Shown in pieces: positions 1 to 64,000 of a stretch of DNA of 64,000 bases. The stretch is from the NCBI GenBank assembly GCA_020354645.1, contig CP070652.1, forward strand, positions 3,552,163-3,616,162, given 5' to 3'. The notes below the pieces were generated by a model. The model ran no database searches, was not told the origin of the DNA, and saw only the letters and a program-made list of their open reading frames with translations. Both the position numbers and the translations under genes were made by a program. Each line of letters starts with the position of its first letter. The stretch's first letter is position 1. Origin of the DNA: Deltaproteobacteria bacterium (GTDB lineage Bacteria > Desulfobacterota > Desulfobacteria > Desulfobacterales > G020354645).

Positions 1-818
1 AAGACAATCACGTTTTGCCAGCCTCCAGCCAGAAAGAACAGGGCATAAGCTTCGAGAAGTCCCACCAGGATACCGGCCGCAACGGCCCCCTTGATGTTTC
101 CGAGGCCTCCCAGAATGACCACCACAAAACTCTTCAGGACCGGTGCCATGCCTGCGTTGGGATTGGCGGGGAAAAGGGTGATTAAAAGTGCCCCGGAAAT
201 TCCGGCCAGAGCCGCCCCGATTCCAAAGGCAATCGCGTACATCCGGCTGACGTCGATACCCAGGGTCTGGGCGGCTTCAGAATGCTGGGAGGTGGCCCGA
301 ATGGCCTTACCCAGGCTGGTGTATTTGACGAAATACCAGAGCAGTCCCACCGTCAGCAGGGCAAGACCGAGGATCACGAGATGGTCGTGGATAAAGACGA
401 CGTCACCGAGAACGATCTGACCGGAGACCAGGTTGGGGATTCCGCGTTGAACGGCCCCGAAGATAATCAGGGCCAGGTTTTGAAAGATTACCATCAGACC
501 GATGGTCAGAACAAATGAATCCATGAGCCCTTCGCGGCCGGCCTTTTTGCGAAGGGTGGACAGAAGGCCCTTTTCAAGGATGACCCCCACGACCAAGAGT
601 CCCGCGCCGGCGGCTAAAATGCCCACGGGAAAAGGCAGCCCCAGCATGGCAGCTACAAAATACATAATGTAGCAACCGATCATGAAAAGTTCGCCATGAG
701 CGAAGTTGACGATTTCCATGATGCCGAAGATCAGTGAGAGGCCGACGCCCATCAGGGCGTACATCGATCCCCGGACCAAACCCAGAACAATTAGTTGAAT
801 AAAAATACTCAGTTCCAT
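1..818 (-). CDS. livH: Branched-chain amino acid ABC transporter permease, LivH family (3' end outside window)
   Basis: Inner-membrane permease of a high-affinity ABC importer for branched-chain amino acids, amides or related compounds. The minus strand reads open from an ATG at 816-818 to the window edge. The translation begins MELSIFIQLIVLGLVRGSMY and continues with the family-typical stretch GLSLIFGIMEIVNFAHGEL, then many hydrophobic segments. The C-terminus lies outside the window. It follows livK, livG and livF on the same strand but is separated from livF by about 470 bp of repeat-rich DNA. A livM partner is expected beyond the left edge (inference). Confidence 0.9.
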   Translation of the reverse strand, partial: MELSIFIQLIVLGLVRGSMYALMGVGLSLIFGIMEIVNFAHGELFMIGCYIMYFVAAMLGLPFPVGILAAGAGLLVVGVILEKGLLSTLRKKAGREGLMDSFVLTIGLMVIFQNLALIIFGAVQRGIPNLVSGQIVLGDVVFIHDHLVILGLALLTVGLLWYFVKYTSLGKAIRATSQHSEAAQTLGIDVSRMYAIAFGIGAALAGISGALLITLFPANPNAGMAPVLKSFVVVILGGLGNIKGAVAAGILVGLLEAYALFFLAGGWQNVIV

Positions 819-1011
819 CGTGTTTATTCTTATTCTGCTGATCCGGTGTAAACCGTCACCGAATTGGTTTTAAGTCTTTTGTCCTTCAGCTTGCCCGATA
901 AATTCGAAATCCCTGGTCCAGACCTGGATTATAAGCAGATCATTTTTTACAACGTACATTCTCACTTTTACAAAAACAATAACCAAGTAGTATGCATCGC
1001 GCCAGGGCAGG

Positions 1012-1235
1012 CCGAAGCACGAAATTCGAAATAACCCCTAAATCTTCACCCTGTGGAATCCTCCAAAGGAGGGCCGCCAAAAGGCGGCATTCCACAGGGC
1101 AGGTGTTCCAATGACCAAAACGACCTACTTGTTAGACGCCATTCAGGTCATAATCCTGTTTCGGTCATTTGAATTTTGGTAATTTGAAATTGTTTCGAAT
1201 TTCGATATTCGGATTTTAATTCATGTGACTGCGAG
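1012..1235. repeat. Intergenic inverted-repeat-rich block between livF and livH
   Basis: The 466-bp gap between livF and livH has no plausible gene. It contains GAAATTCGAAAT near 1020 and the inverse GTTTCGAATTTCGAT near 1190. It also contains CCAATGACCAAAACGACC near 1107 facing GTTTCGGTCATTTGAATTTTGG near 1159. Together they suggest a foldable, MITE-like intergenic repeat. A three-way-junction palindrome (1049-1099) lies inside it. The effect on livH expression is unknown. Confidence 0.45.
1049..1099. repeat. Perfect three-way-junction palindrome
   Basis: The outer arms CCCTGTGGAAT (1049-1059) and ATTCCACAGGG (1089-1099) are exact reverse complements. Between them lie two back-to-back hairpins: CCTCC-AAA-GGAGG (1060-1072) and GCCGCC-AAAA-GGCGGC (1073-1088). 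Every base outside the two loops is paired and no unpaired base is left at the junction. It has no T-run and so does not look like a simple terminator. Confidence 0.75.
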
Positions 1236-1284
1236 CTTTTGCTCAACATCGATAAAATTTTGTCGCTTTCGCTTCACTCATCAC

Positions 1285-1995
1285 CTAGATCCATTCTCTG
1301 ATGATGTCCTCTATGGTGTCGACAAACTCTTCTTTGGGCCCGTTGTGGCTGTTTTGGCCCAGGCGAAGCACATAGATATAGTCGGCAACATCCACGGCCT
1401 TATGAACCTTCTGATCCACAATCAAGATGGTATATCCCAAGTCTTTAAGTTTGACGATTTCCTCATAGACCCGGTCCACCAGTTTGGGCATCAACCCCAC
1501 CGACGGTTCATCGATCAAAATCGTTCGAGGCTGGGTCATGGTCAGTCGCGCAATTTCAAGGGTTCGCTGCTCACCCCCGGATAGGGCCCCGGCTACCATT
1601 TTGCGCTTATTCCTAAGAATCGGATAGTGGTGATAAACCTCTTCCAGGGCGTTGTCGAGGGCCTTGCGATCATTTTTTATAATCCAGCCCCCCAGTTCGA
1701 GGTTTTCCTCTACGGTCATGGCCGGAAACACACTGTGGCCTTGAATGAGATGGGCAATCCCTTGACCCAGCATCTGATCAGGTTTGAGTCCTGTGATGGA
1801 TTGACCATGATGAAGAACATCCCCTTGAGTGGGGCGGAGGTATCCGTAAATGGTCTTGAGAAGGGTGGACTTGCCGGCCCCGTTAGGACCGATGATGCCC
1901 GTCAAGGCTCCTTCTTTGGCAACCACATTGACATCCCTTAAAATGGGGACTTCTTTTACGTATCCTGATGTGACGTTATTAACCTCAAGCGTCAT
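1285..1995 (-). CDS. livF: Branched-chain amino acid ABC transporter ATP-binding protein LivF
   Basis: Cytoplasmic ATPase subunit of the Liv importer; 236 residues, the usual LivF length. Walker A is GPNGAGKSTLLK near residues 36-47. The ABC signature reads LSGGEQRTLEIAR and Walker B reads TILIDEPSVGL. The reading frame starts with ATG 2 bp after the livG stop, so the two ATPases are translationally close and probably coupled. The C-terminus shows a hydrophilic IEDIIREWI tail. Assignment to LivF rather than LivG rests on the short length and family-typical signature. Confidence 0.95.
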   Translation of the reverse strand: MTLEVNNVTSGYVKEVPILRDVNVVAKEGALTGIIGPNGAGKSTLLKTIYGYLRPTQGDVLHHGQSITGLKPDQMLGQGIAHLIQGHSVFPAMTVEENLELGGWIIKNDRKALDNALEEVYHHYPILRNKRKMVAGALSGGEQRTLEIARLTMTQPRTILIDEPSVGLMPKLVDRVYEEIVKLKDLGYTILIVDQKVHKAVDVADYIYVLRLGQNSHNGPKEEFVDTIEDIIREWI

Positions 1996-1997
1996 AA

Positions 1998-2714
1998 TCA
2001 GTGCCCCAAATATGCGTCGATGACCGCCGGATCATGACGAACCTTTTCTGATATTCCCTCGGCAATGGTCGTTCCGGCCGAAAGGACGGTCAGGTTTTTA
2101 CACAGCTTCATCACCGAGGGAATGTCATGGCTGATCAATAAAAATGTCTTTTCCCGGCTTTTGTTCAACTCAAAGGTGATCTCGATCAGTCGCTCGATCA
2201 ACGCCGGATTGACCCCAGCAAAAGGCTCATCGAGCAGAATGACCTCCGGGTCCGCCATCATCGATCGCATGAACTCCAGCAGTTTTTTTTGCCCGCCGGA
2301 GATTTCCACGGCCAGTTGGTCCCTGAGATGAGTGAGTCCCGCCATTTCCAGAAGCTCTGACGCTTTTTTCTCACCTTCCGTTTTTGACACCCGCCTGGGG
2401 ATCAGGGGAACCATCATGTTCTCCATGAGAGTCATCTCATTGAAAACCCGGGCGACCTGAAAGGTCCGGCCAATTCCCATGGAGGCGATTTGATTGGGTT
2501 TGAGACCGGTAATCTCACGGTTTTTGAAGATGACCGTGCCTTCGTCGGGACTGTAGACGCCATTGATGACGTTGAACATGGTGGTCTTACCGGCTCCGTT
2601 GGGTCCGATAACTCCGTGGATTTTACCCTTCTCCACCCTCAGAGAAACCCCTTGCAGGGCCGGGATCCCGCCAAAATATTTATGGACCTGATCGACTTCT
2701 AAAAATTCCATCAT
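1998..2714 (-). CDS. livG: Branched-chain amino acid ABC transporter ATP-binding protein LivG
   Basis: Second ATPase of the Liv importer, about 238 residues from the ATG at 2712-2714. Walker A is GPNGAGKTTMFNVING, the signature ISGGQKKLLEFMRS and Walker B VILLDEPFAGVNP, followed by the LivG-typical C-terminal tail ending in DAYLGH. An in-frame upstream start at 2762 is rejected because that stretch encodes a hairpin plus T-run lying between livK and livG. The start remains somewhat uncertain: two adjacent ATGs (2714, 2711) share a weak ribosome binding site. Confidence 0.93.
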   Translation of the reverse strand: MMEFLEVDQVHKYFGGIPALQGVSLRVEKGKIHGVIGPNGAGKTTMFNVINGVYSPDEGTVIFKNREITGLKPNQIASMGIGRTFQVARVFNEMTLMENMMVPLIPRRVSKTEGEKKASELLEMAGLTHLRDQLAVEISGGQKKLLEFMRSMMADPEVILLDEPFAGVNPALIERLIEITFELNKSREKTFLLISHDIPSVMKLCKNLTVLSAGTTIAEGISEKVRHDPAVIDAYLGH

Positions 2715-2720
2715 GTATCC

Positions 2721-2757
2721 CAAAAAACCCGCAAGCCCCATTGAAGGAGCTTGCGGA
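2721..2757 (-). terminator. Hairpin with T-run between livK and livG (terminator or attenuator)
   Basis: On the minus strand an 8-bp stem CCGCAAGC/GCTTGCGG with a 12-nt loop (plus coordinates 2729-2756) is followed at once by GTTTTTT. It lies about 50 bp after the livK stop and just before the livG start. It fits a partial terminator that leaves the binding-protein mRNA in excess over the membrane components. The structure is visible; the function is inferred. Confidence 0.7.
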
Positions 2758-2806
2758 TCCATAAAGGGTTACCATCCTCTCTGCCGAGATGATTTAAGAT
2801 AGTGAT

Positions 2807-4144
2807 CTAGACCCACGGTGGCGCTTGGAACGTGCCATCCGCAAGATCAAGCGGCCAGAGTATTTTCGGCTTGCCGCCAAACATCTGGACCAGTGGGAAG
2901 AAAAACCCCTTCATAAAGTCGCCCGTTCGGACATCATTTCTGGAAAGCTGATGCAGGGTTCCTTCTTCAGAGAAGTCTTTCCAGAAGTCGTTATAGGTCG
3001 CAAAGTCATACATCTGCCAGACCCCTTTGTATTTCACTTTCTCCCGGATGTGCTGCACCAGATATTCGAATTTAAGTGTCCCCGCCTCATTGAGGGCTCT
3101 GATGGCCAGGCGAGTGTGGTCATAGGGTTGACCGGATGGCGCGATGCCTGCGTCAATGCCGTACTTGTCCTTAAACCGTTTCATCCATGTTTTCTGTTCC
3201 GGGGAGATAGGATAGGGAGAGTCCATGCAAATCGCAAAGTCTGAAGCCTTCCCGGTATTTTGATACCATTCGCCGGTCCAGGTGAGCCCGTGAGCAAGGA
3301 ATAAGGCCTTGAGTCCCATTGCCCGAACCTGTTTGACAAAGTTGTACATGGGCACACCACCGGTCTGGGTGGTTGCCACCACCGAAACATCAGCGGCTTT
3401 GTACTTGGTGATGATGGGCGTGAATTCGGTCTCATCAATGGCGTTGACATCATAGGGCATCACGTCAAAGCCGGCGGTTCTCAGACTCACCACCAAGGCT
3501 TCGCCCCATCCGCGACCGTAATCGGTATCTTCCACAATGACAGCTGCCTTTCTATTTTTTGGTTTCCACAACCCTTTTTTCATGAAATACACGAGCGGCG
3601 GACCATAGAGCCCGGCGAATACCGGAGGAGATGCCCACCCCTTGAACCACCCCTGGTATTTTTCCGGATGATCGTTGATCTTAAAGTTGATATACTGGGA
3701 TTCGCCCTGATGACCGATGTGAACCATCTTGAGGGGAGATTCAGCGTCCATGCAGGCCATGGCTACGGACGAATGCCAGCCGGTTACCATCATTTTCACC
3801 CCGCGGTTGACAGCGTCTTGCACGGCCTTGACCGATTTTTCGGGGCTCGACTGACTGTCCACCCAAACGGGTTCGATATCCATGGTCTTGCCGTCGACCT
3901 TCACCGGAATCTCCCCTGCTGCCCGGGCATCCTCTAGGGCCATATTAATGCCTCTTTTAAACTGGTCCCCGGTACGGCTGGCAGGACCCGTGAATGGACC
4001 CATAAAACCGATCTTCAGTTTGCTGGCCGCATGCCCCTCTTTAGGAAGACTCATGCTCAGAGCACTTCCAACAACGGCAGCTGCACCGACGGTTTTAACA
4101 AACTCACGGCGAGTCATTCCATTTTGTTTTTTCTCTTCAGTCAT
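2807..4144 (-). CDS. ABC transporter substrate-binding protein, LivK/amide-urea type, Tat-like signal
   Basis: Periplasmic solute-binding protein (Peripla_BP_6 type), 445 residues. The N-terminus carries a twin-arginine-like signal (MTRREFVKTVGAAAVVGSAL) followed by KLKIGFMGPFTGPASRTGDQ, the usual first strand of this fold. It is longer than E. coli LivK (about 370 residues), closer to amide- or urea-binding relatives, so the ligand may not be a branched-chain amino acid. It starts at an ATG preceded by GGAGG and heads the operon livK-livG-livF-livH. It is transcribed divergently from the MttB-like gene at 4553, so a role in importing a substrate of that island is possible (inference). Confidence 0.88.
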   Translation of the reverse strand: MTEEKKQNGMTRREFVKTVGAAAVVGSALSMSLPKEGHAASKLKIGFMGPFTGPASRTGDQFKRGINMALEDARAAGEIPVKVDGKTMDIEPVWVDSQSSPEKSVKAVQDAVNRGVKMMVTGWHSSVAMACMDAESPLKMVHIGHQGESQYINFKINDHPEKYQGWFKGWASPPVFAGLYGPPLVYFMKKGLWKPKNRKAAVIVEDTDYGRGWGEALVVSLRTAGFDVMPYDVNAIDETEFTPIITKYKAADVSVVATTQTGGVPMYNFVKQVRAMGLKALFLAHGLTWTGEWYQNTGKASDFAICMDSPYPISPEQKTWMKRFKDKYGIDAGIAPSGQPYDHTRLAIRALNEAGTLKFEYLVQHIREKVKYKGVWQMYDFATYNDFWKDFSEEGTLHQLSRNDVRTGDFMKGFFFPLVQMFGGKPKILWPLDLADGTFQAPPWV

Positions 4145-4552
4145 GGTTTTCCTCCTTTGATTTAAATGACCTTATTTTGCAAAAGCATACCTTGTCTTCC
4201 TTCCCCCTATAAAACACCTCCTTTGATGTGAAAGAATATCGGAACTTATGCTTACCTAAATAAACTTACCATGTGTTGTCAACGATTTTCCAAGAATATT
4301 ATTAGAGAACCTGTTAAACATAATTATCTCCGCCTTGGTTTAAAATATTTCATTCTTTTCTTGAAGCTGATTCTGGGGAGTGTTATCGGTTTTTGAGACA
4401 CCTGATATTTGAATGAATCGTGCCCTTTAAGCGAAAGATCGTTTGGAGCCATATCATATACAGAAATATTTATTCCCAGCTTTTCAAATACAAAATACCA
4501 TAAATTGTTTTAAGACTCATAAGTGTCAAATTCATACAAAAAGGAGGATAAA
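4145..4552. other. Divergent intergenic region between livK and the first mttB-like gene
   Basis: About 400 bp of AT-rich DNA with no convincing open frame. It must hold the promoters of both divergent operons. No clear operator is seen, and the ATGGT-TAA-ACCAT palindrome found further right is absent here. Confidence 0.5.
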
Positions 4553-5995
4553 GTGGATACTTTTCAACACCAAGGCGCAAGGAATAGAATCCTTACCAAG
4601 GCGCAAGTTCATCAAGTTGATGAATATGCGCTTCGATTGATGGAGACGGTGGGCTGTAAAGTGGACTGCCAAGAAGCCTTGGATATCCTTGACCGTGCTG
4701 GATGTGATATCAATAATCCGGCGCGAGTGAAAATACCTCGACGGATCGTGATGGATGCACTTGAGACTGCTCCGGGTGAAATTGAGGTATTCAACCGAGA
4801 CGGTGACCCGGCAATGGTGCTCAAAGAAGATGCGTGTTACTATGGTACCGGTTCTGATTGCCCAACCACGATAGGTTTGTACTCCGGCAAGCGCCGGCAG
4901 TGCACGAAAGAAGATGTGGCGCGGTTGGCACGATTTTGCGATGCGCTTGCCAACATCGACTTTATCATGTCGTTCGGTATTGCCAATGATGCGCCTGAAG
5001 GAAGCAATTTTGTCCACCAGTACGAGGCCATGCTCGTCAACACAAAAAAACCCATTATCGTCACCGGCCACGGAGAAAACGACATGCGGACCATGCTTGA
5101 AATGGCCGCTGCTGCCATCGGGGGCCATAAGGTGCTGCAGAAGAAACCACCCGTGATTCTGTATACCGAACCGTTGTCACCGCTTGTTCACACGGAAATG
5201 GGGGTCAGCAAAGGTTTAATCTGTTGCGAGTACGGGATTCCCTTTATTTACATCGGCAGCCCCATGATGGGGGCGACGGCACCGGCAACTCTGGAAGGGA
5301 CGCTTGTTCAGACGGTAGCAGAGTCATTATCGGGTCTGGTTATCTTTCAGCAAAAACAACCGGGAGCCAAATTTATTTTTGGCGGAGATGCTACCGTCAT
5401 GGACATGAAAACGACCATCTTTAGCTATGGCTCCCCCGAGTTGAACATTTTGAATGCGGCCCTTGCCGACATGGCCCACTTCTATGGACTCCCTTTTTTC
5501 TGCATCGCCGGTTCTTCAGACGCCAAGATTTTGGATGCTCAGGCAGGGCTCGAGTATGCCATGTCAATATACAATGCGACCTTAAACGGCTGCAATATCA
5601 TTCACGACTGCGGCTATCTCGAATCCGGCTTGACATCCTCATTTGAATCGGTGCTCTTTACCGATGAGATTATCAGCATGGTCAAGTATATGCTTCAGCC
5701 CCTGACCATCAATGATGAAACCGTTCCCTTGCAACTCATGGACAGCGTCGGTCCGGGCGGCAACTTCATCGTTGAGGAACATACGGCGGACACCTTTAGA
5801 AAGACTTTCTGGTTTCCCCGTTTTCTGGATAGAAAAAATTTTGAACTGTGGGAGCAGAATGGCTCTCAGGATCTGCCAAAGGTTCTAAACGAAAAAGCAA
5901 AAGAAATTTTTGAGCATCACCAATCGCCGCAGTTCGATGGGAAAAAGGTTGCTGCAATCCATGAGATTGTCGACAATCATCGACCGGATGTTTGA
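4553..5995 (+). CDS. MttB-family (trimethylamine/betaine) methyltransferase, non-pyrrolysine
   Basis: Predicted corrinoid-dependent methyltransferase that takes a methyl group from a quaternary or tertiary amine and passes it to a corrinoid protein (family knowledge). The GTG at 4553 follows AAGGAGG at good spacing, giving 480 residues, the usual MttB-family length. Family landmarks include GIANDAP, ILYTEPLSPLVHTEMG, FIFGGDATVMDMKTTIFSYG, and the C-terminal GPGGNFIVEEHT. The frame has no in-frame stop, so unlike classical trimethylamine MttB it does not need pyrrolysine. It belongs with the MtgB-like homologues known to act on glycine betaine and similar compounds. No corrinoid protein gene is present in the window. 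The substrate is not determined. Confidence 0.9.
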   Translation: MDTFQHQGARNRILTKAQVHQVDEYALRLMETVGCKVDCQEALDILDRAGCDINNPARVKIPRRIVMDALETAPGEIEVFNRDGDPAMVLKEDACYYGTGSDCPTTIGLYSGKRRQCTKEDVARLARFCDALANIDFIMSFGIANDAPEGSNFVHQYEAMLVNTKKPIIVTGHGENDMRTMLEMAAAAIGGHKVLQKKPPVILYTEPLSPLVHTEMGVSKGLICCEYGIPFIYIGSPMMGATAPATLEGTLVQTVAESLSGLVIFQQKQPGAKFIFGGDATVMDMKTTIFSYGSPELNILNAALADMAHFYGLPFFCIAGSSDAKILDAQAGLEYAMSIYNATLNGCNIIHDCGYLESGLTSSFESVLFTDEIISMVKYMLQPLTINDETVPLQLMDSVGPGGNFIVEEHTADTFRKTFWFPRFLDRKNFELWEQNGSQDLPKVLNEKAKEIFEHHQSPQFDGKKVAAIHEIVDNHRPDV

Positions 5996-6043
5996 CAGAT
6001 AAACAGCAAGGCAGTTATGGTCCAATTGAATATTTTAACTGGA

Positions 6044-6226
6044 TGAGGGGTCGGGGAGTTTTTTTAACCCTGTGCCTCCAATCTTTGTTTTTCTAAGCAA
6101 TTTGGCAGCGGGGGATACTTGCCCCCTCCGCATTCCACCTTCGGTGGCTGCGGTCTCCCCCGCTGCCAAATTGCAGAAAAACAAAAGACTTACGAAAACG
6201 GATCAAAAAAACTCCCCGACTCCTCA
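6044..6226. repeat. 183-bp hairpin-forming dispersed element, copy 1
   Basis: The terminal arms GAGGGGTCGGGGAGTTTTTTT and AAAAAAACTCCCCGACTCCTC pair with one mismatch. Inside, TTTGTTTTTCT and AAGCAATTTGGCAGCGGGGGA face TCCCCCGCTGCCAAATTGC and AGAAAAACAAA, with a CCACC-TTC-GGTGG apical hairpin. A second copy of the same length with a few differences lies at 50477-50659. The element ends about 10 bp before the ribosome binding site of the next gene. It encodes no transposase and looks like a non-autonomous, REP/MITE-like unit. Confidence 0.85.
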
Positions 6227-6248
6227 ATTGGATACAAGGAGAAAATGG

Positions 6249-7433
6249 ATGAGAATTAAAGACTTAAAAAGCACCATTCTTTCCGTCCCCTTTGCCAAGC
6301 CGACTTTCTGGCCGTATGGACGATGGGAAGGAATGACGGTGGTTGTTATTGAAATTGAAACCGACTTGGGTGTTGTCGGCCTCGGTGAAAGTGCTTGTAT
6401 TCAAGGGTCGGCCGAGGCTATCAAAAGTTACATCGACAACACCAAACCGTTTCTCGTGGGGCAAGATCCTTTTGATACGGAGCGAATTGGGAAAAGGATA
6501 GAAGGATTGGGCGGCTGGAACTTCGGCCGCCATTTTGCCGGATACGCACTTGCAGGCATTGATATGGCCCTCTGGGATATTATCGGCAAGGCCTGTAATC
6601 AACCGGTTTATAAATTGCTGGGCGGAAAGATTCGCGACAGATCAGAAGGCTTCAAATATATTCATCACGACGATCCGGATATAATGGCTGCTGAAGCCAA
6701 AGAATCCGTAGTTAAAGGATATCGCACGATTTATTGTAAATATACCGGCATTAAACACCTGCGAGAGGCCATTGAAGCCATCCGGGATGCCATCGGGGAG
6801 AAACCCAAACTGTGGGTGGACTTCAACGGGACCCTATCTCCGGGATTTGCCGTTAAGTTTTTAACGGAGATGGAACACTATAGAATCGATATTGCCGAAC
6901 AACCGGTGCTGCCCTCGAATCTGGATGGGATGGCGTATGTACGAAATTCAATCCCCTGCCAAGTCTTGGCCCACGAAAGTTCTTGGACGCTTTATGATAC
7001 ATTAAACGTGATCAAAAAGGGGGCGGCGGACATCATCAGTGTCGAGCCCCGGATGACATGGGGAATTTTGGCCACCAAAAAGGCGGCTGCTGTGGCCGAG
7101 TCGGCGGGGATGCCCGTGATCATGCATTCCTTTGCTGAACTTGGTGTGGCCCAGGCAGCGATTCTGCACATTATTGCTTCTACCCCCAACTTTATAATGG
7201 CCAACCAGTGCATGTATGATTGGTATGACGATGACTACCTCAAAGGCGGCAAGCTGCCGTTTGAAGGGGCATTTTTACGCGTACCGGAGGATTCCGGATT
7301 GGGTGTGGCGCTGGATCGTGATAAGATGATCCAATATCATGAAAATTATAAAGCAGTGGGCGCCTATTCAGTTATGGGACTTGAGCCTGAAGAGTTGCGA
7401 ACCGCTCCGCCACCTCTGTTTCCAAGCTATTGA
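6249..7433 (+). CDS. Enolase-superfamily enzyme, mandelate racemase-like
   Basis: 394 residues with the two-domain enolase-superfamily fold. Probable Mg2+ ligands are D191 (WVDFNG), E217 (IAEQPV) and E243 (AHESS). K164 (IYCKYTG) sits at the second barrel strand. H293 (IMHSF) sits at the seventh, with E266 at the place usually occupied by the Asp of a His-Asp dyad. This suggests proton abstraction alpha to a carboxylate, as in racemases, epimerases or dehydratases. Enolase-superfamily 2-epimerases act on hydroxyproline betaine and proline betaine in other bacteria, which would fit the methyltransferase neighbours (inference). The ATG at 6249 is preceded by AAGGAG. A longer frame from 6072 runs into the repeat element and is rejected. 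Confidence 0.88.
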   Translation: MRIKDLKSTILSVPFAKPTFWPYGRWEGMTVVVIEIETDLGVVGLGESACIQGSAEAIKSYIDNTKPFLVGQDPFDTERIGKRIEGLGGWNFGRHFAGYALAGIDMALWDIIGKACNQPVYKLLGGKIRDRSEGFKYIHHDDPDIMAAEAKESVVKGYRTIYCKYTGIKHLREAIEAIRDAIGEKPKLWVDFNGTLSPGFAVKFLTEMEHYRIDIAEQPVLPSNLDGMAYVRNSIPCQVLAHESSWTLYDTLNVIKKGAADIISVEPRMTWGILATKKAAAVAESAGMPVIMHSFAELGVAQAAILHIIASTPNFIMANQCMYDWYDDDYLKGGKLPFEGAFLRVPEDSGLGVALDRDKMIQYHENYKAVGAYSVMGLEPEELRTAPPPLFPSY

Positions 7434-7643
7434 GCAGTCGCAGAAATTAATGGGATTCCAGACATATTCATCAATCGGTGCAAATGACCTATAGAGCTGA
7501 ATATTTATAACATTTTTATTTAACAACGACTCCAATGTGCGTAGAACGAGCGATGTATGCCTGACACTGAACTTTCATGTGCTCTTCACTTTAATAATCC
7601 GATTTTAACAAAACATAACCCGCGTCTTTACTCCAGGCAAAGC

Positions 7644-8648
7644 ATGTTTAGCGAAAGCAATAAAATCAAAAAATATCTCAGAAAATTACCGCCCGCTCTG
7701 TTGAGTGTTCAAAATACCGATTCAATCGAAATCCTGGACCGGATGCCAGGTTCCTACAATCTGAATTTTCATATCAGGGTAAATCAAAAGGAATTTATTT
7801 TTCGGATCAATATTGAGCAACAAAGTGGCTTTAAAAATCAGATTGAATATGAATTCAGTATCTTGAAATTTCTGGATAATCATTGTATTGCGCCCAAGGC
7901 CTACTATTTTGACAACAGCCGGCGACATTTTGCTTATGGAATACTCATCGAAGAGTATCTCGAAGGCCCTTATTTGACGTTAGAAAAAGAAAATCTTTCG
8001 GAGGTTGTCGAGGTGATGGTAAGGTTGCACGCCTTGAACACGGAAGGAATGCAGTTTGTTATCTGGAAGGATCCGTTGGCAGATACATTTGAGTTGGTCC
8101 GTAAGGATCTGATTTACTACGAATCCAAGGCGACACCCACAAAGAAAGTCATCAACCTGGCAGGAAAATTATTGGCTAAACACGAAACCGCGATAGATAA
8201 TTACCAGCATCTGTATCATGCGGCAAGTTTAAACCATACGGATGTGTGTTGTGATAACTTTATTAAAACAGCTGAGGGACTAAAATTGATTGACTGGGAA
8301 AAACCCCGTGTGGATGACTGTAGCTATGATATTTGCTGTTTCTTATCAGAACCCGTTGAGATGTGGTGTTCCCGAAAGATCCTGAATTCAGAAGCTCGTG
8401 AACACTTCGTGAATAGCTATGCCCGTGCGAGCGGGATAAGCGCGGATCATCTCATGAGAAAAGTCAAAGTCAGAGAACCGTTAATTTCCCTGCACTGGAT
8501 ACTGTGGGGAGCATCTAAGCTATGCGATCTCAGAGATCGCCTTACATCGCCGGACCTTATAAAGGCGCATGAGGAAAAGGCGGCCCGATACGAACGAATT
8601 GCAGATCCCCAGAACATTGAAAAACTGCTGGACACGGTAATGTTTTAG
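7644..8648 (+). CDS. Aminoglycoside/choline-kinase-type phosphotransferase family protein
   Basis: About 334 residues of the APH/choline kinase/homoserine kinase fold. The catalytic loop reads HTDVCCDNFI (the HxDxxxxN pattern) and the metal-binding motif is LIDWEKP. The N-lobe shows YNLNFHIRV and FIFRINIEQQ. The substrate is unknown. In this setting it might phosphorylate an amino alcohol, choline-like compound or amino acid derivative. The start is unsure: 7644 keeps the recognisable domain, an upstream ATG at 7557 adds 29 residues of low-complexity sequence, and neither has a strong ribosome binding site. It is on the same strand as its neighbours but with a 210-bp gap after the racemase-like gene. 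Confidence 0.75.
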   Translation: MFSESNKIKKYLRKLPPALLSVQNTDSIEILDRMPGSYNLNFHIRVNQKEFIFRINIEQQSGFKNQIEYEFSILKFLDNHCIAPKAYYFDNSRRHFAYGILIEEYLEGPYLTLEKENLSEVVEVMVRLHALNTEGMQFVIWKDPLADTFELVRKDLIYYESKATPTKKVINLAGKLLAKHETAIDNYQHLYHAASLNHTDVCCDNFIKTAEGLKLIDWEKPRVDDCSYDICCFLSEPVEMWCSRKILNSEAREHFVNSYARASGISADHLMRKVKVREPLISLHWILWGASKLCDLRDRLTSPDLIKAHEEKAARYERIADPQNIEKLLDTVMF

Positions 8649-8888
8649 TGTAGAGCGATAAAGATTATGCGACGCCAATAACCAGGCGCTGTGTCCCGGG
8701 AATAATTTTAATAAACTTTTTGGGCGTTTTGAAAGCTTTCTGCTCGCCCCGGCGACTATTTTTGGGGATCCTACTGAAAGTGGGACTCGAATAACGCTTG
8801 TAAAAACCTTTCAAACCGTCTGTTGAATTTTGTAAGTTATCCATGGGACATGGCGCCAGATTCTGGAGAAGGTAGAAAGGAGAAAGAA

Positions 8889-10016
8889 ATGGCAAGATCG
8901 ACTATTATGATGATCGGAATCGGTGACCTGGGTGGGCATGTGCTTGAAATGCTGGTTCGAGCGCCAGGGTCTCGGCGCATTATTACTGCCGACACAAACG
9001 AAGATTGGGCCTACCGCAAGACAAATATTGCGGCTTTTGGGGCTGCTCAGTTGGGCTACTATCCGGAGTTGGAGTTTGTAAAAGTCGATCTTTACAATGT
9101 TGATCAAACCGCTGAGATTATCTCTCAATATAAACCGGAGGTAATATATAGTGCCGTGTCGCTTCAGTCCTGGTGGGTCATCAATACCTTACCCAAAGAG
9201 GTTTTTGAGAAGTTGGACATGGCTCGTTTTGGTCCCTGGCTGCCCATGCACCTGACGTTGGTTTATAAGCTTATGCAGGCGGTTAAACAAACAGGGCTTG
9301 ATGTCAAAGTAATCAATTCGGCCTTTCCGGATGCGACACACCCCGTTCTTGATAAGGTGGGTTTGGCACCTGCCATTGGAATCGGTAACGTGGCCAATCC
9401 GGTTCCTGCGATTCGAAGTTCGATTGCATACCGTCTGGCAAAACCGATGAAGGAAATAACAATTTTCTTTTTTGCCCAGCATTATGTGAGTCATTATTTG
9501 CCAAGATTCGGCACGGCAGGCGGGGCGCCGTATTTCTTGAAAGCTATCGTAGACGGTGAAGACATCACCGGGGAAGTAAACGTGGAAGAAGTGTTTGCAG
9601 ACATTCCGAATCGCTTCCGCCGTGCCGGCGGCCGTGACGGACAAATCCTAACGGCTTCTTCGGCTACGGGCACTGTTTTGGCTGTGGCAGATGATACCGG
9701 TGAGTTTATGCACGCTCCCGGGCCTTCGGGTTTACCCGGAGGGTATCCTGTGCGGGTTGACCGAAACGGAGGAAAAGTCATTCTCCCCAAAGGATTGGCA
9801 CTTGATGCGGCCATTCGTATTAATGAAGAAGGGCAGCGGTATGATGGAATTGATCGCATCGATCAGGATGGAACCGTCCACTATACTGAAAAGTCGGTTG
9901 CCATTATGAAAGAGATGCTGGATTATGATTGCAAACTGATGAAGCTGGAAGAGACAGAGGCGCAATCTGAAGAACTGGGGCGCAAATTCAAAAAATTTAC
10001 CGAAAAGTACCGTTAA
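8889..10016 (+). CDS. Rossmann-fold oxidoreductase, saccharopine dehydrogenase-like
   Basis: 375 residues. The N-terminus MARSTIMMIGIGDLGGHVLE is a classic dinucleotide-binding motif (GxGxxG). It is followed by an acidic second strand (ITADTNED) typical of NAD use. The middle contains a long catalytic domain with NSAFPDATHPVL and a C-terminal segment ending in a charged helix. Its overall look is that of saccharopine dehydrogenase or related NAD(P)-binding proteins, but the specific reaction cannot be named. The ATG at 8889 has a strong AAAGGAG site. It sits between a phosphotransferase and the QueG-like protein in the methylamine island. Confidence 0.7.
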   Translation: MARSTIMMIGIGDLGGHVLEMLVRAPGSRRIITADTNEDWAYRKTNIAAFGAAQLGYYPELEFVKVDLYNVDQTAEIISQYKPEVIYSAVSLQSWWVINTLPKEVFEKLDMARFGPWLPMHLTLVYKLMQAVKQTGLDVKVINSAFPDATHPVLDKVGLAPAIGIGNVANPVPAIRSSIAYRLAKPMKEITIFFFAQHYVSHYLPRFGTAGGAPYFLKAIVDGEDITGEVNVEEVFADIPNRFRRAGGRDGQILTASSATGTVLAVADDTGEFMHAPGPSGLPGGYPVRVDRNGGKVILPKGLALDAAIRINEEGQRYDGIDRIDQDGTVHYTEKSVAIMKEMLDYDCKLMKLEETEAQSEELGRKFKKFTEKYR

Positions 10017-10087
10017 TAGATCAGAGGGCAAAACAATTGTCACAATTTCTGAAAAAATCAGGCTTTCAATTTTGATAGAGGTTTTTA

Positions 10088-10870
10088 ATGGACAATGCCG
10101 ACATTGAAAAAATGATCAAGGATTTTATCTTTTCTTACCCAAAGTTGCATAGAGTTGAGACGCGCTGGCGTGAACCCATTGTCGGTTTTGTATCTGCCGA
10201 AGATCCCATGTTTGCTCAGTTTAAATCCATCATCCGAGCCACTCATGCCGCCCCCTCGGAATTACTGCCGGAAGCCAACAGTGTGGTGGCCTACTTTATT
10301 CCTTTTGCAAAAAACCTTCACAAAGAAAACTTTAAAATGAAACACTATGCCGCTCGAAGCTGGGCAGTTGCCTATGTCGAAACAAACCGACTTATTTCTA
10401 GAATCAATGAGCATCTTAAAAGCGAGCTGGAATCCCAGGGATACCGGATGGCGCTGATTCCGCCCACCCACAATTTCGATGAACAAAGCCTCATGAGCGA
10501 CTGGTCTCACCGGCATGTGGCCTATGCAGCCGGTATCGGTCGCTTTGGCAGCCACAATTTAATTATCACTGAAAAAGGCTGCTCCGGTCGCGTTGGAAGT
10601 TTCGTAACGGATTTGATGTTGGAGCCTTCCGCACGCTCTGAAAATGAACGCTGTCTCCATAAGGCCGGTTTTGACTGCCTCAAATGCGTTACACGATGTG
10701 AGTACGAGGCGCTGTATGCCGATCGATTCGATCGCCATGCGTGCTATCGTCAGCTGCTTATAAATGACAACTATTACGCGGATCTTGAACTTACCGATGT
10801 GTGCGGCAAATGCTCGGCGATGGTTCCCTGCAGCGTCATAAATCCCGTCAAAGCAAAAGGGGAAATCTGA
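10088..10870 (+). CDS. QueG-like 4Fe-4S protein (epoxyqueuosine reductase-related)
   Basis: 260 residues. The central part YAAGIGRFGSHNLIITEKGC matches the core of epoxyqueuosine reductase and related corrinoid-binding reductases. Two cysteine groups follow: C-x7-C-x2-C-x3-C (in CLHKAGFDCLKCVTRCEYEA) and C-x2-C-x5-C (CGKCSAMVPC), consistent with two Fe-S clusters. It is shorter than QueG (about 350-380 residues) and lacks the HEAT-like C-terminus. Lying beside two MttB homologues, it could be a reductase or activator for a corrinoid protein rather than a tRNA enzyme. That role is inference. Confidence 0.7.
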   Translation: MDNADIEKMIKDFIFSYPKLHRVETRWREPIVGFVSAEDPMFAQFKSIIRATHAAPSELLPEANSVVAYFIPFAKNLHKENFKMKHYAARSWAVAYVETNRLISRINEHLKSELESQGYRMALIPPTHNFDEQSLMSDWSHRHVAYAAGIGRFGSHNLIITEKGCSGRVGSFVTDLMLEPSARSENERCLHKAGFDCLKCVTRCEYEALYADRFDRHACYRQLLINDNYYADLELTDVCGKCSAMVPCSVINPVKAKGEI

Positions 10871-11176
10871 AAAGGGATAAATGCTTATTGAAGAATTTGT
10901 CATGTCAATTAAATGTAAGTTTGAGCGTTACTGTCAGTGGTTTTATTCCGCACAATATACCAACGGGATGTTGCCCAAATATTTTTGAGCGGTCATTAAA
11001 ACGTTTTTGAATTTATGAGGCTCCCCGCCCTTAGGGGGGGGCTTCCCGGAAAGGAAACTATCTATTTCAGATAGCTTCCTTGAACCCCGCCCGTTATGCG
11101 GGAAGCTTCAATGAACGGCGTTACTGCTGAAACATGAATTCGGCACCAGGGATAGGGTTGAAAGGAGGCTGTTCAA
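10871..11176. other. Intergenic region with nested inverted repeat upstream of second mttB-like gene
   Basis: No gene is recognised. The stretch contains a GC-rich nested palindrome (11041-11106) after a run of GGGGGGGG. The ribosome binding site AAAGGAGG of the next gene lies at its right end. Confidence 0.5.
11041..11106. repeat. Nested hairpin, 66 bp
   Basis: The outer arms GCTTCCCG (11041-11048) and CGGGAAGC (11099-11106) pair exactly. Inside, AAGGAAACTATCT (11051-11063) pairs with AGATAGCTTCCTT (11069-11081) with a single A-C mismatch. It has no downstream T-run, so it is more likely a mobile palindrome or leader structure than a terminator. Confidence 0.6.
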
Positions 11177-12607
11177 ATGAACCATCTTGACTTGAACTTT
11201 AAACCCAAGGTGAAGGTGATCGATGAGCGCCAGATCGAACAAATTCACATGGCTAGCCTGGAGGTGCTCGAAAGAACAGGTGTCCGGTTTCACCACCCCA
11301 AGGCCTTAGAGGTGCTGCACGGTGCCGGTGCGCGGGTGGACGGTGACCGGGTCCGTATTCCGGCCTGGCTGGTCGAAGATTCAATCCGTCAAGCCCCCAA
11401 GCGGATCGTCCTGGGCAATCGTGATGGCACGCGTTCGGTTGTTCTTGAGGGAGACAAATCCTGGTTTGGACCCAGCTTGGATTGCATCGACTACCTTGAT
11501 CCGGTTACCGAAGAGCGGCGTCCTTTCACCGGAGACGATTGCCGGGTGACTGCAACGATTGCTGATGTCTCGCCGAATTTTACCTGGGTGATGACCATCG
11601 GGATGGCTGCCGATGCACCGGCAGATATCGCCGATCGCGTGATCGCCCGGCAAGTTTTGACATACTGTGAAAAGCCTTTTGTGTTTTGTTGTAAAGATGT
11701 CAACAGCGCACGGGATATTTATGAGATGGCCCTTCTCATCGGTGGGGGAGAGGAGAATTTTAAACAGACCCCTACGCTGGTTCACTATTCAGAGCCAATT
11801 TCACCATTGTCGTATTTCGGACCGGCGGTTGAAAAGATTATCTTTTGTGCCGAAACGGGGATTCCGGTAATTAATTTTCCGGCTCCCCAGGCAGGAGGCA
11901 CCTCTCCGGCGACATTTGCGGGTACGATTGTCCAGGGAAGCGCAGAATCGCTCAGTGGACTGGTGCTTGCCCAACTGATCCGGCCGGGAGCTCCTTTTAT
12001 CTATGGCGCTTTTACAACTATCATGGACATGAAGACGACAATATTCTCATACGGCGCACCGGAAATGAGCCTGATGGTGGCTGCCGTATCCCAAATGGCC
12101 CAGTATTACAAGCTGCCCTTCTTCGGTACTGCCGGTTGCACCGATGCAAAGTTTCCGGATCCTCAGGCCGCCGCTGAGGTGGCATTTTCTTGCTTGAGCT
12201 CAGCCCTTGTCGGCGCCAATCTTATTCATGATGCCGGCAGCTGGATCGACCATGGATCTCTCGTTTCACCTGCGTTCATGGTGCTCGTCAACGAGGTGCT
12301 CGAGATGGTCAAGCAATACATGCGCGGTATTCCCGTAAATGAAGAAACCCTGGCGCTTGAATTGATTGATCGCGTTGGGCCCGGCGGCCACTATCTGGAC
12401 GAGGATCACACCATGAAGCATTTCCGTGATGTGTGGTATTCAAAATTATTTGATCGCACGATTTATGACGTGTGGCAGCAACAGGGGGCTAAAAGGTTCG
12501 AGGAGCGTCTCCGGGAAAAGACCCTGGAAGCCATGGACCACAAACCGGCTGCGCTGTCCCCTGAAATCATCAAAGAGCTGGACAATATGGCGAAGGATTG
12601 GGAATAG
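11177..12607 (+). CDS. Second MttB-family methyltransferase, non-pyrrolysine
   Basis: 476 residues, a paralogue of the protein at 4553. It shares GMAADAP, LVHYSEPISPLSYFG, a near-identical TTIMDMKTTIFSYGAPE block and GPGGHYLDEDHT. ATG with GGAGG 8 nt upstream. It has no in-frame UAG, so it is of the MtgB-like type. The two paralogues in one island suggest either successive removal of two methyl groups or two related substrates. It is convergent with the oxidase pair downstream. The corrinoid partner and the methylcorrinoid:THF methyltransferase must be encoded elsewhere. Confidence 0.9.
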   Translation: MNHLDLNFKPKVKVIDERQIEQIHMASLEVLERTGVRFHHPKALEVLHGAGARVDGDRVRIPAWLVEDSIRQAPKRIVLGNRDGTRSVVLEGDKSWFGPSLDCIDYLDPVTEERRPFTGDDCRVTATIADVSPNFTWVMTIGMAADAPADIADRVIARQVLTYCEKPFVFCCKDVNSARDIYEMALLIGGGEENFKQTPTLVHYSEPISPLSYFGPAVEKIIFCAETGIPVINFPAPQAGGTSPATFAGTIVQGSAESLSGLVLAQLIRPGAPFIYGAFTTIMDMKTTIFSYGAPEMSLMVAAVSQMAQYYKLPFFGTAGCTDAKFPDPQAAAEVAFSCLSSALVGANLIHDAGSWIDHGSLVSPAFMVLVNEVLEMVKQYMRGIPVNEETLALELIDRVGPGGHYLDEDHTMKHFRDVWYSKLFDRTIYDVWQQQGAKRFEERLREKTLEAMDHKPAALSPEIIKELDNMAKDWE

Positions 12608-12667
12608 ACTGCCTGTCGAGACGGTCTTAGAAGCTAGTATTGGGAACCGTTTTAGGGTTGGATAGGT

Positions 12668-13822
12668 CTATTTGAGGGCTTCCATTACGCAGCTCAGATC
12701 CCTATAAAGCGAAAATTTGTCAATGACCATCTTGTCCTGCTTGGTGCAGGTATCGGTGACCATTCGCGCAACGACCTCGCCCATTCCCGGACCCAACATG
12801 AAACCCTGCCCGCACATACCGGCCACATGCAGCAAACCTTTAACATCCCGGTTCCAACCGACTAGTGGATAGCCATCGCTTGTCATGGGGTACAACCCTC
12901 TCCATACTCGCCGCACGCGAAGGTTTTTAAGGCGGGGTAAAATACGGGCCATTCTGGCGCAGACCTGAGGGAGGAAGACAGAGGTTTCGCGGTAGTCATT
13001 GCCGATGATTGGGGGGTGAGGTGTGATACAGAATATTACTTGTCCATGCTTGTTTTGATAGAAATAATAGTTCTTGGAACCCGGTCCCGGTCGAAGATCC
13101 ACCACCATGGTCGAGCAAAACCGCTGCACCGGTTCAGTTATTGCAGCTTCATGGGATTCCGGGGTCACTGCAATACTGCAACCGATCGAGCGGGAAAGTT
13201 CCCCAGAGCCGGCACCGGCTGCATCGATCACCACAGGTGCCGAGTAAGTATCGACAGGCGTCATTACACCGGATACTGCTCCACCTGTTTGGATGATTTT
13301 TGTAACCTCTGTCTTGAATTTGAACTCAACGCCGTTTTTTTTAGCCTGCCGGTAGAACGCATTGATGGCGAGGAGGGGAGATGCGGACCCGTCATCCGGA
13401 GAAAAGGTGCCCCCGATCAGGCCCTCTGGATTTATTCCCTGAACCACTTCTTGTATCTTTTTAGGACTTACAAAGTCGATATTTAGTCCATATTTTTTCT
13501 GCATTGGTAAAAAAGACTTGAGCAGCTTTTCTTCCGTTTGACGATAAACCGGAAATGTATACCCACCTTTTAACCACTCAATATCATCCCCGAACTTTTC
13601 CTCCCAAGTAGCGAAGATTTCAAGGGATCTGAGACAGACGATTATCTTGGCCGAATCAGAATGGGTTGCCCGGATACCCCCAATGGCGTGCTTATTCTCA
13701 CCCTGGCCGGGAGAAGGTCTTTTGTCTACAACTAGGATTTTTAGCTTTTTTTGGCCGAGTGCCCAGGCTGTTGGAACTCCGATGGAACCGGCCCCTGCGA
13801 TGATGACATCATAATTACGCAT
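12668..13822 (-). CDS. FAD-dependent amine/amino-acid dehydrogenase, beta subunit (sarcosine oxidase/opine oxidase-like)
   Basis: 384-residue DAO-family flavoprotein. The N-terminal FAD motif is YDVIIAGAGSIGVPTAWALG, and the C-terminal flavin motif is MTSDGYPLVGWNRDVKGLLHVAGMCGQGFMLGPGMGE. Such proteins oxidise secondary or N-methyl amino acids such as sarcosine, proline or opines at the CH-N bond. The ATG at 13822 has GGAGGTGAT upstream and overlaps the stop of the alpha gene by 8 bp, so the two are translationally coupled. A start 5 codons further up is possible but poorer. It probably acts on the secondary amine left after demethylation by the MttB-like enzymes (inference). Confidence 0.87.
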   Translation of the reverse strand: MRNYDVIIAGAGSIGVPTAWALGQKKLKILVVDKRPSPGQGENKHAIGGIRATHSDSAKIIVCLRSLEIFATWEEKFGDDIEWLKGGYTFPVYRQTEEKLLKSFLPMQKKYGLNIDFVSPKKIQEVVQGINPEGLIGGTFSPDDGSASPLLAINAFYRQAKKNGVEFKFKTEVTKIIQTGGAVSGVMTPVDTYSAPVVIDAAGAGSGELSRSIGCSIAVTPESHEAAITEPVQRFCSTMVVDLRPGPGSKNYYFYQNKHGQVIFCITPHPPIIGNDYRETSVFLPQVCARMARILPRLKNLRVRRVWRGLYPMTSDGYPLVGWNRDVKGLLHVAGMCGQGFMLGPGMGEVVARMVTDTCTKQDKMVIDKFSLYRDLSCVMEALK

Positions 13823-15902
13823 TGATATCACCTCCATCGATGCCGGCTAGGTATCCGATAGGAACCTCAACAAAAAGAGGCCGATCGATCCTGTCTGTCA
13901 CATCCCCGAGATCAATTCCCTCCTCTTGAAATATCCGCCATATCATCGGCCGACAGGTTTTTGAGCCGCAAGCACCCATACCGGCCCTATTCAATGCCTT
14001 TAGCTGGTTCATGTCGCGGATGCCGTCACGGATGGCTTTGCGGATCTCACCCGCATTCACCCTCTCGCAACGGCATACGATTGCTTCGTTGGGAAGAGGT
14101 TCTTTTTCATATATGGTGGAGGGTTCAATCTGTTTCTCTTGGTACCAGATGCCGGCAGCCCGCTTGGCTAATTTTTTTTCCATCTTAACCTGAACCAAAA
14201 TTGTTCCCGGGTATTTCTTTCTGGATCTTATTTTTTCAACCATAAAACGGCCTAGTATGGCCCCATCTTTATCGGTAATTGCCACACGTTGGCCTTCTGC
14301 AACCTTTTCACGCCGAACCTCATAGGGTAAGGTCACGGTAGGAAACTCTTTATCCTTTCTATAATCTACAAGTGTAATGGCAAGCCCTGGGCAGATAGCA
14401 ACGCAATTTAGGCATCCGGTGCATTCTTTTTGATCGTCCTGATAGGGGAGACCAGTGATCGTATCATCTTCGGTATGGATGGCCCCGATGGGGCAGGCCG
14501 AAGTGCAGGGATTGCATGGTACTTCCTGGTAGCAATGAAAAACTGGGAACACACCATCCTCAGCATACGGTTTCGTTATGTCTCGTGAAGTACCGGGTTT
14601 GGATTTCAAAATTGTGGCCTTCTCATTCCACTCGGCAGGAATTTCGCCTATGGCCATTCCAAGCGCCCTAGCAATCTTGAAGCTCTCAATTTTTCCTGTG
14701 AACATAGCAGCAGAAGCCTCAGCGATTTCCTGAGCATCACCGGCTGCGAATACATCCATTCCCCACTCTTTTGCTTTCAGATAAAATTCGTTTACTTCAG
14801 CGAGGCCTACCGCGATTAAGACCGTATCCACCGGGTAGGATTTTTCAGTTCCCGGTATGGGTTTCCAATCTTTGTCCAGTTTGGCAATAGTGGCTGATTT
14901 CACCTTCTCCGTTCCGTGAGCAGCCAAAATGGTATGGCTTGTGTATATAGGGACTCCCAGTCGTATGAGTTTGTCAGCATGAACCTTATACCCGCTGATC
15001 TCTGGCAGGGCTTCAATCAGGGCAGCTACCTCAATACCTGCTTGAATGGCATGGTAGCCACTAATAAGCCCGACGTTACCCCCCCCAACGATAATTACCC
15101 GTTCACAAGATTTAACCAGATCTCGGTTTACAAGGGTCTGGAAAGCACCTGCACCGTATACCCCAGGCAGGGTATTACCGGGGAAAGAAAGCATCTTTTC
15201 CCTTGCTCCTGTTGCAACCAAAAGTTTGCGGGGTCGAATCAGTCTATAACTGTTTTCTTTTACAACACCCACTATGCCATCCGAAAACACGCCCACTGCT
15301 GTGCTGTTAAGCCAGATATCAATCGATTCGAGTTTCCGCAATTCCTCTTCAAGGATGTTTGCAATCTCAAATCCGCGAGTGCCTGCATAAGAATCCTCTA
15401 TCGAGCCGAAAAATTTGTGAGTCTGAAGAACCAGTTTTCCTCCCAACCGGTCTTTATCATCTACCAGGATTGTTTTAATTCCCAGTTTGCCGAGTTCGAT
15501 AGCCGCGGACAGGCCTGCAGGCCCTCCACCTAAAATCATGACATCGATATCTTTAGTAGGAATCGTTGAAATCGGAACGGGTTTATCGGCGTGCGGCAAG
15601 CTAGGAAGTCCTTCAACGCTTTGAACATTCATTCCATCCCGAAGGGGTGTCATACAAGATTTGACGGGGAGTCCGTGGGCTGTAACCAGACACTGGGAGC
15701 ACTGCCCATTGGCGCAGAATATGCCCTGGGGGCTGTTGTCCTTAGGATGGTGACCGAAAATTTGGATGCCATTGGCGATCAAAGCAGCAGAAATCATTTC
15801 GCCTTCATAGCCAAACAGCGATTTGCCATTCCACTTAAAAGTCACCTTTTTTTTCTTTGGTACTTCGAGGATTGGATGTTTGGTAATTCGGTGTCCAATC
15901 AT
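13815..15902 (-). CDS. Iron-sulfur flavoprotein alpha subunit (sarcosine oxidase alpha/opine oxidase OoxA/HcnB-like)
   Basis: 695 residues with a composite architecture. An N-terminal 2Fe-2S ferredoxin-like domain (CANGQCSQC plus SCMTP, residues about 60-85) is followed by a pyridine-nucleotide-disulfide oxidoreductase fold (MILGGGPAGLSAAIELG and VGGGNVGLISGYHA). Next come two 4Fe-4S motifs (CNPCTSACP and CTGCLNCVAICP), and last a BFD-like 2Fe-2S domain (CRCERVNAGE then CGSKTCRP). It passes electrons from the beta flavoprotein onward. The added ferredoxin motifs point to ferredoxin or membrane acceptors rather than O2, as expected in an anaerobe. A palindromic operator lies about 52 bp upstream of the start. 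Confidence 0.88.
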   Translation of the reverse strand: MIGHRITKHPILEVPKKKKVTFKWNGKSLFGYEGEMISAALIANGIQIFGHHPKDNSPQGIFCANGQCSQCLVTAHGLPVKSCMTPLRDGMNVQSVEGLPSLPHADKPVPISTIPTKDIDVMILGGGPAGLSAAIELGKLGIKTILVDDKDRLGGKLVLQTHKFFGSIEDSYAGTRGFEIANILEEELRKLESIDIWLNSTAVGVFSDGIVGVVKENSYRLIRPRKLLVATGAREKMLSFPGNTLPGVYGAGAFQTLVNRDLVKSCERVIIVGGGNVGLISGYHAIQAGIEVAALIEALPEISGYKVHADKLIRLGVPIYTSHTILAAHGTEKVKSATIAKLDKDWKPIPGTEKSYPVDTVLIAVGLAEVNEFYLKAKEWGMDVFAAGDAQEIAEASAAMFTGKIESFKIARALGMAIGEIPAEWNEKATILKSKPGTSRDITKPYAEDGVFPVFHCYQEVPCNPCTSACPIGAIHTEDDTITGLPYQDDQKECTGCLNCVAICPGLAITLVDYRKDKEFPTVTLPYEVRREKVAEGQRVAITDKDGAILGRFMVEKIRSRKKYPGTILVQVKMEKKLAKRAAGIWYQEKQIEPSTIYEKEPLPNEAIVCRCERVNAGEIRKAIRDGIRDMNQLKALNRAGMGACGSKTCRPMIWRIFQEEGIDLGDVTDRIDRPLFVEVPIGYLAGIDGGDINA

Positions 15903-15953
15903 GTAGATTCGTCGTTCAATTATGATGTATTGAAGTGTAAACGTTATATGTTC

Positions 15954-15970
15954 AAATGGTTAAACCATTT
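15954..15970. promoter_or_regulatory. Palindromic operator upstream of the oxidase operon, probable GntR/FadR-family site
   Basis: AAATGGTTAAACCATTT is a perfect palindrome around a 3-bp TAA centre and fits the TGGT-N3-ACCA consensus of FadR-type regulators. On the minus strand a TTGACA box (15995-15990) is followed after 17 nt by TTAAAT, which overlaps the operator edge. Binding would block the promoter of the alpha gene. Confidence 0.75.
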
Positions 15971-16088
15971 AAACAGACATTTATCATATTGTCAATTTAA
16001 ATCTTATCGGCCTAAAATTCTATTCAAGCCTCTCAGCGCAGTCTTCCATCAGGAACCAACCAGCTGAACCATATAAGATCTTATGGTG

Positions 16089-16414
16089 GCTAATACCTCA
16101 ATTGTGCATAAACAAAATGAAGAGTGAATTATAACCATTTAGTATCACGAGATATCCGAAATATTTAAACACCTCACTGTAAAACAAAGATAGCAGAATG
16201 ATAGTTGTCTTATTCATTTCTTCATTTTGTTTACCCTTCGGGAAAACCGATGATACCCCATAGCCTTCGGCTTGACTCCTGCGGTGTCTTCGTTGCCAAG
16301 GGTTCGCAGTAGTTTACTACGACTTGACTTCGGCTGAGCTCAGTCGAAACCCACCCCTGGACGCCTTGGATCTGGGGCATCCTCGACTTTTGCACAATTA
16401 AGGTAATAGTTAGC
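16089..16414. repeat. Nested inverted-repeat block
   Basis: The outer arms GCTAATACCTCAATTGTGCA (from about 16089) and TGCACAATTAAGGT followed by AATAGTTAGC (to about 16414) pair imperfectly. Inside, AAACAAAATGAAGA (near 16112) pairs exactly with TCTTCATTTTGTTT (near 16219). Further in, CGATGATACCCC faces GGGGCATCCTCG. The palindrome-like TTCGGCTGAGCTCAGTCGAA (16329-16348) lies inside. This suggests one or more non-autonomous elements inserted between the two operators. Confidence 0.5.
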
Positions 16415-16459
16415 GGTTCTTAAGGTCAAACTTTATCTTGACATTTTATGGATATTAAT

Positions 16460-16476
16460 TAATGGTTAAACCATTA
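16460..16476. promoter_or_regulatory. Palindromic operator upstream of the GntR gene
   Basis: TAATGGTTAAACCATTA is a perfect 17-bp palindrome with the same 15-bp core as the site at 15954-15970. A TTGACA box at 16438-16443 lies 16 nt before it, so the operator covers the expected -10 position. This points to autoregulation by the product of the next gene. Confidence 0.75.
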
Positions 16477-16633
16477 TATAAATAATATACTTGTATTACA
16501 GGTTGAGAAATCTACCAGCGCGTATTGCGGTATTGAAAAGCAGTCCAAAATGCAATGCGTGGATGTTGGATTTCAAACTGAATGCCGGACAGATGACAAT
16601 GGCTAAAACCATTCAAATCAGCAGGTGAATTTT

Positions 16634-17368
16634 ATGTTTCGCACAGCCTCTCAAAACAGAGTTTTTCAGGATGTTGTTAACCAGATTCAAGAGGCCATCC
16701 TAGAGGGAAAGCTCGAAACCGGAGACATCCTCCCTTCTGAAAGGGAGCTCAAGGAGATGTTTAATATCAGCCGGGGTACCTTGCGAGAAGCGCTGCGTGT
16801 TCTCGAGCAAAAAGGTCTGATTGAAATCAAGCTGGGTGTTGGCGGTGGATCCGTAGTCAAGGCTTTGAATACTGAGAAGATTAGCGAGAGTTTGGCTCTT
16901 TTGATTCGGACTCAGAAAGTTTCGTTAAACCATCTCGCTGAATTCCGGGAAGGAATCGAGGGGATTATAACGGCTCAGGCGGCTGAAAGGGCCAAAAAAA
17001 CTGATATTCAGGTGTTGAAAGAACTCTTGGAAGAAGCGCGCGCATGCATTGAGATGGGGAGCTCTCACAGGGACACCTTTATTGATATTGACAAACAGAT
17101 TCACCTGACCCTTGCAAAAATAACCGGTAATCCCATTTATCAATTCCTTATGTATTCGGTTCATGAGAATATCCATCGCTATTACGATAGGTATCTATCC
17201 ATGGAGGAACGTGAATTGAACGAAAATTACCAAGACCTTTGCGATATTGTAAACGCAGTGGAACAAGGACATGTGGACGAGGCCTGCTTATTGGCGCAAA
17301 ACCACGTTCACCGCTTCAACCGTTACATGAAAAATAGAGCACGGCAACAGCAAAAAGGGACCAGTTAA
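16634..17368 (+). CDS. GntR-family transcriptional regulator, FadR/FCD subfamily
   Basis: 244 residues. The N-terminal winged helix reads ILPSERELKEMFNISRGTLR followed by EALRVLEQKGLIEI. The C-terminal all-helical FCD domain carries candidate metal/ligand residues in DIDKQIHLTLAKITGN, HENIHR and HVHRFNRYM. Such regulators usually release DNA when they bind a carboxylate metabolite. The ATG at 16634 (AGGTG upstream) is preferred to a GTG 9 bp earlier. Matching palindromes at its own promoter and at the oxidase promoter make it the likely local repressor of N-methyl amino acid oxidation. Confidence 0.88.
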   Translation: MFRTASQNRVFQDVVNQIQEAILEGKLETGDILPSERELKEMFNISRGTLREALRVLEQKGLIEIKLGVGGGSVVKALNTEKISESLALLIRTQKVSLNHLAEFREGIEGIITAQAAERAKKTDIQVLKELLEEARACIEMGSSHRDTFIDIDKQIHLTLAKITGNPIYQFLMYSVHENIHRYYDRYLSMEERELNENYQDLCDIVNAVEQGHVDEACLLAQNHVHRFNRYMKNRARQQQKGTS

Positions 17369-17539
17369 TATGCACGCCCTTAACCGTCCTCAAACCTTCC
17401 CAACGCATTCGCTTAGTTTTAACCGCTATCTTCATCCCTTTTATTGACTGATTTTATAATGGAGGAATATCGGGGCCTGTAAATTATTTATGAGGCATTT
17501 ACGCGCACCCTGGACCAGAAAGTGTTTAAAAAAAAGGAA

Positions 17540-18582
17540 AAAGGGGTCAAGTCTGCTATTGACTTTATAGTGGTGAGCCGCTACATATTGCATCATGTCA
17601 CGTCCATTGAGAATAGAATATCCTAAAGCATGGTACCATGTAATGAACCGGGGTAGGCGATCTGAAAAGATATTTTACGACAGGCAGGACTATAAGATGT
17701 TTGTTCAGCTTCTTGAGGAAACCTCTGAGATGTGGAATATCCGAATTTCGGCCTATTGTTTGATGCCAAACCATTATCATATTCTTTTACAGACCCCGGA
17801 TGCGAATATTGCAAGGAGCATGCGTCATGTTAACGGTGTCTATACGCAACGATTCAATAGGCGGCATGACTGTGACGGTCAGCTTTTTCGGGGCAGATAC
17901 AAGTCAATTCTTGTCAGCGCTGATAGCTATCTATTACAGCTTGTCCGCTACATACACCGGAATCCAGTGAAAGCCGGCCTTGCCAAAGTTCCGGATGATT
18001 ATATTTGGACCAGTCACAAAGGCTATCTTTCGGTTGCCAAGAAGTGGAGTTGGCTTCACAAGGAGTTCATTTTATCTTTTCTGACAAAAAACAGAAATGA
18101 GTGGATAAAACGATACCGTCACTTTGTTTCCATTGAAGAGGATAAGGACATAGCCGCTGCAATTGAAGGTAAAAAGTGGCCTGTGGTATTGGGCCCCAAG
18201 GCTTTCACCGATTGGGTGAAAGGAAGGTATTATAACTTGAAAAACGATGATGAGGTTCCGCAAGCCAAAGAGCTTGCCCCTGCGCCGGAATTGATCATAA
18301 AAACTGTGTGTGATTTTTATGCTATCAAACGGGATGATTTGTATAAATCAAAAAGAGGAGTGTTCAACGAGCCCAGAAATGCAGCCATCTATTTGATGCG
18401 AAAGTTACGGCGTGACAGTCTGATAGCGGTTGGCGAGCGGTTTGAAATGGAAAAATATAGCTCGGTAAGCAGCATTATCGAAGGCACAAAGCGACGGATG
18501 AAAAAGGATCGAAACCTGAAAGGAAAAATTGGTAAGCTGCATATCACAGTGTTAAAAAGCCATAAGCAGACTTGACCCCTTT
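17540..18582 (+). mobile_element. REP-associated tyrosine transposase element bounded by 18-bp inverted repeats
   Basis: AAAGGGGTCAAGTCTGCT at 17540-17557 and its exact reverse complement AGCAGACTTGACCCCTTT at 18565-18582 bracket the transposase gene. The right copy overlaps the transposase stop codon. No target duplication is obvious, as expected for Y1 (HUH) enzymes. The boundaries are inferred from the inverted repeats. Confidence 0.7.
17595..18575 (+). CDS. REP-associated tyrosine transposase (RAYT, Y1/IS200-like)
   Basis: 326 residues. It starts MSRPLRIEYPKAWYHVMNRG, the hallmark N-terminus of this family. The HUH motif lies in YCLMPNHYHILLQTP, and the catalytic tyrosine region reads LLQLVRYIHRNPVKAGL. 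The C-terminal part resembles a helical DnaA-like recognition domain. Such enzymes are single-copy housekeeping transposases that can mobilise REP-like palindromes. It could be responsible for palindromic elements nearby, though those in this window share no obvious sequence with its 18-bp ends. Confidence 0.92.
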   Translation: MSRPLRIEYPKAWYHVMNRGRRSEKIFYDRQDYKMFVQLLEETSEMWNIRISAYCLMPNHYHILLQTPDANIARSMRHVNGVYTQRFNRRHDCDGQLFRGRYKSILVSADSYLLQLVRYIHRNPVKAGLAKVPDDYIWTSHKGYLSVAKKWSWLHKEFILSFLTKNRNEWIKRYRHFVSIEEDKDIAAAIEGKKWPVVLGPKAFTDWVKGRYYNLKNDDEVPQAKELAPAPELIIKTVCDFYAIKRDDLYKSKRGVFNEPRNAAIYLMRKLRRDSLIAVGERFEMEKYSSVSSIIEGTKRRMKKDRNLKGKIGKLHITVLKSHKQT

Positions 18583-18786
18583 GCTCTGCGACTGTATCTT
18601 ATGTTTGGTCGCTTGCCGGTTCGCTTCACTTTAAGTTCAAGCTTAAATATAATAAAAGGCGTTTGTCTCTCAATATCAAATATTGTTTTCATAATTGACA
18701 CATAATCCATCTTTTGCAATATTTTAGTTACTTAGAGGCAATCTCATACTGCATATTTTTAGCTCTTTGGACGGAAAGGGGAATCC

Positions 18787-19821
18787 ATGCCACGTACTGA
18801 ACTACCAATACCGACTCATTTTGATCCAGAAAAGATAGGTGACGTGTGGAAAGTTCCATATCAGCGCCGTGCGGAAGATGCTGAAAGATGGGCAAAGCAA
18901 TACAAAATACAGCCTGCCTATAAAGATAAATTTCGCATTTCTCTGCTATTGGTTGATATACAAAATACCTTTTGTGTTCCGGAATTTGAACTATATGTAG
19001 GGGGGTCTTCGGGAACAGGCGCCGTCGATGACAATCGGAGGCTTTGTGAATTTATTTACCGCAACCTTAATGTTGTGACCGAGATATGTCCGACAATGGA
19101 TACGCATCAGGCCGTTCAGATTTTCCATAGTATTTTTCTGGTAAACGAAGAAGAAGAGCATCCGGCACCTTTTACGCTTATTACTCCTGAAGATATCGAG
19201 CAAGGTGTATGGAGATTCAACCCTGAACTGGCTTCAAGTCTTCAAATCACTGATGCTTATGCGCTGGAATATTTGCGCCACTATACCCAAAAATTAAAGG
19301 ACGGCGGCAAGTATGACCTCACGATATGGCCCTATCATGCCATGCTTGGCGGGATAGGTCACGCGCTTGTTTCAGCCGTTGAGGAAGCGATTTTTTTTCA
19401 CAGTGTTGCTCGGTATAGTACACCCGATTTTCAGGTTAAAGGAAGTAATCCCTTTACTGAAAATTACTCGGTTCTCAGTCCCGAGGTTTTGGAAGGGCCA
19501 CAAGGAGAAAAAATCGCCGAAAAAAACTTCAAATTCATTCAAAAGCTCTTGAACTTTGATGCCGTTATTATTGCCGGGCAGGCCAAGAGCCATTGTGTTG
19601 CCTGGACAGTTGATGACCTTTTAAACGAAATAAATGCTTCTGATAAACAACTCACAGAAAAAGTTTATCTTCTCGAAGATTGCTCCTCACCGGTTGTTAT
19701 TCCGGGAATTATTGATTACACAACGCACGCCGATGAAGCTTTTCAGAGATTCGCTGATGCAGGGATGCAAGTCGTCCGCTCTACTGGCCCAATCGCGCAT
19801 TGGCCTGGAATAAACCTCTGA
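18787..19821 (+). CDS. Isochorismatase-family hydrolase, probable nicotinamidase
   Basis: 344 residues, longer than typical nicotinamidase (about 180-220), with N-terminal and internal extensions. The active-site Asp sits in [17 protein letters not shown], the metal-site DxH in TMDTHQ, and the nucleophile Cys in [17 protein letters not shown]. The Lys of the triad is not assigned. It would hydrolyse nicotinamide to nicotinate. The adjacent downstream gene encodes nicotinate phosphoribosyltransferase, which strongly supports the NAD salvage role. The ATG is preceded by GGAAAGGGG. Substrate specificity for another amide cannot be excluded. Confidence 0.8.
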
Positions 19822-19954
19822 AAACGTCCAATTCCTGAGGTGTTTTTGGGCGAAATTTTGTGATAAGGCAATTTAAAAAAGAAGAAACTGAAGCACCGAG
19901 ATCCAGATAGATAAAGGGATATTTCCAGTCGGTGAATCCCAGGAGGTTTTGCAG

Positions 19955-21415
19955 ATGTGGTCAAATTGGGCGTTGTTGACCGATTTATATCAGCTCACAA
20001 TGGTGGGCGGATATGTCAAGGAAGGAAAGACACACCAATGGGCGAATTTCGACTATTTTTTCAGGAGTATCCCCGATAATGGGGGTTACTGCATATCGGC
20101 CGGCCTGGCGGATGTGATCGAATATCTAAAAACACTGCGCTTCAATAAAGAAGACCTTTCCTATCTCAAAGGGTTAAGCATTTTTCCCAAGGATGCCTTG
20201 ACATACCTTGAGAATTTTAAATTTAGCGGGGACATGCGAGCCATTCCAGAAGGAACTTTAGTCTTTCCCCATGAACCATTGATCCGGGTGACGGCTCCAT
20301 TGCCCGAGGCCCAACTGATCGAAACCGCGCTTCTTAATATTATGAATTTCCAGACTCTCATTGCTACCAAGGCTGCCCGGGTGGTCTGGGCGGCTCAAGG
20401 GGATATTGTGGTCGATTTCGGTCTACGGAGAGCTCACGGTCCCGACGGGGCTTTGATGGCATCCCGTGCTGCCTATATTGGGGGTGTGGATGGGACTTCT
20501 AATGTTCTGGCAGGACGCCTTTACGGAATACCGGTGCGGGGAACCCATGCCCACTCATGGGTAGAGAGCTTCACCAAAGAGTTGGAAGCATTCCGTGCCT
20601 ACGCCCGGGTTTACCCGGATGCCTGTCTCCTGCTAGTAGATACCTATGATACACTGCAAAGTGGGGTGTCGAATGCCATTCAAGTGGGGCATGAGATGCG
20701 AAAAAAAGGTCATGGACTCCAGGGCATTCGCTTGGACAGCGGTGATCTTGCATACCTGAGCAAGCAGGCAAGACGCATGCTGGATGAGGGAGGATTTCCG
20801 GATACCGCCATTGTCGCATCCAGTGATCTTGATGAATGGCTTGTGCAAAGTCTCAAGCGGCAGGGAGCGCAGATAGATATATGGGGAGTCGGCACGCGGC
20901 TGGTGACCTCCTTCTCATGCCCTGCCCTCGGAGGCGTCTATAAGCTGACGGCTCTGGATGAAAACGACAAACGGATGACGCCCAAGATAAAAAGGTCAGA
21001 CAACCCTGAAAAAATAACCAATCCGGGGGTTAAAAAGGCTGTGAGAATGTATGACAATAGGGGACATATGAGAGGTGACGTGCTTTTTCTTGAGGAAGAG
21101 GTGATTCCCAGGAATCGTTCATTTCGGGCGCACCACCCCATCTTTCCCCATGTGTATAAGACTTACCGCCGACACTTTAAAATACGAGAGCTCATGGTGC
21201 CTATCTTTGAAAAGGGAAAGCTTGTCTATGAATGCCCAGATGTTGAGAAGATACGAAAAAACACCTTCAAAAATCTTGAAGAGTTAGACGATGCCTACAA
21301 AAGGTTTCACAATCCCCACACTTATCATGTTAGCCTCAGCCCTCTTCTTTACAAAATCAAACAGCGCCTTCTGAAGGATGCTGCAAAAAAGTTAACGACG
21401 ACCTCTCAGCCGTGA
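19955..21415 (+). CDS. pncB: Nicotinate phosphoribosyltransferase
   Basis: 486 residues. Converts nicotinate and PRPP to nicotinate mononucleotide in NAD salvage. Family motifs are LLTDLYQLTMVGGY at the N-terminus, FGLRRAHGPDGALMASRAAY, and GTSNVLAGRLYGIPVRGTHAH containing the phosphohistidine-type His. LVDTYDT and GIRLDSGDLAYLS follow. The ATG at 19955 follows CAGGAGG at suitable spacing. It follows the nicotinamidase-like gene by 133 bp on the same strand and converges on the Fe-S protein gene to the right. Confidence 0.93.
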   Translation: MWSNWALLTDLYQLTMVGGYVKEGKTHQWANFDYFFRSIPDNGGYCISAGLADVIEYLKTLRFNKEDLSYLKGLSIFPKDALTYLENFKFSGDMRAIPEGTLVFPHEPLIRVTAPLPEAQLIETALLNIMNFQTLIATKAARVVWAAQGDIVVDFGLRRAHGPDGALMASRAAYIGGVDGTSNVLAGRLYGIPVRGTHAHSWVESFTKELEAFRAYARVYPDACLLLVDTYDTLQSGVSNAIQVGHEMRKKGHGLQGIRLDSGDLAYLSKQARRMLDEGGFPDTAIVASSDLDEWLVQSLKRQGAQIDIWGVGTRLVTSFSCPALGGVYKLTALDENDKRMTPKIKRSDNPEKITNPGVKKAVRMYDNRGHMRGDVLFLEEEVIPRNRSFRAHHPIFPHVYKTYRRHFKIRELMVPIFEKGKLVYECPDVEKIRKNTFKNLEELDDAYKRFHNPHTYHVSLSPLLYKIKQRLLKDAAKKLTTTSQP

Positions 21416-21441
21416 GGGCAATCGGAACATATTTTTGATAA

Positions 21442-22698
21442 TTATTGCGGTAGCAGCGCATCGGCCACCATGGACGACAGGAACCTGACAGCGACGTCCA
21501 TTTTATAGTGGTCGTTCAGGTTGCTCAATTGCGTGTGGCAGTTCTCACAGGCGGTTGCCAGAATTTTTGCTTCTGTGGCCTTGACCTGATCCACTTTTAC
21601 CCGCGCTGATTTCATCCGGAAATCCAACGTTTCGTCACCTAGGGCAACCAGACCGCCACCGCCACCACAGCACCAGTTATATTTCGGTTCTGGCGTTAAG
21701 TCTCTAAAATTATCGGTTAAATTGTCCAGGATGTAACGCGGCTCGTCGATCACACCACCGTTTCGAGCTATTTGGCAGGGATCGTGATATGTTATAGTAT
21801 CCGTAAATTTGGTCTTGTCCAGTTTAATTCGCCCTTCCCGAATATAGCCAGCCTGCACTTCAGTAATCGAAGAGACCTTGAATGGTTGTTTACCTGAAAG
21901 TTGTTTCATCACCCGATAAGCTGTGCCACATTCGCAAATACAGACTTCTTTTACTTTCAGGCGTTTTGCCTCGGCGATGATGCGGTCCATTATGAGCTTT
22001 GTTCGGGTTGGATCCCCGACAAACGCACCAAAGTTAACCGCTTCAAAAAAACTCAAGGTCCATTTTTCCCGGGCGGCATTAAACACGACGGCCGCCGGTA
22101 TGATCGAATGGGCACCGGCCAGCGCAACATAGAGAAGATCCGCGTCTTCAACATCAACCGGTATGGCGGTTTCACCCGCTTCTATTTTCCATTTTTCGAC
22201 GACCTCAGACTCTAGATTCTTTATACCGGTGAGGAAACTTTCCTTAAACAACTCCAGTGATTTTCCCTTCTCGATGGAAGTATCTGCCAGCATGGTCAAT
22301 ATTTCCGGTTCCGCATTTGCGCCGATTAACATAAGTTTGGCGATTGACATGAGCATCTGAGTGTCAATACCGAACGGGCAGAAGACCATGCAGCGACGGC
22401 AACCGGTGCACGAATAGGCGGCATCGAAAAGTTCCTCGAGGGTCATATCGCTCAACCCTTTGGCCTCTCCAAAGCCCGGCCATATTTTTCCGCGCGCTTT
22501 AAAATATTTTTTATATAAACGACGGACGATTTCGTGCCGGTAAGCGGCAATATACTTTGTCTGTCCCATGGAATTATAGACATGGCAGGCCTCGGTACAG
22601 ACACCGCAGCGGGTGCATGTTTCCAGGTAATATCTCATCGCCCGGTTTATTTTACTCCGGAAGAGATTAAGCAGTTCATCTCGCATTTTATTATCCAT
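21442..22698 (-). CDS. HdrD/DsrK-like iron-sulfur protein
   Basis: 418 residues. Two 4Fe-4S motifs near the N-terminus (CTRCGVCTEACH and CTGCRRCMVFCP) are followed by a CCG domain of heterodisulfide reductase type (YHDPCQIARN ... NWCCGGGGGL ... ACENCHTQL). A CECG motif precedes it. Such proteins take electrons from a membrane cytochrome b partner and reduce a disulfide or trisulfide-type acceptor, as DsrK does with DsrC. Its start lies 2 bp after the stop of the membrane subunit gene. It is shorter than DsrK (about 540 residues), so the exact partner is open. Confidence 0.85.
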   Translation of the reverse strand: MDNKMRDELLNLFRSKINRAMRYYLETCTRCGVCTEACHVYNSMGQTKYIAAYRHEIVRRLYKKYFKARGKIWPGFGEAKGLSDMTLEELFDAAYSCTGCRRCMVFCPFGIDTQMLMSIAKLMLIGANAEPEILTMLADTSIEKGKSLELFKESFLTGIKNLESEVVEKWKIEAGETAIPVDVEDADLLYVALAGAHSIIPAAVVFNAAREKWTLSFFEAVNFGAFVGDPTRTKLIMDRIIAEAKRLKVKEVCICECGTAYRVMKQLSGKQPFKVSSITEVQAGYIREGRIKLDKTKFTDTITYHDPCQIARNGGVIDEPRYILDNLTDNFRDLTPEPKYNWCCGGGGGLVALGDETLDFRMKSARVKVDQVKATEAKILATACENCHTQLSNLNDHYKMDVAVRFLSSMVADALLPQ

Positions 22699-22700
22699 GG

Positions 22701-23411
22701 TTAACCTCTTCTCAGTTTATTCATGGGTAAGGCTAAAAAAGAATGCATCAGCTGGCTGAACGGGAAAAACATCAGAAATAGATTGGCAAAGAAAACGTGC
22801 AACACCAGCATAAAGGAATGACCGGTAAACGTTACATTGTAAGGTAATTCGGGCTTAAGATACAGCAGACTGTTCAGATAAACTTGATAGTCTTCCACCG
22901 TTAATTCACCGTATTCGTACCACCTTCGGGCCCAGTCCATCTGACTGCCGAAAATGACGATCAAAAACAGCAATATTAAAAGGAAATAGTCTTCGGGCAC
23001 CGATAATTCTTTGGTGGGGGATTTAAAGCGTCTGAACAGGAAAAAAAGCAAAGTGATAGCCAGTATCAGGCCGACAAATCCTTTTCCCAAAAAGACCTCA
23101 TGCGGAATTATCTGAAAAATCTTGAATTCTTGAAAGAGCTCCACGTGCCCGATGATCAGAAACAGCAGTGCAACATGAAATGTCATCAAAAAAACCCACA
23201 ATACAGGTTTATGTCTCCGGACCGTGGGAAAGAAAAATGTATCCGACAGCGCATAAAGCCAATTTGGCTGTTTTTCGGGAAAGATTTGCAATGTTGAGGG
23301 GTTCTTAGGTTCGCGGAGAATCTTGACGATTCTTATCGCGGTGCCCAAGAAGAAAACCGCAAAGGCGACATAGACCATGGGTACCAAAACAATATAGTAC
23401 ACGGTTTGCAC
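22701..23411 (-). CDS. NarI/DsrM-like cytochrome b membrane subunit
   Basis: 236 residues with about five membrane spans. Histidines suited to b-haem ligation occur at H67, H79 and H89 and in the last helices (TFTGHSFMLVLHVFFANLF). It most likely oxidises quinol and feeds electrons to the Fe-S protein encoded immediately downstream, forming a two-subunit DsrMK-like module. The TusA and DsrE-like genes upstream on the same strand imply that sulfur carriers are involved. Confidence 0.82.
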   Translation of the reverse strand: MQTVYYIVLVPMVYVAFAVFFLGTAIRIVKILREPKNPSTLQIFPEKQPNWLYALSDTFFFPTVRRHKPVLWVFLMTFHVALLFLIIGHVELFQEFKIFQIIPHEVFLGKGFVGLILAITLLFFLFRRFKSPTKELSVPEDYFLLILLFLIVIFGSQMDWARRWYEYGELTVEDYQVYLNSLLYLKPELPYNVTFTGHSFMLVLHVFFANLFLMFFPFSQLMHSFLALPMNKLRRG

Positions 23412-23485
23412 AGAAGCCTCCTTATCGTCATTCTACTGCTGTATGGGGAATCGCGTCATAGAGGATTCCCCACGAAGGTGTTATG

Positions 23486-23728
23486 TTATGCATTTCGTTT
23501 GATGTAGAATTTTATGACTTCACCGTCCTGTTCGGTTTTCAAAATCTCATTGCCACTGGTCCTGGCCCAGGCCGGGAAATCCGTTAATGAACCCGGATCG
23601 GTGGAATGGGCCTCAATCACCTGTCCGACTTCGACATCCTTGATTCCTTTACTTACTTTCACCACCGGCATGGGGCAGGGTAATCCCTTTAAATCCAAAA
23701 CCTTATCAACTTTAATATCTTCAGACAT
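23486..23728 (-). CDS. TusA-family sulfur carrier protein
   Basis: 80 residues, the full length of the family. The sulfur-binding cysteine is in LDLKGLPCPMPVVK (the CPxP motif, C18). It carries persulfide sulfur between enzymes. It is transcribed with a DsrE2-like gene upstream and the DsrMK-like pair downstream, 74 bp from the latter. The role in sulfite/sulfur transfer is inferred from the neighbours. Confidence 0.93.
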   Translation of the reverse strand: MSEDIKVDKVLDLKGLPCPMPVVKVSKGIKDVEVGQVIEAHSTDPGSLTDFPAWARTSGNEILKTEQDGEVIKFYIKRNA

Positions 23729-23819
23729 GATATAATCTCCTAATCTTTTAATTTTTATGACGCAACTATAAACAATAAAATGGCGCGGCTGAAAGTTGGC
23801 TAATTTGCACGCTTTTTGT

Positions 23820-24395
23820 TTATATAAAAAGTTGAATTCGACTGTTGTTGGCTTCTTCCAAAAATTTAGCCACCCCGCAATAAGTCAGATCTTTGTAGTC
23901 GATCATTTCCTCCCGTTTAAATCCCATAAGGTCCATCGACATCTCGCATACATAAATCTTGATACCCAATTGCTCGGCCATTTCCAGCATCTGCTCCAGG
24001 GATGCTACATTTTTCTTTTTCATGAGCGATTTCATCATGGCCGTACCCATGCCGGCCATATTCATTTTGGAAAGCTTCAAATCGCTGGTGCCTTTGGGCA
24101 GCATGGTACCGAACATCTTGCCCATGGTGTCCTTACCGCCGACTTTTTTGCCTTTGGCCCTCAGCAGGGGGGTTCCCCAGAAGGTAAAAAACATCACCGC
24201 TTCCAGCCCCATGGCAACAGCGCCGGTGGCGATGATAAAAGATGCCAGTGCTTTGTCCAAATCACCACTGAAAACGATCATCGATAATTTATCATCCGGC
24301 GTTTTTTTGTCCAAAACTTCGATCCTGGATTGAAGCGCTGCGAGTTGCTCTTCAATGTTTTGCATAACTTCCGGTTTTTGTTTGATGTTTTGCAT
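23820..24395 (-). CDS. DsrE2-like (DsrE/DsrF-like) sulfur-transfer protein
   Basis: 191 residues. The core starts at KLSMIVFSGDLDKALASFII and contains ALASF and the membrane-like patch EAVMFFTFWGTPLLR. The candidate sulfur-carrying cysteine is in IYVCEMSMDLMG, as in DsrE2A proteins. A strong GGAGG site precedes the ATG. The first 30 residues are predicted coiled coil-like. With TusA next door it forms the classic sulfurtransferase pair. Confidence 0.88.
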   Translation of the reverse strand: MQNIKQKPEVMQNIEEQLAALQSRIEVLDKKTPDDKLSMIVFSGDLDKALASFIIATGAVAMGLEAVMFFTFWGTPLLRAKGKKVGGKDTMGKMFGTMLPKGTSDLKLSKMNMAGMGTAMMKSLMKKKNVASLEQMLEMAEQLGIKIYVCEMSMDLMGFKREEMIDYKDLTYCGVAKFLEEANNSRIQLFI

Positions 24396-24602
24396 GATTA
24401 TCCTCCAATTGTTGTTGATGTTAACAAATATAAAGCAATAATTATAATTACTTAGAATCCTTAAACCCTATAATAGTTTTGTTTGAGAACTATTTATGCC
24501 AAAATTAGGTGTCTATCATTTTTTCTTTTTGCAACCTCCGGCTGTCTTGAGACTATTTTAAAGGTAGGTGTCCTGACCGACGGTGGTTTACAGGAACCGG
24601 CG

Positions 24603-25106
24603 TTAAACCATCAACTCTTTTACCGATTCCATCGATGCCTTGAGGAGATCAAGATTTATCAATAATGTTTTTCTTTGTTCCGGTGCCATTTGTTCTAACA
24701 CGCTATGATGGATTTCATCAAGAAATTCAATGATTTCATGAAGTTTTTTTTTGCCCAGGGGGGTCAGACTCAACAAGCTAATTCTTGAATCTTCCGGATC
24801 TTTGATCCGTTGGATGAACTCTTTTTTGATTAATCCATCCACAATTTTTGTGATCCGGCTTTTGACCAGCTTCATTTTTTGGGCAATGCCCTTGGGTGTC
24901 AGATAGCGTTCACTACCAAAGAGCAGCAGACATCTCAACTCCGCATCCGGCAAATTAAATTTTTCGCTTTGGTATTGCATGCGTTCCTGACAGCACTGGA
25001 ATAATTTGGTCATCAAATCTTGAAATTGGTGCAATTGGAAGGCCGAGATCTCAAGCGACTCATTTTGGATAAAATCATTCATAGTCTGAACTATATTAAC
25101 GTTCAA
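24603..25106 (-). CDS. MarR-family transcriptional regulator
   Basis: 167 residues. Winged-helix core: LRCLLLFGSERYLTPKGIAQKM, LVKSRITKIVDGLIKKEFIQ and the wing RIKDPEDSRISLLSLTPLGKK. It is the first gene in a minus-strand series that continues into DsrE2-like, TusA and the DsrMK-like pair (207 bp to the next gene). It probably controls that set in response to redox or a small molecule (inference). Confidence 0.9.
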   Translation of the reverse strand: MNVNIVQTMNDFIQNESLEISAFQLHQFQDLMTKLFQCCQERMQYQSEKFNLPDAELRCLLLFGSERYLTPKGIAQKMKLVKSRITKIVDGLIKKEFIQRIKDPEDSRISLLSLTPLGKKKLHEIIEFLDEIHHSVLEQMAPEQRKTLLINLDLLKASMESVKELMV

Positions 25107-25227
25107 TCATATGTCAAGCATTTTTTTTGGATAATTAGAATTTTTTATCTATGGGATGATAACGGAAATAAGCATTTAATTTCAGATAATTATGATATTA
25201 TCAGATCGGGGAAACAAAAAAATTGCA

Positions 25228-25264
25228 AAAAAAAGACCCTGTCTTTCGGAGACAGGGTCTTGAA
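25228..25264 (-). terminator. Rho-independent terminator of the outer-membrane protein gene
   Basis: A perfect stem AAGACCCTGTCT/AGACAGGGTCTT with a short loop is followed on the minus strand by a run of T. It lies about 60 bp after the stop codon of the gene at 25327-26109. Confidence 0.88.
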
Positions 25265-25326
25265 TGGTTTTTTATCTAAAAGGCGGTTTATCCCTATCGG
25301 AAAATACTCCCGAGTATCACTCGAGG

Positions 25327-26109
25327 CTAGAAAGCAAAGCCGCCCTCGACAAACGGACCGCTGAAATCCATTTCCAGCGCAACATCCTTTTCATCGATAT
25401 CAATTCTGTCCCATCGATAACCGCCGGCGATGAACAGCGGTCCGAAGACTTTTAGCTTCAGCCTGCCGATCAGACTGTATATTTTATCGTCTCCGAAAAT
25501 GACGCCCCTGCCTTCGCCTTCAATTGCCAGCCTTTCAAGGGGTCTTAACTGTGCGGCCAGATAGATCATGGGAATCGGAAGGGTGTAGCTTTCTGATTCT
25601 TTTATGGTTACACCGAAGATGTCCTCTCCTTCGATCGTTCCTTCAAAATCGTAAATTCTGACATTGATGCCCACTTCAATATTGAGCATGTCAGCGGTGG
25701 CAGTCTCAATAAAGGGCAGCCCGTAATACAGTGCCAGATCGAGATGGTCCAGGGTCAACTCTGATAAGAAATCCACGCTGCCTGCAAAGGTTATATCTCC
25801 GAAATTAAAGTCCACATTTTTTTGACCGGTACCGTCAAATTCCATCGGGGTGGCCATCAGGTAAATATTCGGAATCGGCAGCGGCAAGTCAATCTTGAGC
25901 CGACCGAAGATACGGGTCTCATCATCGTAATTGAGGTCGTCTTCAAGATCGAGGATATCAACATCGCCAATTTCATTAAAGGATAAATCTCCCTGGGGAG
26001 ATTGCTTCCATCCACCGACCGCAAATTCCAACCCAACCGCATAAGTTACTGATGGACCCACAAGCGCCAACAGAAAAACCACACTGATAATCATCGATAG
26101 TTTTTTCAT
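25327..26109 (-). CDS. Outer-membrane beta-barrel protein, TIGR04219-like
   Basis: 260 residues. An N-terminal signal peptide (MKKLSMIISVVFLLALVGPSVTYA) is followed by alternating strands rich in aromatic girdle residues, ending in GPFVEGGFAF with the C-terminal Phe of outer-membrane proteins. It resembles the TIGR04219 family of small barrels. The ATG at 26109 has GGAGGA upstream; a frame starting 24 bp earlier is less likely. A strong terminator follows, so it is a single-gene unit. Confidence 0.78.
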   Translation of the reverse strand: MKKLSMIISVVFLLALVGPSVTYAVGLEFAVGGWKQSPQGDLSFNEIGDVDILDLEDDLNYDDETRIFGRLKIDLPLPIPNIYLMATPMEFDGTGQKNVDFNFGDITFAGSVDFLSELTLDHLDLALYYGLPFIETATADMLNIEVGINVRIYDFEGTIEGEDIFGVTIKESESYTLPIPMIYLAAQLRPLERLAIEGEGRGVIFGDDKIYSLIGRLKLKVFGPLFIAGGYRWDRIDIDEKDVALEMDFSGPFVEGGFAF

Positions 26110-26484
26110 GAGTTCCTCCGGTATTTTCATCACTTAATGAGCCAGCATATATTTATTTTTCTGCATACCATCCAAGGCAACCGTAATTATATTAAAAAAT
26201 CGTTAATAAGTCAATTAACCCTTACAGTATCAGTGGTTTATATAATAAGATCCTTAACGATGCGTTCCAAAAATGTCTTGCTGATTCTTTTATATGTTTG
26301 TATTTATTAATGCTTGTTTATATTAAATCTCAAAATAACATTCCGAAAAGTAGTCGCATAAGGCGGCCCTGTTTGGTAGGAATTAGTTAAAGGGTTGAAA
26401 AAATTGTGCCGTCCCCTTAATTAGTTGGAAAATATTATTGAGAATCACCCTAGGATAACAACCGGATTAATCCAAGGAGTTTTT
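26110..26484. other. Divergent intergenic region upstream of the outer-membrane and NAD kinase genes
   Basis: About 375 bp, AT-rich, with no gene recognised. The promoters of both divergent genes must lie here. No clear operator was found. Confidence 0.45.
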
Positions 26485-27339
26485 GTGAAAAAAATCGGAA
26501 TCATAGTAAAAGCCGACTCAGAGGCCAGAAAGAAAGCCGATGAACTTGAAAGATGGCTGGGGTCAAAAGATGTTGAGATAATAAGAAAAGAGAGTTCGCC
26601 TCCCAATCGCGGGAAATCTGAAGCTGAGGCATCCAGTGCGCCGGCTGATCTGAACTGTATTTTTGTTCTCGGTGGCGATGGAACTTTTTTAAGCGCCGTG
26701 CGTTGGATCGGTAACCGCGATATTCCGATTCTGGGGGTGAAGTTTGGTGATGTCGGATTTCTGGCAGAAACTGCTGAAGATCGTCTGTTGGCAGTCGCCG
26801 AAACGATACTAAACGATGCGTTTATCACCCAATCCAGAATGCGGCTGCTGGTCCGGGTGATTCGGAACGAAAAAGATCGGGCGGCAGAGACCGTATTGAA
26901 TGATGTGGTTATCAACAGAGGAGCGCTGGCAAGGCTTGCTTCCATCGATACCTATATTAACAGCCTTTATCTCACTACTTACAGGGCTGATGGACTAATC
27001 GTTGCAACACCAACCGGATCGACAGCTTATTCACTGGCAGCCGGAGGCCCGGTGATTCATCCTTCGGTACCGGCAATCATCATGACGCCCATTTGCCCCT
27101 TTACCCTCACGAATCGCCCCCTGATAATACCGGATTCATCAACTGTTAACATCAAGCTGGAGAAAGGATCATCCGATATCATATTGACCTTTGACGGCCA
27201 GGAAGGGCTGGAGATTGATGACAGGGATACGATTTCGGTTACCAAAAGCCCGCATCCTATCAATATGATAACCATACCGGATCAGGACTATTTTGATGTT
27301 TTGAAGGCAAAGCTGAGGTGGAGCGGCGGAAGGGTTTGA
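26485..27339 (+). CDS. nadK: NAD kinase
   Basis: 284 residues from a GTG at 26485 that follows CCAAGGAG. ATP- or polyphosphate-dependent phosphorylation of NAD to NADP. The hallmark GGDGT is in CIFVLGGDGTFLSAVRW, and the second motif is RADGLIVATPTGSTAYSLAAGGP. The conserved LNDVVINRG region is also present. A frame from 26425 exists but adds a poorly conserved leader. No other NAD gene is adjacent, although NAD salvage genes lie 5 kb to the left. Confidence 0.95.
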   Translation: MKKIGIIVKADSEARKKADELERWLGSKDVEIIRKESSPPNRGKSEAEASSAPADLNCIFVLGGDGTFLSAVRWIGNRDIPILGVKFGDVGFLAETAEDRLLAVAETILNDAFITQSRMRLLVRVIRNEKDRAAETVLNDVVINRGALARLASIDTYINSLYLTTYRADGLIVATPTGSTAYSLAAGGPVIHPSVPAIIMTPICPFTLTNRPLIIPDSSTVNIKLEKGSSDIILTFDGQEGLEIDDRDTISVTKSPHPINMITIPDQDYFDVLKAKLRWSGGRV

Positions 27340-27346
27340 GGTCAAT

Positions 27347-27739
27347 TCATGAGTTACTGATTCTTTCTTTTATTTCAAATAAGTTGCCGTCAAAATCGGT
27401 TATAAATGTGATGAAGTCATCCCCTTTGGGGATTTGCAAGGTATGAATGTCCATGGTGTGGCATTTTTTAAGAAATTTTGAAATGTTATCCACTTCAAGG
27501 CAGATATGCCCAATTCTGGTTATCGTTGCAGGATCCAGCTTGCCCAGAAAGATTTCAAAGTGAACTCTGCCCCCCACGTAATTGATGATTTTATATTCGG
27601 CATCAATGTCGAAAATTTTTTTGCTCAGCATTCTTGGCAGGATTTTGGATTCCTTCTTTTCCATACCCAGAAGACCTTGATAGAATTTGTCACTGTTATT
27701 TTCAGAGCTGCAAACCAGCCCTACGTGTCTTAACAGCAT
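27347..27739 (-). CDS. VOC-family (glyoxalase/dioxygenase fold) protein
   Basis: 130 residues with the two-repeat VOC pattern: RHVGLVCSSENNSDKFYQGLLGMEK and RIGHICLEVDNISKFLKKCH, ending FEIKE. Candidate metal ligands are H5, E near residue 70, H near 86 and the final E. The reaction is unknown. It lies 13 bp downstream of the aldolase/dehydrogenase fusion on the same strand, so it probably belongs to the same operon and may act on a keto-sugar or lactaldehyde product. Confidence 0.78.
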   Translation of the reverse strand: MLLRHVGLVCSSENNSDKFYQGLLGMEKKESKILPRMLSKKIFDIDAEYKIINYVGGRVHFEIFLGKLDPATITRIGHICLEVDNISKFLKKCHTMDIHTLQIPKGDDFITFITDFDGNLFEIKERISNS

Positions 27740-27751
27740 ATTATTTTCCTT

Positions 27752-29860
27752 TTATCTTGGAAATGCAGCCGGATTCCCGCCATCCACCGGAAGCGTGGCA
27801 CCCGTGGTTGGGGTTAGCTCACTGGCAAAAAAGACGACGGCATTACCAACGTGCTCGGCGAGCACCGGCACCTTTAAAAGGCTTCTTTGGCGATAATACT
27901 CCTTTAAGCCCTCTGCATCGAGACCCCTTGATTTCATGCGTTCAGGACCCACAAGTTCCCACAATTTCGAGCTTACGATGTCATCGCCGAAAATGGCGTC
28001 CGGGTTGATCATATTGACCCGCACACCAATTTCGGCTAGTTCCATGGCTGCGATTTTGGCAATCTGATGGGCGGCTGCTTTGGAAGCGCTGTATGCCCCG
28101 AAAGCTGCGCCGGGATCAAATACGTTTTTTGAGCTAATGACGACGATATTTCCTCCAGTCCCTTGCCTTTTAAAAATAGGGACGGCAGCTTTGATAATTG
28201 TAAAAGTTCCCTTCAAGTTGACGGCTAAAACCCGATCGAATACATCCGGATTCAAGTCTTGAATTTTAGCAACATGGGCAATGCCGGCGTTGGGCACGAC
28301 AATGTCAACACCGCCAAATCTGCGGCATATTTCTGTATATGCGTTTTCTACGGATTGGATATCCGTAACATCTAAAGTGAGCAGTTGCACCCGATTGCTG
28401 TCGTATTTTTCGGTGAGAAGGGCGTGTGCCTTCTGCAACCGGGGCAGGTCAATATCTGATATCGCCACGGCTGCCCCGGCAGACAACAGGCGATCCGCAA
28501 TGCCGCACCCTATAGCTCCTCCACCACCGGTGATCACCGCCACTTGGCCCATCAGGGGAAGGGATGAAGACTCAGTCAGTTTTTGTTGCTGCAGGCTCCA
28601 GTATTCCATATCAAATACGTGCGATTCAGGGATGGAAACATATTTGCCAATAGCATCTGCGCGGAGCTTGGCACGAATGGTATGTTCACCGATGTCTGCT
28701 GCGATTTGAGCTTCATCCTGGCTAACGCCAATGGCGAAAAGACCCAAACCGGTAACTAAAAACAGCGACGGATAGGGATCCAGAATCGTTTGCTGAACTT
28801 CTTTTAATTTGATTTGGGTTTCAAAATAGTGATGATAATCTTTAATATAAGTTTTTACCGCTGTAGTAATTTTTTTCTTCAGATCATCCTCACTTTCCGG
28901 AACAGATTCAATGTACACCATGGCGTTTTTGGTGCGGATCACATGGTCGGGCGTAAGCACCCCGGAACGGCAGAAAGTCAGGGCTTTTTTGGATACAGAA
29001 ACAGCGATCAAATCCGAAGAATTACGCGCAACAACCTGAAGGCGTTTTAGCCTGCCGTCAGATTCCGGATGCGCGCAGGCCCCTCGAATTATCTGGGCAC
29101 ATCGAACGCGGTGACCCTCAGCATCCGACGGTAGCGCCAGATCTTTGCGAGGTGCCATCAGCGTTTTGTTCTTTGTTTTCTTTTCGATATATGACTCTGC
29201 CCGAGTAACATACCGGATCATGTTTCCATAGGAAGTTCTGGCGTCATCGGCAAAGGTGAATATCCCGTGATACAGGACTATGATGGCTTCAATGTCCGGC
29301 TGGCTTTCATACTGAGCGACGACCGTCTTTGCCAGGGGAAGGCCGGACTTGGCGTAGGGAACCACCGCGATTTTCTTCCCAAGGGCTTTTTTCAGCAGAT
29401 CCTCACCGTGTTCCAGATTGGTCAAAATAAGGATACTGTCGGCATGGGTGTGGTCGATATATTGGTGGGGCAAAAAAGCGTGCAGAAGGGTCTCAACAGA
29501 CGGAAGGGCACTTTTGCTGTTGATTCGATGGATACTTAACTGATTCTCCATTTCTTTGTCCGAAAGAGATTCGAGACCCCTTAACTTTTGAAGGGGATTC
29601 AGTTCCAGCCCGACAAATCCTTCCGGCTCGATGGTGGATAGATCCAATCCACTAGCTTTTACAAACAGAAGATTTGTCTCCTCACCAACAATATTTTTTA
29701 ACCTCAGCTTTACGGAAGTATTACCGCCACCATGCAGAACCAAATTTCGATTGCTGCCGATCAGACGGGATGTATATACACGCAGCGCCAGCTCTTTAGG
29801 GGATGCAGCATATTTGGCAATAAATTTTTCTGAAACCTCTTCTTTAAAAAGATTCTTCAT
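27752..29860 (-). CDS. Bifunctional class II aldolase / short-chain dehydrogenase (RhaD-RhaE-like fusion)
   Basis: About 702 residues. The N-terminal class II aldolase domain (NLVLHGGGNTSVKL, then YIDHTHADSILIL with zinc-type histidines) is fused to a C-terminal short-chain dehydrogenase. The latter shows the NAD motif VAVITGGGGAIGCGIADRL, SS in VISSKNV and the catalytic YSASK. It resembles enzymes that split rhamnulose 1-phosphate or a related sugar phosphate and oxidise the aldehyde product. The chosen ATG (29860) overlaps the upstream aldolase by 17 bp; further in-frame ATGs lie upstream, so the start is uncertain. Confidence 0.85.
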   Translation of the reverse strand: MKNLFKEEVSEKFIAKYAASPKELALRVYTSRLIGSNRNLVLHGGGNTSVKLRLKNIVGEETNLLFVKASGLDLSTIEPEGFVGLELNPLQKLRGLESLSDKEMENQLSIHRINSKSALPSVETLLHAFLPHQYIDHTHADSILILTNLEHGEDLLKKALGKKIAVVPYAKSGLPLAKTVVAQYESQPDIEAIIVLYHGIFTFADDARTSYGNMIRYVTRAESYIEKKTKNKTLMAPRKDLALPSDAEGHRVRCAQIIRGACAHPESDGRLKRLQVVARNSSDLIAVSVSKKALTFCRSGVLTPDHVIRTKNAMVYIESVPESEDDLKKKITTAVKTYIKDYHHYFETQIKLKEVQQTILDPYPSLFLVTGLGLFAIGVSQDEAQIAADIGEHTIRAKLRADAIGKYVSIPESHVFDMEYWSLQQQKLTESSSLPLMGQVAVITGGGGAIGCGIADRLLSAGAAVAISDIDLPRLQKAHALLTEKYDSNRVQLLTLDVTDIQSVENAYTEICRRFGGVDIVVPNAGIAHVAKIQDLNPDVFDRVLAVNLKGTFTIIKAAVPIFKRQGTGGNIVVISSKNVFDPGAAFGAYSASKAAAHQIAKIAAMELAEIGVRVNMINPDAIFGDDIVSSKLWELVGPERMKSRGLDAEGLKEYYRQRSLLKVPVLAEHVGNAVVFFASELTPTTGATLPVDGGNPAAFPR

Positions 29861-30656
29861 GAGATTGATCGTTTTTCTTTTCATCTTCGAAAATGTTTTG
29901 CGCCTCTTTGACCGATGCATTTTCATGGATGACGGCCCGCAGTGACTTCATCATGGGCACCGGATAGGGGTGCTGCCATATGTTTCTGCCAAGGTTTATA
30001 CCAATCGCACCTTTTTGCATGCCATCGTGGACAAATTCAAAAACTTCCAATTCTGTCTCACACTTAGGGCCTCCCGCCATTACAATCGGCACTGGACATC
30101 CGTTGGTAACTTTATCAAAATCCTCACACCAGTATGTTTTTACTACTTTTGCGCCGAATTCAGCAGCTATCCGGCAGCACAGACTCAGATACCGTGCGTC
30201 TCGTTTTTCTAATTCCTTGCCCACGGCCGTCACAGCCATGACGGGAACGCCATTGTTTTCGCATTCATCGACCAATTTCCCCAGATTCACCAGGGAATCA
30301 TACTCGTAATCGCTGCCAATAAAAATTGACATGCCAACAGCGGCAGCATTGAGACGAATTGCTTCCTGGACCGATGTGGTCAGGGCCTCATGCGCCAAAT
30401 CTTTTCCGATAACACTGGTCCCGCCGGACACTCTCAAGATGACCGGTGGACTGTTGCTCGGATCGACACACGAACGGAGTACCCCCCGGGTTACAAAGAG
30501 TCCGTCAGCATACGGGATCAGAGGACAGATCGTTTCACCCGGTTTTTCAAGCCTGGAGGTAGGCCCCTGAAAATACCCGTGATCAATAGGCAGAAACATG
30601 CAGTGTCCGTCTGCTTGGATTAGTCGTGACAAACGATTTTTCATTCCCCAATCCAT
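29844..30656 (-). CDS. Class I aldolase, DeoC/LacD/FbaB-LsrF family
   Basis: 270 residues. TIM-barrel aldolase with FLPIDHGYFQGP at strand 1 and VVKTYWCEDFDKV carrying the probable Schiff-base Lys. VPIVMAGGPK and IGINLGRNIWQ form the phosphate-binding loops. Closest in look to LsrF and FbaB. A strong AGGAGG site precedes the ATG. It overlaps the aldolase/dehydrogenase gene, so the two make a coupled pathway for a branched or deoxy sugar phosphate. The substrate is unknown. Confidence 0.87.
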   Translation of the reverse strand: MDWGMKNRLSRLIQADGHCMFLPIDHGYFQGPTSRLEKPGETICPLIPYADGLFVTRGVLRSCVDPSNSPPVILRVSGGTSVIGKDLAHEALTTSVQEAIRLNAAAVGMSIFIGSDYEYDSLVNLGKLVDECENNGVPVMAVTAVGKELEKRDARYLSLCCRIAAEFGAKVVKTYWCEDFDKVTNGCPVPIVMAGGPKCETELEVFEFVHDGMQKGAIGINLGRNIWQHPYPVPMMKSLRAVIHENASVKEAQNIFEDEKKNDQSHEESF

Positions 30657-30862
30657 TCGTAAACCCTCCTTTTGTATGATTTATTGTTAACTTCTATTGA
30701 CTTATATAGAATTTACAATATAGAAAACAAATAGGTCAACAAGATTAGGTAAATATCAAAACCCAGACCGAATTTCACATTTCTGATCAGATTCTCCACT
30801 TTAAGGTTCAATTAGATACTTGGCAAGACATGAATAACTTGCAGCACCAGTATGGGGATGCA

Positions 30863-31750
30863 ATGAGAAGGCGGATAATTTTCACTTTGGCGTTTATGTC
30901 ATTGATGGTCGCATCGTCTTCTGGCCACTGTGGGGAACCGGCATCCGTCGTCGAACACCAAACAAACGGCAGTATTAATTGGACCCAGGGGATTATTCAG
31001 GCGGTTGGGATTGGGAAACCTGATGAAACGGGTTCAGCAAAACCACTCGATGCCAGTGTAAAAGCATTATATCACGCAAAAAAAAATGCCAAACTTCATC
31101 TTATTAAAATATTGAAAGGAATCCGGATTGATTCACACAGGAATGTCGCCAATATTGCGGGCCAGGATTATTCCATCCTAGCCAAAATCCACGAAATCGT
31201 ATTCGAAACCCGGGAAATCGAAAAATTAAGAAAGCACAGAGCTGACGGCACAGTGGTTGTCCGTGTTCAGATAGATTTATACGGTGGTTTTTCGCAACTC
31301 GTACTTCCCCAAGAGATCCAGCAAATAGAATCCATAAAACCTGTTCGACCAAAGAACAAACCGTCCATTCAACAAGCGGGCAAATCATCAGTTCCTGAAG
31401 CTTATACGGGTTTGGTGGTAGATGCCAGAGGTATCGCCTTAAGGCCTGCACTGGTTCCTCGTCTTCTTGATGAAAATGGACAGGAGATTTTTGGGACCGC
31501 CTATGTGAGCCGTGAATTTGCAGTGCAATGGGGAACGTGCGGCTATATGGCGTCTTTTAATGCAACAATAAACAGCGATCGGGTTGGGCGAAACCCTCTC
31601 TTTGTTAAAGGGCTCCGGACAGCGGGATCTGGATATTCGGATATTATTATCAGCAATACAGATGCCGCTAAACTTCTAAGTTCTTCCAAGCATCTTTTAT
31701 TTCTGAAAGAATGCCGGGTGCTTATTGTGATCGATTCACCGGTGAAATAA
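30863..31750 (+). CDS. Secreted protein with LPP20/FlgT-like N-terminal region, unknown function
   Basis: About 295 residues. Hydrophobic N-terminal signal (IIFTLAFMSLMVASSSGHC, with a Cys that could be a lipobox). It is followed by INWTQGIIQAVGIGKP and a helix ALYHAKKNAKLHLIKILKGI, the pattern of LPP20-type lipoproteins. The second half has strands around GLVVDARGIALRPALVPRLLDENG. It is flanked by divergent and convergent genes and so is alone. Start chosen at 30863; an ATG 33 bp upstream is in frame. Confidence 0.65.
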   Translation: MRRRIIFTLAFMSLMVASSSGHCGEPASVVEHQTNGSINWTQGIIQAVGIGKPDETGSAKPLDASVKALYHAKKNAKLHLIKILKGIRIDSHRNVANIAGQDYSILAKIHEIVFETREIEKLRKHRADGTVVVRVQIDLYGGFSQLVLPQEIQQIESIKPVRPKNKPSIQQAGKSSVPEAYTGLVVDARGIALRPALVPRLLDENGQEIFGTAYVSREFAVQWGTCGYMASFNATINSDRVGRNPLFVKGLRTAGSGYSDIIISNTDAAKLLSSSKHLLFLKECRVLIVIDSPVK

Positions 31751-32013
31751 TGTCATTACGATTTCTTGGTAGATACTTTAGAGGCCACCACAAAATTCTG
31801 GATTGGATTTGAGGGCAAGGCGCTTTCTTAAGCTATCCGGTTTGCCAGTTAAGCCGGTTTAGCCCGTTCAAAACGGAATGCTATCAGTTTTATCGGTTCA
31901 ACCGGCTGACAGGACAACGGGTTCAAGGGGCCAACCCTGCTTCTAGGCGAGCATATTGAGCCAGCCTGCAGCACAGCCGTCAGGCTTCAGACGGGTTTGA
32001 ATGCATCTGTCCC
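31751..32013. repeat. Intergenic stretch with repeated CCGGTT words
   Basis: Between the convergent secreted-protein and ahcY genes. It contains several near-repeats and inversions of GCCGGTT and AACCGGC (31839-31925). A similar cluster occurs at 60500-60595. Probably an intergenic repeat family; no gene is seen. Confidence 0.4.
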
Positions 32014-33270
32014 TTAAGTTCCCATCTTCCACGAGGCCAAATAATTTTTCTGTTCAGCCGTAAGTTTATCGATAATTATTCCCATGGCCGCCAGTTTCTC
32101 TCTGGCAATTCGTTTATCTATTTCTTCGGGCACCGGATAGACGGTTTTTGACAGCGCCTTTTTGTTTTTGACCATAAACTCGATGCAGAGCGCCTGGTTG
32201 GCAAAACTCATATCCATCACACTGGAAGGATGCCCCTCGGCCGCCGCAAGATTTATCAGCCGCCCCTCACCCAAGACGTTAATCCGGCGTCCATTTTCAA
32301 GCAAATACTCTTCTACAAAGGGTCTAATCACCCGTTTCGATTTTGATATGCTTTTTAATCCTTTAAGGTCTAATTCCACATTAAAATGACCGGAATTGGC
32401 TACAATGGCACCGTCTTTCATCAGCAAGAAGTGTTCTTTTCGGATAACACCGATATCGCCAGTCAGGGAACAAAAGAAATCGCCCACTTTGGCTGCTTTT
32501 CTGATTGGCATAACCGTAAAACCGTCCATGACTGCTTCCAGTGCCGGCAGCGGATCGACTTCGGTCACGATAACATTTGATCCCATTCCACGTGCCCGCA
32601 TGGCAACCCCTCGCCCGCACCAGCCGTAGCCGGATACTACAAATTTGGCACCGGCCATCAACCGATTCGTCGCGCGGATAATGCCGTCGATGGTGCTTTG
32701 CCCGGTTCCGTAACGGTTGTCAAAATAATGTTTTGTTTGCGCGTCGTTGACGGCAATGATGGGATACTGAAGAATTCCGTCGGCAGCCATACTTCTGAGT
32801 CGAATGACCCCGGTGGTGGTCTCCTCGGTACCCCCTTTCAACTCAGGCAGAAGCTCTGAGCGTTCGGTATGTATCGTTGAAACCAAATCGGCGCCGTCAT
32901 CCATGGTAAATTGCGGTTTTGTATTTAAGACTGAGTTGATATGGGTGTAATACGTTTTGTGGTTTTCCCCTTTGATGGCAAAAACGGGAATCATGTCATG
33001 TTTGACTAAAGATGAGGCGACATCATCCTGCGTGCTCAGAGGATTGGAGGCGCAAAGGGAAACTTTAGCGCCGCCGGCCTTTAACGTTTGCATCAGGGAT
33101 GCTGTCTCGGTGGTGACATGTAAGCAAGCACCGATACGAACGCCTTGCAACGGTTTTTCTCTGTTGAACCTTTTTCGAATACGGTTGAGAACCGGCATGT
33201 TCTGATTTGCCCATTCAATGCGAAGGGCGCCATCTTTTGCAGTTTTTAAATCCTTAACATCATAATCCAT
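32014..33270 (-). CDS. ahcY: Adenosylhomocysteinase
   Basis: 418 residues. NAD-dependent hydrolysis of S-adenosylhomocysteine to homocysteine and adenosine. Landmarks: [30 protein letters not shown], and the NAD-binding segment [30 protein letters not shown] is also present. It lies 53 bp downstream of metK on the same strand, forming a SAM-cycle pair. The ATG has AGGAGATGAATCAAGA upstream. Confidence 0.97.
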
Positions 33271-33323
33271 TCTTGATTCATCTCCTTTTGTATTTGAAAA
33301 AATTGACCTGTCCCCTGACTTAT

Positions 33324-34493
33324 CTATAGTCCGGCCAACTCTCGCATTTCATCGACCTTATTTGTCTTTTCCCAGGTAAATTCAGGTTCATTGAGTCCGA
33401 AATGTCCGTAGGCTGAAGTCTTGCGAAAAATAGGGCGCAAAAGATTCAAATATTCGATAATTGCAGCGGGTCTCAGGTCGAATAACTCTCTGATTATTTT
33501 TTCTACCCGCTGCTTGGGTATTGTACCGGTGCCCATCAAGTCAACCATCACTGATACAGGATGGGCAACGCCGATGGCATAAGCTATTTGGACTTCGCAT
33601 TTTTTTGCAAGATCGGCGGCAACCACATTCTTAGCGATGTGCCGAGCCATGTAAGATGCACTACGGTCCACTTTGGATGGATCTTTGCCAGAAAAACATC
33701 CACCGCCATGGCTTCCCTGCCCGCCGTATGTATCAACGATTATTTTACGTCCGGTTAGACCACAGTCTCCCATGGGGCCCCCAACCACAAATTTACCGGT
33801 AGCATTGATAAAATATGTGGTATCACCATCAGTCATTTCCAGTGGAATGACCTTTTTGATGACTTCTTCTATGATGGCTTCTCGCAGGTCATCGTAGCTG
33901 ACATCGGGCTTATGCTGTGCAGCGATAACCACAGTATCCACGCGTTTCGGTGATCCGTTTTCGTATTCGACGGTAATCTGAGATTTGCCGTCAGGTCGCA
34001 GAAAATCAAGGGCACCATTTTTTCGAACCGTAGCCAGGCGCCTGCAGATATTATGGGCATACATTATAGGCATGGGCATAAGTTCGGGTGTTTCATTTGT
34101 GGCATAGCCGAACATGAGGCCCTGATCTCCGGCGCCCTGTTCCTTGAATAGACCTTCGCCGACGTTTACACCCTGGGCAATATCTTGCGATTGCTGATCA
34201 ATGCTGGTGACTACCGAGCAAGTCTGCCAGTCGAACCCCATCAATGACGAATGGTAACCGATTTCGCGAATAGTATCCCGCACGACCTGGGGTATATCGA
34301 CATAACAGTCGGTGGTTATTTCACCGGCAATAAAAGCCAAGCCGGTGGTGACCATGGTTTCACAGGCCACCCGGCATTTTTTATCCTGGGATATAATTGC
34401 GTCCAAAATCGAATCCGATATGGCATCGGCAACCTTGTCGGGATGTCCTTCCGTAACCGATTCAGATGTAAAAAGGAACTGCTCATTGTTCAT
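33324..34493 (-). CDS. metK: S-adenosylmethionine synthetase
   Basis: 389 residues, full family length. Makes SAM from methionine and ATP. Motifs: [20 protein letters not shown] at the N-terminus, [12 protein letters not shown], and [19 protein letters not shown]. The GGAGATATCTT leader gives the start. It follows the antiporter operon by 225 bp and probably has its own promoter; no SAM riboswitch was recognised in that gap. Confidence 0.98.
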
Positions 34494-34717
34494 AAGATAT
34501 CTCCTTTGATTTTGTATTTTGAAAATCGACCATTTTGAGCCTGGATCGGTAATTTCAAAACTGCTTACAATAGAACAACATCATATAGTTGTCAATAAAA
34601 GCCCAAATCATTTCAAAATAAATAATCCAACAAGTAAACAAAAAAGAAAAATACCGGCAAAGATGAAATCGGAAAGAGTCTTTGGGGAAGCTTCCACTTG
34701 CTTTGAATGGATATCTA

Positions 34718-36226
34718 TTATGGTATCGGCAATCCGCCCACCACCAGATGAAAAAGTTTGATTACAAGTTTTGGATAAACACCCAGAATGATCGATACAC
34801 TTCCTGCAAGAAGCAGCGGGACAGACATCGAAAGTGGTGGATCCTTGATCTCACCATTTGCAAGAGAAAGATTCAAAGGGCCAAAAAATATGATTTTGAC
34901 AGACCGGAACGTATAGGCAGCCGTTAATATGATAGCAACCGCTCCGAGAATGGCAATGATGAGACCTGAGGGTATTGTCTGGATCCCGCTTTTAAAGATG
35001 CCGGTAAACATGATCCATTCCGCCGGAAAGCTGCTCATTGGCGGAAAGCCCGAAAGGGCCATCGCGCCCATGATCCAGAGTGTCGCGGTTATGGGCATCT
35101 TCGGTCCCAGTCCACCCATCTGTCTCATATCTCTGATGCCGGTTGAATAAACCAAAATACCGGCGGTCGAAAAAAGAATAGTTTTACCGATGATATGTCC
35201 CAAAAAGAAAAACATCCCCCCTTCAACGCTAAATATAGTGAGAGCGGATATACCCAGTAGCGAATAAGCCAACTGACTGATGGTAGAACAGGCGGCAAAG
35301 CGTTTGACATCGGTTTGAGCCAAAGTAAGCAATGAACCGTACACCATGGTTATAAGCGCCATTATCATAAGGGGCATCGAAAAGATTTTGAAATCCTCAT
35401 AAAGCGGATAAACGATTACTCGCACCATTACATAGGCGGCGATATTTGCGTAGACCGCCAGCAGACCGGCGATGCAGGTGGGATGTTCTGCGTGAACCCA
35501 TGGCATCCAGACCTGGAAAGGAACGACCGCCATCTTGGCCAACAGGGCAACAAGTATCAAAAGAATAACCCAAAAGGCCGCTGGATGCCCCGCCAGGGTA
35601 TGCAGATCAGAAATATTAAAGTTGCCCACCTGATAATAAATGATTACCGTTCCGGCTAAAAAGCAGCTGGCCCCAAAAAACGCCCACAGAAGACAGAGCA
35701 TGGCCACGCGGACACGGTCTATATAACCAAAAAATGCCATGATGAAGTATAACGGAATCGGCAATACTTCTAAGAAAAAATACATGGCAACAAGGTTTTT
35801 AACAAAACACACGCCTAAAAAAGCTAAGGGAAAGCCCAGAAATAGCCAGAAAAATCTTGTATAATGGTTGAGCCAGGTGTGTTCATCCACCTCACCGTAT
35901 ATTGCCTCTATTCTATGCTCCACATAATGGATCGAATAAAATGCCAGCGCCGTGCAAAGAATGTTAATGATCAATGCAACCGGCAGACTCAAACCATCCC
36001 CAAGGAGATCAAACGTTATGTTCGATCCTGCAAATGGGTATTTCTCAACAATTACTTCGCCGTGATACGCTCGGGCACTCGCTATAATCAAAAGGCCTGT
36101 GGTATACAGTAGGCTAAAACCAGCCACCCATCCAGCCTTTCTGCCTATGCGGTGTCTGGTCAGAAAGATAAAGATCGAAGCCAGAACCGGAACAACGATA
36201 GTTTGCAGAAGAATGTGAGGTATCAT
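34718..36226 (-). CDS. NuoM/MrpD-like proton-translocating antiporter subunit
   Basis: 502-residue membrane protein with about 14 spans, of the complex I/Mrp antiporter family. Family features include YFFLEVLPIPLYFIMAFFG, the HAEHPTCIAGLLAVYANIAAYVMVR stretch with the conserved helix-7/8 Lys and His region, and DVKRFAACSTISQLAYSLLG. It is the last gene of a ten-gene operon. It probably forms the outermost ion channel of the antiporter stack. Confidence 0.85.
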   Translation of the reverse strand: MIPHILLQTIVVPVLASIFIFLTRHRIGRKAGWVAGFSLLYTTGLLIIASARAYHGEVIVEKYPFAGSNITFDLLGDGLSLPVALIINILCTALAFYSIHYVEHRIEAIYGEVDEHTWLNHYTRFFWLFLGFPLAFLGVCFVKNLVAMYFFLEVLPIPLYFIMAFFGYIDRVRVAMLCLLWAFFGASCFLAGTVIIYYQVGNFNISDLHTLAGHPAAFWVILLILVALLAKMAVVPFQVWMPWVHAEHPTCIAGLLAVYANIAAYVMVRVIVYPLYEDFKIFSMPLMIMALITMVYGSLLTLAQTDVKRFAACSTISQLAYSLLGISALTIFSVEGGMFFFLGHIIGKTILFSTAGILVYSTGIRDMRQMGGLGPKMPITATLWIMGAMALSGFPPMSSFPAEWIMFTGIFKSGIQTIPSGLIIAILGAVAIILTAAYTFRSVKIIFFGPLNLSLANGEIKDPPLSMSVPLLLAGSVSIILGVYPKLVIKLFHLVVGGLPIP

Positions 36227-36251
36227 ATTAACCTTTTAAAACCAGTCCGTA

Positions 36252-38273
36252 TCACCATAATATCACCAGCAATAAGCCGATAAAGACAATGAGAATATAT
36301 GTAATGTTATAGAAGAAAACATCCGTATCGGTCCGAAAGTGAATCAGCACACCGTGGAATTTTCGGGTAATAAGGTCGGGAAATTTCCGGTGAACCAGGT
36401 TATCGAATCCATCCTCGAGGTAGTCAGCTACAAAATCAGCCAGTTTCAGCGCTCCATCCACGAAGACTTTGTAATAAAAGCCATCTATGAACCACCTGCG
36501 CCAGAAGAACCCATGGAGGATTTGCAGGATCGCGAATTTGTTCAATAATACCCGCGGATCTTTTTTCCGCACTATATACAGAAAATAGGCAGGCAGGGCA
36601 CCCAGCATAACAGACAAAACGGAAAGGACCGAGACAACTAAATGGTAGTTTATCGAATGGTTTTCAGGATGTTTGACGGGCAAATGAAGTCTCCCTACCA
36701 AATCGGATTGGAATGCTGCACTTAGCAGATGCTCCACGCGGGGCCCCAAAAATCCGAGCAGAACTATAATTCCTGCCAATACAGCACATGCACCCCACAT
36801 CGTACGGTCGGCTTCATGGGGATTCCCGCCCGCCTGCTTAACATGTTTTACATGCATGCTCTCTGGTCCGTAAAAGACCATGCCTATCAAACGGGTGGTA
36901 TAGAATGATGTTAAGGTTACGGTAACCATAGCGAGCACGAATATTGAAATCGCCTGGGCCTCCAAGGAGGAGAGAAGAATAGCGTCTTTGCTCCAGAAAC
37001 CCGGCAAAGGTGGAAGGCCCATTAAACTGAGCGCTGCGACCAGCATGAAAATCCAGGTCAACGGCATATACTTCCTCATGGAACCCATTTCGGTCATGTA
37101 GATAGAATGAGCGGCATGGATGATCGAACCTGCGCATAAAAAAAGACAGGCCTTGAATACCGCGTGGCTTAACAAGTGAAATATTCCGGAAGTCGCACCG
37201 CTGACCAATGCTGACGGGCTTAATCCTGCAACTCCCAGGCCAATCCACATATAGCCTATTTGGCTGACCGTCGAAAAAGCGAGTGCCTTTTTGAGCTCCA
37301 ACGCCACCAAACCCTGGGTTGCTGCCACAAATGCCGTAATAACGCCTACCCAGGCCGTTATCGTAAAGAATGTGGATGCTTCACCGATTCCGGTCACCCA
37401 ATAGCCATAGTAGAATATGGGAATAAGTCGGGCGACGAGATAAACGCCGCTTTTTACCATAGTTGCCGCATGAATCAAAGCCGAAACCGGACCAGGGCCT
37501 GCCATGGCTTCGGGAAGCCATTCATGGAGTGGGAATTGAGCGGATTTCCCGATAGGTCCGGCAAGAAGAAGAAAACTCACCAATATGATCATCCCCGGTG
37601 TCTCAGCCATCGCTGGCATCCAGCTGGAGGACGTCTTAATAAGTTCATGAAGGTTTAAGGTGCCGGAATAGAAAAATATGATCAGAATACCACCCAACAT
37701 GATGAGATCACCGAAGCTCGTAACAACCAGTGCTTTTAATCCGCAGTGAGTGGGTGAGGCGTACTTCGTGGGAGGAGGTCCGCCGATCCAATATTTCTTC
37801 TCGTCCTTATAATAATGCCCAATCAGGGCGTAGCTGCACAAACCAACGAGCTTCCATCCGATAAAGAGCAATAGAAAATTATTGCTGAGAACCAGTAGAA
37901 GCATGCTGCCAATAAACAGGTTTACCAAGGTCCAAAAGCGGGTGATGTCCGGATCGCCCTTCATATACCCCAAACAGTATACGGTGATGATGAAGCTTAT
38001 AACCGCCACCACATTGGCTAAAATGATGCTCAATGGATCCACCAGGATACCGAATTCCACTACAAAGGGAACGCTGAGCCACACCACAGAGCTTTCGATG
38101 GGCAGTGATTCAGGATTGAATAAGTAAGGTAAAAGCATCAGGCTGGCCAGCGCCGATAGGAAGGGTAAGAACACCGCGGCAAAATCTCTGAACTTTGAAT
38201 GAACCTTAGCGAGTACAGGAATTGAAAGCACCCCGATAAAGGGAAAAAGTACACATAACCACGCAAATTTCAA
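36252..38273 (-). CDS. NuoL/MrpA-like antiporter subunit
   Basis: 673 residues from a TTG start preceded by GGAGG. NuoL-type landmarks: YMKGDPDITRFW, KLVGLCSYALIGHYY, LHEWLPEAMAGPGPVSALIHAATMVKSGVYL and ALELKKALAFSTVSQIGYM. The C-terminus has an extra membrane anchor after an amphipathic stretch, as in NuoL's lateral helix. It is 26 bp from the next gene. It translocates H+ or Na+ as part of a multisubunit complex. Confidence 0.9.
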   Translation of the reverse strand: MKFAWLCVLFPFIGVLSIPVLAKVHSKFRDFAAVFLPFLSALASLMLLPYLFNPESLPIESSVVWLSVPFVVEFGILVDPLSIILANVVAVISFIITVYCLGYMKGDPDITRFWTLVNLFIGSMLLLVLSNNFLLLFIGWKLVGLCSYALIGHYYKDEKKYWIGGPPPTKYASPTHCGLKALVVTSFGDLIMLGGILIIFFYSGTLNLHELIKTSSSWMPAMAETPGMIILVSFLLLAGPIGKSAQFPLHEWLPEAMAGPGPVSALIHAATMVKSGVYLVARLIPIFYYGYWVTGIGEASTFFTITAWVGVITAFVAATQGLVALELKKALAFSTVSQIGYMWIGLGVAGLSPSALVSGATSGIFHLLSHAVFKACLFLCAGSIIHAAHSIYMTEMGSMRKYMPLTWIFMLVAALSLMGLPPLPGFWSKDAILLSSLEAQAISIFVLAMVTVTLTSFYTTRLIGMVFYGPESMHVKHVKQAGGNPHEADRTMWGACAVLAGIIVLLGFLGPRVEHLLSAAFQSDLVGRLHLPVKHPENHSINYHLVVSVLSVLSVMLGALPAYFLYIVRKKDPRVLLNKFAILQILHGFFWRRWFIDGFYYKVFVDGALKLADFVADYLEDGFDNLVHRKFPDLITRKFHGVLIHFRTDTDVFFYNITYILIVFIGLLLVILW

Positions 38274-38321
38274 CTCAGCTACCTCCGATCACTACAAAGA
38301 CCACCCGTCTCATGTCCTTTT

Positions 38322-39815
38322 TCAAAAACCTTCAGGGATGACGTATTGAATCACTGTGGAGACAATATCCGCACTGAAGATACCGGCGATAAGAATTCCT
38401 GCCGCCATGATTTGCATGGGAATAATCATGCTCAAAGGCGCCTCGTCCATGGGAACCTTTTCATAAGGTGTGCCACGAGAATAATCCGGCATGGGTGTTT
38501 CAAACGATGCGATCTGGATAATTCTAAAGAAATAAACGCCGTTGAGGATGCTGCTAAATAGCAGTATTCCCACAAAAACCCACTGCTTTGCGTCAATGGA
38601 ACCTAATATGAGGTACAATTTACTGAAAAAGCCAAGCGTCGGGGGTATCCCGATCATGGAGAAAGCCCCAACAGTAAAGGCCAGCATGGTAAATGGCATC
38701 TTTCGGTATAAATTTTCAAGTTCCCTCGTGTTACACGCGCTTTTTTTATACACGACGGCACCTGCCACTGCGAACACACAACCTTTCGTAATTATTTCGT
38801 TGAAAATATGGAGGACCGCGCCGGTAAGTCCAAATCTGTTAGCCAGTCCAATGCCTAAAGCGATATAACCAATCTGGGCCACAACAGAGTAGGAGAGCAT
38901 TTTTTTTAGATTGGTTTGGGCAATCGCATAAATGGAACCGACAACTATGGCAACGGCCGCCATCCAAGCGAGAATAGTGGTTGCCGGAATCTCTTCAATG
39001 GAAAAATAAGGTTTAAAGACAGAAAATATAACTCTGATTAATACATAGGCCATTACTTTGGTCATTAACGGGGCAACGGTCGTACTGACCGCAGATGGGG
39101 CATAGGTATAGGCATCAGGCAGCCAAGCATGTAAGGGAAACAAAGCCATCTTTATACCTATCCCGACCAGGATAAACGCAAAACCTACCAACACCGTTTT
39201 TGATTGATACATGTGTGGTAATAACTCAGATAAATTTGCAATGTTCAGTGACCCGGTTATGATATATAAATAGCCCACCCCCAATAAGTACCAACTCGCC
39301 CCGATGGTGCCCATGACCAGATAGCGAAAGCTGGCAAACACAGCCTTCTTTTGTCCCATGGCAATTAGGGCATAACCAGATAAAGATGCAACTTCCAGCA
39401 ACACAAAAAGGTTAAACATATCCCCGGTTATTGTTATGCCAAGCAGCCCTGTTATCAGTAAAAGGAACAGGCTCCAAAATTGGGATCTCTTTTCCGGCAA
39501 TTCCTGTTCGACGCTTCTTTTTGAGTGAACCGCCACCAGCAAGCTTAACAAAGAAACCGCCACCAGCATAAAGGCATTCAGGTGGTCAACGAAGTATTCA
39601 ATACCCCAAGGTGGTTGCCAGCCTCCCAGCCAGTAATGAATCGGACCTTGGTTAATAACACTTGAAAGGATGATACCAGCGGAAAGTACACATACAGATA
39701 TCGCGGTTACAACCAGCGGAAAACAAATCCTTTTACTCCACAAACCGGTTACAACCACAAAGAAAGACATTACCAGCGGAAATACAACGATTATGGCGGG
39801 AAGTTGCTGGATCAT
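38322..39815 (-). CDS. mrpD: MrpD/NuoN-like antiporter subunit
   Basis: 497 residues, about 14 spans. Landmarks: LFVLLEVASLSGYALIA, MALFPLHAWLPDAYTYAPSAVSTTVAPLMTKVMAYVLIR and QTNLKKMLSYSVVAQIGYIALG. Together with the NuoL-like and NuoM-like proteins it gives three large antiporter subunits in one operon. It starts 18 bp after the cyclic-nucleotide-binding gene. Confidence 0.9.
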   Translation of the reverse strand: MIQQLPAIIVVFPLVMSFFVVVTGLWSKRICFPLVVTAISVCVLSAGIILSSVINQGPIHYWLGGWQPPWGIEYFVDHLNAFMLVAVSLLSLLVAVHSKRSVEQELPEKRSQFWSLFLLLITGLLGITITGDMFNLFVLLEVASLSGYALIAMGQKKAVFASFRYLVMGTIGASWYLLGVGYLYIITGSLNIANLSELLPHMYQSKTVLVGFAFILVGIGIKMALFPLHAWLPDAYTYAPSAVSTTVAPLMTKVMAYVLIRVIFSVFKPYFSIEEIPATTILAWMAAVAIVVGSIYAIAQTNLKKMLSYSVVAQIGYIALGIGLANRFGLTGAVLHIFNEIITKGCVFAVAGAVVYKKSACNTRELENLYRKMPFTMLAFTVGAFSMIGIPPTLGFFSKLYLILGSIDAKQWVFVGILLFSSILNGVYFFRIIQIASFETPMPDYSRGTPYEKVPMDEAPLSMIIPMQIMAAGILIAGIFSADIVSTVIQYVIPEGF

Positions 39816-39833
39816 TTTTGATTGTGCCGATTA

Positions 39834-40316
39834 CTATTCATCATTAAGGCTTTTAATGTCGGGATGCTGGGTAAGTACCCGAATAAATTGTTCCGTGCGG
39901 TGATCCAGGCGCCGCTTAAGAACTCTAAGCAGGCCCTGGTTCATAATGTAGCCCATGGTGTGATCGTCATTAAGAATCTTTTTAATCTTTTCTCCTTTGA
40001 TAGAATATACTTCACAGGGTTCGGCTGCAATGGCATTCAGCGTATAATTTCCTTCCTCAAGCATGGCAGACCACCCAAAAGAGTAGCCCGGCTTAACTGA
40101 GCCGGCAGAAAAACTTAATTTGTCGGATATTCTTTTTTCTAAAACCACTTTACCTCGCTTTAATAGATAAAATTGGATACCCTTATCTCCTTCTTTAAAG
40201 ATAACCTCGCGTTCGTCAAAATGAAGAATATCAACAATTGGAATTATTTTGTCGAGCATCTCATCGGTGAGATACCTTAAAACCAGAATACTCTTTAAAT
40301 CTTCTCTGGAGACCAT
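39834..40316 (-). CDS. Cyclic-nucleotide-binding-domain protein embedded in the antiporter operon
   Basis: 160 residues, essentially one CAP_ED domain. It reads VDILHFDEREVIFKEGDKGIQFYLLKRGKVVLEK then FGWSAMLEEGNYTLNAIAAEPCEVYSIKG. The canonical phosphate-binding cassette (GExA ... RxA) is degenerate: FGWSAML replaces FGELAL and the Arg is missing. It may therefore bind another ligand or none. There is no HTH, so it is not a Crp-type regulator. It probably modulates the antiporter complex. Confidence 0.85.
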   Translation of the reverse strand: MVSREDLKSILVLRYLTDEMLDKIIPIVDILHFDEREVIFKEGDKGIQFYLLKRGKVVLEKRISDKLSFSAGSVKPGYSFGWSAMLEEGNYTLNAIAAEPCEVYSIKGEKIKKILNDDHTMGYIMNQGLLRVLKRRLDHRTEQFIRVLTQHPDIKSLNDE

Positions 40317-40344
40317 GATTTACTCCCTAACCCGGACAAACCGG

Positions 40345-40405
40345 TAAAAAGGGTTCAAGGTTCAGGGTTCAAGGTTCAGGGTTCAGAGTTCAAAGTTACA
40401 GGTTC
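40345..40405. repeat. Short tandem GTTCAAGGTTCAGG repeats
   Basis: About four imperfect copies of GGTTCAAGGTTCAGG lie between the mrpC-like and the cyclic-nucleotide-binding genes. The units are adjacent, without spacers. Confidence 0.7.
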
Positions 40406-40799
40406 ATTGTTCTCTGATCCGTGTGTGAATTTCGTCCTCCTCAAGAGTGTTGTACTGGCGATAAATCTTTATAGCAAGTGCCAGCGCTACGCCGAGGGTT
40501 GCAACGGCAACTACAATGGCGGTAAGCATTAGTACATGCGGCAATGGGTTTATATAATCAGAGGCATGCACTGCGTGCCCAACCGCATCGTGACCGTGCG
40601 AGATAATTGGGAGTGTTGCACCTTTTTTGGCACCAATTGAAATATAAAAGAGGATAATGGCTGTCTGAACAATGTTCATGCCGATGATCTTTTTTACCAG
40701 ATTTTTCTTGGTTATAATGGCATAAAACCCGATCATCATGAGAATTATGTACACCCAGTAATTGTATTTCGAAATAAGGACAGCAACCAGATCATTCAT
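40404..40799 (-). CDS. mrpC: MrpC/NuoK-like subunit
   Basis: 131 residues, three membrane spans: YWVYIILMMIGFYAIITKKN, IIGMNIVQTAIILFYISIG and PHVLMLTAIVVAVATLGVALALAIKI. The MnhC/NuoK family has the same conserved glutamate-poor helices and length. Its start lies 2 bp from the MrpB-like stop. Confidence 0.88.
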   Translation of the reverse strand: MNDLVAVLISKYNYWVYIILMMIGFYAIITKKNLVKKIIGMNIVQTAIILFYISIGAKKGATLPIISHGHDAVGHAVHASDYINPLPHVLMLTAIVVAVATLGVALALAIKIYRQYNTLEEDEIHTRIREQ

Positions 40800-40801
40800 T
40801 G

Positions 40802-41632
40802 CTAAAGGCCTTCATCTTGTTTTCCGACAGAAGATAAATTGTAATACAGGGACACCATGACAGCCATCACAGCGACCCCGACACCGATTTCGACAATCAG
40901 AATACCGTGTGAGCGCGCTGAGACGGGATCCACCCCGAGAATGGCCGCAAGGCCGCTGTAGTCCAAATAATTCACCCCGAAAAGAAGGCAAAGGGCACCC
41001 GTACTGGCATAAATAAAAACACCTGCTGCGGATAAAAGGATCACTGCCTTTTCACTCATCCGTTTTATGGTCGTCCTGAGATCGTGGGAAATCGCATATA
41101 GGATTAAGGTGGCACCGAGGATGACCCCGCCTTGAAATCCGCCGCCTGGACTGTGGTGCCCATGCGCAATAACATAAAGGGCAAAGAGCTGTACAAAAGG
41201 AACTACCACTCGGCAGGCTGTTTTAATAATCAAATCATAGGGAACCCATTGTAAGTCAACCCTTTCAAAGTCAGTCGAGTCTTCGGGTAGTTTGCCGCCT
41301 TTTTTGATTCGAAGTATTATCCCGGTGGGGATATGACGGTATAGGCGAGTTTCCGGGGCCTGATGTGTATATGTCCGCAGTAAAAAGATACAGGCAATGC
41401 CGGCACAGAAGATAACGATTGTTTCAAACATGGTGTCGTACCCCCGATAGTCGGCAAGAACGGCTGTGACAATATTCGGTACGGAGGTATCTTCCATGGT
41501 TGTTTCGATATAATAAGGGGATACGTGAGTGCTTGCTGGAGACGCTGGATCACCCCATTCCGGAAAATCAACGGTTCCATAGATTAGCAGACATCCACAC
41601 AATAAGACGACTATTAAACCGGCAATTTTCAA
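40802..41632 (-). CDS. mrpB: MrpB-like subunit (MbhE plus MbhF/MnhB domains)
   Basis: 276 residues. The TTG at 41632 overlaps the stop codon of the preceding gene (ATTGA arrangement), which is preferred to an out-of-context ATG 123 bp upstream. The N-terminal part has one or two spans (MbhE-like). The C-terminal half is MnhB-like with IAHGHHSPGGGFQGGVILGATLILY. The fused arrangement resembles membrane-bound hydrogenase (Mbh) antiporter modules. Confidence 0.87.
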   Translation of the reverse strand: MKIAGLIVVLLCGCLLIYGTVDFPEWGDPASPASTHVSPYYIETTMEDTSVPNIVTAVLADYRGYDTMFETIVIFCAGIACIFLLRTYTHQAPETRLYRHIPTGIILRIKKGGKLPEDSTDFERVDLQWVPYDLIIKTACRVVVPFVQLFALYVIAHGHHSPGGGFQGGVILGATLILYAISHDLRTTIKRMSEKAVILLSAAGVFIYASTGALCLLFGVNYLDYSGLAAILGVDPVSARSHGILIVEIGVGVAVMAVMVSLYYNLSSVGKQDEGL

Positions 41633-41874
41633 TCTTTTGTCCTTCTGGTAGTGCGGAAAACCGCTGCAACAAAAAATACCGTACTTACGCCGGCACCAAC
41701 TGAGGCTTCGGTGAAGGCCACATCCACAGCTCCCATGATGGCCCAAAGCAGGCACATCATGAAGCTGTATGCACCGAATAGGATCGCAGCGCCCAGGAGA
41801 TCCTTTACAGTTATTGCCCCGAGAGCTAAAATGATTACCAAGCTCAGTATAATATGATCAAGTTGCCAGGTCAT
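41629..41874 (-). CDS. MbhD/DUF4040-like small subunit (MrpB/MrpA C-terminal type)
   Basis: 81 residues, three spans, with LGAAILFGAYSFMMCLLWAIMGAVDVAFTEASVGAGVSTVFF. This matches the DUF4040/MbhD domain, which in MrpA is its C-terminal part. The ATG at 41874 (AAAGGAAG upstream) overlaps mrpG by 17 bp. A frame from 41937 is rejected because it is mostly antiparallel overlap. Confidence 0.85.
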   Translation of the reverse strand: MTWQLDHIILSLVIILALGAITVKDLLGAAILFGAYSFMMCLLWAIMGAVDVAFTEASVGAGVSTVFFVAAVFRTTRRTKD

Positions 41875-42205
41875 TTTCTTCCTTTGTTTCTTCTTTGGTC
41901 CATGGACCGAGACCTGCTCTGACGCCAGCGTCAACAATGGCGTGGGTGGCCGTGGGGCTGGTTATAAAAAGAAACGCTACAATTAGTATAATTTTTAAGC
42001 TGGACAGGACGGTTCCGATAGAGAAGTCATGAAGGTTGTATAAGGCCACCGCTGTCATCGTCATGAGGATTCCCATGGTGTCGAGTTTTCCAGCCGGATG
42101 AAGACGCGAATAAAAATCAGGCATTCGGATAATACCGACTGCGCCGCCTGTGAAAAACAATAGACCGCAAATTAACAGTATCGTGCTAACAATATTCATC
42201 ATCAC
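41858..42205 (-). CDS. mrpG: MrpG-like subunit
   Basis: 115 residues, three spans, containing GLLFFTGGAVGIIRMPDFYSRLHPAGKLDTMG, the signature of MnhG/PhaG. Three consecutive ATGs make the exact start unsure. It overlaps the following small gene. Confidence 0.92.
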   Translation of the reverse strand: MMMNIVSTILLICGLLFFTGGAVGIIRMPDFYSRLHPAGKLDTMGILMTMTAVALYNLHDFSIGTVLSSLKIILIVAFLFITSPTATHAIVDAGVRAGLGPWTKEETKEENDLAT

Positions 42206-42237
42206 TTGGGTATTACGACATTTTTATGTGAATTTTG

Positions 42238-42525
42238 TCAATCTCGCGGTGTTTCATCATACAGGCCCTTTCTTTTTTGAAAGTATCGTGAGGCTGCGAG
42301 CACCGCGATAAAGTTCAACATTGCATAGGCCAGGGCAATATCTATGAACAGATCCACTCTGTGATAAATCAATCCTATCAAAACCAGTAAAGCCGTCGTT
42401 TTGCTGCCAATGGCATTCACACCGATCAGGCGGTCCAGAATCGTTGGCCCGAATACCGCTCTGTAGAGGGATATTGCCATGATAATACTTAAATATATGC
42501 TGGAATAAAAAAACACCGTATCCAT
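42238..42525 (-). CDS. mrpF: MrpF-like subunit
   Basis: 95 residues with three spans: YLSIIMAISLYRAVFGPTILDRLIGVNAIGSKTTALLVLIG then DIALAYAMLNFIAVLAASRYF. Typical of MnhF/PhaF. Its ATG starts at the base after the mrpE stop region. Confidence 0.92.
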   Translation of the reverse strand: MDTVFFYSSIYLSIIMAISLYRAVFGPTILDRLIGVNAIGSKTTALLVLIGLIYHRVDLFIDIALAYAMLNFIAVLAASRYFQKRKGLYDETPRD

Positions 42526-43101
42526 TTATTCACCTAAGATTTTGGCCACCCTTTTTTCCATTTCACCGGGCAATGATTGGCCACACTTTTCATCGATAGC
42601 ATGAACCGCGTAATCACCGTAGATGGATACAAATACGGTGATGGTTCCTGGAGTCAGGGTTATTGAGTTGGCAAATATTAAATGGGACATTTCTCGATTG
42701 AGTCTGCTCTTGAATCTGATAATCCTGGGATCGATGAGTTCCATCATTTTGGGGTGAAATACGAGATACATAACATGAATATTTGCAAGGAAAACCTGAT
42801 AGAGCAACCAGGGAAGATACTGAATAAAAAGGAGCCATTGGTATGGCAATCCTTTTTTTCTGGTGTCAGAAAGCATCAGGTCACCTGAAAAAGAGGCCAC
42901 AATCAGGCAAGATATGATACCCAGTGTGAGATGAAACAGGTCAAATTTTCCAGAAAGAACGATCCAGGTAGCAAAAGCGACAAAAAAAGTAAGCAAGAAA
43001 GGAGTTCGGGATTTTTTGGTTGGGGGAATTTTTAACGAACTCTGGTTGCTTTCGGGTTGTGACTGTTTTTGATGGCTATATTGTTTCTCTCGATCAACCA
43101 T
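42526..43101 (-). CDS. mrpE: MrpE-like subunit
   Basis: 191 residues. A polar N-terminal tail of about 30 residues is followed by MnhE-type sequence, including WLLYQVFLANIHVMYLVFHPK and SLTPGT-like ANSITLTPGTITVFVSI. First gene of the antiporter operon (mrpE-F-G-mbhD-B-C-cNMP-D-L-M). No hydrogenase or NADH dehydrogenase genes are attached. Confidence 0.9.
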   Translation of the reverse strand: MVDREKQYSHQKQSQPESNQSSLKIPPTKKSRTPFLLTFFVAFATWIVLSGKFDLFHLTLGIISCLIVASFSGDLMLSDTRKKGLPYQWLLFIQYLPWLLYQVFLANIHVMYLVFHPKMMELIDPRIIRFKSRLNREMSHLIFANSITLTPGTITVFVSIYGDYAVHAIDEKCGQSLPGEMEKRVAKILGE

Positions 43102-43285
43102 AAGTTTAGATGAGCGGTTTCAGTTAGCTAAGCTGATTCAGCGCGCAAAAAATGACTCCACGGGTGGTCAAATAAGCCGCATGGTTTATTGTATTCGATC
43201 TAATTTCGCTAAGCGCAACATATGGTTACGTTGCTTGACACCGGTCGTGTAAGGTTTCGTTTAAAAGTTCAAGAATAATCCGTGC

Positions 43286-43897
43286 TCAGGGTTTGACCAA
43301 TTCGCAAATTAACTCGCTGGCAGTTTCAAAATCGAGTTTGCTGGTGTTCAGTACAAGGTGATACCTGTCCGGTTGATCGTAGTCGGTTTCACCGAGTTTG
43401 CGGTAAAGGTTCGCTCTTCGCCGGTCATCCTGACCGACGGCCCGAACAGCCTGATCATAGGTAAGATCATATTTTTCTTCAAAAAACTTCACGCGATCTG
43501 CATTCTCGGCTCGGATGAGCACATGGAAAACATTGTCATGATCTTTGAGCACATATTGACTGCCTCTGCCGATGATAACCGCATTTCCATCATCAGCGAT
43601 TTCAACGATTATTTTTCGCAGGACATCAACATATATTTCCTCGTCTATTGTGTCCTGTTTTCGGCTGAGAATCATATCCTTTAGGCTTTTGGGAACGATG
43701 TCTGCGATTGCCTTTTTAAATGTTCCACCGGTTTCTTTTTCGAGCGCATCTACCGATTCTGCCGAAACTTTTGCCTTTATCGAAACCATTTGAATGACTT
43801 CATTGTCATAAAATTCATATCGCAACTTTTTGGCAACCATTTCCCCCAAGGTTCGTCCACCCGCTCCAAATTGACGAGAAATTGTAATAACTGACAT
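43286..43897 (-). CDS. Cytidylate kinase-like protein (paralogue 1)
   Basis: 203 residues of the cytidylate kinase-like (Cytidylate_kin2) family. P-loop-like start MSVITISRQFGAGGRTLGEM with the GxxGxGK-type loop, then VIIGRGSQYVLKD and RRANLYRKLGETDYDQPDRYHLVLN. The ATG at 43897 follows GGAGGAGAAGC. It is homologous to the next gene and probably arose by tandem duplication. The true substrate of this family is not established. Confidence 0.85.
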   Translation of the reverse strand: MSVITISRQFGAGGRTLGEMVAKKLRYEFYDNEVIQMVSIKAKVSAESVDALEKETGGTFKKAIADIVPKSLKDMILSRKQDTIDEEIYVDVLRKIIVEIADDGNAVIIGRGSQYVLKDHDNVFHVLIRAENADRVKFFEEKYDLTYDQAVRAVGQDDRRRANLYRKLGETDYDQPDRYHLVLNTSKLDFETASELICELVKP

Positions 43898-44017
43898 ACG
43901 CTTCTCCTCCGAAAACATTTGGGGTCGATTGTTCTCAATTTCGTTAATGGTCGAATTCATAAAAAATGATGAAAAAGTTTCCTATTTTCCCCGATATTCG
44001 GATTTCCTCGTAGAAAG

Positions 44018-44632
44018 CTATGATGGTTTAATCAGCAGACAAATAAGTTTGCAGGCCCTCTGGATGTCAACTTTGCTCATGTTTAAAACCAAGTGATAAT
44101 GCGCCGGACTGTCATAGTCTTCTTTGCCGAATTTGCGGTATAGATTGATCCTTCGCTTATCCTCCAAGTTTACACTATTAATGGCATGCTTTGTGAAAAG
44201 ATCATATTTTTCTTCCATAAACCTTATGCGGTATTCTTTGTCAGCAACCAGCAGTACGTGCTTTGCATCTTTGTAATCCTTTAGAATATATTGACTCCCT
44301 CTGCCGAGTATAACGGCATTTCCTTCATCAGCAATCTTTCGAATAATATCATGAAGCAGATCGACATAAATTTCCTCATCAATGTAACCCCGTTGATCAT
44401 CAAGGATGCGGTCAATTAAGCCTTTTGGGACCAGTTGGGAGATGAATCGCTGAAATTTTCCGCCCGCTTCCTTTTCCATTGACTCCACCCAGTGGGTTGA
44501 AACTCGGGCCTTTTTTGCAACCATCTGAATGATTTCATTATCAAAAAAATTATAATCCAATGTCTTGGAAACCATTCTGCCCAAGGTCAATCCGCCGGCT
44601 CCAAACTGTCTTGATATTGTTATCACGTTCAT
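44018..44632 (-). CDS. Cytidylate kinase-like protein (paralogue 2)
   Basis: 204 residues, aligned throughout with its neighbour: MNVITISRQFGAGGLTLGRM, VILGRGSQYILKD and RRINLYRKFGKEDYDSPAHYHLVLN. It starts at an ATG after AAGGAGT. It lies between the antiporter and Fo ATP synthase operons, upstream of paralogue 1 on the same strand. Confidence 0.85.
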   Translation of the reverse strand: MNVITISRQFGAGGLTLGRMVSKTLDYNFFDNEIIQMVAKKARVSTHWVESMEKEAGGKFQRFISQLVPKGLIDRILDDQRGYIDEEIYVDLLHDIIRKIADEGNAVILGRGSQYILKDYKDAKHVLLVADKEYRIRFMEEKYDLFTKHAINSVNLEDKRRINLYRKFGKEDYDSPAHYHLVLNMSKVDIQRACKLICLLIKPS

Positions 44633-44887
44633 GCAGTACTCCTTATCTCAGACATTGAAAGAATACCATATATATTTTGATATATTAAAAAGCAATACCA
44701 TGGTCAAGTCTGAATATTTTTTCAGAATTCTGAAAATTTTTTGAATACAAAAATATCTTAAGGAATAGATGCCGGCCACCGGTAAAAATAATGGTTGCAA
44801 TTTGTTATTGATGTGTTATCAAAACAGTTTTGACTCTTGACCAGCCGAAGGTATCCGGCATAACGTACCCCATGGGTATGGCTGAAA

Positions 44888-45154
44888 ATGTTTTTTGACT
44901 ATAAGAAACACCGAGCATGGGCCGAAAACCTTTCAATCGTAATGCAACTGGGCCTTACCATGGCGGGTTGCATTTGTTTTTGTTTTTTTGTGGGGCTGAT
45001 GCTGGACAAATGGCTGGGCATCCGGGGGATCTTTGTAACAATATTTACTGTGCTCGGGGTTGTGGGTGGTGCCATTGTTGTTTATCGACAGATCATGGAA
45101 ATAATTGAGCAGAAGGACAACGATCGAAACAGTTCTGGCAATGGAGTCAATTAG
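44888..45154 (+). CDS. atpZ: AtpZ-like assembly/accessory protein of ATP synthase
   Basis: 88 residues, two spans: LGLTMAGCICFCFFVGLMLDKWLGI and GIFVTIFTVLGVVGGAIVVYRQI. Typical AtpZ (ATPase gene 1-like) shape. It heads the Fo operon. Related AtpZ/AtpI proteins may help c-ring assembly or form a cation channel (family knowledge). Confidence 0.85.
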   Translation: MFFDYKKHRAWAENLSIVMQLGLTMAGCICFCFFVGLMLDKWLGIRGIFVTIFTVLGVVGGAIVVYRQIMEIIEQKDNDRNSSGNGVN

Positions 45155-45521
45155 ACAAACCCAGAAAAAATATTGTGCCAGAGCCATGGCCGCAGCAATA
45201 ATCGTCGGATTGTTATTCATATTGGCTGGACAAAAACCGATGGGCAAAGGCTTGATTCTGGGCACGCTGTTCAGTGTAATCAATTTTGTATTAATGGGAG
45301 AATTCATTCCGCTGCAATTAGGACATACAAAAACGAAAACATATTTTATTTCCTTGGGCTCAATTATTATCAGATACGGCCTGATCGCCCTGCCGCTGCT
45401 ATTGGCCATAAAGTTCGAACAATTTAATATTTTGATGGTGATTTGCGGCATCTTTATGATTCAAATTGTAATCATGGCGGATCATTTGGTGAAAAAAATA
45501 TCTTCAACTTCGGAGGATTAA
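45141..45521 (+). CDS. atpI: AtpI-like protein
   Basis: 126 residues, four spans: MAAAIIVGLLFILAGQK, LGTLFSVINFVLMGEFIPLQLG, IIIRYGLIALPLLLAI and MVICGIFMIQIVIMADHLV. It overlaps atpZ by 14 bp from the ATG at 45141 (a TTG frame starts further upstream but is weak). Such proteins serve as assembly factors for Na+-type c rings (family knowledge). Confidence 0.82.
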   Translation: MESIRQTQKKYCARAMAAAIIVGLLFILAGQKPMGKGLILGTLFSVINFVLMGEFIPLQLGHTKTKTYFISLGSIIIRYGLIALPLLLAIKFEQFNILMVICGIFMIQIVIMADHLVKKISSTSED

Positions 45522-45540
45522 TCATCCTACGCGTCAGACC

Positions 45541-46215
45541 ATGGAAAATCTCGGCAAAATACACCAGCTGATAATACCGTTATTCGGATACAAGATTACC
45601 ATAAATCTGGAAGTCATCATAATGACCTGGATTGTATTTGTGGTGCTGATCATTTTCGGACTGTTTGCAAGCAGAAAAAAAGATATACTTCCCCGGCCCA
45701 TACAAGTTTTGGGAGAGATGATTGTCTCAACGTTTTATCAGCTCACCGAAGATGCACTCGACAAAGAGATGGCCAGAAAATACAGTCCGCTTGTTTGCGC
45801 CCTATTTATGTTTCTGCTTCTTTCCAACTGGTTGGGAATCATCCCCCACCTTGAAGAGCCTACAAAAGATTTAAATACACCTTTAGGACTTGGCCTCATG
45901 GGTTTTGCGATTGCACATTATGCCGGCATAAAATCCAAAGGCTTTAAAGCATATGCAAAAGAATATTTTCAACCGATGTTTTTCATGATGCCCTTGAATT
46001 TGATTGGAGAACTCTCAAAGATTGTTTCGATCTCCTTTCGTCTTTTTGGGAACATCATGGGCGGTTCGATCATAATTCTGGTCGTATCTTATCTTACTTA
46101 CAGCGCTGTTCTTCCTCCCTTGCTAAATGCTTTTTTCGGGCTTTTTGTCGGCACAATACAAGCCTTTGTTTTTACGATGCTAACATTGGTTTATATTTCG
46201 GTTCAGGTAAAATGA
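45541..46215 (+). CDS. atpB: ATP synthase Fo subunit a
   Basis: 224 residues, five to six spans. The stator arginine R167 is in ISFRLFGNIMGG and the C-terminal GTIQAFVFTMLTLVYIS carries the conserved Gln. It forms the ion half-channels facing the c ring. It precedes the five-hairpin c gene by 42 bp. Confidence 0.95.
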   Translation: MENLGKIHQLIIPLFGYKITINLEVIIMTWIVFVVLIIFGLFASRKKDILPRPIQVLGEMIVSTFYQLTEDALDKEMARKYSPLVCALFMFLLLSNWLGIIPHLEEPTKDLNTPLGLGLMGFAIAHYAGIKSKGFKAYAKEYFQPMFFMMPLNLIGELSKIVSISFRLFGNIMGGSIIILVVSYLTYSAVLPPLLNAFFGLFVGTIQAFVFTMLTLVYISVQVK

Positions 46216-46257
46216 GCGGTCGAAAAAATTGCCCCGATCCCTTAGGTTAGAGAAATT

Positions 46258-47475
46258 ATGGATTTCGACGTTGAAACATGGGTAAAATTAGCAGCTTACA
46301 CCGGTGGCGGTATTGCCATGGGTTTTGGGGCCATCGGGGCAGCCATTGGTGAAGGATATACGGCCGCCCAAGCCAATCTTGCCCTCTCGACGAACGTTAA
46401 AAATTCAGGCAGTATCGTTAAAAATATGCTGGTAGGCCAGGCGGTGGCTGAATCGGCTTCAATTTTTGCTTTAGTGGTGGCCATTCTTTTGCTGTTTATT
46501 GATGTACCCGTGCCAAGTCTATTGAAGGCCGCTTCCCTGTTAGCGGCCGGCATTAGTATGGGATTCGGAGCCATCGGTGCAGGTATCGGATCAGGGATAC
46601 CGGGGGGGGATGCGTGTCTGGGGATTGCCCGAAAACCTGAAATGGCGGGCCGATTTACCACAACCATGCTGATTGGATCAGCAGTCTGTCAGACGCCGGC
46701 CATATTTGCCATGGTTGTTGCTTTGATTCTGATGTTTATGAATTTTGGCCAGGGATCCCTTCATCTCAACTGGGCTGCCCATCTGGGCGCCGGTATTTGT
46801 ATGGGTTTCGGGGCCATCGGTTCGGGTATTGGCTCGGGGTTTCCGGGGGGCAAAGCCTGCCTGGGCATGGCCGAACAACCCGAAGCAAGCCCCCGGTTAA
46901 TGACCACCATGTTGATCGGCTCAGCCGTTTGTCAGACGCCGGCCATATTTGCCATGGTAGTCGCTTTGATTCTGATGTTTATGAAATTTGGAAACGCGCC
47001 GCTTCACCCAACATGGGCAGCACTTTTCGGTGCCGGTATAAGCACGGGTCTTGCCGCCATCGGTTCCGGAGTCGGCGGCGGTATGGCTGCAGGCGCCAGC
47101 TGTGAAGGCATCGCCAGGAATCCCGAAACGGTGGGTAAAGTGACGACGATAATGCTGGTGGGTCAGGCAGTGTCCCAAACACCCGCAATCTTCGGCCTGC
47201 TGGTCAGTTTTATCCTTATCTTTAAAACATTTCCCGAATCTTATACCTTAAGTGCTGCGATGGCACTTTTAGGCGCGGGAATCTGCATGGGTTTCGGGGG
47301 GATCGGTCCCGGGATCGGGACTGGTATGACTGCGGAAAGTGCCGTACGATGGGTGGCCAGAAATGTGGAGCATGCGGGTGACCTCATGAGAACCATGTTG
47401 GTAGGGCAGGCGGTATCTCAATCAACGGCAATTTATGCAATGGTTATAAGCTTGGTGCTCATATTCGTGGTTTAA
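46258..47475 (+). CDS. Five-hairpin ATP synthase c subunit with one ion-binding hairpin
   Basis: 405 residues containing five consecutive c-type hairpins of 80-81 residues (ten membrane helices). The helix-1 position is E32, S112, S193, G274, T355; the helix-2 ion-binding position is E65, Q145, Q226, Q307, Q388. Only hairpin 1 (E32, V63, E65, S66) has carboxylates, though T67 and Y70 of the usual sodium motif are A67 and F70. The others have QTPAIF or QSTAIY in place of ESTGIY. Hairpins 2 and 3 are nearly identical in DNA. The ribosome binding site is weak. It is not a V-type proteolipid: neighbours are F-type a, c, b' and b. It may build a mixed ring with the next subunit. Confidence 0.92.
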   Translation: MDFDVETWVKLAAYTGGGIAMGFGAIGAAIGEGYTAAQANLALSTNVKNSGSIVKNMLVGQAVAESASIFALVVAILLLFIDVPVPSLLKAASLLAAGISMGFGAIGAGIGSGIPGGDACLGIARKPEMAGRFTTTMLIGSAVCQTPAIFAMVVALILMFMNFGQGSLHLNWAAHLGAGICMGFGAIGSGIGSGFPGGKACLGMAEQPEASPRLMTTMLIGSAVCQTPAIFAMVVALILMFMKFGNAPLHPTWAALFGAGISTGLAAIGSGVGGGMAAGASCEGIARNPETVGKVTTIMLVGQAVSQTPAIFGLLVSFILIFKTFPESYTLSAAMALLGAGICMGFGGIGPGIGTGMTAESAVRWVARNVEHAGDLMRTMLVGQAVSQSTAIYAMVISLVLIFVV

Positions 47476-47504
47476 TTTTTAAAAATCTTTCTTAGGAGGA
47501 AAAA

Positions 47505-47753
47505 ATGGCAATTGAAGGTGTAGATATCGTGAAAGCGGCCTCACTTATCGGTGCGGGTTTGGCAATGGGCCTTGGCGCCATCGGCCCCGGTGTGGGGGAA
47601 GGTATGGCTGCGGCAAAAGCCTGCGAAGCTATCGGAAAAAATCCTCGGGAGGCTGGATTATTGACGAGAACGATGCTTGTCGGACAGGCAGTTTCGGAAT
47701 CAACCGGAATATATTCGCTGGTTATTGCTTTGCTGCTTTTATTTGTTGTCTAG
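47505..47753 (+). CDS. atpE: ATP synthase Fo subunit c, two-carboxylate sodium type
   Basis: 82 residues, a single hairpin. E32 ([15 protein letters not shown]) and E65 in [14 protein letters not shown], with V63, S66, T67 and Y70. This E32/E65 set equals the two-carboxylate sodium motif described for Fusobacterium nucleatum c rings. The ribosome binding site TTAGGAGGAAAAAATG is much stronger than that of the five-hairpin gene 30 bp upstream, suggesting higher synthesis. The N-terminal [16 protein letters not shown] resembles the hairpin 1 start of its neighbour. Confidence 0.96.
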
Positions 47754-47873
47754 CCATTTGAGGGCCCGCTTACTGTTTAATGGGTATTGTGGTTCACCCG
47801 TAAACACTAAACCCAATTTCTTGGATTAACCCAGGCTCTTAGTAGTCAGAATTAATTTGCTGGAAGACGGCCC

Positions 47874-48329
47874 ATGCAGATTGTTAGCGTCGAATCGCTT
47901 CTAAATATCAATGAAACTTTAATTGTTCAATTTATCTCTTTTTTGATATTTTTGTTTATTATCAATCGCGTTATGTTTCGTCCCTTGCGCGCTTTAATAA
48001 AAAAAAGAGATGAACATGTCGATAATGTCAAAAAAGGTATCCTTGACGCGGAGAATGCTTATAAAACACTACTAGACCAGATCAAAGCGCAAGAGTCTGC
48101 GGTCAAAACAGAGGCTTTTGCAATGAGAAAGAAACTGGAGGAATCCGGCAGTGAAGAGGCCGCGGCAATCATTGAATCCTCCAGGCAGGAAATTATGAAC
48201 TTAAAAAATAGGGTCGGCAGGGAACTCGAAGATCAAATTACAGCGGCAAAAGCGCATGTCAAAAAAGAATCGGAGGTCTTAGCTGTAGTCATTATGGAAA
48301 AAGTTTTGGATCGGAGGTTGCAACCATGA
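47874..48329 (+). CDS. atpF': ATP synthase Fo subunit b' (peripheral stalk)
   Basis: 151 residues: one N-terminal membrane span (LIVQFISFLIFLFIINRVMF) followed by a long charged coiled coil. It overlaps the b gene by 4 bp (ATGA). The 120-bp gap to the c gene holds no gene. With b it forms a heterodimeric peripheral stalk. A separate b' usually occurs in photosynthetic and some anaerobic bacteria. Confidence 0.9.
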   Translation: MQIVSVESLLNINETLIVQFISFLIFLFIINRVMFRPLRALIKKRDEHVDNVKKGILDAENAYKTLLDQIKAQESAVKTEAFAMRKKLEESGSEEAAAIIESSRQEIMNLKNRVGRELEDQITAAKAHVKKESEVLAVVIMEKVLDRRLQP

Positions 48330-48907
48330 AGCGTTTGAATATGATAAAGATTTCAATTATTTTTTTGATTACTTTAGGCATGAGCCTTTTCCTTATAGCT
48401 TCCGTCGCACTTGCAACCGACAGTTCCAGCCACTGGCGGCCTACCTTTGATCTGGTCATGAGGTGGTTGAATTTTGGGATATTGGTTTTTTTGCTGATAA
48501 AGTTCGGCAAGAATCCCCTGTTGAGCCTTTTGCGAAAGCGCAAAGAGGAATTGCATAAAAAGATAAAACAGATAGAGGAGCAAAGAAAAGAAGCTGCAGC
48601 CAAAGTCGAAGAGATCCAAATCGAACTTGATCAGAGTGCCGAGCGGTTGGCAGAGATAAAACAAAGAATCATTAAACAGGGGGAAGATAAAAAACGGAAG
48701 ATTATTCAAGACGCTCAGCAGGAAAGTAAGATTTTGCTTCAGGAGGCCAAACGAAGGATTGATACGCAAGTTTTGATCGTCAAGAAAAAATTTCAGGCCG
48801 AAATGATAGAGGAGGCCATGAAGATCGTTTTCAAAAAGCTTCCGGAACAAATTACCGAAGAAGATAACCAGAATTTTCTAGCCCAGTATCTCGCCCGTGT
48901 GTTATAG
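48326..48907 (+). CDS. atpF: ATP synthase Fo subunit b
   Basis: 193 residues. An N-terminal hydrophobic segment looks like a signal peptide (ISIIFLITLGMSLFLIASVALA) before a second span (LVMRWLNFGILVFLLIKFG), then a coiled coil. Ends FLAQYLARVL. It is the last gene of the operon. No delta, alpha, gamma, beta or epsilon gene follows; the F1 genes must be elsewhere. Confidence 0.9.
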   Translation: MKRLNMIKISIIFLITLGMSLFLIASVALATDSSSHWRPTFDLVMRWLNFGILVFLLIKFGKNPLLSLLRKRKEELHKKIKQIEEQRKEAAAKVEEIQIELDQSAERLAEIKQRIIKQGEDKKRKIIQDAQQESKILLQEAKRRIDTQVLIVKKKFQAEMIEEAMKIVFKKLPEQITEEDNQNFLAQYLARVL

Positions 48908-48946
48908 GCCTGAATCGCCATTTTTTTCTAACCTCAAACACTGCCG

Positions 48947-49966
48947 CTAGTGGGCATCTCTTTCGATTCGGCTCGAAACCTTGATCACCGCCGTAGAAAC
49001 TTTTGCGGGAGTCTGTTTCAGAGCGGCGATCAGTTTTATCCCCATTCCGGGGGGTACCCGGATGAAGTGCTGACCGGCAGGGATAAAGTCTTTAAGAAAT
49101 TGTGGGTTCAACTCTTTGAATGTTTTAAAATCCGTTTCGAGTAACTCAGCGATCTCCATGATATCTAAGGATGCCTTCAATTTAACCTCAACAGCATCAT
49201 AGACCATTGGCTGATAGGTTCCTTCGTCGGACAGATGGTATCCATATCGTTCAGGGTTTTCCAAGATGATCTTTATTGCTGCAATACGAAATACATAGCG
49301 CTCGGTTTCCAGAGGGAGGTTGAGCCGGTAATAATCTGTAGTTTTTTGTTCCTGTATCGCTTTCCTCAGCCGGGTTTCACCGCCGTTATAGGCAGCCATC
49401 GCCAGCGTCCAGGATCCAAATTTTTCTTTCAGTCGTTTTAAATTTCCCAAGGCTGCTTCTGTGGAGCGTTCAAAGCTCAGCCGCTCATCCACAGACCTGT
49501 CTCTGCGCAGTCCGTTATGTCTTGCCGCCAATGTCATAAACTGCCATGGTCCCCGTGCCCCTTTTTTTGACCGGCTGTAAGTGAGAAGAGCGCTTTCCGC
49601 TACGGCCAGATATTTTAAGTAATCCGGCATACCTTTTTCGAGAAGCCTTTTTTCAATATAGGGGAAATATCTCCCAGCCCGTTTGAGATACAAAAATACC
49701 TGGGCGCGATCCCATACCGTGATGTTAAATTCTCGGTCAAGCATTTCCCAGACCCGGTGTATGTGAAAGGGCACCGGTTCTTCGCAAAGGGTCAGGTTTT
49801 CGGGGAGCGGAAAATCATGAAATTTTGGAAAGGTCGCCTTTTCCATATTTTTTGGGGGAACCAGCGGAATTGCCTCCGTTTTTTGGTCATTATACATAAA
49901 GGCAGTAAAAACACCCGCACTGTAAAGCAATACAGCAAAAAAGACTATTTGAAGGTTTTTAGACAT
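48947..49966 (-). CDS. Membrane-bound lytic murein transglycosylase, MltD-like
   Basis: 339 residues. An N-terminal hydrophobic anchor (LQIVFFAVLLYSAGVFTAFMY) is followed by an SLT domain. The catalytic Glu is in AVAESALLTYSRSKKGARGPWQFM, with MAAYNGGETRLRKAI. A LysM-like C-terminal segment follows (IMEIAELLETDFKTFKELNPQFLKDFIPAGQHFIRVP). It cuts peptidoglycan in the periplasm. It is convergent with the Fo operon. Confidence 0.88.
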   Translation of the reverse strand: MSKNLQIVFFAVLLYSAGVFTAFMYNDQKTEAIPLVPPKNMEKATFPKFHDFPLPENLTLCEEPVPFHIHRVWEMLDREFNITVWDRAQVFLYLKRAGRYFPYIEKRLLEKGMPDYLKYLAVAESALLTYSRSKKGARGPWQFMTLAARHNGLRRDRSVDERLSFERSTEAALGNLKRLKEKFGSWTLAMAAYNGGETRLRKAIQEQKTTDYYRLNLPLETERYVFRIAAIKIILENPERYGYHLSDEGTYQPMVYDAVEVKLKASLDIMEIAELLETDFKTFKELNPQFLKDFIPAGQHFIRVPPGMGIKLIAALKQTPAKVSTAVIKVSSRIERDAH

Positions 49967-50732
49967 TTAAAAAAGTTTTGCCGATACCTGAAATAAGATA
50001 ACGTCCTGGAACAAAAACCAAAAACAATTTTACCATGACAGATTGAGCCGCGTCCAATCAAATTTATTCAAAAATAGGCTTCCTGCAACTTGATTCTTAT
50101 CGCCGGAATATTTTGTTGAGTGATTATAGTTATTAAATTCAGTTATTTATTGGATTTTGCATTTCAAAACCAAATAAACCGAGCTTATTTCCCCACAAAT
50201 ATATCGACTTGAGAGGTTCAAGTGAGGATTTTTGGTGAGAAAATGAAAATATTTGTAAAATTTATAGATAGTTGTATGTGTTATAAAAGATGCTTGTCAA
50301 AAAAATGTTTTGGATACCATCGGGTCTTGGTCCCGGATGATTTTTTTGCCCAAAATAATGCTTTTAGGGAAAGGTTTGTTGAGAACCACCATGCTGCTAT
50401 AATTGTAAAGGGTGTTCCATAAAGCAATGTCGGGAAAAAGGAACGGACCGGGGGGAAAATTGTTCATTTGATAATCTGAGGGGTCGGGGAGTTTTTTTGA
50501 CCCTGTGCCTCCAGTCTTTGTTTTTCTAAGCAATTCGGCAGCGGGGGATACTTGCCCCCTGCGCATTCCACCTTCGGTGGCTGCGGTCTCCCCCACTGCC
50601 AAATTGCAGAAAAACAAAAGACTTACGACAATGGATCAAAAAAACTCCCCGACCCCTCAGATAATATAAATGACCACAAGCACGGGTCCGGAGAATTAGC
50701 AAGGGCCAAAAAGCATGGATCGAGCGGGGTGT
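49967..50732. other. 766-bp intergenic region holding the second hairpin element
   Basis: AT-rich at its left, with the 183-bp hairpin element at 50477-50659 in the right half. No gene is recognised; the short open frames in the element are not credible. Confidence 0.5.
50477..50659. repeat. 183-bp hairpin-forming dispersed element, copy 2
   Basis: Same length as and nearly identical to 6044-6226. The terminal arms GAGGGGTCGGGGAGTTTTTTT and AAAAAAACTCCCCGACCCCTC are perfectly complementary here. Differences from copy 1 are mostly single bases within the stems. Copy 2 lies about 75 bp downstream of the end of the minus-strand acyl-CoA synthetase beta gene. Confidence 0.85.
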
Positions 50733-51419
50733 TTATGATTTGTCCGATGAGAGCATGATACGAGCGTCGGCAACCACGCATCGTTTGTAAGAGCATATCA
50801 CCGGGTTCAAGTCGATGGACGCAACCATATCATTCAGTTCCATCAGCAAATCTGAAAACTTAACCACAATATCTGTCAATTGCTCAATATTGACCCCTTT
50901 TGATCCCCTGTAGCCGGTAAGCATTTGGTGGGCTTTCAAATTGTTTATCATCGAAAGCGCATCTTTTTGGGTTAAAGGTGCCATTCTGATGGATGTGTCC
51001 TGGTAAATTTCCACTGCGGTTCCGCCAATACCCAGAAGAATAACCGGTCCGAATTGGAAATCGATCTTTGCACCGATGATAAGCTCCTTACCGGTTAGCA
51101 TTTCTTCAACAATCATACCTGCAAATTCATCAATTGTAATGAAGCGTTGAAATACCTTCTCAAGTTTTGCAGCACTATCTATTCCAACGATAACTCCGCC
51201 CAGTTCGGATTTATGCAGGACTCGCGGTGAAACCACTTTGGCCACCACGGGATATCCGATGCTTTCGGCTGCTTCGACCGCCGCATCAAGGGAAGATACC
51301 CGGGCGTATTCAGGAACCGGCAGGCCAGCCAGATTCAGCAAGCGCTTGGCATCGGGCTCCAAGACCCAGCCCGTTTCTTTGAATTCTCGAAGGATTTTCT
51401 TGATTTCTCTGTTCAGCAT
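50733..51419 (-). CDS. ADP-forming acyl/acetyl-CoA synthetase, beta (ATP-grasp) subunit
   Basis: 228 residues: ATP-grasp fold with GYPVVAKVVSPRVLHKSELGGVIVGI, GMIVEEMLTGKELIIGAKIDFQFGPVILLGIGG and SIDLNPVICS. Converts acyl-CoA, ADP and phosphate to acid, ATP and CoA together with the alpha subunit, conserving energy. The ATG at 51419 follows GGAGGTG and overlaps the alpha stop by 7 bp. It carries the beta (C-terminal) half of fused archaeal-type enzymes. Confidence 0.92.
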   Translation of the reverse strand: MLNREIKKILREFKETGWVLEPDAKRLLNLAGLPVPEYARVSSLDAAVEAAESIGYPVVAKVVSPRVLHKSELGGVIVGIDSAAKLEKVFQRFITIDEFAGMIVEEMLTGKELIIGAKIDFQFGPVILLGIGGTAVEIYQDTSIRMAPLTQKDALSMINNLKAHQMLTGYRGSKGVNIEQLTDIVVKFSDLLMELNDMVASIDLNPVICSYKRCVVADARIMLSSDKS

Positions 51420-52780
51420 GGACGACACCTCCGCATGGCTTCCACCATGAGAACAGCGCCCTCGATGGAAGCGGACACCGGGACCCGGTTGAGCTCAAAA
51501 CCTTCAATCAACATGCGATATTTTTCCACATGCGGCACGTAAGCCACCAGCGGTTTGCCCTCTTTTTGATATACCCGACTCAGCCTGGCGCCAAGATCAG
51601 CGGTAATGCCCGGCGAATAGGGCAAGAGCAAGATAATCACGCAATCGATTTCACCAAGCTCGCTTAGACTTTGGGCCGCGATGACAAAATCATCATCCAT
51701 TGCGCTGCCGGTAAGATCAATTGGATTTCCCAATGAAGCGATGGATTTCAAGCTATCTGAGAGCTTTGTGCGAATTTTTTGTTGGGCTTTTTGTGAAAGC
51801 CGTGGCACCGAAAGTCCGTGACTGGTGCATACATCGACTGATAAAGCCCCATGTCCTCCGCTGACGCTAATTATGCCTACTTTCCCATCGATAGATTTTT
51901 GATAACAACTGAGTGATTCGGCAAATGAGACCATCTCGAACTCGTTTTTGGCTTCAACAATTCCGTGTTGGGAAAGCACTTCAGAAAAGACACGATAGTC
52001 ACCTGCTAAAGATGCTGTATGGCTGGATACGGCCCGGCGGCCCTCAGCACTTTTGCCGGCTTTTAAAACGATAATCGGTTTAGAAAACCGGCTTGCTGCC
52101 AACACAAATTCACGGCCCTCATTTTTCCCGAAACCTTCTACATAAAACGCTATAACTTTTGTATTTGGATCCCTTGCCAGATACCTCAATAGATCTATTT
52201 CCGTAATCAGGGCTTTATTACCGATGCTGACAGCCACTGATAGGCCGATCCCCTGACCGGCAAACTTTACCATCAGGTCCACGAGAACCCCGCCGCTTTG
52301 GCTGATAATCGCAACGTTACCAGGATCGGGTCGGACCAGTCGTTCACCGGGCAAAAAGAAAGTATCGAAACGATTGGGAGAATATATCCCCAAACAGTTG
52401 GGACCGATAAAGGGAAAGTCTGCTTCTTTGGCAATGGTGACCAGTTTTTCTTGCAGATCTCTGCGTCCGGTTTCAGCAAATCCTCCGGAAATAACGATTG
52501 CGCCGCCGACCAGCTTTGCAATGCACTTTTGCATGATTTCCGGTACATGCTGGGCCCGGGCAGCAATAACCGCCAAATCGACCTTTGCGGGAACCTCTGA
52601 AATGTCGCTGTAAACCTTTTCTCTTTGAAGTAAGCCGCCTCGCGGATTTACGGCAAACACTTGAATGGGATATCGAAGATGAATTTTGTTGTAGATAACA
52701 TTGGCGGGATGACGATCGTTGTTAAGGGAAACCCCAATAACCGCGACGGACTTGGGATTGAACAAGGGTTTGAAGTTCAA
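51413..52780 (-). CDS. ADP-forming acyl/acetyl-CoA synthetase, alpha subunit
   Basis: 455 residues from a TTG at 52780 that follows GAGGAGG. CoA-binding domain (FNPKSVAVIGVSLNNDRHPANVIYN), ligase domain with the active-site His region in SVSGGHGALSVD, FIGPNCLGIYSP and AIISQSGGVLVDLMV. An upstream frame from 52867 would run through the flavoredoxin remnant and is not used. The substrate could be acetyl- or another acyl-CoA. Confidence 0.9.
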   Translation of the reverse strand: MNFKPLFNPKSVAVIGVSLNNDRHPANVIYNKIHLRYPIQVFAVNPRGGLLQREKVYSDISEVPAKVDLAVIAARAQHVPEIMQKCIAKLVGGAIVISGGFAETGRRDLQEKLVTIAKEADFPFIGPNCLGIYSPNRFDTFFLPGERLVRPDPGNVAIISQSGGVLVDLMVKFAGQGIGLSVAVSIGNKALITEIDLLRYLARDPNTKVIAFYVEGFGKNEGREFVLAASRFSKPIIVLKAGKSAEGRRAVSSHTASLAGDYRVFSEVLSQHGIVEAKNEFEMVSFAESLSCYQKSIDGKVGIISVSGGHGALSVDVCTSHGLSVPRLSQKAQQKIRTKLSDSLKSIASLGNPIDLTGSAMDDDFVIAAQSLSELGEIDCVIILLLPYSPGITADLGARLSRVYQKEGKPLVAYVPHVEKYRMLIEGFELNRVPVSASIEGAVLMVEAMRRCRPC

Positions 52781-52790
52781 AAAGCCCTCC

Positions 52791-52994
52791 TCACATTTCT
52801 TTTCCGATGGAAAAGCCCTTTCCAAGAAATTTGCCGATGCCGTGATAGGTGTCGACTTCGGGACCATAAATTATGGGTTCTACTTTTTCAATAACAGGCA
52901 ACCCCTTTTCTACGAGCACCGTCTCATCGTCTTTTACATCCATGATTTTCCCAAGGAACTGAGTATGCGCCCCGATTTCTATGGTGTAAAACAA
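52791..52994 (-). pseudogene. C-terminal remnant of a flavoredoxin/flavin-reductase-like protein
   Basis: A 67-codon stretch translates to YTIEIGAHTQFLGKIMDVKD, DETVLVEKGLPVIEKVEPII and DTYHGIGKFLGKGFSIGKE. This is the conserved C-terminal end of flavoredoxin-type flavin reductases. The N-terminal two thirds is missing, an in-frame stop lies just upstream, and no ribosome binding site is seen. It lies directly upstream of the acyl-CoA synthetase. Confidence 0.8.
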
Positions 52995-53522
52995 AATTTA
53001 AATTAGGTATCGAAGGGGCAATGTCAATGTATGTGAACTGAATAATAGCGTGATTATCAAAAATGTTTTTCGGTTGCCCTCACGATTGTAGCGGCAAATG
53101 AAATTGCCTCGAAAATGGTCAAAATTGAGACTTGCGTCACTGAACAAGAACTCCTATAAACTGACTTTGGATGATATTTTAATTTTACTGATGCCATGAT
53201 ATTGGAAAGCAGTATGAAGTTTTGATTATGATAGACTAACCAAAAGATGTCTGATAGATACCGATTGTTTCAACTCAAGACTATAGATTGAATATCGTAC
53301 CCTTTATGTGGTATGAATTTTTGAGCCGGTGCCAAGTTGGGTTCACGACTTTGATTTTGTGGATCCTGCAGTCACAAGGGCGGTGAGATAAACATAAAAT
53401 AGTGGATAATTATCAACACCAAAGGACATTACAATTTTTTTCATGTGTAGTTATTCCGGTCATAAAGAATAAATGGTATCTGGCTTTGTCAACACAATGA
53501 GTTGTATTTGGAGGAAGCGGCC
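52995..53522. other. 528-bp AT-rich intergenic region
   Basis: Nothing recognised: no gene, no strong palindrome. It may contain decayed sequence of the flavoredoxin gene, but no further family match is visible. Confidence 0.4.
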
Positions 53523-53924
53523 ATGGAATATAATAAAGAGACCTTGAAGATTCTCATCGTCGACGATAACCCGATCGATCTGGAATTGCTGGAAGCAATC
53601 TTGACGAAAATAGGATTTCGGAAAATTTTAAAATCCGAAAGCGGTAAAGAGGCGATCCAATTAGCAGAAGAGCACCAGCCGGATTTATTTCTCGTTGACA
53701 TTATGATGCCGGGAATGAGCGGCGGAGATTTCCGGGGGCATTTAAAACAGAACCCCGTTACCAGGGATACCCCTGTAATCTTTATATCGGGTATTATTTC
53801 CAAGGAAGAAGAGAAAGAACTCGGTGGGCGGTTGGCCAGTGGAGATTTCATAATTGCCAAGCCATTTACAAAAGACAGAATCGCCGAGGCAATAGATACA
53901 GCCTTAAAAAAAGCGCCGCTCTGA
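53523..53924 (+). CDS. Single-domain response regulator (CheY-like receiver)
   Basis: 133 residues. The acidic pair is in ILIVDDNPIDLE, the phospho-Asp in LFLVDIMMPGMSGGDF, the Thr/Ser position in VIFISGIIS and the Lys in IIAKPFTKDRI. It has no output domain. The ATG at 53523 follows GGAGG (8-nt spacing); a frame from 53502 is not needed. No histidine kinase is nearby. Confidence 0.92.
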   Translation: MEYNKETLKILIVDDNPIDLELLEAILTKIGFRKILKSESGKEAIQLAEEHQPDLFLVDIMMPGMSGGDFRGHLKQNPVTRDTPVIFISGIISKEEEKELGGRLASGDFIIAKPFTKDRIAEAIDTALKKAPL

Positions 53925-53933
53925 AGCGATTAT

Positions 53934-54134
53934 TTAATCGATTTTGCAAGCTTTTGTTTTCGATAGTAATTTCAATATTCGTGGGAAATTTTTTTCTTTG
54001 GCCCATTTATCGGCAGTCTTACCATGACGGTCTATCGCGTTTATTCCGGTGCAATGTTGAATCAGTGCTCTGATAACACATTCATGCCCTGCTTTAACAG
54101 CCAGGATCAAGGCTGTTTGACCTTCATCTACCAT
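53934..54134 (-). CDS. Small ankyrin-repeat protein or fragment
   Basis: 66 residues: TALILAVKAGHECVIRALIQ, HCTGINAIDRHGKTADKWAK. This is roughly two ankyrin repeats, starting in the middle of the normal repeat pattern. It is probably a truncated gene or the residue of a larger ankyrin protein. It is convergent with the response regulator (10-bp gap). Confidence 0.5.
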   Translation of the reverse strand: MVDEGQTALILAVKAGHECVIRALIQHCTGINAIDRHGKTADKWAKEKNFPRILKLLSKTKACKID

Positions 54135-54230
54135 GATATAAATGATAGCGAATGGTGCTGGAAGATATAAATTTTTTTAGATATCCCTGCGATTATAAAG
54201 ATATATCAGAGGGTAAATATTACCTCAATA

Positions 54231-55541
54231 TTATTTTTTTTGTGCGTCGTTTCGCAGATCACAGGATTGCCGGTATACTATTTCGAGTTCCTTGCAGGCC
54301 TGATCAAACGTTTTTCCATAAATATATGCCATACCTGATTTTTTAACGGCCAACCATCCCACCTCCATAGCGATAATCCAAGGAGAGCGTTTTTTCGCCC
54401 AGCGATATACCGTGAAAGGCCATTTAAGCCCTCCATATGTTTTAAAAGCCTTTTCCAGAAATATTTTGAAAGGTTTGGAAAGAACAAGATCCGATAAATT
54501 TTTTGCGCGATATAATGTCTCCAGTCGCATTTTGTAAAAATAACGTGTCAAAAGATATTGATCACCCTTACCCAAGGTACCGATCCAATGGCGGCTTCGC
54601 TCCAGCAAGGGTCCCAGAGCGGCCTCTTCCAAAGGATTTACAGCTTCCGGAAAATATTTTTTGGAGATTATCCGGCTGGCCTCATGAACAGCATTCTTCC
54701 ATTCCGTCAGCGATGGCGTTGATGTGACAACAGCGACAAATCCGAGTAGACCCTCACGAATTTTTTTAATTTCGGGATCTATAGGAAATTCATCAATTTC
54801 CTCATAAGACTTGAGCTCCTGCAAGGTCGCTTCCAAATCTTCTTTTCTTTCTGGTCTGTCCCCACCAACCGCTTCCCGATGACCAAAGGTTTCAATCGCC
54901 AATCTGCCGAAGAATAAATAGAGATCGATCATCAGATATTTGATGAGGAGTAATAGTGTTAACCGGTTGGAAAGGTAGGCCAGCCAGATAAAAGGGTCTG
55001 GCAAAAGTATAAGGCGGGATCGCAGAATTCGCCGGATTGCTTTTTTATAGCGGAAGTACCAGGAAAAGAAAAAAGAAGTAGTAATTCGACGATACCACCG
55101 ATGGGAATTTTTAATGTTTCGAATGTTCACCGAACGCAGCCTCTTGAACCCTGGCCGATTTAATATGTCGTCAAAACGACCCAATGTCTTATCGATACTT
55201 TGAAGAAAAGAGCCGGTGGTCACCATTAGCGCGGGTTGTTCAGACGTCGGATGGTAACAGGCGGCGATGTTATGAATAAACCGGGGAAGGTTACGTAATT
55301 CACCGATTTCCGGTGAAAAAGCGGAAAGCACTTCCCGGCAGCGGTTTTCAACCAATTGGATGGCAAGTTTGGTGGGATTCCCTGCGTTACCGGCCCGCTG
55401 TCGCAGCTCGAGGAGGTCCGCATGTAAAGCGCGTCGCCAAAGAAAAACTCCCCTGGATTTTATCAGCACAAAGATGACAAGGATCAAAGTGATCAGCGTC
55501 AAGAAGGCCCAAAACAGCTTTAGATAAAACCACCCCTCCAT
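54231..55541 (-). CDS. Membrane-associated protein of unknown function
   Basis: 436 residues. One N-terminal span (YLKLFWAFLTLITLILVIFVLI), a second hydrophobic stretch around LSNRLTLLLLIKYLMIDLYLFFG and many basic and aromatic residues in between (FFFSWYFRYKKAIRRILRS). The second half is helical with a repeated YRWAKKRSP-type tail. No family was recognised. It starts 36 bp downstream of the GAF/HD-GYP stop on the same strand, so the two may form an operon. Confidence 0.7.
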   Translation of the reverse strand: MEGWFYLKLFWAFLTLITLILVIFVLIKSRGVFLWRRALHADLLELRQRAGNAGNPTKLAIQLVENRCREVLSAFSPEIGELRNLPRFIHNIAACYHPTSEQPALMVTTGSFLQSIDKTLGRFDDILNRPGFKRLRSVNIRNIKNSHRWYRRITTSFFFSWYFRYKKAIRRILRSRLILLPDPFIWLAYLSNRLTLLLLIKYLMIDLYLFFGRLAIETFGHREAVGGDRPERKEDLEATLQELKSYEEIDEFPIDPEIKKIREGLLGFVAVVTSTPSLTEWKNAVHEASRIISKKYFPEAVNPLEEAALGPLLERSRHWIGTLGKGDQYLLTRYFYKMRLETLYRAKNLSDLVLSKPFKIFLEKAFKTYGGLKWPFTVYRWAKKRSPWIIAMEVGWLAVKKSGMAYIYGKTFDQACKELEIVYRQSCDLRNDAQKK

Positions 55542-55576
55542 ATGCGCCTCTCGACATTTTTACTTTGTGCAAGAGA

Positions 55577-57166
55577 TTAATGCTGAATCCTATCTTGCCC
55601 TTGTTGTCTGTACCAATATTTTTTCAAGGCTGCCACGACGCTGGCGTCATACATGGTGCCGCTGTCCTGCTCTAATATCTCAAAAGCACGTTCGGCTGGT
55701 AAGGCATCACGATAGTGTCGCTCGGACGTTAAGGCCTCGAAGACATCCGCAACCGCAATTATTTTTGTCATAAAAGGAATTTCTTCAGATTTAAGGCCCT
55801 CTAAGTATCCGGAACCGTCCAACCGTTCGTGATGATATGCAGCTATAAACGGCACATTGCGATATTGGCGGGAAAAATGCATTTTGTTCAAGATATCCCT
55901 GGTGATGACGACATGTTGCTTTATGCATTCGTACTCTTTGGCAGTCAGGCGACCCGGCTTTTTCAGAATATAATCATCAATGCCAAGCTTGCCGTAATCG
56001 TGCAGCAGCGCAGCCACGCCCAGAATATCTTGTTCAATTTCGCCGAAACCAAGTTCGTCGGCGATGCCAACGGCATATTGGGTTACATTTTCAGAGTGGC
56101 CGGCCGTTAGCGGATCTTTAGCGTCGATGGAGGCGGCCATAACTTCCAAAATGCTCTTGAATTGCCGATCCTGTTCCTGAAAGAGCATGGCATTCTCTAA
56201 AGCAATGGCGATACCGGAAGAAAGGGCCTCTAAATACTCGGCATCAGCATCGGTAAAAATGTCATTTTTCTTGTTCATCGCTTCGATAACCCCGAGGACC
56301 TCTCCATTTTGGTTCTTTACCGGCACGCATAAAATACAATGAGTTCGGTATCCGGTTATTTGATCGGTGCTCATATCAAAACGACTATCCGCATAGGCAT
56401 CGGGAATATTGAGTGACTTGCCTGTCATTGCGACCAGTCCGGCGATTCCCAAGTTTATGCTCAACCGAATGTCTTTTGCCCCCAGTCCGTCTGAAGCGAT
56501 TGTGAAGAGCTCGCCCTGATGCTGATCAATCAGAAAAAGAGAACCGCGCTGACATTGGGTTGTCTCCCGGATTTCGGAAACTAAAGCTTCAGCCTGACTT
56601 TTATCCGGCCGGTTGATGAGTCCTGTTTCGCTGAAGTTTAAGGTATGTTCTTTGACTTTGTGTTCGTCTTCTTTTGTAAATAAGCCGGACTTTTTATTGA
56701 GCAGTTCGATTGCTCCGATAACTTCGTTTCCGTTGTCCAGAATCGGAGCTGCGAGGATGCTCTGGGTTTTAAAGCCGGTTATCTCGTCAATTTCGGCATT
56801 AAACCTGGGGTCTTCATAAGCATTGGCCACGTTGATGATCTGTTTCGTCAAAACGCTGACACCAACGATTCCCATTTTCATCTTAATGCTGATATTGCAG
56901 GCTTCCAGGCCTTGGGCAAACTTTGCCCATAATTCCATGCCTTCCCAATTCAGCAAAAACAACGTGCTTCGATCCGCATCCAGAAATTTGGAAATTTCAG
57001 TCATGATTAACGGTAGCAGCTGATCTATATTACGCTCACCACCAATTTTTTTTTCAATTTCAATAAACCTTTTCAATTGCTCGTTTTCAATCTCGAGTGT
57101 ACAGATCTGTTCTTGAAGCGCTATTACCGGGTTGACGGTATTATCTTTGATCATCTTTTCATCCAT
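55577..57166 (-). CDS. GAF-GAF-HD-GYP-type signalling protein
   Basis: 529 residues. A short coiled coil is followed by two GAF domains (about residues 40-175 and 195-335), then an HD-type hydrolase domain. The latter shows LLHDYGKLGIDDYILKKPGR and AAYHHERLDGSGYLEGL. The GYP motif reads GYL. The metal ligands (HD, HH, D of VADVFEALTS) are intact, so it probably hydrolyses cyclic di-GMP. It would respond to ligands of the GAF pair. Confidence 0.88.
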   Translation of the reverse strand: MDEKMIKDNTVNPVIALQEQICTLEIENEQLKRFIEIEKKIGGERNIDQLLPLIMTEISKFLDADRSTLFLLNWEGMELWAKFAQGLEACNISIKMKMGIVGVSVLTKQIINVANAYEDPRFNAEIDEITGFKTQSILAAPILDNGNEVIGAIELLNKKSGLFTKEDEHKVKEHTLNFSETGLINRPDKSQAEALVSEIRETTQCQRGSLFLIDQHQGELFTIASDGLGAKDIRLSINLGIAGLVAMTGKSLNIPDAYADSRFDMSTDQITGYRTHCILCVPVKNQNGEVLGVIEAMNKKNDIFTDADAEYLEALSSGIAIALENAMLFQEQDRQFKSILEVMAASIDAKDPLTAGHSENVTQYAVGIADELGFGEIEQDILGVAALLHDYGKLGIDDYILKKPGRLTAKEYECIKQHVVITRDILNKMHFSRQYRNVPFIAAYHHERLDGSGYLEGLKSEEIPFMTKIIAVADVFEALTSERHYRDALPAERAFEILEQDSGTMYDASVVAALKKYWYRQQGQDRIQH

Positions 57167-57427
57167 TTTACGTGTGAGATTAAGCCGGTTAACTTAAAAC
57201 CCTTGCCACTCCAATCAGTGCTAACCCAATTGATTTTGGCGTCGTCTACGCTGGGTACCCCCTTTACAGCCATTGCAAAAATCCAACGGTTTCGCTATAG
57301 CATCTTCTAAAGTCACTGCAGGGTAAAATATTGCGAATAATTTTACATGATTGGGCGAAATGTAGCAAGCTATTCCTCAGTAAAAGATAATATTCAACAA
57401 AACTAACATATAAGGATGATGCGAGCC

Positions 57428-58513
57428 ATGGAGAAGATTGTACAATTGACCAAAGACCTCATGCGTTTCAGATCCATGCATTCGGAACCGGCCGAAATCA
57501 AGAAATGTGTAGAATTCATTGAAGAATATCTTGAAAAAGATGCCATCGAATATTGGCGCTTTGATCATGAAAATATTCCGTCGATTCTGGTCATGCCAAA
57601 AAGCAGGATAACCTCAATCCTCTTGATGTCCCATATCGATGTGGTGGATGCCCCGGCAGAATTGTTCAGCCCTGTCGAAAAGGCGGGAAAACTTTACGGA
57701 CGGGGCAGTGTTGATGATAAATATGCAGCCGCATTGTCGCTGGTGCTTATAAAAAATCAGCTTAAGCGTCTTCGCAGCAACGGCAAAGGGCAGAAAGATC
57801 TGCCTTTCGGGGTGCTCATAACCGGTGATGAAGAAATCGGGGGCGCCAATGGGGCCAAGAAAGTCCTGAATGAAGTCAAGGCCGATTTTTGCATAGCGCT
57901 GGATGGCGGGACACCGGATAGAATCGTTGTAAAGGAAAAAGGTGTACTTAAGCTCAGGCTGGTATCAAGCGGCAAATCCGCCCATGGTGCCAGGCCTTGG
58001 CTGGGTGAAAATGCCATCGAAAACCTGATCGAAGATTATCTGAAATTGAGGAGTTTCTTTCAGGAGACCTCGCCGGATCACTGGCATCGAACATTGAATT
58101 TCAGCATCGTTCAGTCCGGCAAATCCTTTAATCAGGTTCCGGAAACCGCCGAGGCGTTATTTGATATTCGCTATACTGAAACAGACGATGTCGACCAGCT
58201 CGTTTCTCAGATGCAAAGCGAAATCAAGGGCCAGCTGATCGTTGAAGCCAAAGAGCCCCTTTTTCATGGCGGGGAGTCACCTTACCTGGATCTTCTTTTG
58301 GATATTTCCCAAAATTCAAAAGTCGGCTTTGAACACGGCGCCAGTGATGCTCGCTTTTTATCCGAGAACGGCATCAAAGGCATTGTCTGGGGGGCCGACG
58401 GTGAAATGAGCCAGCATACGACCCAGGAGCATGTCGTTATAGAAAGCATTTATGAAATTTATCAAATTTTAAACGAATTTATTGAACGGGCATCGGAGCT
58501 CAAACGCAGTTAA
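57428..58513 (+). CDS. M20-family metallopeptidase (ArgE/DapE/carboxypeptidase-like)
   Basis: About 361 residues. Zinc ligands are in LLMSHIDVVDAP (H and D), GRGSVDDKYAA (D), TGDEEIGG (catalytic E and ligand E) and EHGASDARFL (D). The insert dimerisation domain (KSAHGARPWLGENAIENLI) lies in the middle. The last ligand His is probably in SQHTTQEHVVIESI. It trims an amino acid or peptide. It lies upstream of a dipeptide transporter on the same strand. The start is uncertain (an ATG 12 bp upstream also works). Confidence 0.85.
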   Translation: MEKIVQLTKDLMRFRSMHSEPAEIKKCVEFIEEYLEKDAIEYWRFDHENIPSILVMPKSRITSILLMSHIDVVDAPAELFSPVEKAGKLYGRGSVDDKYAAALSLVLIKNQLKRLRSNGKGQKDLPFGVLITGDEEIGGANGAKKVLNEVKADFCIALDGGTPDRIVVKEKGVLKLRLVSSGKSAHGARPWLGENAIENLIEDYLKLRSFFQETSPDHWHRTLNFSIVQSGKSFNQVPETAEALFDIRYTETDDVDQLVSQMQSEIKGQLIVEAKEPLFHGGESPYLDLLLDISQNSKVGFEHGASDARFLSENGIKGIVWGADGEMSQHTTQEHVVIESIYEIYQILNEFIERASELKRS

Positions 58514-58817
58514 CCGGCTGACTGATATCTGGCAGTATGGCACCCCTGAATGTGTTCCTTCCAGCTGTAAAATACCGGACATATAGATGCAAAAAGTTGT
58601 CCGGCCCCGCGCATACGTGAGTGCCATCGGTAAATATTTTTGCCAATCAGCGTTAAATTGGATTGACACGCCTGCCATATTAGATAAATAGTAAGGGTTA
58701 ACTTTTGACACGCCAAAATTAATCTGATATGCGGCTAGGTTAATTTGTGTGTGCAAATCTTCAGGCCCAAGTCAATTTTGACTGTGTATTGATAACCAAC
58801 AAAAGGAGGAGGGGCAT
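58514..58817. other. Intergenic region between peptidase and dppA
   Basis: 304 bp with no gene. A TTTTGACT element about 40 bp before the dppA start could be a -35 box. The dppA ribosome binding site is AAAGGAGGAGGGG. Confidence 0.45.
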
Positions 58818-60425
58818 ATGTTAAAAAAGGCTACAATTTTATTAGTTCTATTTACATTTCTTTTGACAGGTATGGCTCTGGCCGCTCCTAAAAAGGGCGG
58901 GACCCTGGTTTGGGGTCGCGGCGGTGACAGTGTGGGGCTTGATCCGGCCTATGAGACCGACGGAAACTCCTTCATGGTCTGCGACAACATCTATGAGGCG
59001 TTGGTTGCCTACAAAGATGAGTCTACCGCCTTGGAACCCGGACTGGCCGAATCCTGGGACATTTCGTCTGACGGCAAAACCTACACGTTTCACCTGAGAA
59101 AAGGCGTTCGATTTCATGACGGCACAGAATTTGACGCCGATGCGGTCGTTTTTTCCATCGGGCGCATGATGAAAGACCGCAATGTGAAATTCTATGGCAA
59201 AGGCTGGGACATTCCGGCCCAGGAACGTCCGCCCGAGTACTGGGTCTCCATGGAAATGGATCAAACTGTCGGCGCCATTGAGGCTGTCGATAAATACACC
59301 GTGGTCTTCAAGCTCAAAAGGGTTGAGGCACCGTTTCTGGCCAATATGGGCATGGATTTTGCCGACATCATCAGCCCCACGGCCTTTATGAAAAATCCCA
59401 AGGAGTTTTTGAGAAACCCGGTGGGAACCGGTCCGTTCAAGTTTGTAAGCTGGGTCAAAGACGACCGGATTATTCTGGAGAGAAACGAGGATTACTGGGA
59501 TAAATCCGCGGGACCTTACGTGGACAAGGTCGTTTTCCGGTCTATTCCGGAAAACTCGGTTCGGTTTCTGGAGCTCAAGACCGGCAATATCCACATCTGC
59601 CAGTTCCCCGAGCCGGCTGATGTTGAGTTGGCGAAAAAAGACAAGAACTTGTGGCTGCCCACCCAACCGGGCATGAATATCGGCTACCTTTCCTTCAACC
59701 ATACCAAAGAACCCTGGAAGAGTAACCTTAAATTGCGCAAGGCCATTGCCCATGCCATCGATAGGAAGGCCATTGTCGACAATATCTACCGGGGCATGGG
59801 TCAGGTTGCCAAGAACCCCATCCCGCCCACCATGTGGGGGTACAACAAAAAAGTCCCTGGATTTAAATACGATCCCAAGCTGGCCAAAAAGCTCCTGGCC
59901 GAAGCCGGCTACCCCGAAGGCAAAGGGCTGGGGGAAATCACCCTGTGGTCCATGCCGGTGCCGCGCCCCTATAATCCGGATGGGCGCAAGATCGGTGAGG
60001 CCATGGCAGCCGATCTGGCCAAAGTCGGCATCAAGGCCAAGATCGTTACCTTTGAGTGGGGAACTTACCTCAAACGCCAGCGGGAACAACCGGCTGACAT
60101 GGATCTGTTCCAACTGGGCTGGACCGGCGACAACGGAGACCCGGACAACTTCCTGGCGGTACTGTTCGACGGCCTGGCCTCTTCTTCCATCAGGACACAG
60201 TGGCATAATCAGAGATACCACGAACTGATGGTCAAAGGTCGACAAACCATCGATCAGGCCGAGCGAGCCAAAATTTATGAGGAAGCGCTTCAGCTGATCT
60301 ACGATGAGGTTCCGGTCATCAGCATCGCCCATTCAACCCAGATCTGGCCGGCCCGTAAAACCCTCCGTGACTATAAGCTACATCCCACAGGATCCGTGCG
60401 GCTCAAAAACGTGTGGCTCAAATAG
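58818..60425 (+). CDS. dppA: Peptide ABC transporter substrate-binding protein (DppA-like)
   Basis: 535 residues. Signal peptide (KKATILLVLFTFLLTGMALA), then the SBP_bac_5 pattern WGRGGDSVGLDPAYETDGNSF, YTFHLRKGVRFHDGTEFDADAVVFS and RKAIAHAIDRKAIVDNIYRG. Periplasmic binding of a di- or oligopeptide, or of another solute carried by this family. First gene of the plus-strand operon dppABCDF. Confidence 0.9.
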   Translation: MLKKATILLVLFTFLLTGMALAAPKKGGTLVWGRGGDSVGLDPAYETDGNSFMVCDNIYEALVAYKDESTALEPGLAESWDISSDGKTYTFHLRKGVRFHDGTEFDADAVVFSIGRMMKDRNVKFYGKGWDIPAQERPPEYWVSMEMDQTVGAIEAVDKYTVVFKLKRVEAPFLANMGMDFADIISPTAFMKNPKEFLRNPVGTGPFKFVSWVKDDRIILERNEDYWDKSAGPYVDKVVFRSIPENSVRFLELKTGNIHICQFPEPADVELAKKDKNLWLPTQPGMNIGYLSFNHTKEPWKSNLKLRKAIAHAIDRKAIVDNIYRGMGQVAKNPIPPTMWGYNKKVPGFKYDPKLAKKLLAEAGYPEGKGLGEITLWSMPVPRPYNPDGRKIGEAMAADLAKVGIKAKIVTFEWGTYLKRQREQPADMDLFQLGWTGDNGDPDNFLAVLFDGLASSSIRTQWHNQRYHELMVKGRQTIDQAERAKIYEEALQLIYDEVPVISIAHSTQIWPARKTLRDYKLHPTGSVRLKNVWLK

Positions 60426-60499
60426 CCATGGAACAAATTTTGTAAATTTTGCTAAACGGGGGAAGGGGACACACCTCTTCCCCTTTGTTTGTGCGTAGC

Positions 60500-60610
60500 A
60501 ACGGTTACCGGTTGGCCGATTTGTCGGTTGATAAAAACGGTTTCAATCCGATTTGAATCGGTCGACCGGCAAACGGATCAACCGGCAAAACCTTAAATAT
60601 AGTTTTAGTT
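60500..60610. repeat. CCGGTT-rich intergenic repeats between dppA and dppB
   Basis: Several direct and inverted copies of ACCGGTT, GACCGGC and CGGTTGA occur. It resembles the cluster at 31839-31925. Confidence 0.4.
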
Positions 60611-61615
60611 ATGCTCGCCTATATCATCAGACGTGTATTCATTCTTATTCCGACCCTTCTGGGAGTATCGATCATCGTTTTTCTCATGATGCATCTTACA
60701 CCCGGTGATCCGGCCGAGCTGCTTCTGGGGGAGCGGGCCACCGAAGAAACACTAGATGCGCTTCGAGAACATCTGGGCCTCAAAGAGCCGCTCTATGTTC
60801 AGTACGGGATGTTTTTAAAGCGTTTGATGAAAGGTGATCTTGGCGAAACCATCTGGACCCGTCAAAAGGTCTGGCTTGAGGTCAAACAGCGCTTTCCCGC
60901 CACCATCGAACTTTCCCTGGTTGCCCTGTCCCTCAGTTGTTTTTTCGGCATTATTTTCGGCATTGTTTCGGCCACCAAACAGTACTCCATATTTGATTAT
61001 GTCAGCATGCTGGGGGCGCTGGCAGGCGTCAGTATGCCCATATTCTGGCTGGGGCTGGTTTTTATGTTGATTTTTTCACTCAATCTGGGCTGGCTCCCTA
61101 TATCCGGACGGTTAAGCGTCGGGATCGATTTGGAAGTCATTACCAATTTCTATATTTTGGATGCCGTTTTGACCCGCAACTGGGCGGCTCTCAGAGATGC
61201 ACTCTGGCACATTATCATGCCGGCGATGACTCTGAGTACCATCCCAATGGCCATTGTGGCCCGGATGACACGCTCGGCCATGCTGGAAGTTCTGCGCCAG
61301 GATTATATCAAAACAGCCAAAGCCAAAGGCCTTTCAAATTTTATCGTGATTTTCAAGCACGCTCTGCGAAATGCGCTCATCCCGGTGGTGACCACAGTGG
61401 GTCTGCAATTCGGCGTATTGCTGGGGGGGGCCATACTGACCGAGACGATTTTTGCCTGGCCCGGTGTCGGCAAGTGGATGTATGATGCCGTGATGCAGCG
61501 TGATTACATGGTTATACAAGGCGGCACGCTTTTTATCGCAGGGCTGTTTGTTGTGATCAACCTGTGTGTGGATGTTATGTATGCGGTTATAAACCCCAGG
61601 ATTTCAGTTCAATAA
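60611..61615 (+). CDS. dppB: Peptide ABC transporter permease (DppB-like)
   Basis: 334 residues. Starts MLAYIIRRVFILIPTLLGVS, then MMHLTPGDPAELLLGERA, and the EAA-type loop is in YIKTAKAKGLSNFIVIFKHALRNALIPV. Six spans. It forms the transmembrane pathway with DppC. Confidence 0.95.
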   Translation: MLAYIIRRVFILIPTLLGVSIIVFLMMHLTPGDPAELLLGERATEETLDALREHLGLKEPLYVQYGMFLKRLMKGDLGETIWTRQKVWLEVKQRFPATIELSLVALSLSCFFGIIFGIVSATKQYSIFDYVSMLGALAGVSMPIFWLGLVFMLIFSLNLGWLPISGRLSVGIDLEVITNFYILDAVLTRNWAALRDALWHIIMPAMTLSTIPMAIVARMTRSAMLEVLRQDYIKTAKAKGLSNFIVIFKHALRNALIPVVTTVGLQFGVLLGGAILTETIFAWPGVGKWMYDAVMQRDYMVIQGGTLFIAGLFVVINLCVDVMYAVINPRISVQ

Positions 61616-61703
61616 GTAGTGTTTCGTGTTTGGTGTTTAGGATTCCCTATGAGAGAAATCAAACACTTGATACCAAACACAAAATACAAAATACCAAACA
61701 TTT
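61616..61703. repeat. Inverted GTGTTTGGTGTTT/AAACACCAAACAC-type repeat between dppB and dppC
   Basis: GTGTTTCGTGTTTGGTGTTT faces a cluster of AAACACTTGATACCAAACACA and ATACAAAATACCAAACA. The stem may be an intergenic terminator or attenuator, but it has no strong T-run. Confidence 0.4.
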
Positions 61704-62597
61704 ATGCCAAAGGAAACAACGCAAAAAAATCCCTTTGACCGGCATCCCATGCTGGAGCAGCTGGGTCAATTGTGGCGCAATAAGACCGCTGTCCTCGGTC
61801 TGGTGATTATCACCGTGTTTATGTTGACCGCCGTTTTTGCCCCGTATCTTAGTCCCCACGATCCGCTGGAAACCTCACTCTATGACCAGCTCAAACCCCC
61901 GGTGTGGCACGAGAAAGGTACCTGGAAAAATATACTGGGAACCGATGACCTGGGGCGCGACACCCTTTCCCGCATCATCTACGGCGCCCGGGTGTCTCTG
62001 TCGGTAGCTTTGGTCAGTGTCGGCCTGGCTTTTGTTTTAGGAACCTTTTTGGGCTCGATATCCGGATACTACAAGGGGAAGATCGACAGCTTTATCATGC
62101 GTGTCATGGACATGATCCTGGCGTTTCCCTATCTTTTGCTGGCAATTGTTGTGGTGGCCTATCTCGGTCCTAGCCTGAGAAACGCCATGATGGCCATTGG
62201 TGTCACCTATATTCCGCGTTTTGCACGCATCGTGCGCGGCAGCGTATTGGAAGAATACGAAAAAGATTATGTCATGGCGGCGCGGTCCATCGGAGCCAGA
62301 GACTGGCGGATTATTTTTCTGGCAATATTACCCAATTGTATGGGGCCGCTGATTGTTCAGACCACTTTGAGTATGGCTTCCGCAATACTGGATGCAGCGG
62401 CCCTGAGTTTTCTGGGGCTCGGCGCCCAGCCACCCACGCCTGAGTGGGGGGGCATGATTGCCATGAGCCGTGGCTTGATCCTGCGGGCCTCCTGGGTAAT
62501 GACGTTTCCCGGCATCGCAATTTTGTTGGCGGTTCTCGGCTTCAACCTTCTGGGTGACGGTCTCAGGGACGCGCTTGACCCGAGACTCAGAGATTAA
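61704..62597 (+). CDS. dppC: Peptide ABC transporter permease (DppC-like)
   Basis: 297 residues. NKTAVLGLVIITVFMLTAVF at the first span, LGTDDLGRDTLSRIIYGARVSL, and the EAA loop DYVMAARSIGARDWRIIFLAILPNCMGPLIV. ALSFLGLGAQPPTPEWGGMI is typical of DppC. Confidence 0.95.
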   Translation: MPKETTQKNPFDRHPMLEQLGQLWRNKTAVLGLVIITVFMLTAVFAPYLSPHDPLETSLYDQLKPPVWHEKGTWKNILGTDDLGRDTLSRIIYGARVSLSVALVSVGLAFVLGTFLGSISGYYKGKIDSFIMRVMDMILAFPYLLLAIVVVAYLGPSLRNAMMAIGVTYIPRFARIVRGSVLEEYEKDYVMAARSIGARDWRIIFLAILPNCMGPLIVQTTLSMASAILDAAALSFLGLGAQPPTPEWGGMIAMSRGLILRASWVMTFPGIAILLAVLGFNLLGDGLRDALDPRLRD

Positions 62598-62645
62598 ACC
62601 AATAAAACCGATTACAGAACGCATCTCGTTGCACGATATCGTCTT

Positions 62646-63623
62646 ATGAAGAATAATCACCTGCTGGAAATCCAGAATCTGAAAACATACTTCTTTGTCC
62701 ACGGCCGAGTGGCCAAAGCAGTGGACGATGTCAGCCTGGCTATCGAATCCGGCCAGACCCTGGGGCTGGTAGGAGAATCGGGCTGCGGCAAAAGCGTGAC
62801 CGCCCATTCCATTATACAGCTTATCCCCGATCCACCCGGAAAAATTATGGGCGGAAAGATATTATTTGAAGGTACAAACCTTCTGGATTACTCTGATAAT
62901 CAGATGCGGAAGATTCGCGGTAACCAGATTTCCATGATTTTCCAGGAACCCATGACCTCTTTGAATCCGGTTTTCACCGTAGGAGATCAGGTGGCTGAAG
63001 TCATCCGGCTGCACCAGGGATTATCACGCAAAGAAACCAGGGAACGCGTTGTCGAAATGTTTCGGCTGGTGGGAATCCCGGCACCGGCAACCCGGCTGTC
63101 CGATTATCCGCATCAGATGAGCGGCGGCATGCGCCAGCGGGTGATGATCGCCATGGCACTGGCCTGCAATCCGCGGCTGATGATTGCCGACGAGCCGACC
63201 ACGGCGCTGGACGTAACCATCCAGGCTCAGATTCTGGATCTTATGAACAAGCTCAAGGAAGAAACAGGGGCCGCCATTTTGTTTATTACGCATGACTTGG
63301 GAGTGATTGCGGAGATGTCCCAGCACGTTGCGGTCATGTATGCTGGAAAAAGGGTTGAATTCACCGATGTTAATACCCTGTTTTCCAATCCCAAGCATCC
63401 CTATACAGTGGCACTGCTGGAATCGATCCCGATTCTCGGCCGCAAAACTCCGGACGGAAAACTCAGCACCATATCCGGTATCGTTCCATCGCTGTTCGAA
63501 CTGCCCGACGGTTGTCTGTTCAGCGACAGGTGCCCGGATGTTTTTAATGACTGCCGCAGAATAGAGCCGGAGATGTACACAGTGGGGGAAAACCACATTG
63601 CCCGGTGTTTGAAATATGCCTGA
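62646..63623 (+). CDS. dppD: Peptide ABC transporter ATP-binding protein (DppD-like)
   Basis: 325 residues. Walker [15 protein letters not shown]-loop [13 protein letters not shown], signature [14 protein letters not shown], Walker [15 protein letters not shown]. The C-terminal oligopeptide-family extension includes [19 protein letters not shown], which in this family can hold an Fe-S cluster. It overlaps dppF by 8 bp. Confidence 0.96.
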
Positions 63624-64000
63624 TCCTACTATCAATCCGTATCTGCTCGAAGCGAAAAACGTGGTAAAATACTACCCGATCCGGGGGGGTGTTTTTTTCA
63701 AACAGGTGGCCGCCGTCAAAGCGGTTGATGGGGTCAGTCTGAACATTCGCCGGGGAGAAACCCTGGGACTTGTGGGTGAATCCGGTTGCGGAAAAACCAC
63801 CTTTGGGCGGGTTATTTTGCGGCTGGAAGAACCGACGGCCGGTGAAGTGTTTTTTGAGGGTAAAAACATCATTGCTCACGATCGGAATCAGATGCGCGTC
63901 TTGCGTAAAAAAATGCAGATTATTTTTCAGGATCCATTCTCCTCGCTGAATCCTCGAAAAACAGTATCCCAGATTGTCGGAGAACCGTTGTTGATACACG
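63616..64000 (+). CDS. dppF: Peptide ABC transporter ATP-binding protein (DppF-like), 3' end outside window
   Basis: The ATG at 63616 overlaps the dppD stop (ATGCCTGA). The open frame runs to the edge with [21 protein letters not shown] (Walker A) and a Q-loop [15 protein letters not shown]. The second ATPase of the dipeptide importer. Confidence 0.93.

Follow-up and report, generated by a model that had tools for sequence, protein, structure and literature searches.

The window analysed here, a stretch of 64,000 nucleotides from the genome of a deltaproteobacterium (order Desulfobacterales) related to marine sulfate reducers, contains two genes of the MttB methyltransferase superfamily amid genes for transport, phosphorylation and amine oxidation, which raises the question of what compound these enzymes degrade. 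By 2025 six members of this superfamily had an identified substrate, and most non-pyrrolysine (non-Pyl) MttBs had none (PMC12155760). The analysis below gives good support to the degradation of a quaternary amine, chiral and amino-acid-like, by a corrinoid-dependent route, and we consider it somewhat better than an even chance that the genes together form an anaerobic catabolic locus for a quaternary ammonium compound of this kind.

Gene content and extent of the locus

A first-pass annotation had listed two MttB homologues, an enolase-superfamily enzyme, a QueG-like Fe-S protein, an oxidase pair and a GntR regulator, with a livK-type transporter directly divergent from them. All these genes are present and intact, and livK indeed diverges from the gene for MttB1. 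As an inventory of the whole locus, however, that list fell short, since two intact genes within the operon, those for the kinase and the LDH-fold dehydrogenase below, are absent from it and further genes of the locus lie on another contig.

3-818, minus strand: livH permease, residues 1-272 of 295 (tblastn with livH of the related locus L035, 85.7% identity)
1285-1995, minus strand: livF ATPase (PF00005; 85% identical to L035 livF)
1998-2762, minus strand: livG ATPase (86% identical to L035 livG)
2807-4144, minus strand: livK periplasmic binding protein (PF13458)
4553-5995, plus strand: MttB1, non-Pyl MttB-superfamily methyltransferase (PF06253, 302 bits, residues 11-486; Ser at the Pyl position)
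6249-7433, plus strand: enolase-superfamily (MR/MLE) racemase or dehydratase (PF02746/PF13378; closest solved structure 2PGW)
7557-8648, plus strand: small-molecule kinase of the choline-kinase/APH family (PF01633, PF01636; best solved match choline kinase 4R77)
8889-10016, plus strand: NAD(P)-type dehydrogenase of LDH/MDH fold, 375 aa (structure model pLDDT 92.5)
10088-10870, plus strand: small Fe-S protein, remote QueG relative (TIGR00276, 34.8 bits; two Cys-rich motifs)
11177-12607, plus strand: MttB2, non-Pyl MttB-superfamily methyltransferase (PF06253, 349 bits, residues 9-470; Cys at the Pyl position)
12668-13837, minus strand: DAO-family flavoprotein, beta subunit of a proline/sarcosine/opine dehydrogenase-type complex (PF01266; best solved match 1Y56 chain B, 162 bits)
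13815-15902, minus strand: its SoxA-like partner, Fer2_4 + Pyr_redox_2 + 4Fe-4S + BFD (solved matches 2GAG chain A, 1Y56 chain A)
15955-15969: predicted GntR operator AATGGTTAAACCATT, a perfect palindrome upstream of the soxA-like gene
16461-16475: second predicted GntR operator, upstream of gntR
16625-17368, plus strand: GntR/FCD regulator (PF00392, PF07729)

The two MttB genes lie in a single gene string with good ribosome-binding sites at the starts 4553, 6249, 8889 and 11177 (AAGGAGG before MttB1); the kinase start is placed at the first ATG, a later start near 7644 being also possible. Scans for sigma-70 promoters and terminators yielded no excess over shuffled sequences. A scaffold gap of 100 N ends one base before the window and truncates livH, whose remainder is found beyond a second gap, 3.3 Mb off in the assembly. 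There the reading of livH resumes and is followed by livM, an MFS carrier (73%), an EamA carrier, a FAD amine oxidase of the DAO family and an OCD-family gene (60% to L035). These genes belong to the window locus, and the contig that carries them is misplaced in the assembly. A split of the liv operon by a large inversion was also considered and is rejected because both break points are 100-N gaps.

The MttB proteins and the corrinoid machinery

MttB1 and MttB2 match PF06253 over their full length and have no in-frame TAG, and hence belong to the non-Pyl branch of the superfamily (PF06253/COG5598), as first proposed. With 22 PF06253 matches in this genome MttB genes are not rare here, and of 390 genomes of the class searched with MttB2, 57 (the window's own among them) contain a match at E<=1e-120. 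Neither MttB2 nor the kinase matched any plasmid record. MtgB (2QNE, 9YCE) is a member of the same superfamily with 28-30% identity to both proteins. Of the residues proposed to bind glycine betaine in MtgB, namely Y94, N199, R309 and H345 (PMC6855144), the first three are replaced by Ser/Leu, Glu and Phe in MttB1/MttB2, with the alignment at H345 ambiguous by one position; with three of the four proposed residues exchanged, neither protein qualifies as an MtgB. A tree with the genome's own paralogues places the two in a clade apart from MtgB (split support 0.999).

The MtpB (proline betaine), MtcB (carnitine) and MtyB (gamma-butyrobetaine) proteins of E. limosum are likewise non-Pyl MttB demethylases that share a corrinoid protein and an activase, and an MFS carrier adjoins the genes for MtyB and MtcB, as one belongs to the window locus; a racemase, kinase or amine-oxidase set like that of the window is not described there (PMC8604678). 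One corrinoid protein thus serves several MttBs in that organism (PMC8604678). In the window locus no CODH/ACS, activase or corrinoid-protein gene is found, and the genome elsewhere encodes one CdhC, four RACo proteins and 17 near-full-length matches to corrinoid proteins, and so possesses the acetyl-CoA synthase, corrinoid proteins and activase of a CODH/ACS methyl branch. These observations agree with the earlier suggestions that a quaternary amine would be demethylated in a corrinoid-dependent manner and that its methyl groups would enter the carbonyl branch.

The enolase-superfamily enzyme and the case for proline betaine

The first-pass annotation had envisaged epimerisation of a betaine such as proline betaine or hydroxyproline betaine, followed by corrinoid-dependent demethylation and oxidation of the N-methyl or secondary amine; in its strict form this would mean HpbD-like epimerisation, demethylation by MttB and oxidation of N-methylproline. 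HpbD functions in alphaproteobacteria, where hydroxyproline betaine is degraded aerobically with Rieske-type demethylases; betaine epimerases of the HpbD type (MLE group) have one Lys on strand 2 and another on strand 6. In both systems an enolase-superfamily enzyme accompanies the demethylation of a betaine and the oxidation of an amino acid, but the window locus has corrinoid MttBs in place of Rieske-type enzymes and lacks the strand-6 Lys. The window protein is a genuine enolase-superfamily member with both MR_MLE domains, and its alignment to the MLE-type epimerase 3JVA shows Asp and Glu metal ligands in register, the third being probably a Glu one position on, and Lys on strand 2, Glu on strand 6 (SVEPRM) and His on strand 7 at the catalytic positions. 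Epimerisation of the HpbD type is not supported because the strand-6 Lys is replaced by Glu; a Lys combined with Glu/His could nevertheless allow racemisation or dehydration of a substrate. No orthologue at E<=1e-60 was detected beyond the window genome among the 390 genomes of the class. The best plasmid matches have about 33% identity, and one that was inspected lies in a sugar-acid locus.

Other evidence does point towards proline. In HyVt-363 (L035) the kinase-dehydrogenase-MttB2 genes are surrounded by genes for a member of the proline racemase family, a pair of OCD enzymes and PutA; PutA (58%) also occurs near the livK-kinase cluster of L170, and in L166. The oxidase flavoprotein is closest to the L-proline dehydrogenase of 1Y56, and the third-best distinct match of the OCD enzyme of the joined contig is a pyrroline-2-carboxylate reductase, although alanine dehydrogenase is matched about as closely. 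On sequence grounds proline betaine thus stays a candidate. Against the exact scheme stand the missing Lys, the kinase and the LDH-fold enzyme, which it leaves unexplained, and a search of the window genome that found no Pro_dh gene; we regard it as rather unlikely. More broadly, a betaine of proline or hydroxyproline is placed in front only tentatively, and otherwise the substrate would be another alpha-amino-acid betaine or a carnitine-like compound.

The kinase

The kinase joins the phosphotransferase HxD...N signature to the choline-kinase IDWE motif and is an MthK-like member of the choline-kinase/APH family; its NHTDVxxDNF and LIDWEKP motifs are conserved in five homologues, and its structure model is poor (pLDDT 54). 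In the choline pathway of E. limosum (MthB/MthK/EamA/MthC/MthA; PMC12155760) an MttB-superfamily protein, a choline-kinase-like kinase and an EamA carrier are similarly encoded in one cluster. The window locus departs from it in having two MttBs and no MthA or MthC in the cluster, and in adding a Liv ABC transporter and enolase-superfamily, LDH-fold, OCD and FAD amine-oxidising enzymes. If the precedent of MthK and MthB applied, choline or another hydroxylated quaternary amine would be phosphorylated before one MttB demethylates it. The complete catalytic motifs, the EamA carrier on the joined contig, the presence of kinase and MttB2 in one gene string in three genomes and the reported co-localisation of MthK and MthB in delta-proteobacteria (PMC12155760) are in line with this; yet most MttB2 orthologues have no kinase neighbour, and choline would need neither racemases nor OCD and amino-acid oxidases. 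Moreover, three loci (L170, L171, L173) combine the kinase with an OCD gene and have no MttB nearby, which suggests that demethylation may be an add-on to a kinase pathway. We regard this alternative as unlikely.

The most conserved pairing of the locus is that of livK and the kinase: four further loci (L029, L035, L090, L170) have a livK orthologue (75-86%) divergent from the kinase gene. The kinase-dehydrogenase-MttB2 arrangement is kept in L035 and kinase-MttB2 in L090. In HyVt-363 the orthologue of MttB1 (70%) is situated with an octopine-DH-family gene and an AFOR gene. Remote kinase homologues (27-29%; L174-L177), a small negative control, have no OCD, MttB or livK nearby.

The LDH-fold dehydrogenase and the Fe-S protein

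No Pfam or NCBIfam model matches the 375-aa dehydrogenase. In a Foldseek search with its predicted structure the best 50 matches listed are all LDH/MDH/HicDH proteins, with malate, lactate and 2-hydroxyacid dehydrogenases on top (best E 3e-12). It shares the fold and the conserved His of the LDH/MDH superfamily (His198, invariant in 15 sequences), and on the strength of the model we classify it as a remote member, remote because its TM-scores to solved members are 0.5-0.6 (identity 11-18%). The family is present in sulfate reducers, rhizobia and cyanobacteria.

Octopine-DH enzymes accompany the gene in L029, L031 and L039, and opine-oxidase-like complexes do so in L053, L056 and the window; in L031 glycerate kinase and enolase are found with it as well. 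It is conceivable from these linkages that the core of the pathway (kinase, LDH-fold enzyme, octopine-DH/OCD/opine-oxidase) degrades an opine-like compound or hydroxy-amino acid, the MttBs only demethylating its methylated variants. The interleaving of MttB1 and MttB2 with the core genes in the window, and of MttB2 in L035, is hard to reconcile with a mere accessory role, and we hold this proposal to be decidedly improbable.

The Fe-S protein encoded at 10088-10870 has no Pfam match. Its described likeness to QueG holds as a distant one, but membership does not, the TIGR00276 score being far below the cut-off of 200; it might be an electron carrier or corrinoid activator.

The oxidase pair and its regulator

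The oxidase pair, convergent with MttB2, combines a DAO flavoprotein with a Fer2_4/Pyr_redox/Fer4/BFD partner, bearing out its earlier description as sarcosine/opine oxidase-like, and by its domains is a complex of the dye-linked proline/sarcosine/opine dehydrogenase type. The same pairing is seen in the L-proline dehydrogenase PDH1 of Pyrococcus (1Y56), LhpBEF and opine oxidases, from which the window differs in that the partner is fused into one 695-aa chain that also has a 4Fe-4S region; its first solved match is sarcosine oxidase alpha (2GAG) and its second 1Y56 chain A. Oxidation of the demethylated amine, an adjacent transporter and a chiral, amino-acid-like substrate are parts of the original scheme that find support.

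The regulator has GntR and FCD domains with predicted TGGTNNNACCA-type extended sites nearby. Only two perfect copies of the operator exist in the 5.57-Mb genome; both lie in the stretch that separates gntR from the soxA-like gene, and the surroundings of livK/MttB1 have none. A single regulated unit is not supported because these copies flank only gntR and the soxA-like gene; as they stop short of the MttB operon, dao/soxA/gntR may be a separate unit. This, together with the opposite strands, makes it quite possible, if short of even, that two unrelated units abut here, the livK-MttB1...MttB2 operon and the separately regulated gntR with dao/soxA, a view compatible with the other explanations. 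DAO/SoxA-like complexes elsewhere, beside the kinase (L171) or near the LDH-fold gene (L053, L056), argue against it.

Conserved neighbourhoods of MttB2

Genes for DAO, OCD, enolase-superfamily, Asp/Glu-racemase, proline-racemase or PutA proteins occur within five genes of MttB2 in 27 of 53 loci and in one of 20 control regions from the same genome set (Fisher p 0.0003; the test loci themselves served to define the families). DAO, OCD and the enolase superfamily, each tested alone at MttB2 loci, were not significant. MttB2 is thus associated with these families beyond chance, MttB genes themselves being not rare. An operon of MtgB-like, AP_endonuc_2, MR/MLE, MttB2, ferredoxin, AFOR and DAO genes recurs in L132 and L138. 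The enolase-superfamily proteins by other MttB2 genes (L095, L100, L132, L138) are no proof of the same reaction because they are 28-29% identical to that of the window and have other catalytic residues. The neighbours of MttB2 are mixed, so that its substrate may differ between clusters. For choline or glycine betaine, which are achiral, racemases and amino-acid oxidoreductases would serve little purpose.

A proposed pathway

From the computed gene content, dehydrogenase fold, conserved associations, gap continuity and operators we infer the reactions and the substrate as follows. The Liv ABC transporter (livKGFH in the window, livM on the misplaced contig) and the MFS and EamA carriers would import the substrate or export a product. 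The kinase would phosphorylate a hydroxyl group, either on the substrate itself or on an intermediate, and the enolase-superfamily enzyme would change stereochemistry or eliminate water. MttB1 and MttB2 would methylate a corrinoid protein whose gene lies elsewhere, and the methyl groups would proceed to tetrahydrofolate and the CODH/ACS pathway. The demethylated secondary amine would be oxidised by the FAD enzymes, the DAO of the joined contig and the DAO/SoxA-like pair, and the OCD-family enzyme and LDH-fold dehydrogenase would act on the imine or keto acid that results. Several points weigh against this reading: no corrinoid protein is encoded inside the locus and no Pro_dh gene was found in the genome, the GntR operators do not extend to the MttB operon, some kinase loci have no MttB nearby, the neighbours of MttB2 are mixed, and the OCD enzyme resembles two different enzymes about equally. 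In a more specific version, which we consider distinctly unlikely, the locus would add to the choline route another MttB pathway that depends on a kinase, its substrate being a chiral betaine with a hydroxyl group; this would be phosphorylated first and demethylated by MttB2 (and MttB1), and its skeleton would be broken down anaerobically with the aid of the hitherto unnamed LDH-fold family. Clues to the identity of the substrate may lie above all in the kinase and the LDH-fold enzyme. If this explanation is true, it would provide a first role for the unclassified LDH-fold dehydrogenase family. For the MttB2-like proteins of the 57 sampled genomes, their frequent company of racemases and amino-acid oxidoreductases points to chiral, amino-acid-like betaines, and hence to a short list of substrates.

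Organization and reconstruction of the locus

The first-pass annotation had proposed a betaine pathway from two MttB homologues, a racemase-like enzyme, a QueG-like protein, an oxidase pair and a GntR regulator. These genes are all present and intact in the window (G000:C1:3552163-3616162, in a single-scaffold genome of 5.57 Mb), but its list lacked a kinase and a dehydrogenase.

Genes of the locus
livF, livG, livK (-): divergent from MttB1
4553-5995 (+): MttB1, non-Pyl MttB-superfamily methyltransferase; GTG start preceded by AAGGAGG
start 6249 (+): enolase-superfamily enzyme
7557-8648 (+): kinase
8889-10016 (+): LDH-fold dehydrogenase
10088-10870 (+): small Fe-S protein, remote QueG relative
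11177-12607 (+): MttB2, second non-Pyl MttB-superfamily methyltransferase
12668-13837 (-) and 13815-15902 (-): dao/soxA-like flavoprotein and its partner, after MttB2
16625-17368 (+): gntR, after the oxidase pair

Clear ribosome-binding sites are present at starts 4553, 6249, 8889 and 11177. Directly before window base 1 a 100-N gap cuts livH after ...GGWQNVIVF. After a second 100-N gap, near 267.6 kb, come IAVLIFKPAGLFARAGERP and a stop, the missing end of livH (about four residues are lacking between the halves), and then livM, 83% identical to that of the relative HyVt-363 (L035). Beyond livM lie genes for an MFS transporter (73% to its HyVt-363 counterpart), an EamA carrier, a DAO-type flavoprotein and a member of the OCD family (60% to the one of HyVt-363). 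As the livH end, livM, MFS and OCD follow this gap in the order seen in HyVt-363 (livK-G-F-H-M, MFS, OCD), the two contigs belong together and the scaffold has separated them. Correctly joined, the locus runs OCD-DAO-EamA-MFS >< livMHFGK <> MttB1-enolase-superfamily-kinase-dehydrogenase-FeS-MttB2 >< dao-soxA ... gntR. The assembly is a pseudo-scaffold of contigs joined through 100-N gaps (window base 1; L106:12064-12163; L178:9501-9600), in an order that is wrong at least here. The whole scaffold to the left of the window may be a false neighborhood; this applies as well to the three corrinoid-protein genes at G000:C1:3535700-3540098.

The palindromic element AATGGTTNAACCATT, which contains the FadR-type operator form TGGTNNNACCA, occurs perfectly at 15955 and 16461, both between gntR and the soxA-like gene; these are its only perfect copies in the genome, with none near livK/MttB1. 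The GntR protein probably targets its own gene and the oxidase pair, and its control of the MttB operon is unsupported. Directly downstream of gntR is an IS200-like Y1 transposase (17595-18575) whose C-terminal helix-turn-helix is DnaA-like, followed by a 344-aa protein of isochorismatase/nicotinamidase-like appearance without a Pfam match (18787-19821), upstream of nicotinate phosphoribosyltransferase (19949-21415). Farther on, metK (33324-34493) adjoins three consecutive NuoM-, NuoL- and MrpD/NuoN-like, proton-pump/antiporter-like membrane subunits (34718-39815).

The kinase, the dehydrogenase and their conserved neighborhoods

The kinase shows a Choline_kinase/APH match in Pfam, conserves NHTDVxxDNF and LIDWEKP across five homologues, and has choline kinase 4R77 as its best solved match. 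In Eubacterium limosum a choline kinase, an MttB member and an EamA carrier are encoded together (PMC12155760), and this MthK/MthB choline pathway is a serious alternative model, absent from the first-pass annotation because the kinase was overlooked there.

The dehydrogenase has no match in Pfam or NCBIfam. Its profile gives weak but collinear matches to malate/lactate dehydrogenases, and a fold search with its structure model (pLDDT 92.5) recovered malate, lactate and 2-hydroxyisocaproate dehydrogenases as all 50 matches listed (among these, best E 3e-12, TM 0.5-0.6). The enzyme is a distant LDH/MDH-superfamily member, and one His, invariant in 15 homologues, probably corresponds, by motif order, to the catalytic His of LDH. 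Its family (L031, L035-L051, L053-L056, L058-L059), which no Pfam or NCBIfam model covers, is represented in sulfate reducers, on plasmids of rhizobia, in cyanobacteria and in Actinophytocola. The rhizobial members adjoin genes for an alanine-racemase-like protein, a HAD phosphatase and a three-subunit FAD oxidoreductase; DMT transporter and C45 peptidase genes are also found there. The genes at L046:383-1459 and 3671-4519, some 2 kb apart, encode a homologue of the dehydrogenase and a relative (43%) of the window's QueG-like Fe-S protein, for which reason the two may act jointly.

A livK (75-86%) divergent from the kinase (56-66%) recurs in L029, L035, L090 and L170. The kinase is followed by dehydrogenase-MttB2 in L035, MttB2 in L090, dehydrogenase-OCD-octopineDH-DAO in L029 and OCD in L170, L171 and L173. 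As L035, L090 and L170 have no MttB1-enolase pair between livK and kinase, this pair looks like an insertion into the livK-kinase core. The HyVt-363 stretch also holds PutA (58% identical to that of L170) and a gene of the proline racemase/4-hydroxyproline epimerase family. Elsewhere in HyVt-363, the MttB1 orthologue (70%) has as neighbors a gene of the octopine-dehydrogenase family and genes for an IMPase-like phosphatase and for aldehyde ferredoxin oxidoreductase (AFOR). Across these neighborhoods, phosphorylating/dephosphorylating enzymes and opine/proline-type oxidoreductases are thus recurring company of the dehydrogenase family.

Candidate substrates of the proposed pathway

Of 22 PF06253 (MttB) matches in the genome, two have an in-frame TAG. 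In a tree that took MtgB and Pyl-MttB, and not MtpB, MtcB, MtyB or MthB, as reference proteins, MttB1 and MttB2 (35% identical, sharing YxEP and IHD motifs) belong to a clade separate from both references (split support 0.999). Among the glycine-betaine contacts proposed for MtgB (PMC6855144; the numbering here follows 9YCE and runs one higher), Leu or Ser replaces Y94, Glu replaces N199 and Phe replaces R309, which makes glycine betaine an unlikely substrate for either protein.

Of 390 genomes of the class, 57, counting this one, contain a match to MttB2 (43-83%). Near MttB2 we found DAO in 10/53 loci, AFOR in 9/53, OCD in 9/53 (adjacent in 8), an enolase-superfamily gene in 7/53 (adjacent in 6) and an Asp/Glu-racemase-like gene in 7/53. 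One or more genes from the set DAO, OCD, enolase-superfamily, Asp/Glu racemase, proline racemase and PutA are present in 27/53 loci vs 1/20 arbitrary control regions from the same genome set (Fisher p 0.0003); this supports the association without proving it, because the test loci themselves supplied the family definitions, none of the three single-family tests made reached significance, and control regions were few. From these racemases and amino-acid oxidoreductases we infer that the substrate class is chiral and amino-acid-like. An operon common to L132 and L138, MtgB-like (46% to MtgB)-AP_endonuc_2-enolase-superfamily-MttB2-ferredoxin-AFOR-DAO, looks like a separate betaine-degradation unit. 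With a hydantoinase_A/DUF1638 protein after DAO, it is conserved in Desulfobacterales (L132:1381-12757, L138:4376-16129, also L144, L146 and L147).

The enolase-superfamily enzyme of the window is closest among solved structures to 2PGW, deposited as a muconate cycloisomerase (32% in the alignment), and a search of the 390 genomes gave no close orthologue. The Lys of strand 2 and the metal ligands are conserved, strand 7 bears a His, and Glu occupies the position at which MLE-type epimerases have the strand-6 Lys. HpbD is characterized by Lys on both strands, and the Glu accordingly speaks against an HpbD-type epimerase; the enzyme may racemize or dehydrate its substrate.

Transfer of methyl groups to the carbonyl branch, as first suggested, is feasible: the genome encodes one CdhC (acetyl-CoA synthase), four RACo and 17 near-full-length pyl_corrinoid-type matches (two above cut-off), none of the latter inside the window. 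As no Pro_dh gene was found in the genome, proline, if it is the product, would have to be oxidized by the DAO enzyme or by the dao/soxA-like pair; the closest solved match to the flavoprotein of this pair is L-proline dehydrogenase 1Y56. The part of the original proposal that is well supported is a corrinoid-dependent quaternary-amine route with a chiral amino-acid-like substrate, which we consider somewhat probable; for that substrate the first candidate, though an unproven one, is the betaine of proline or hydroxyproline.
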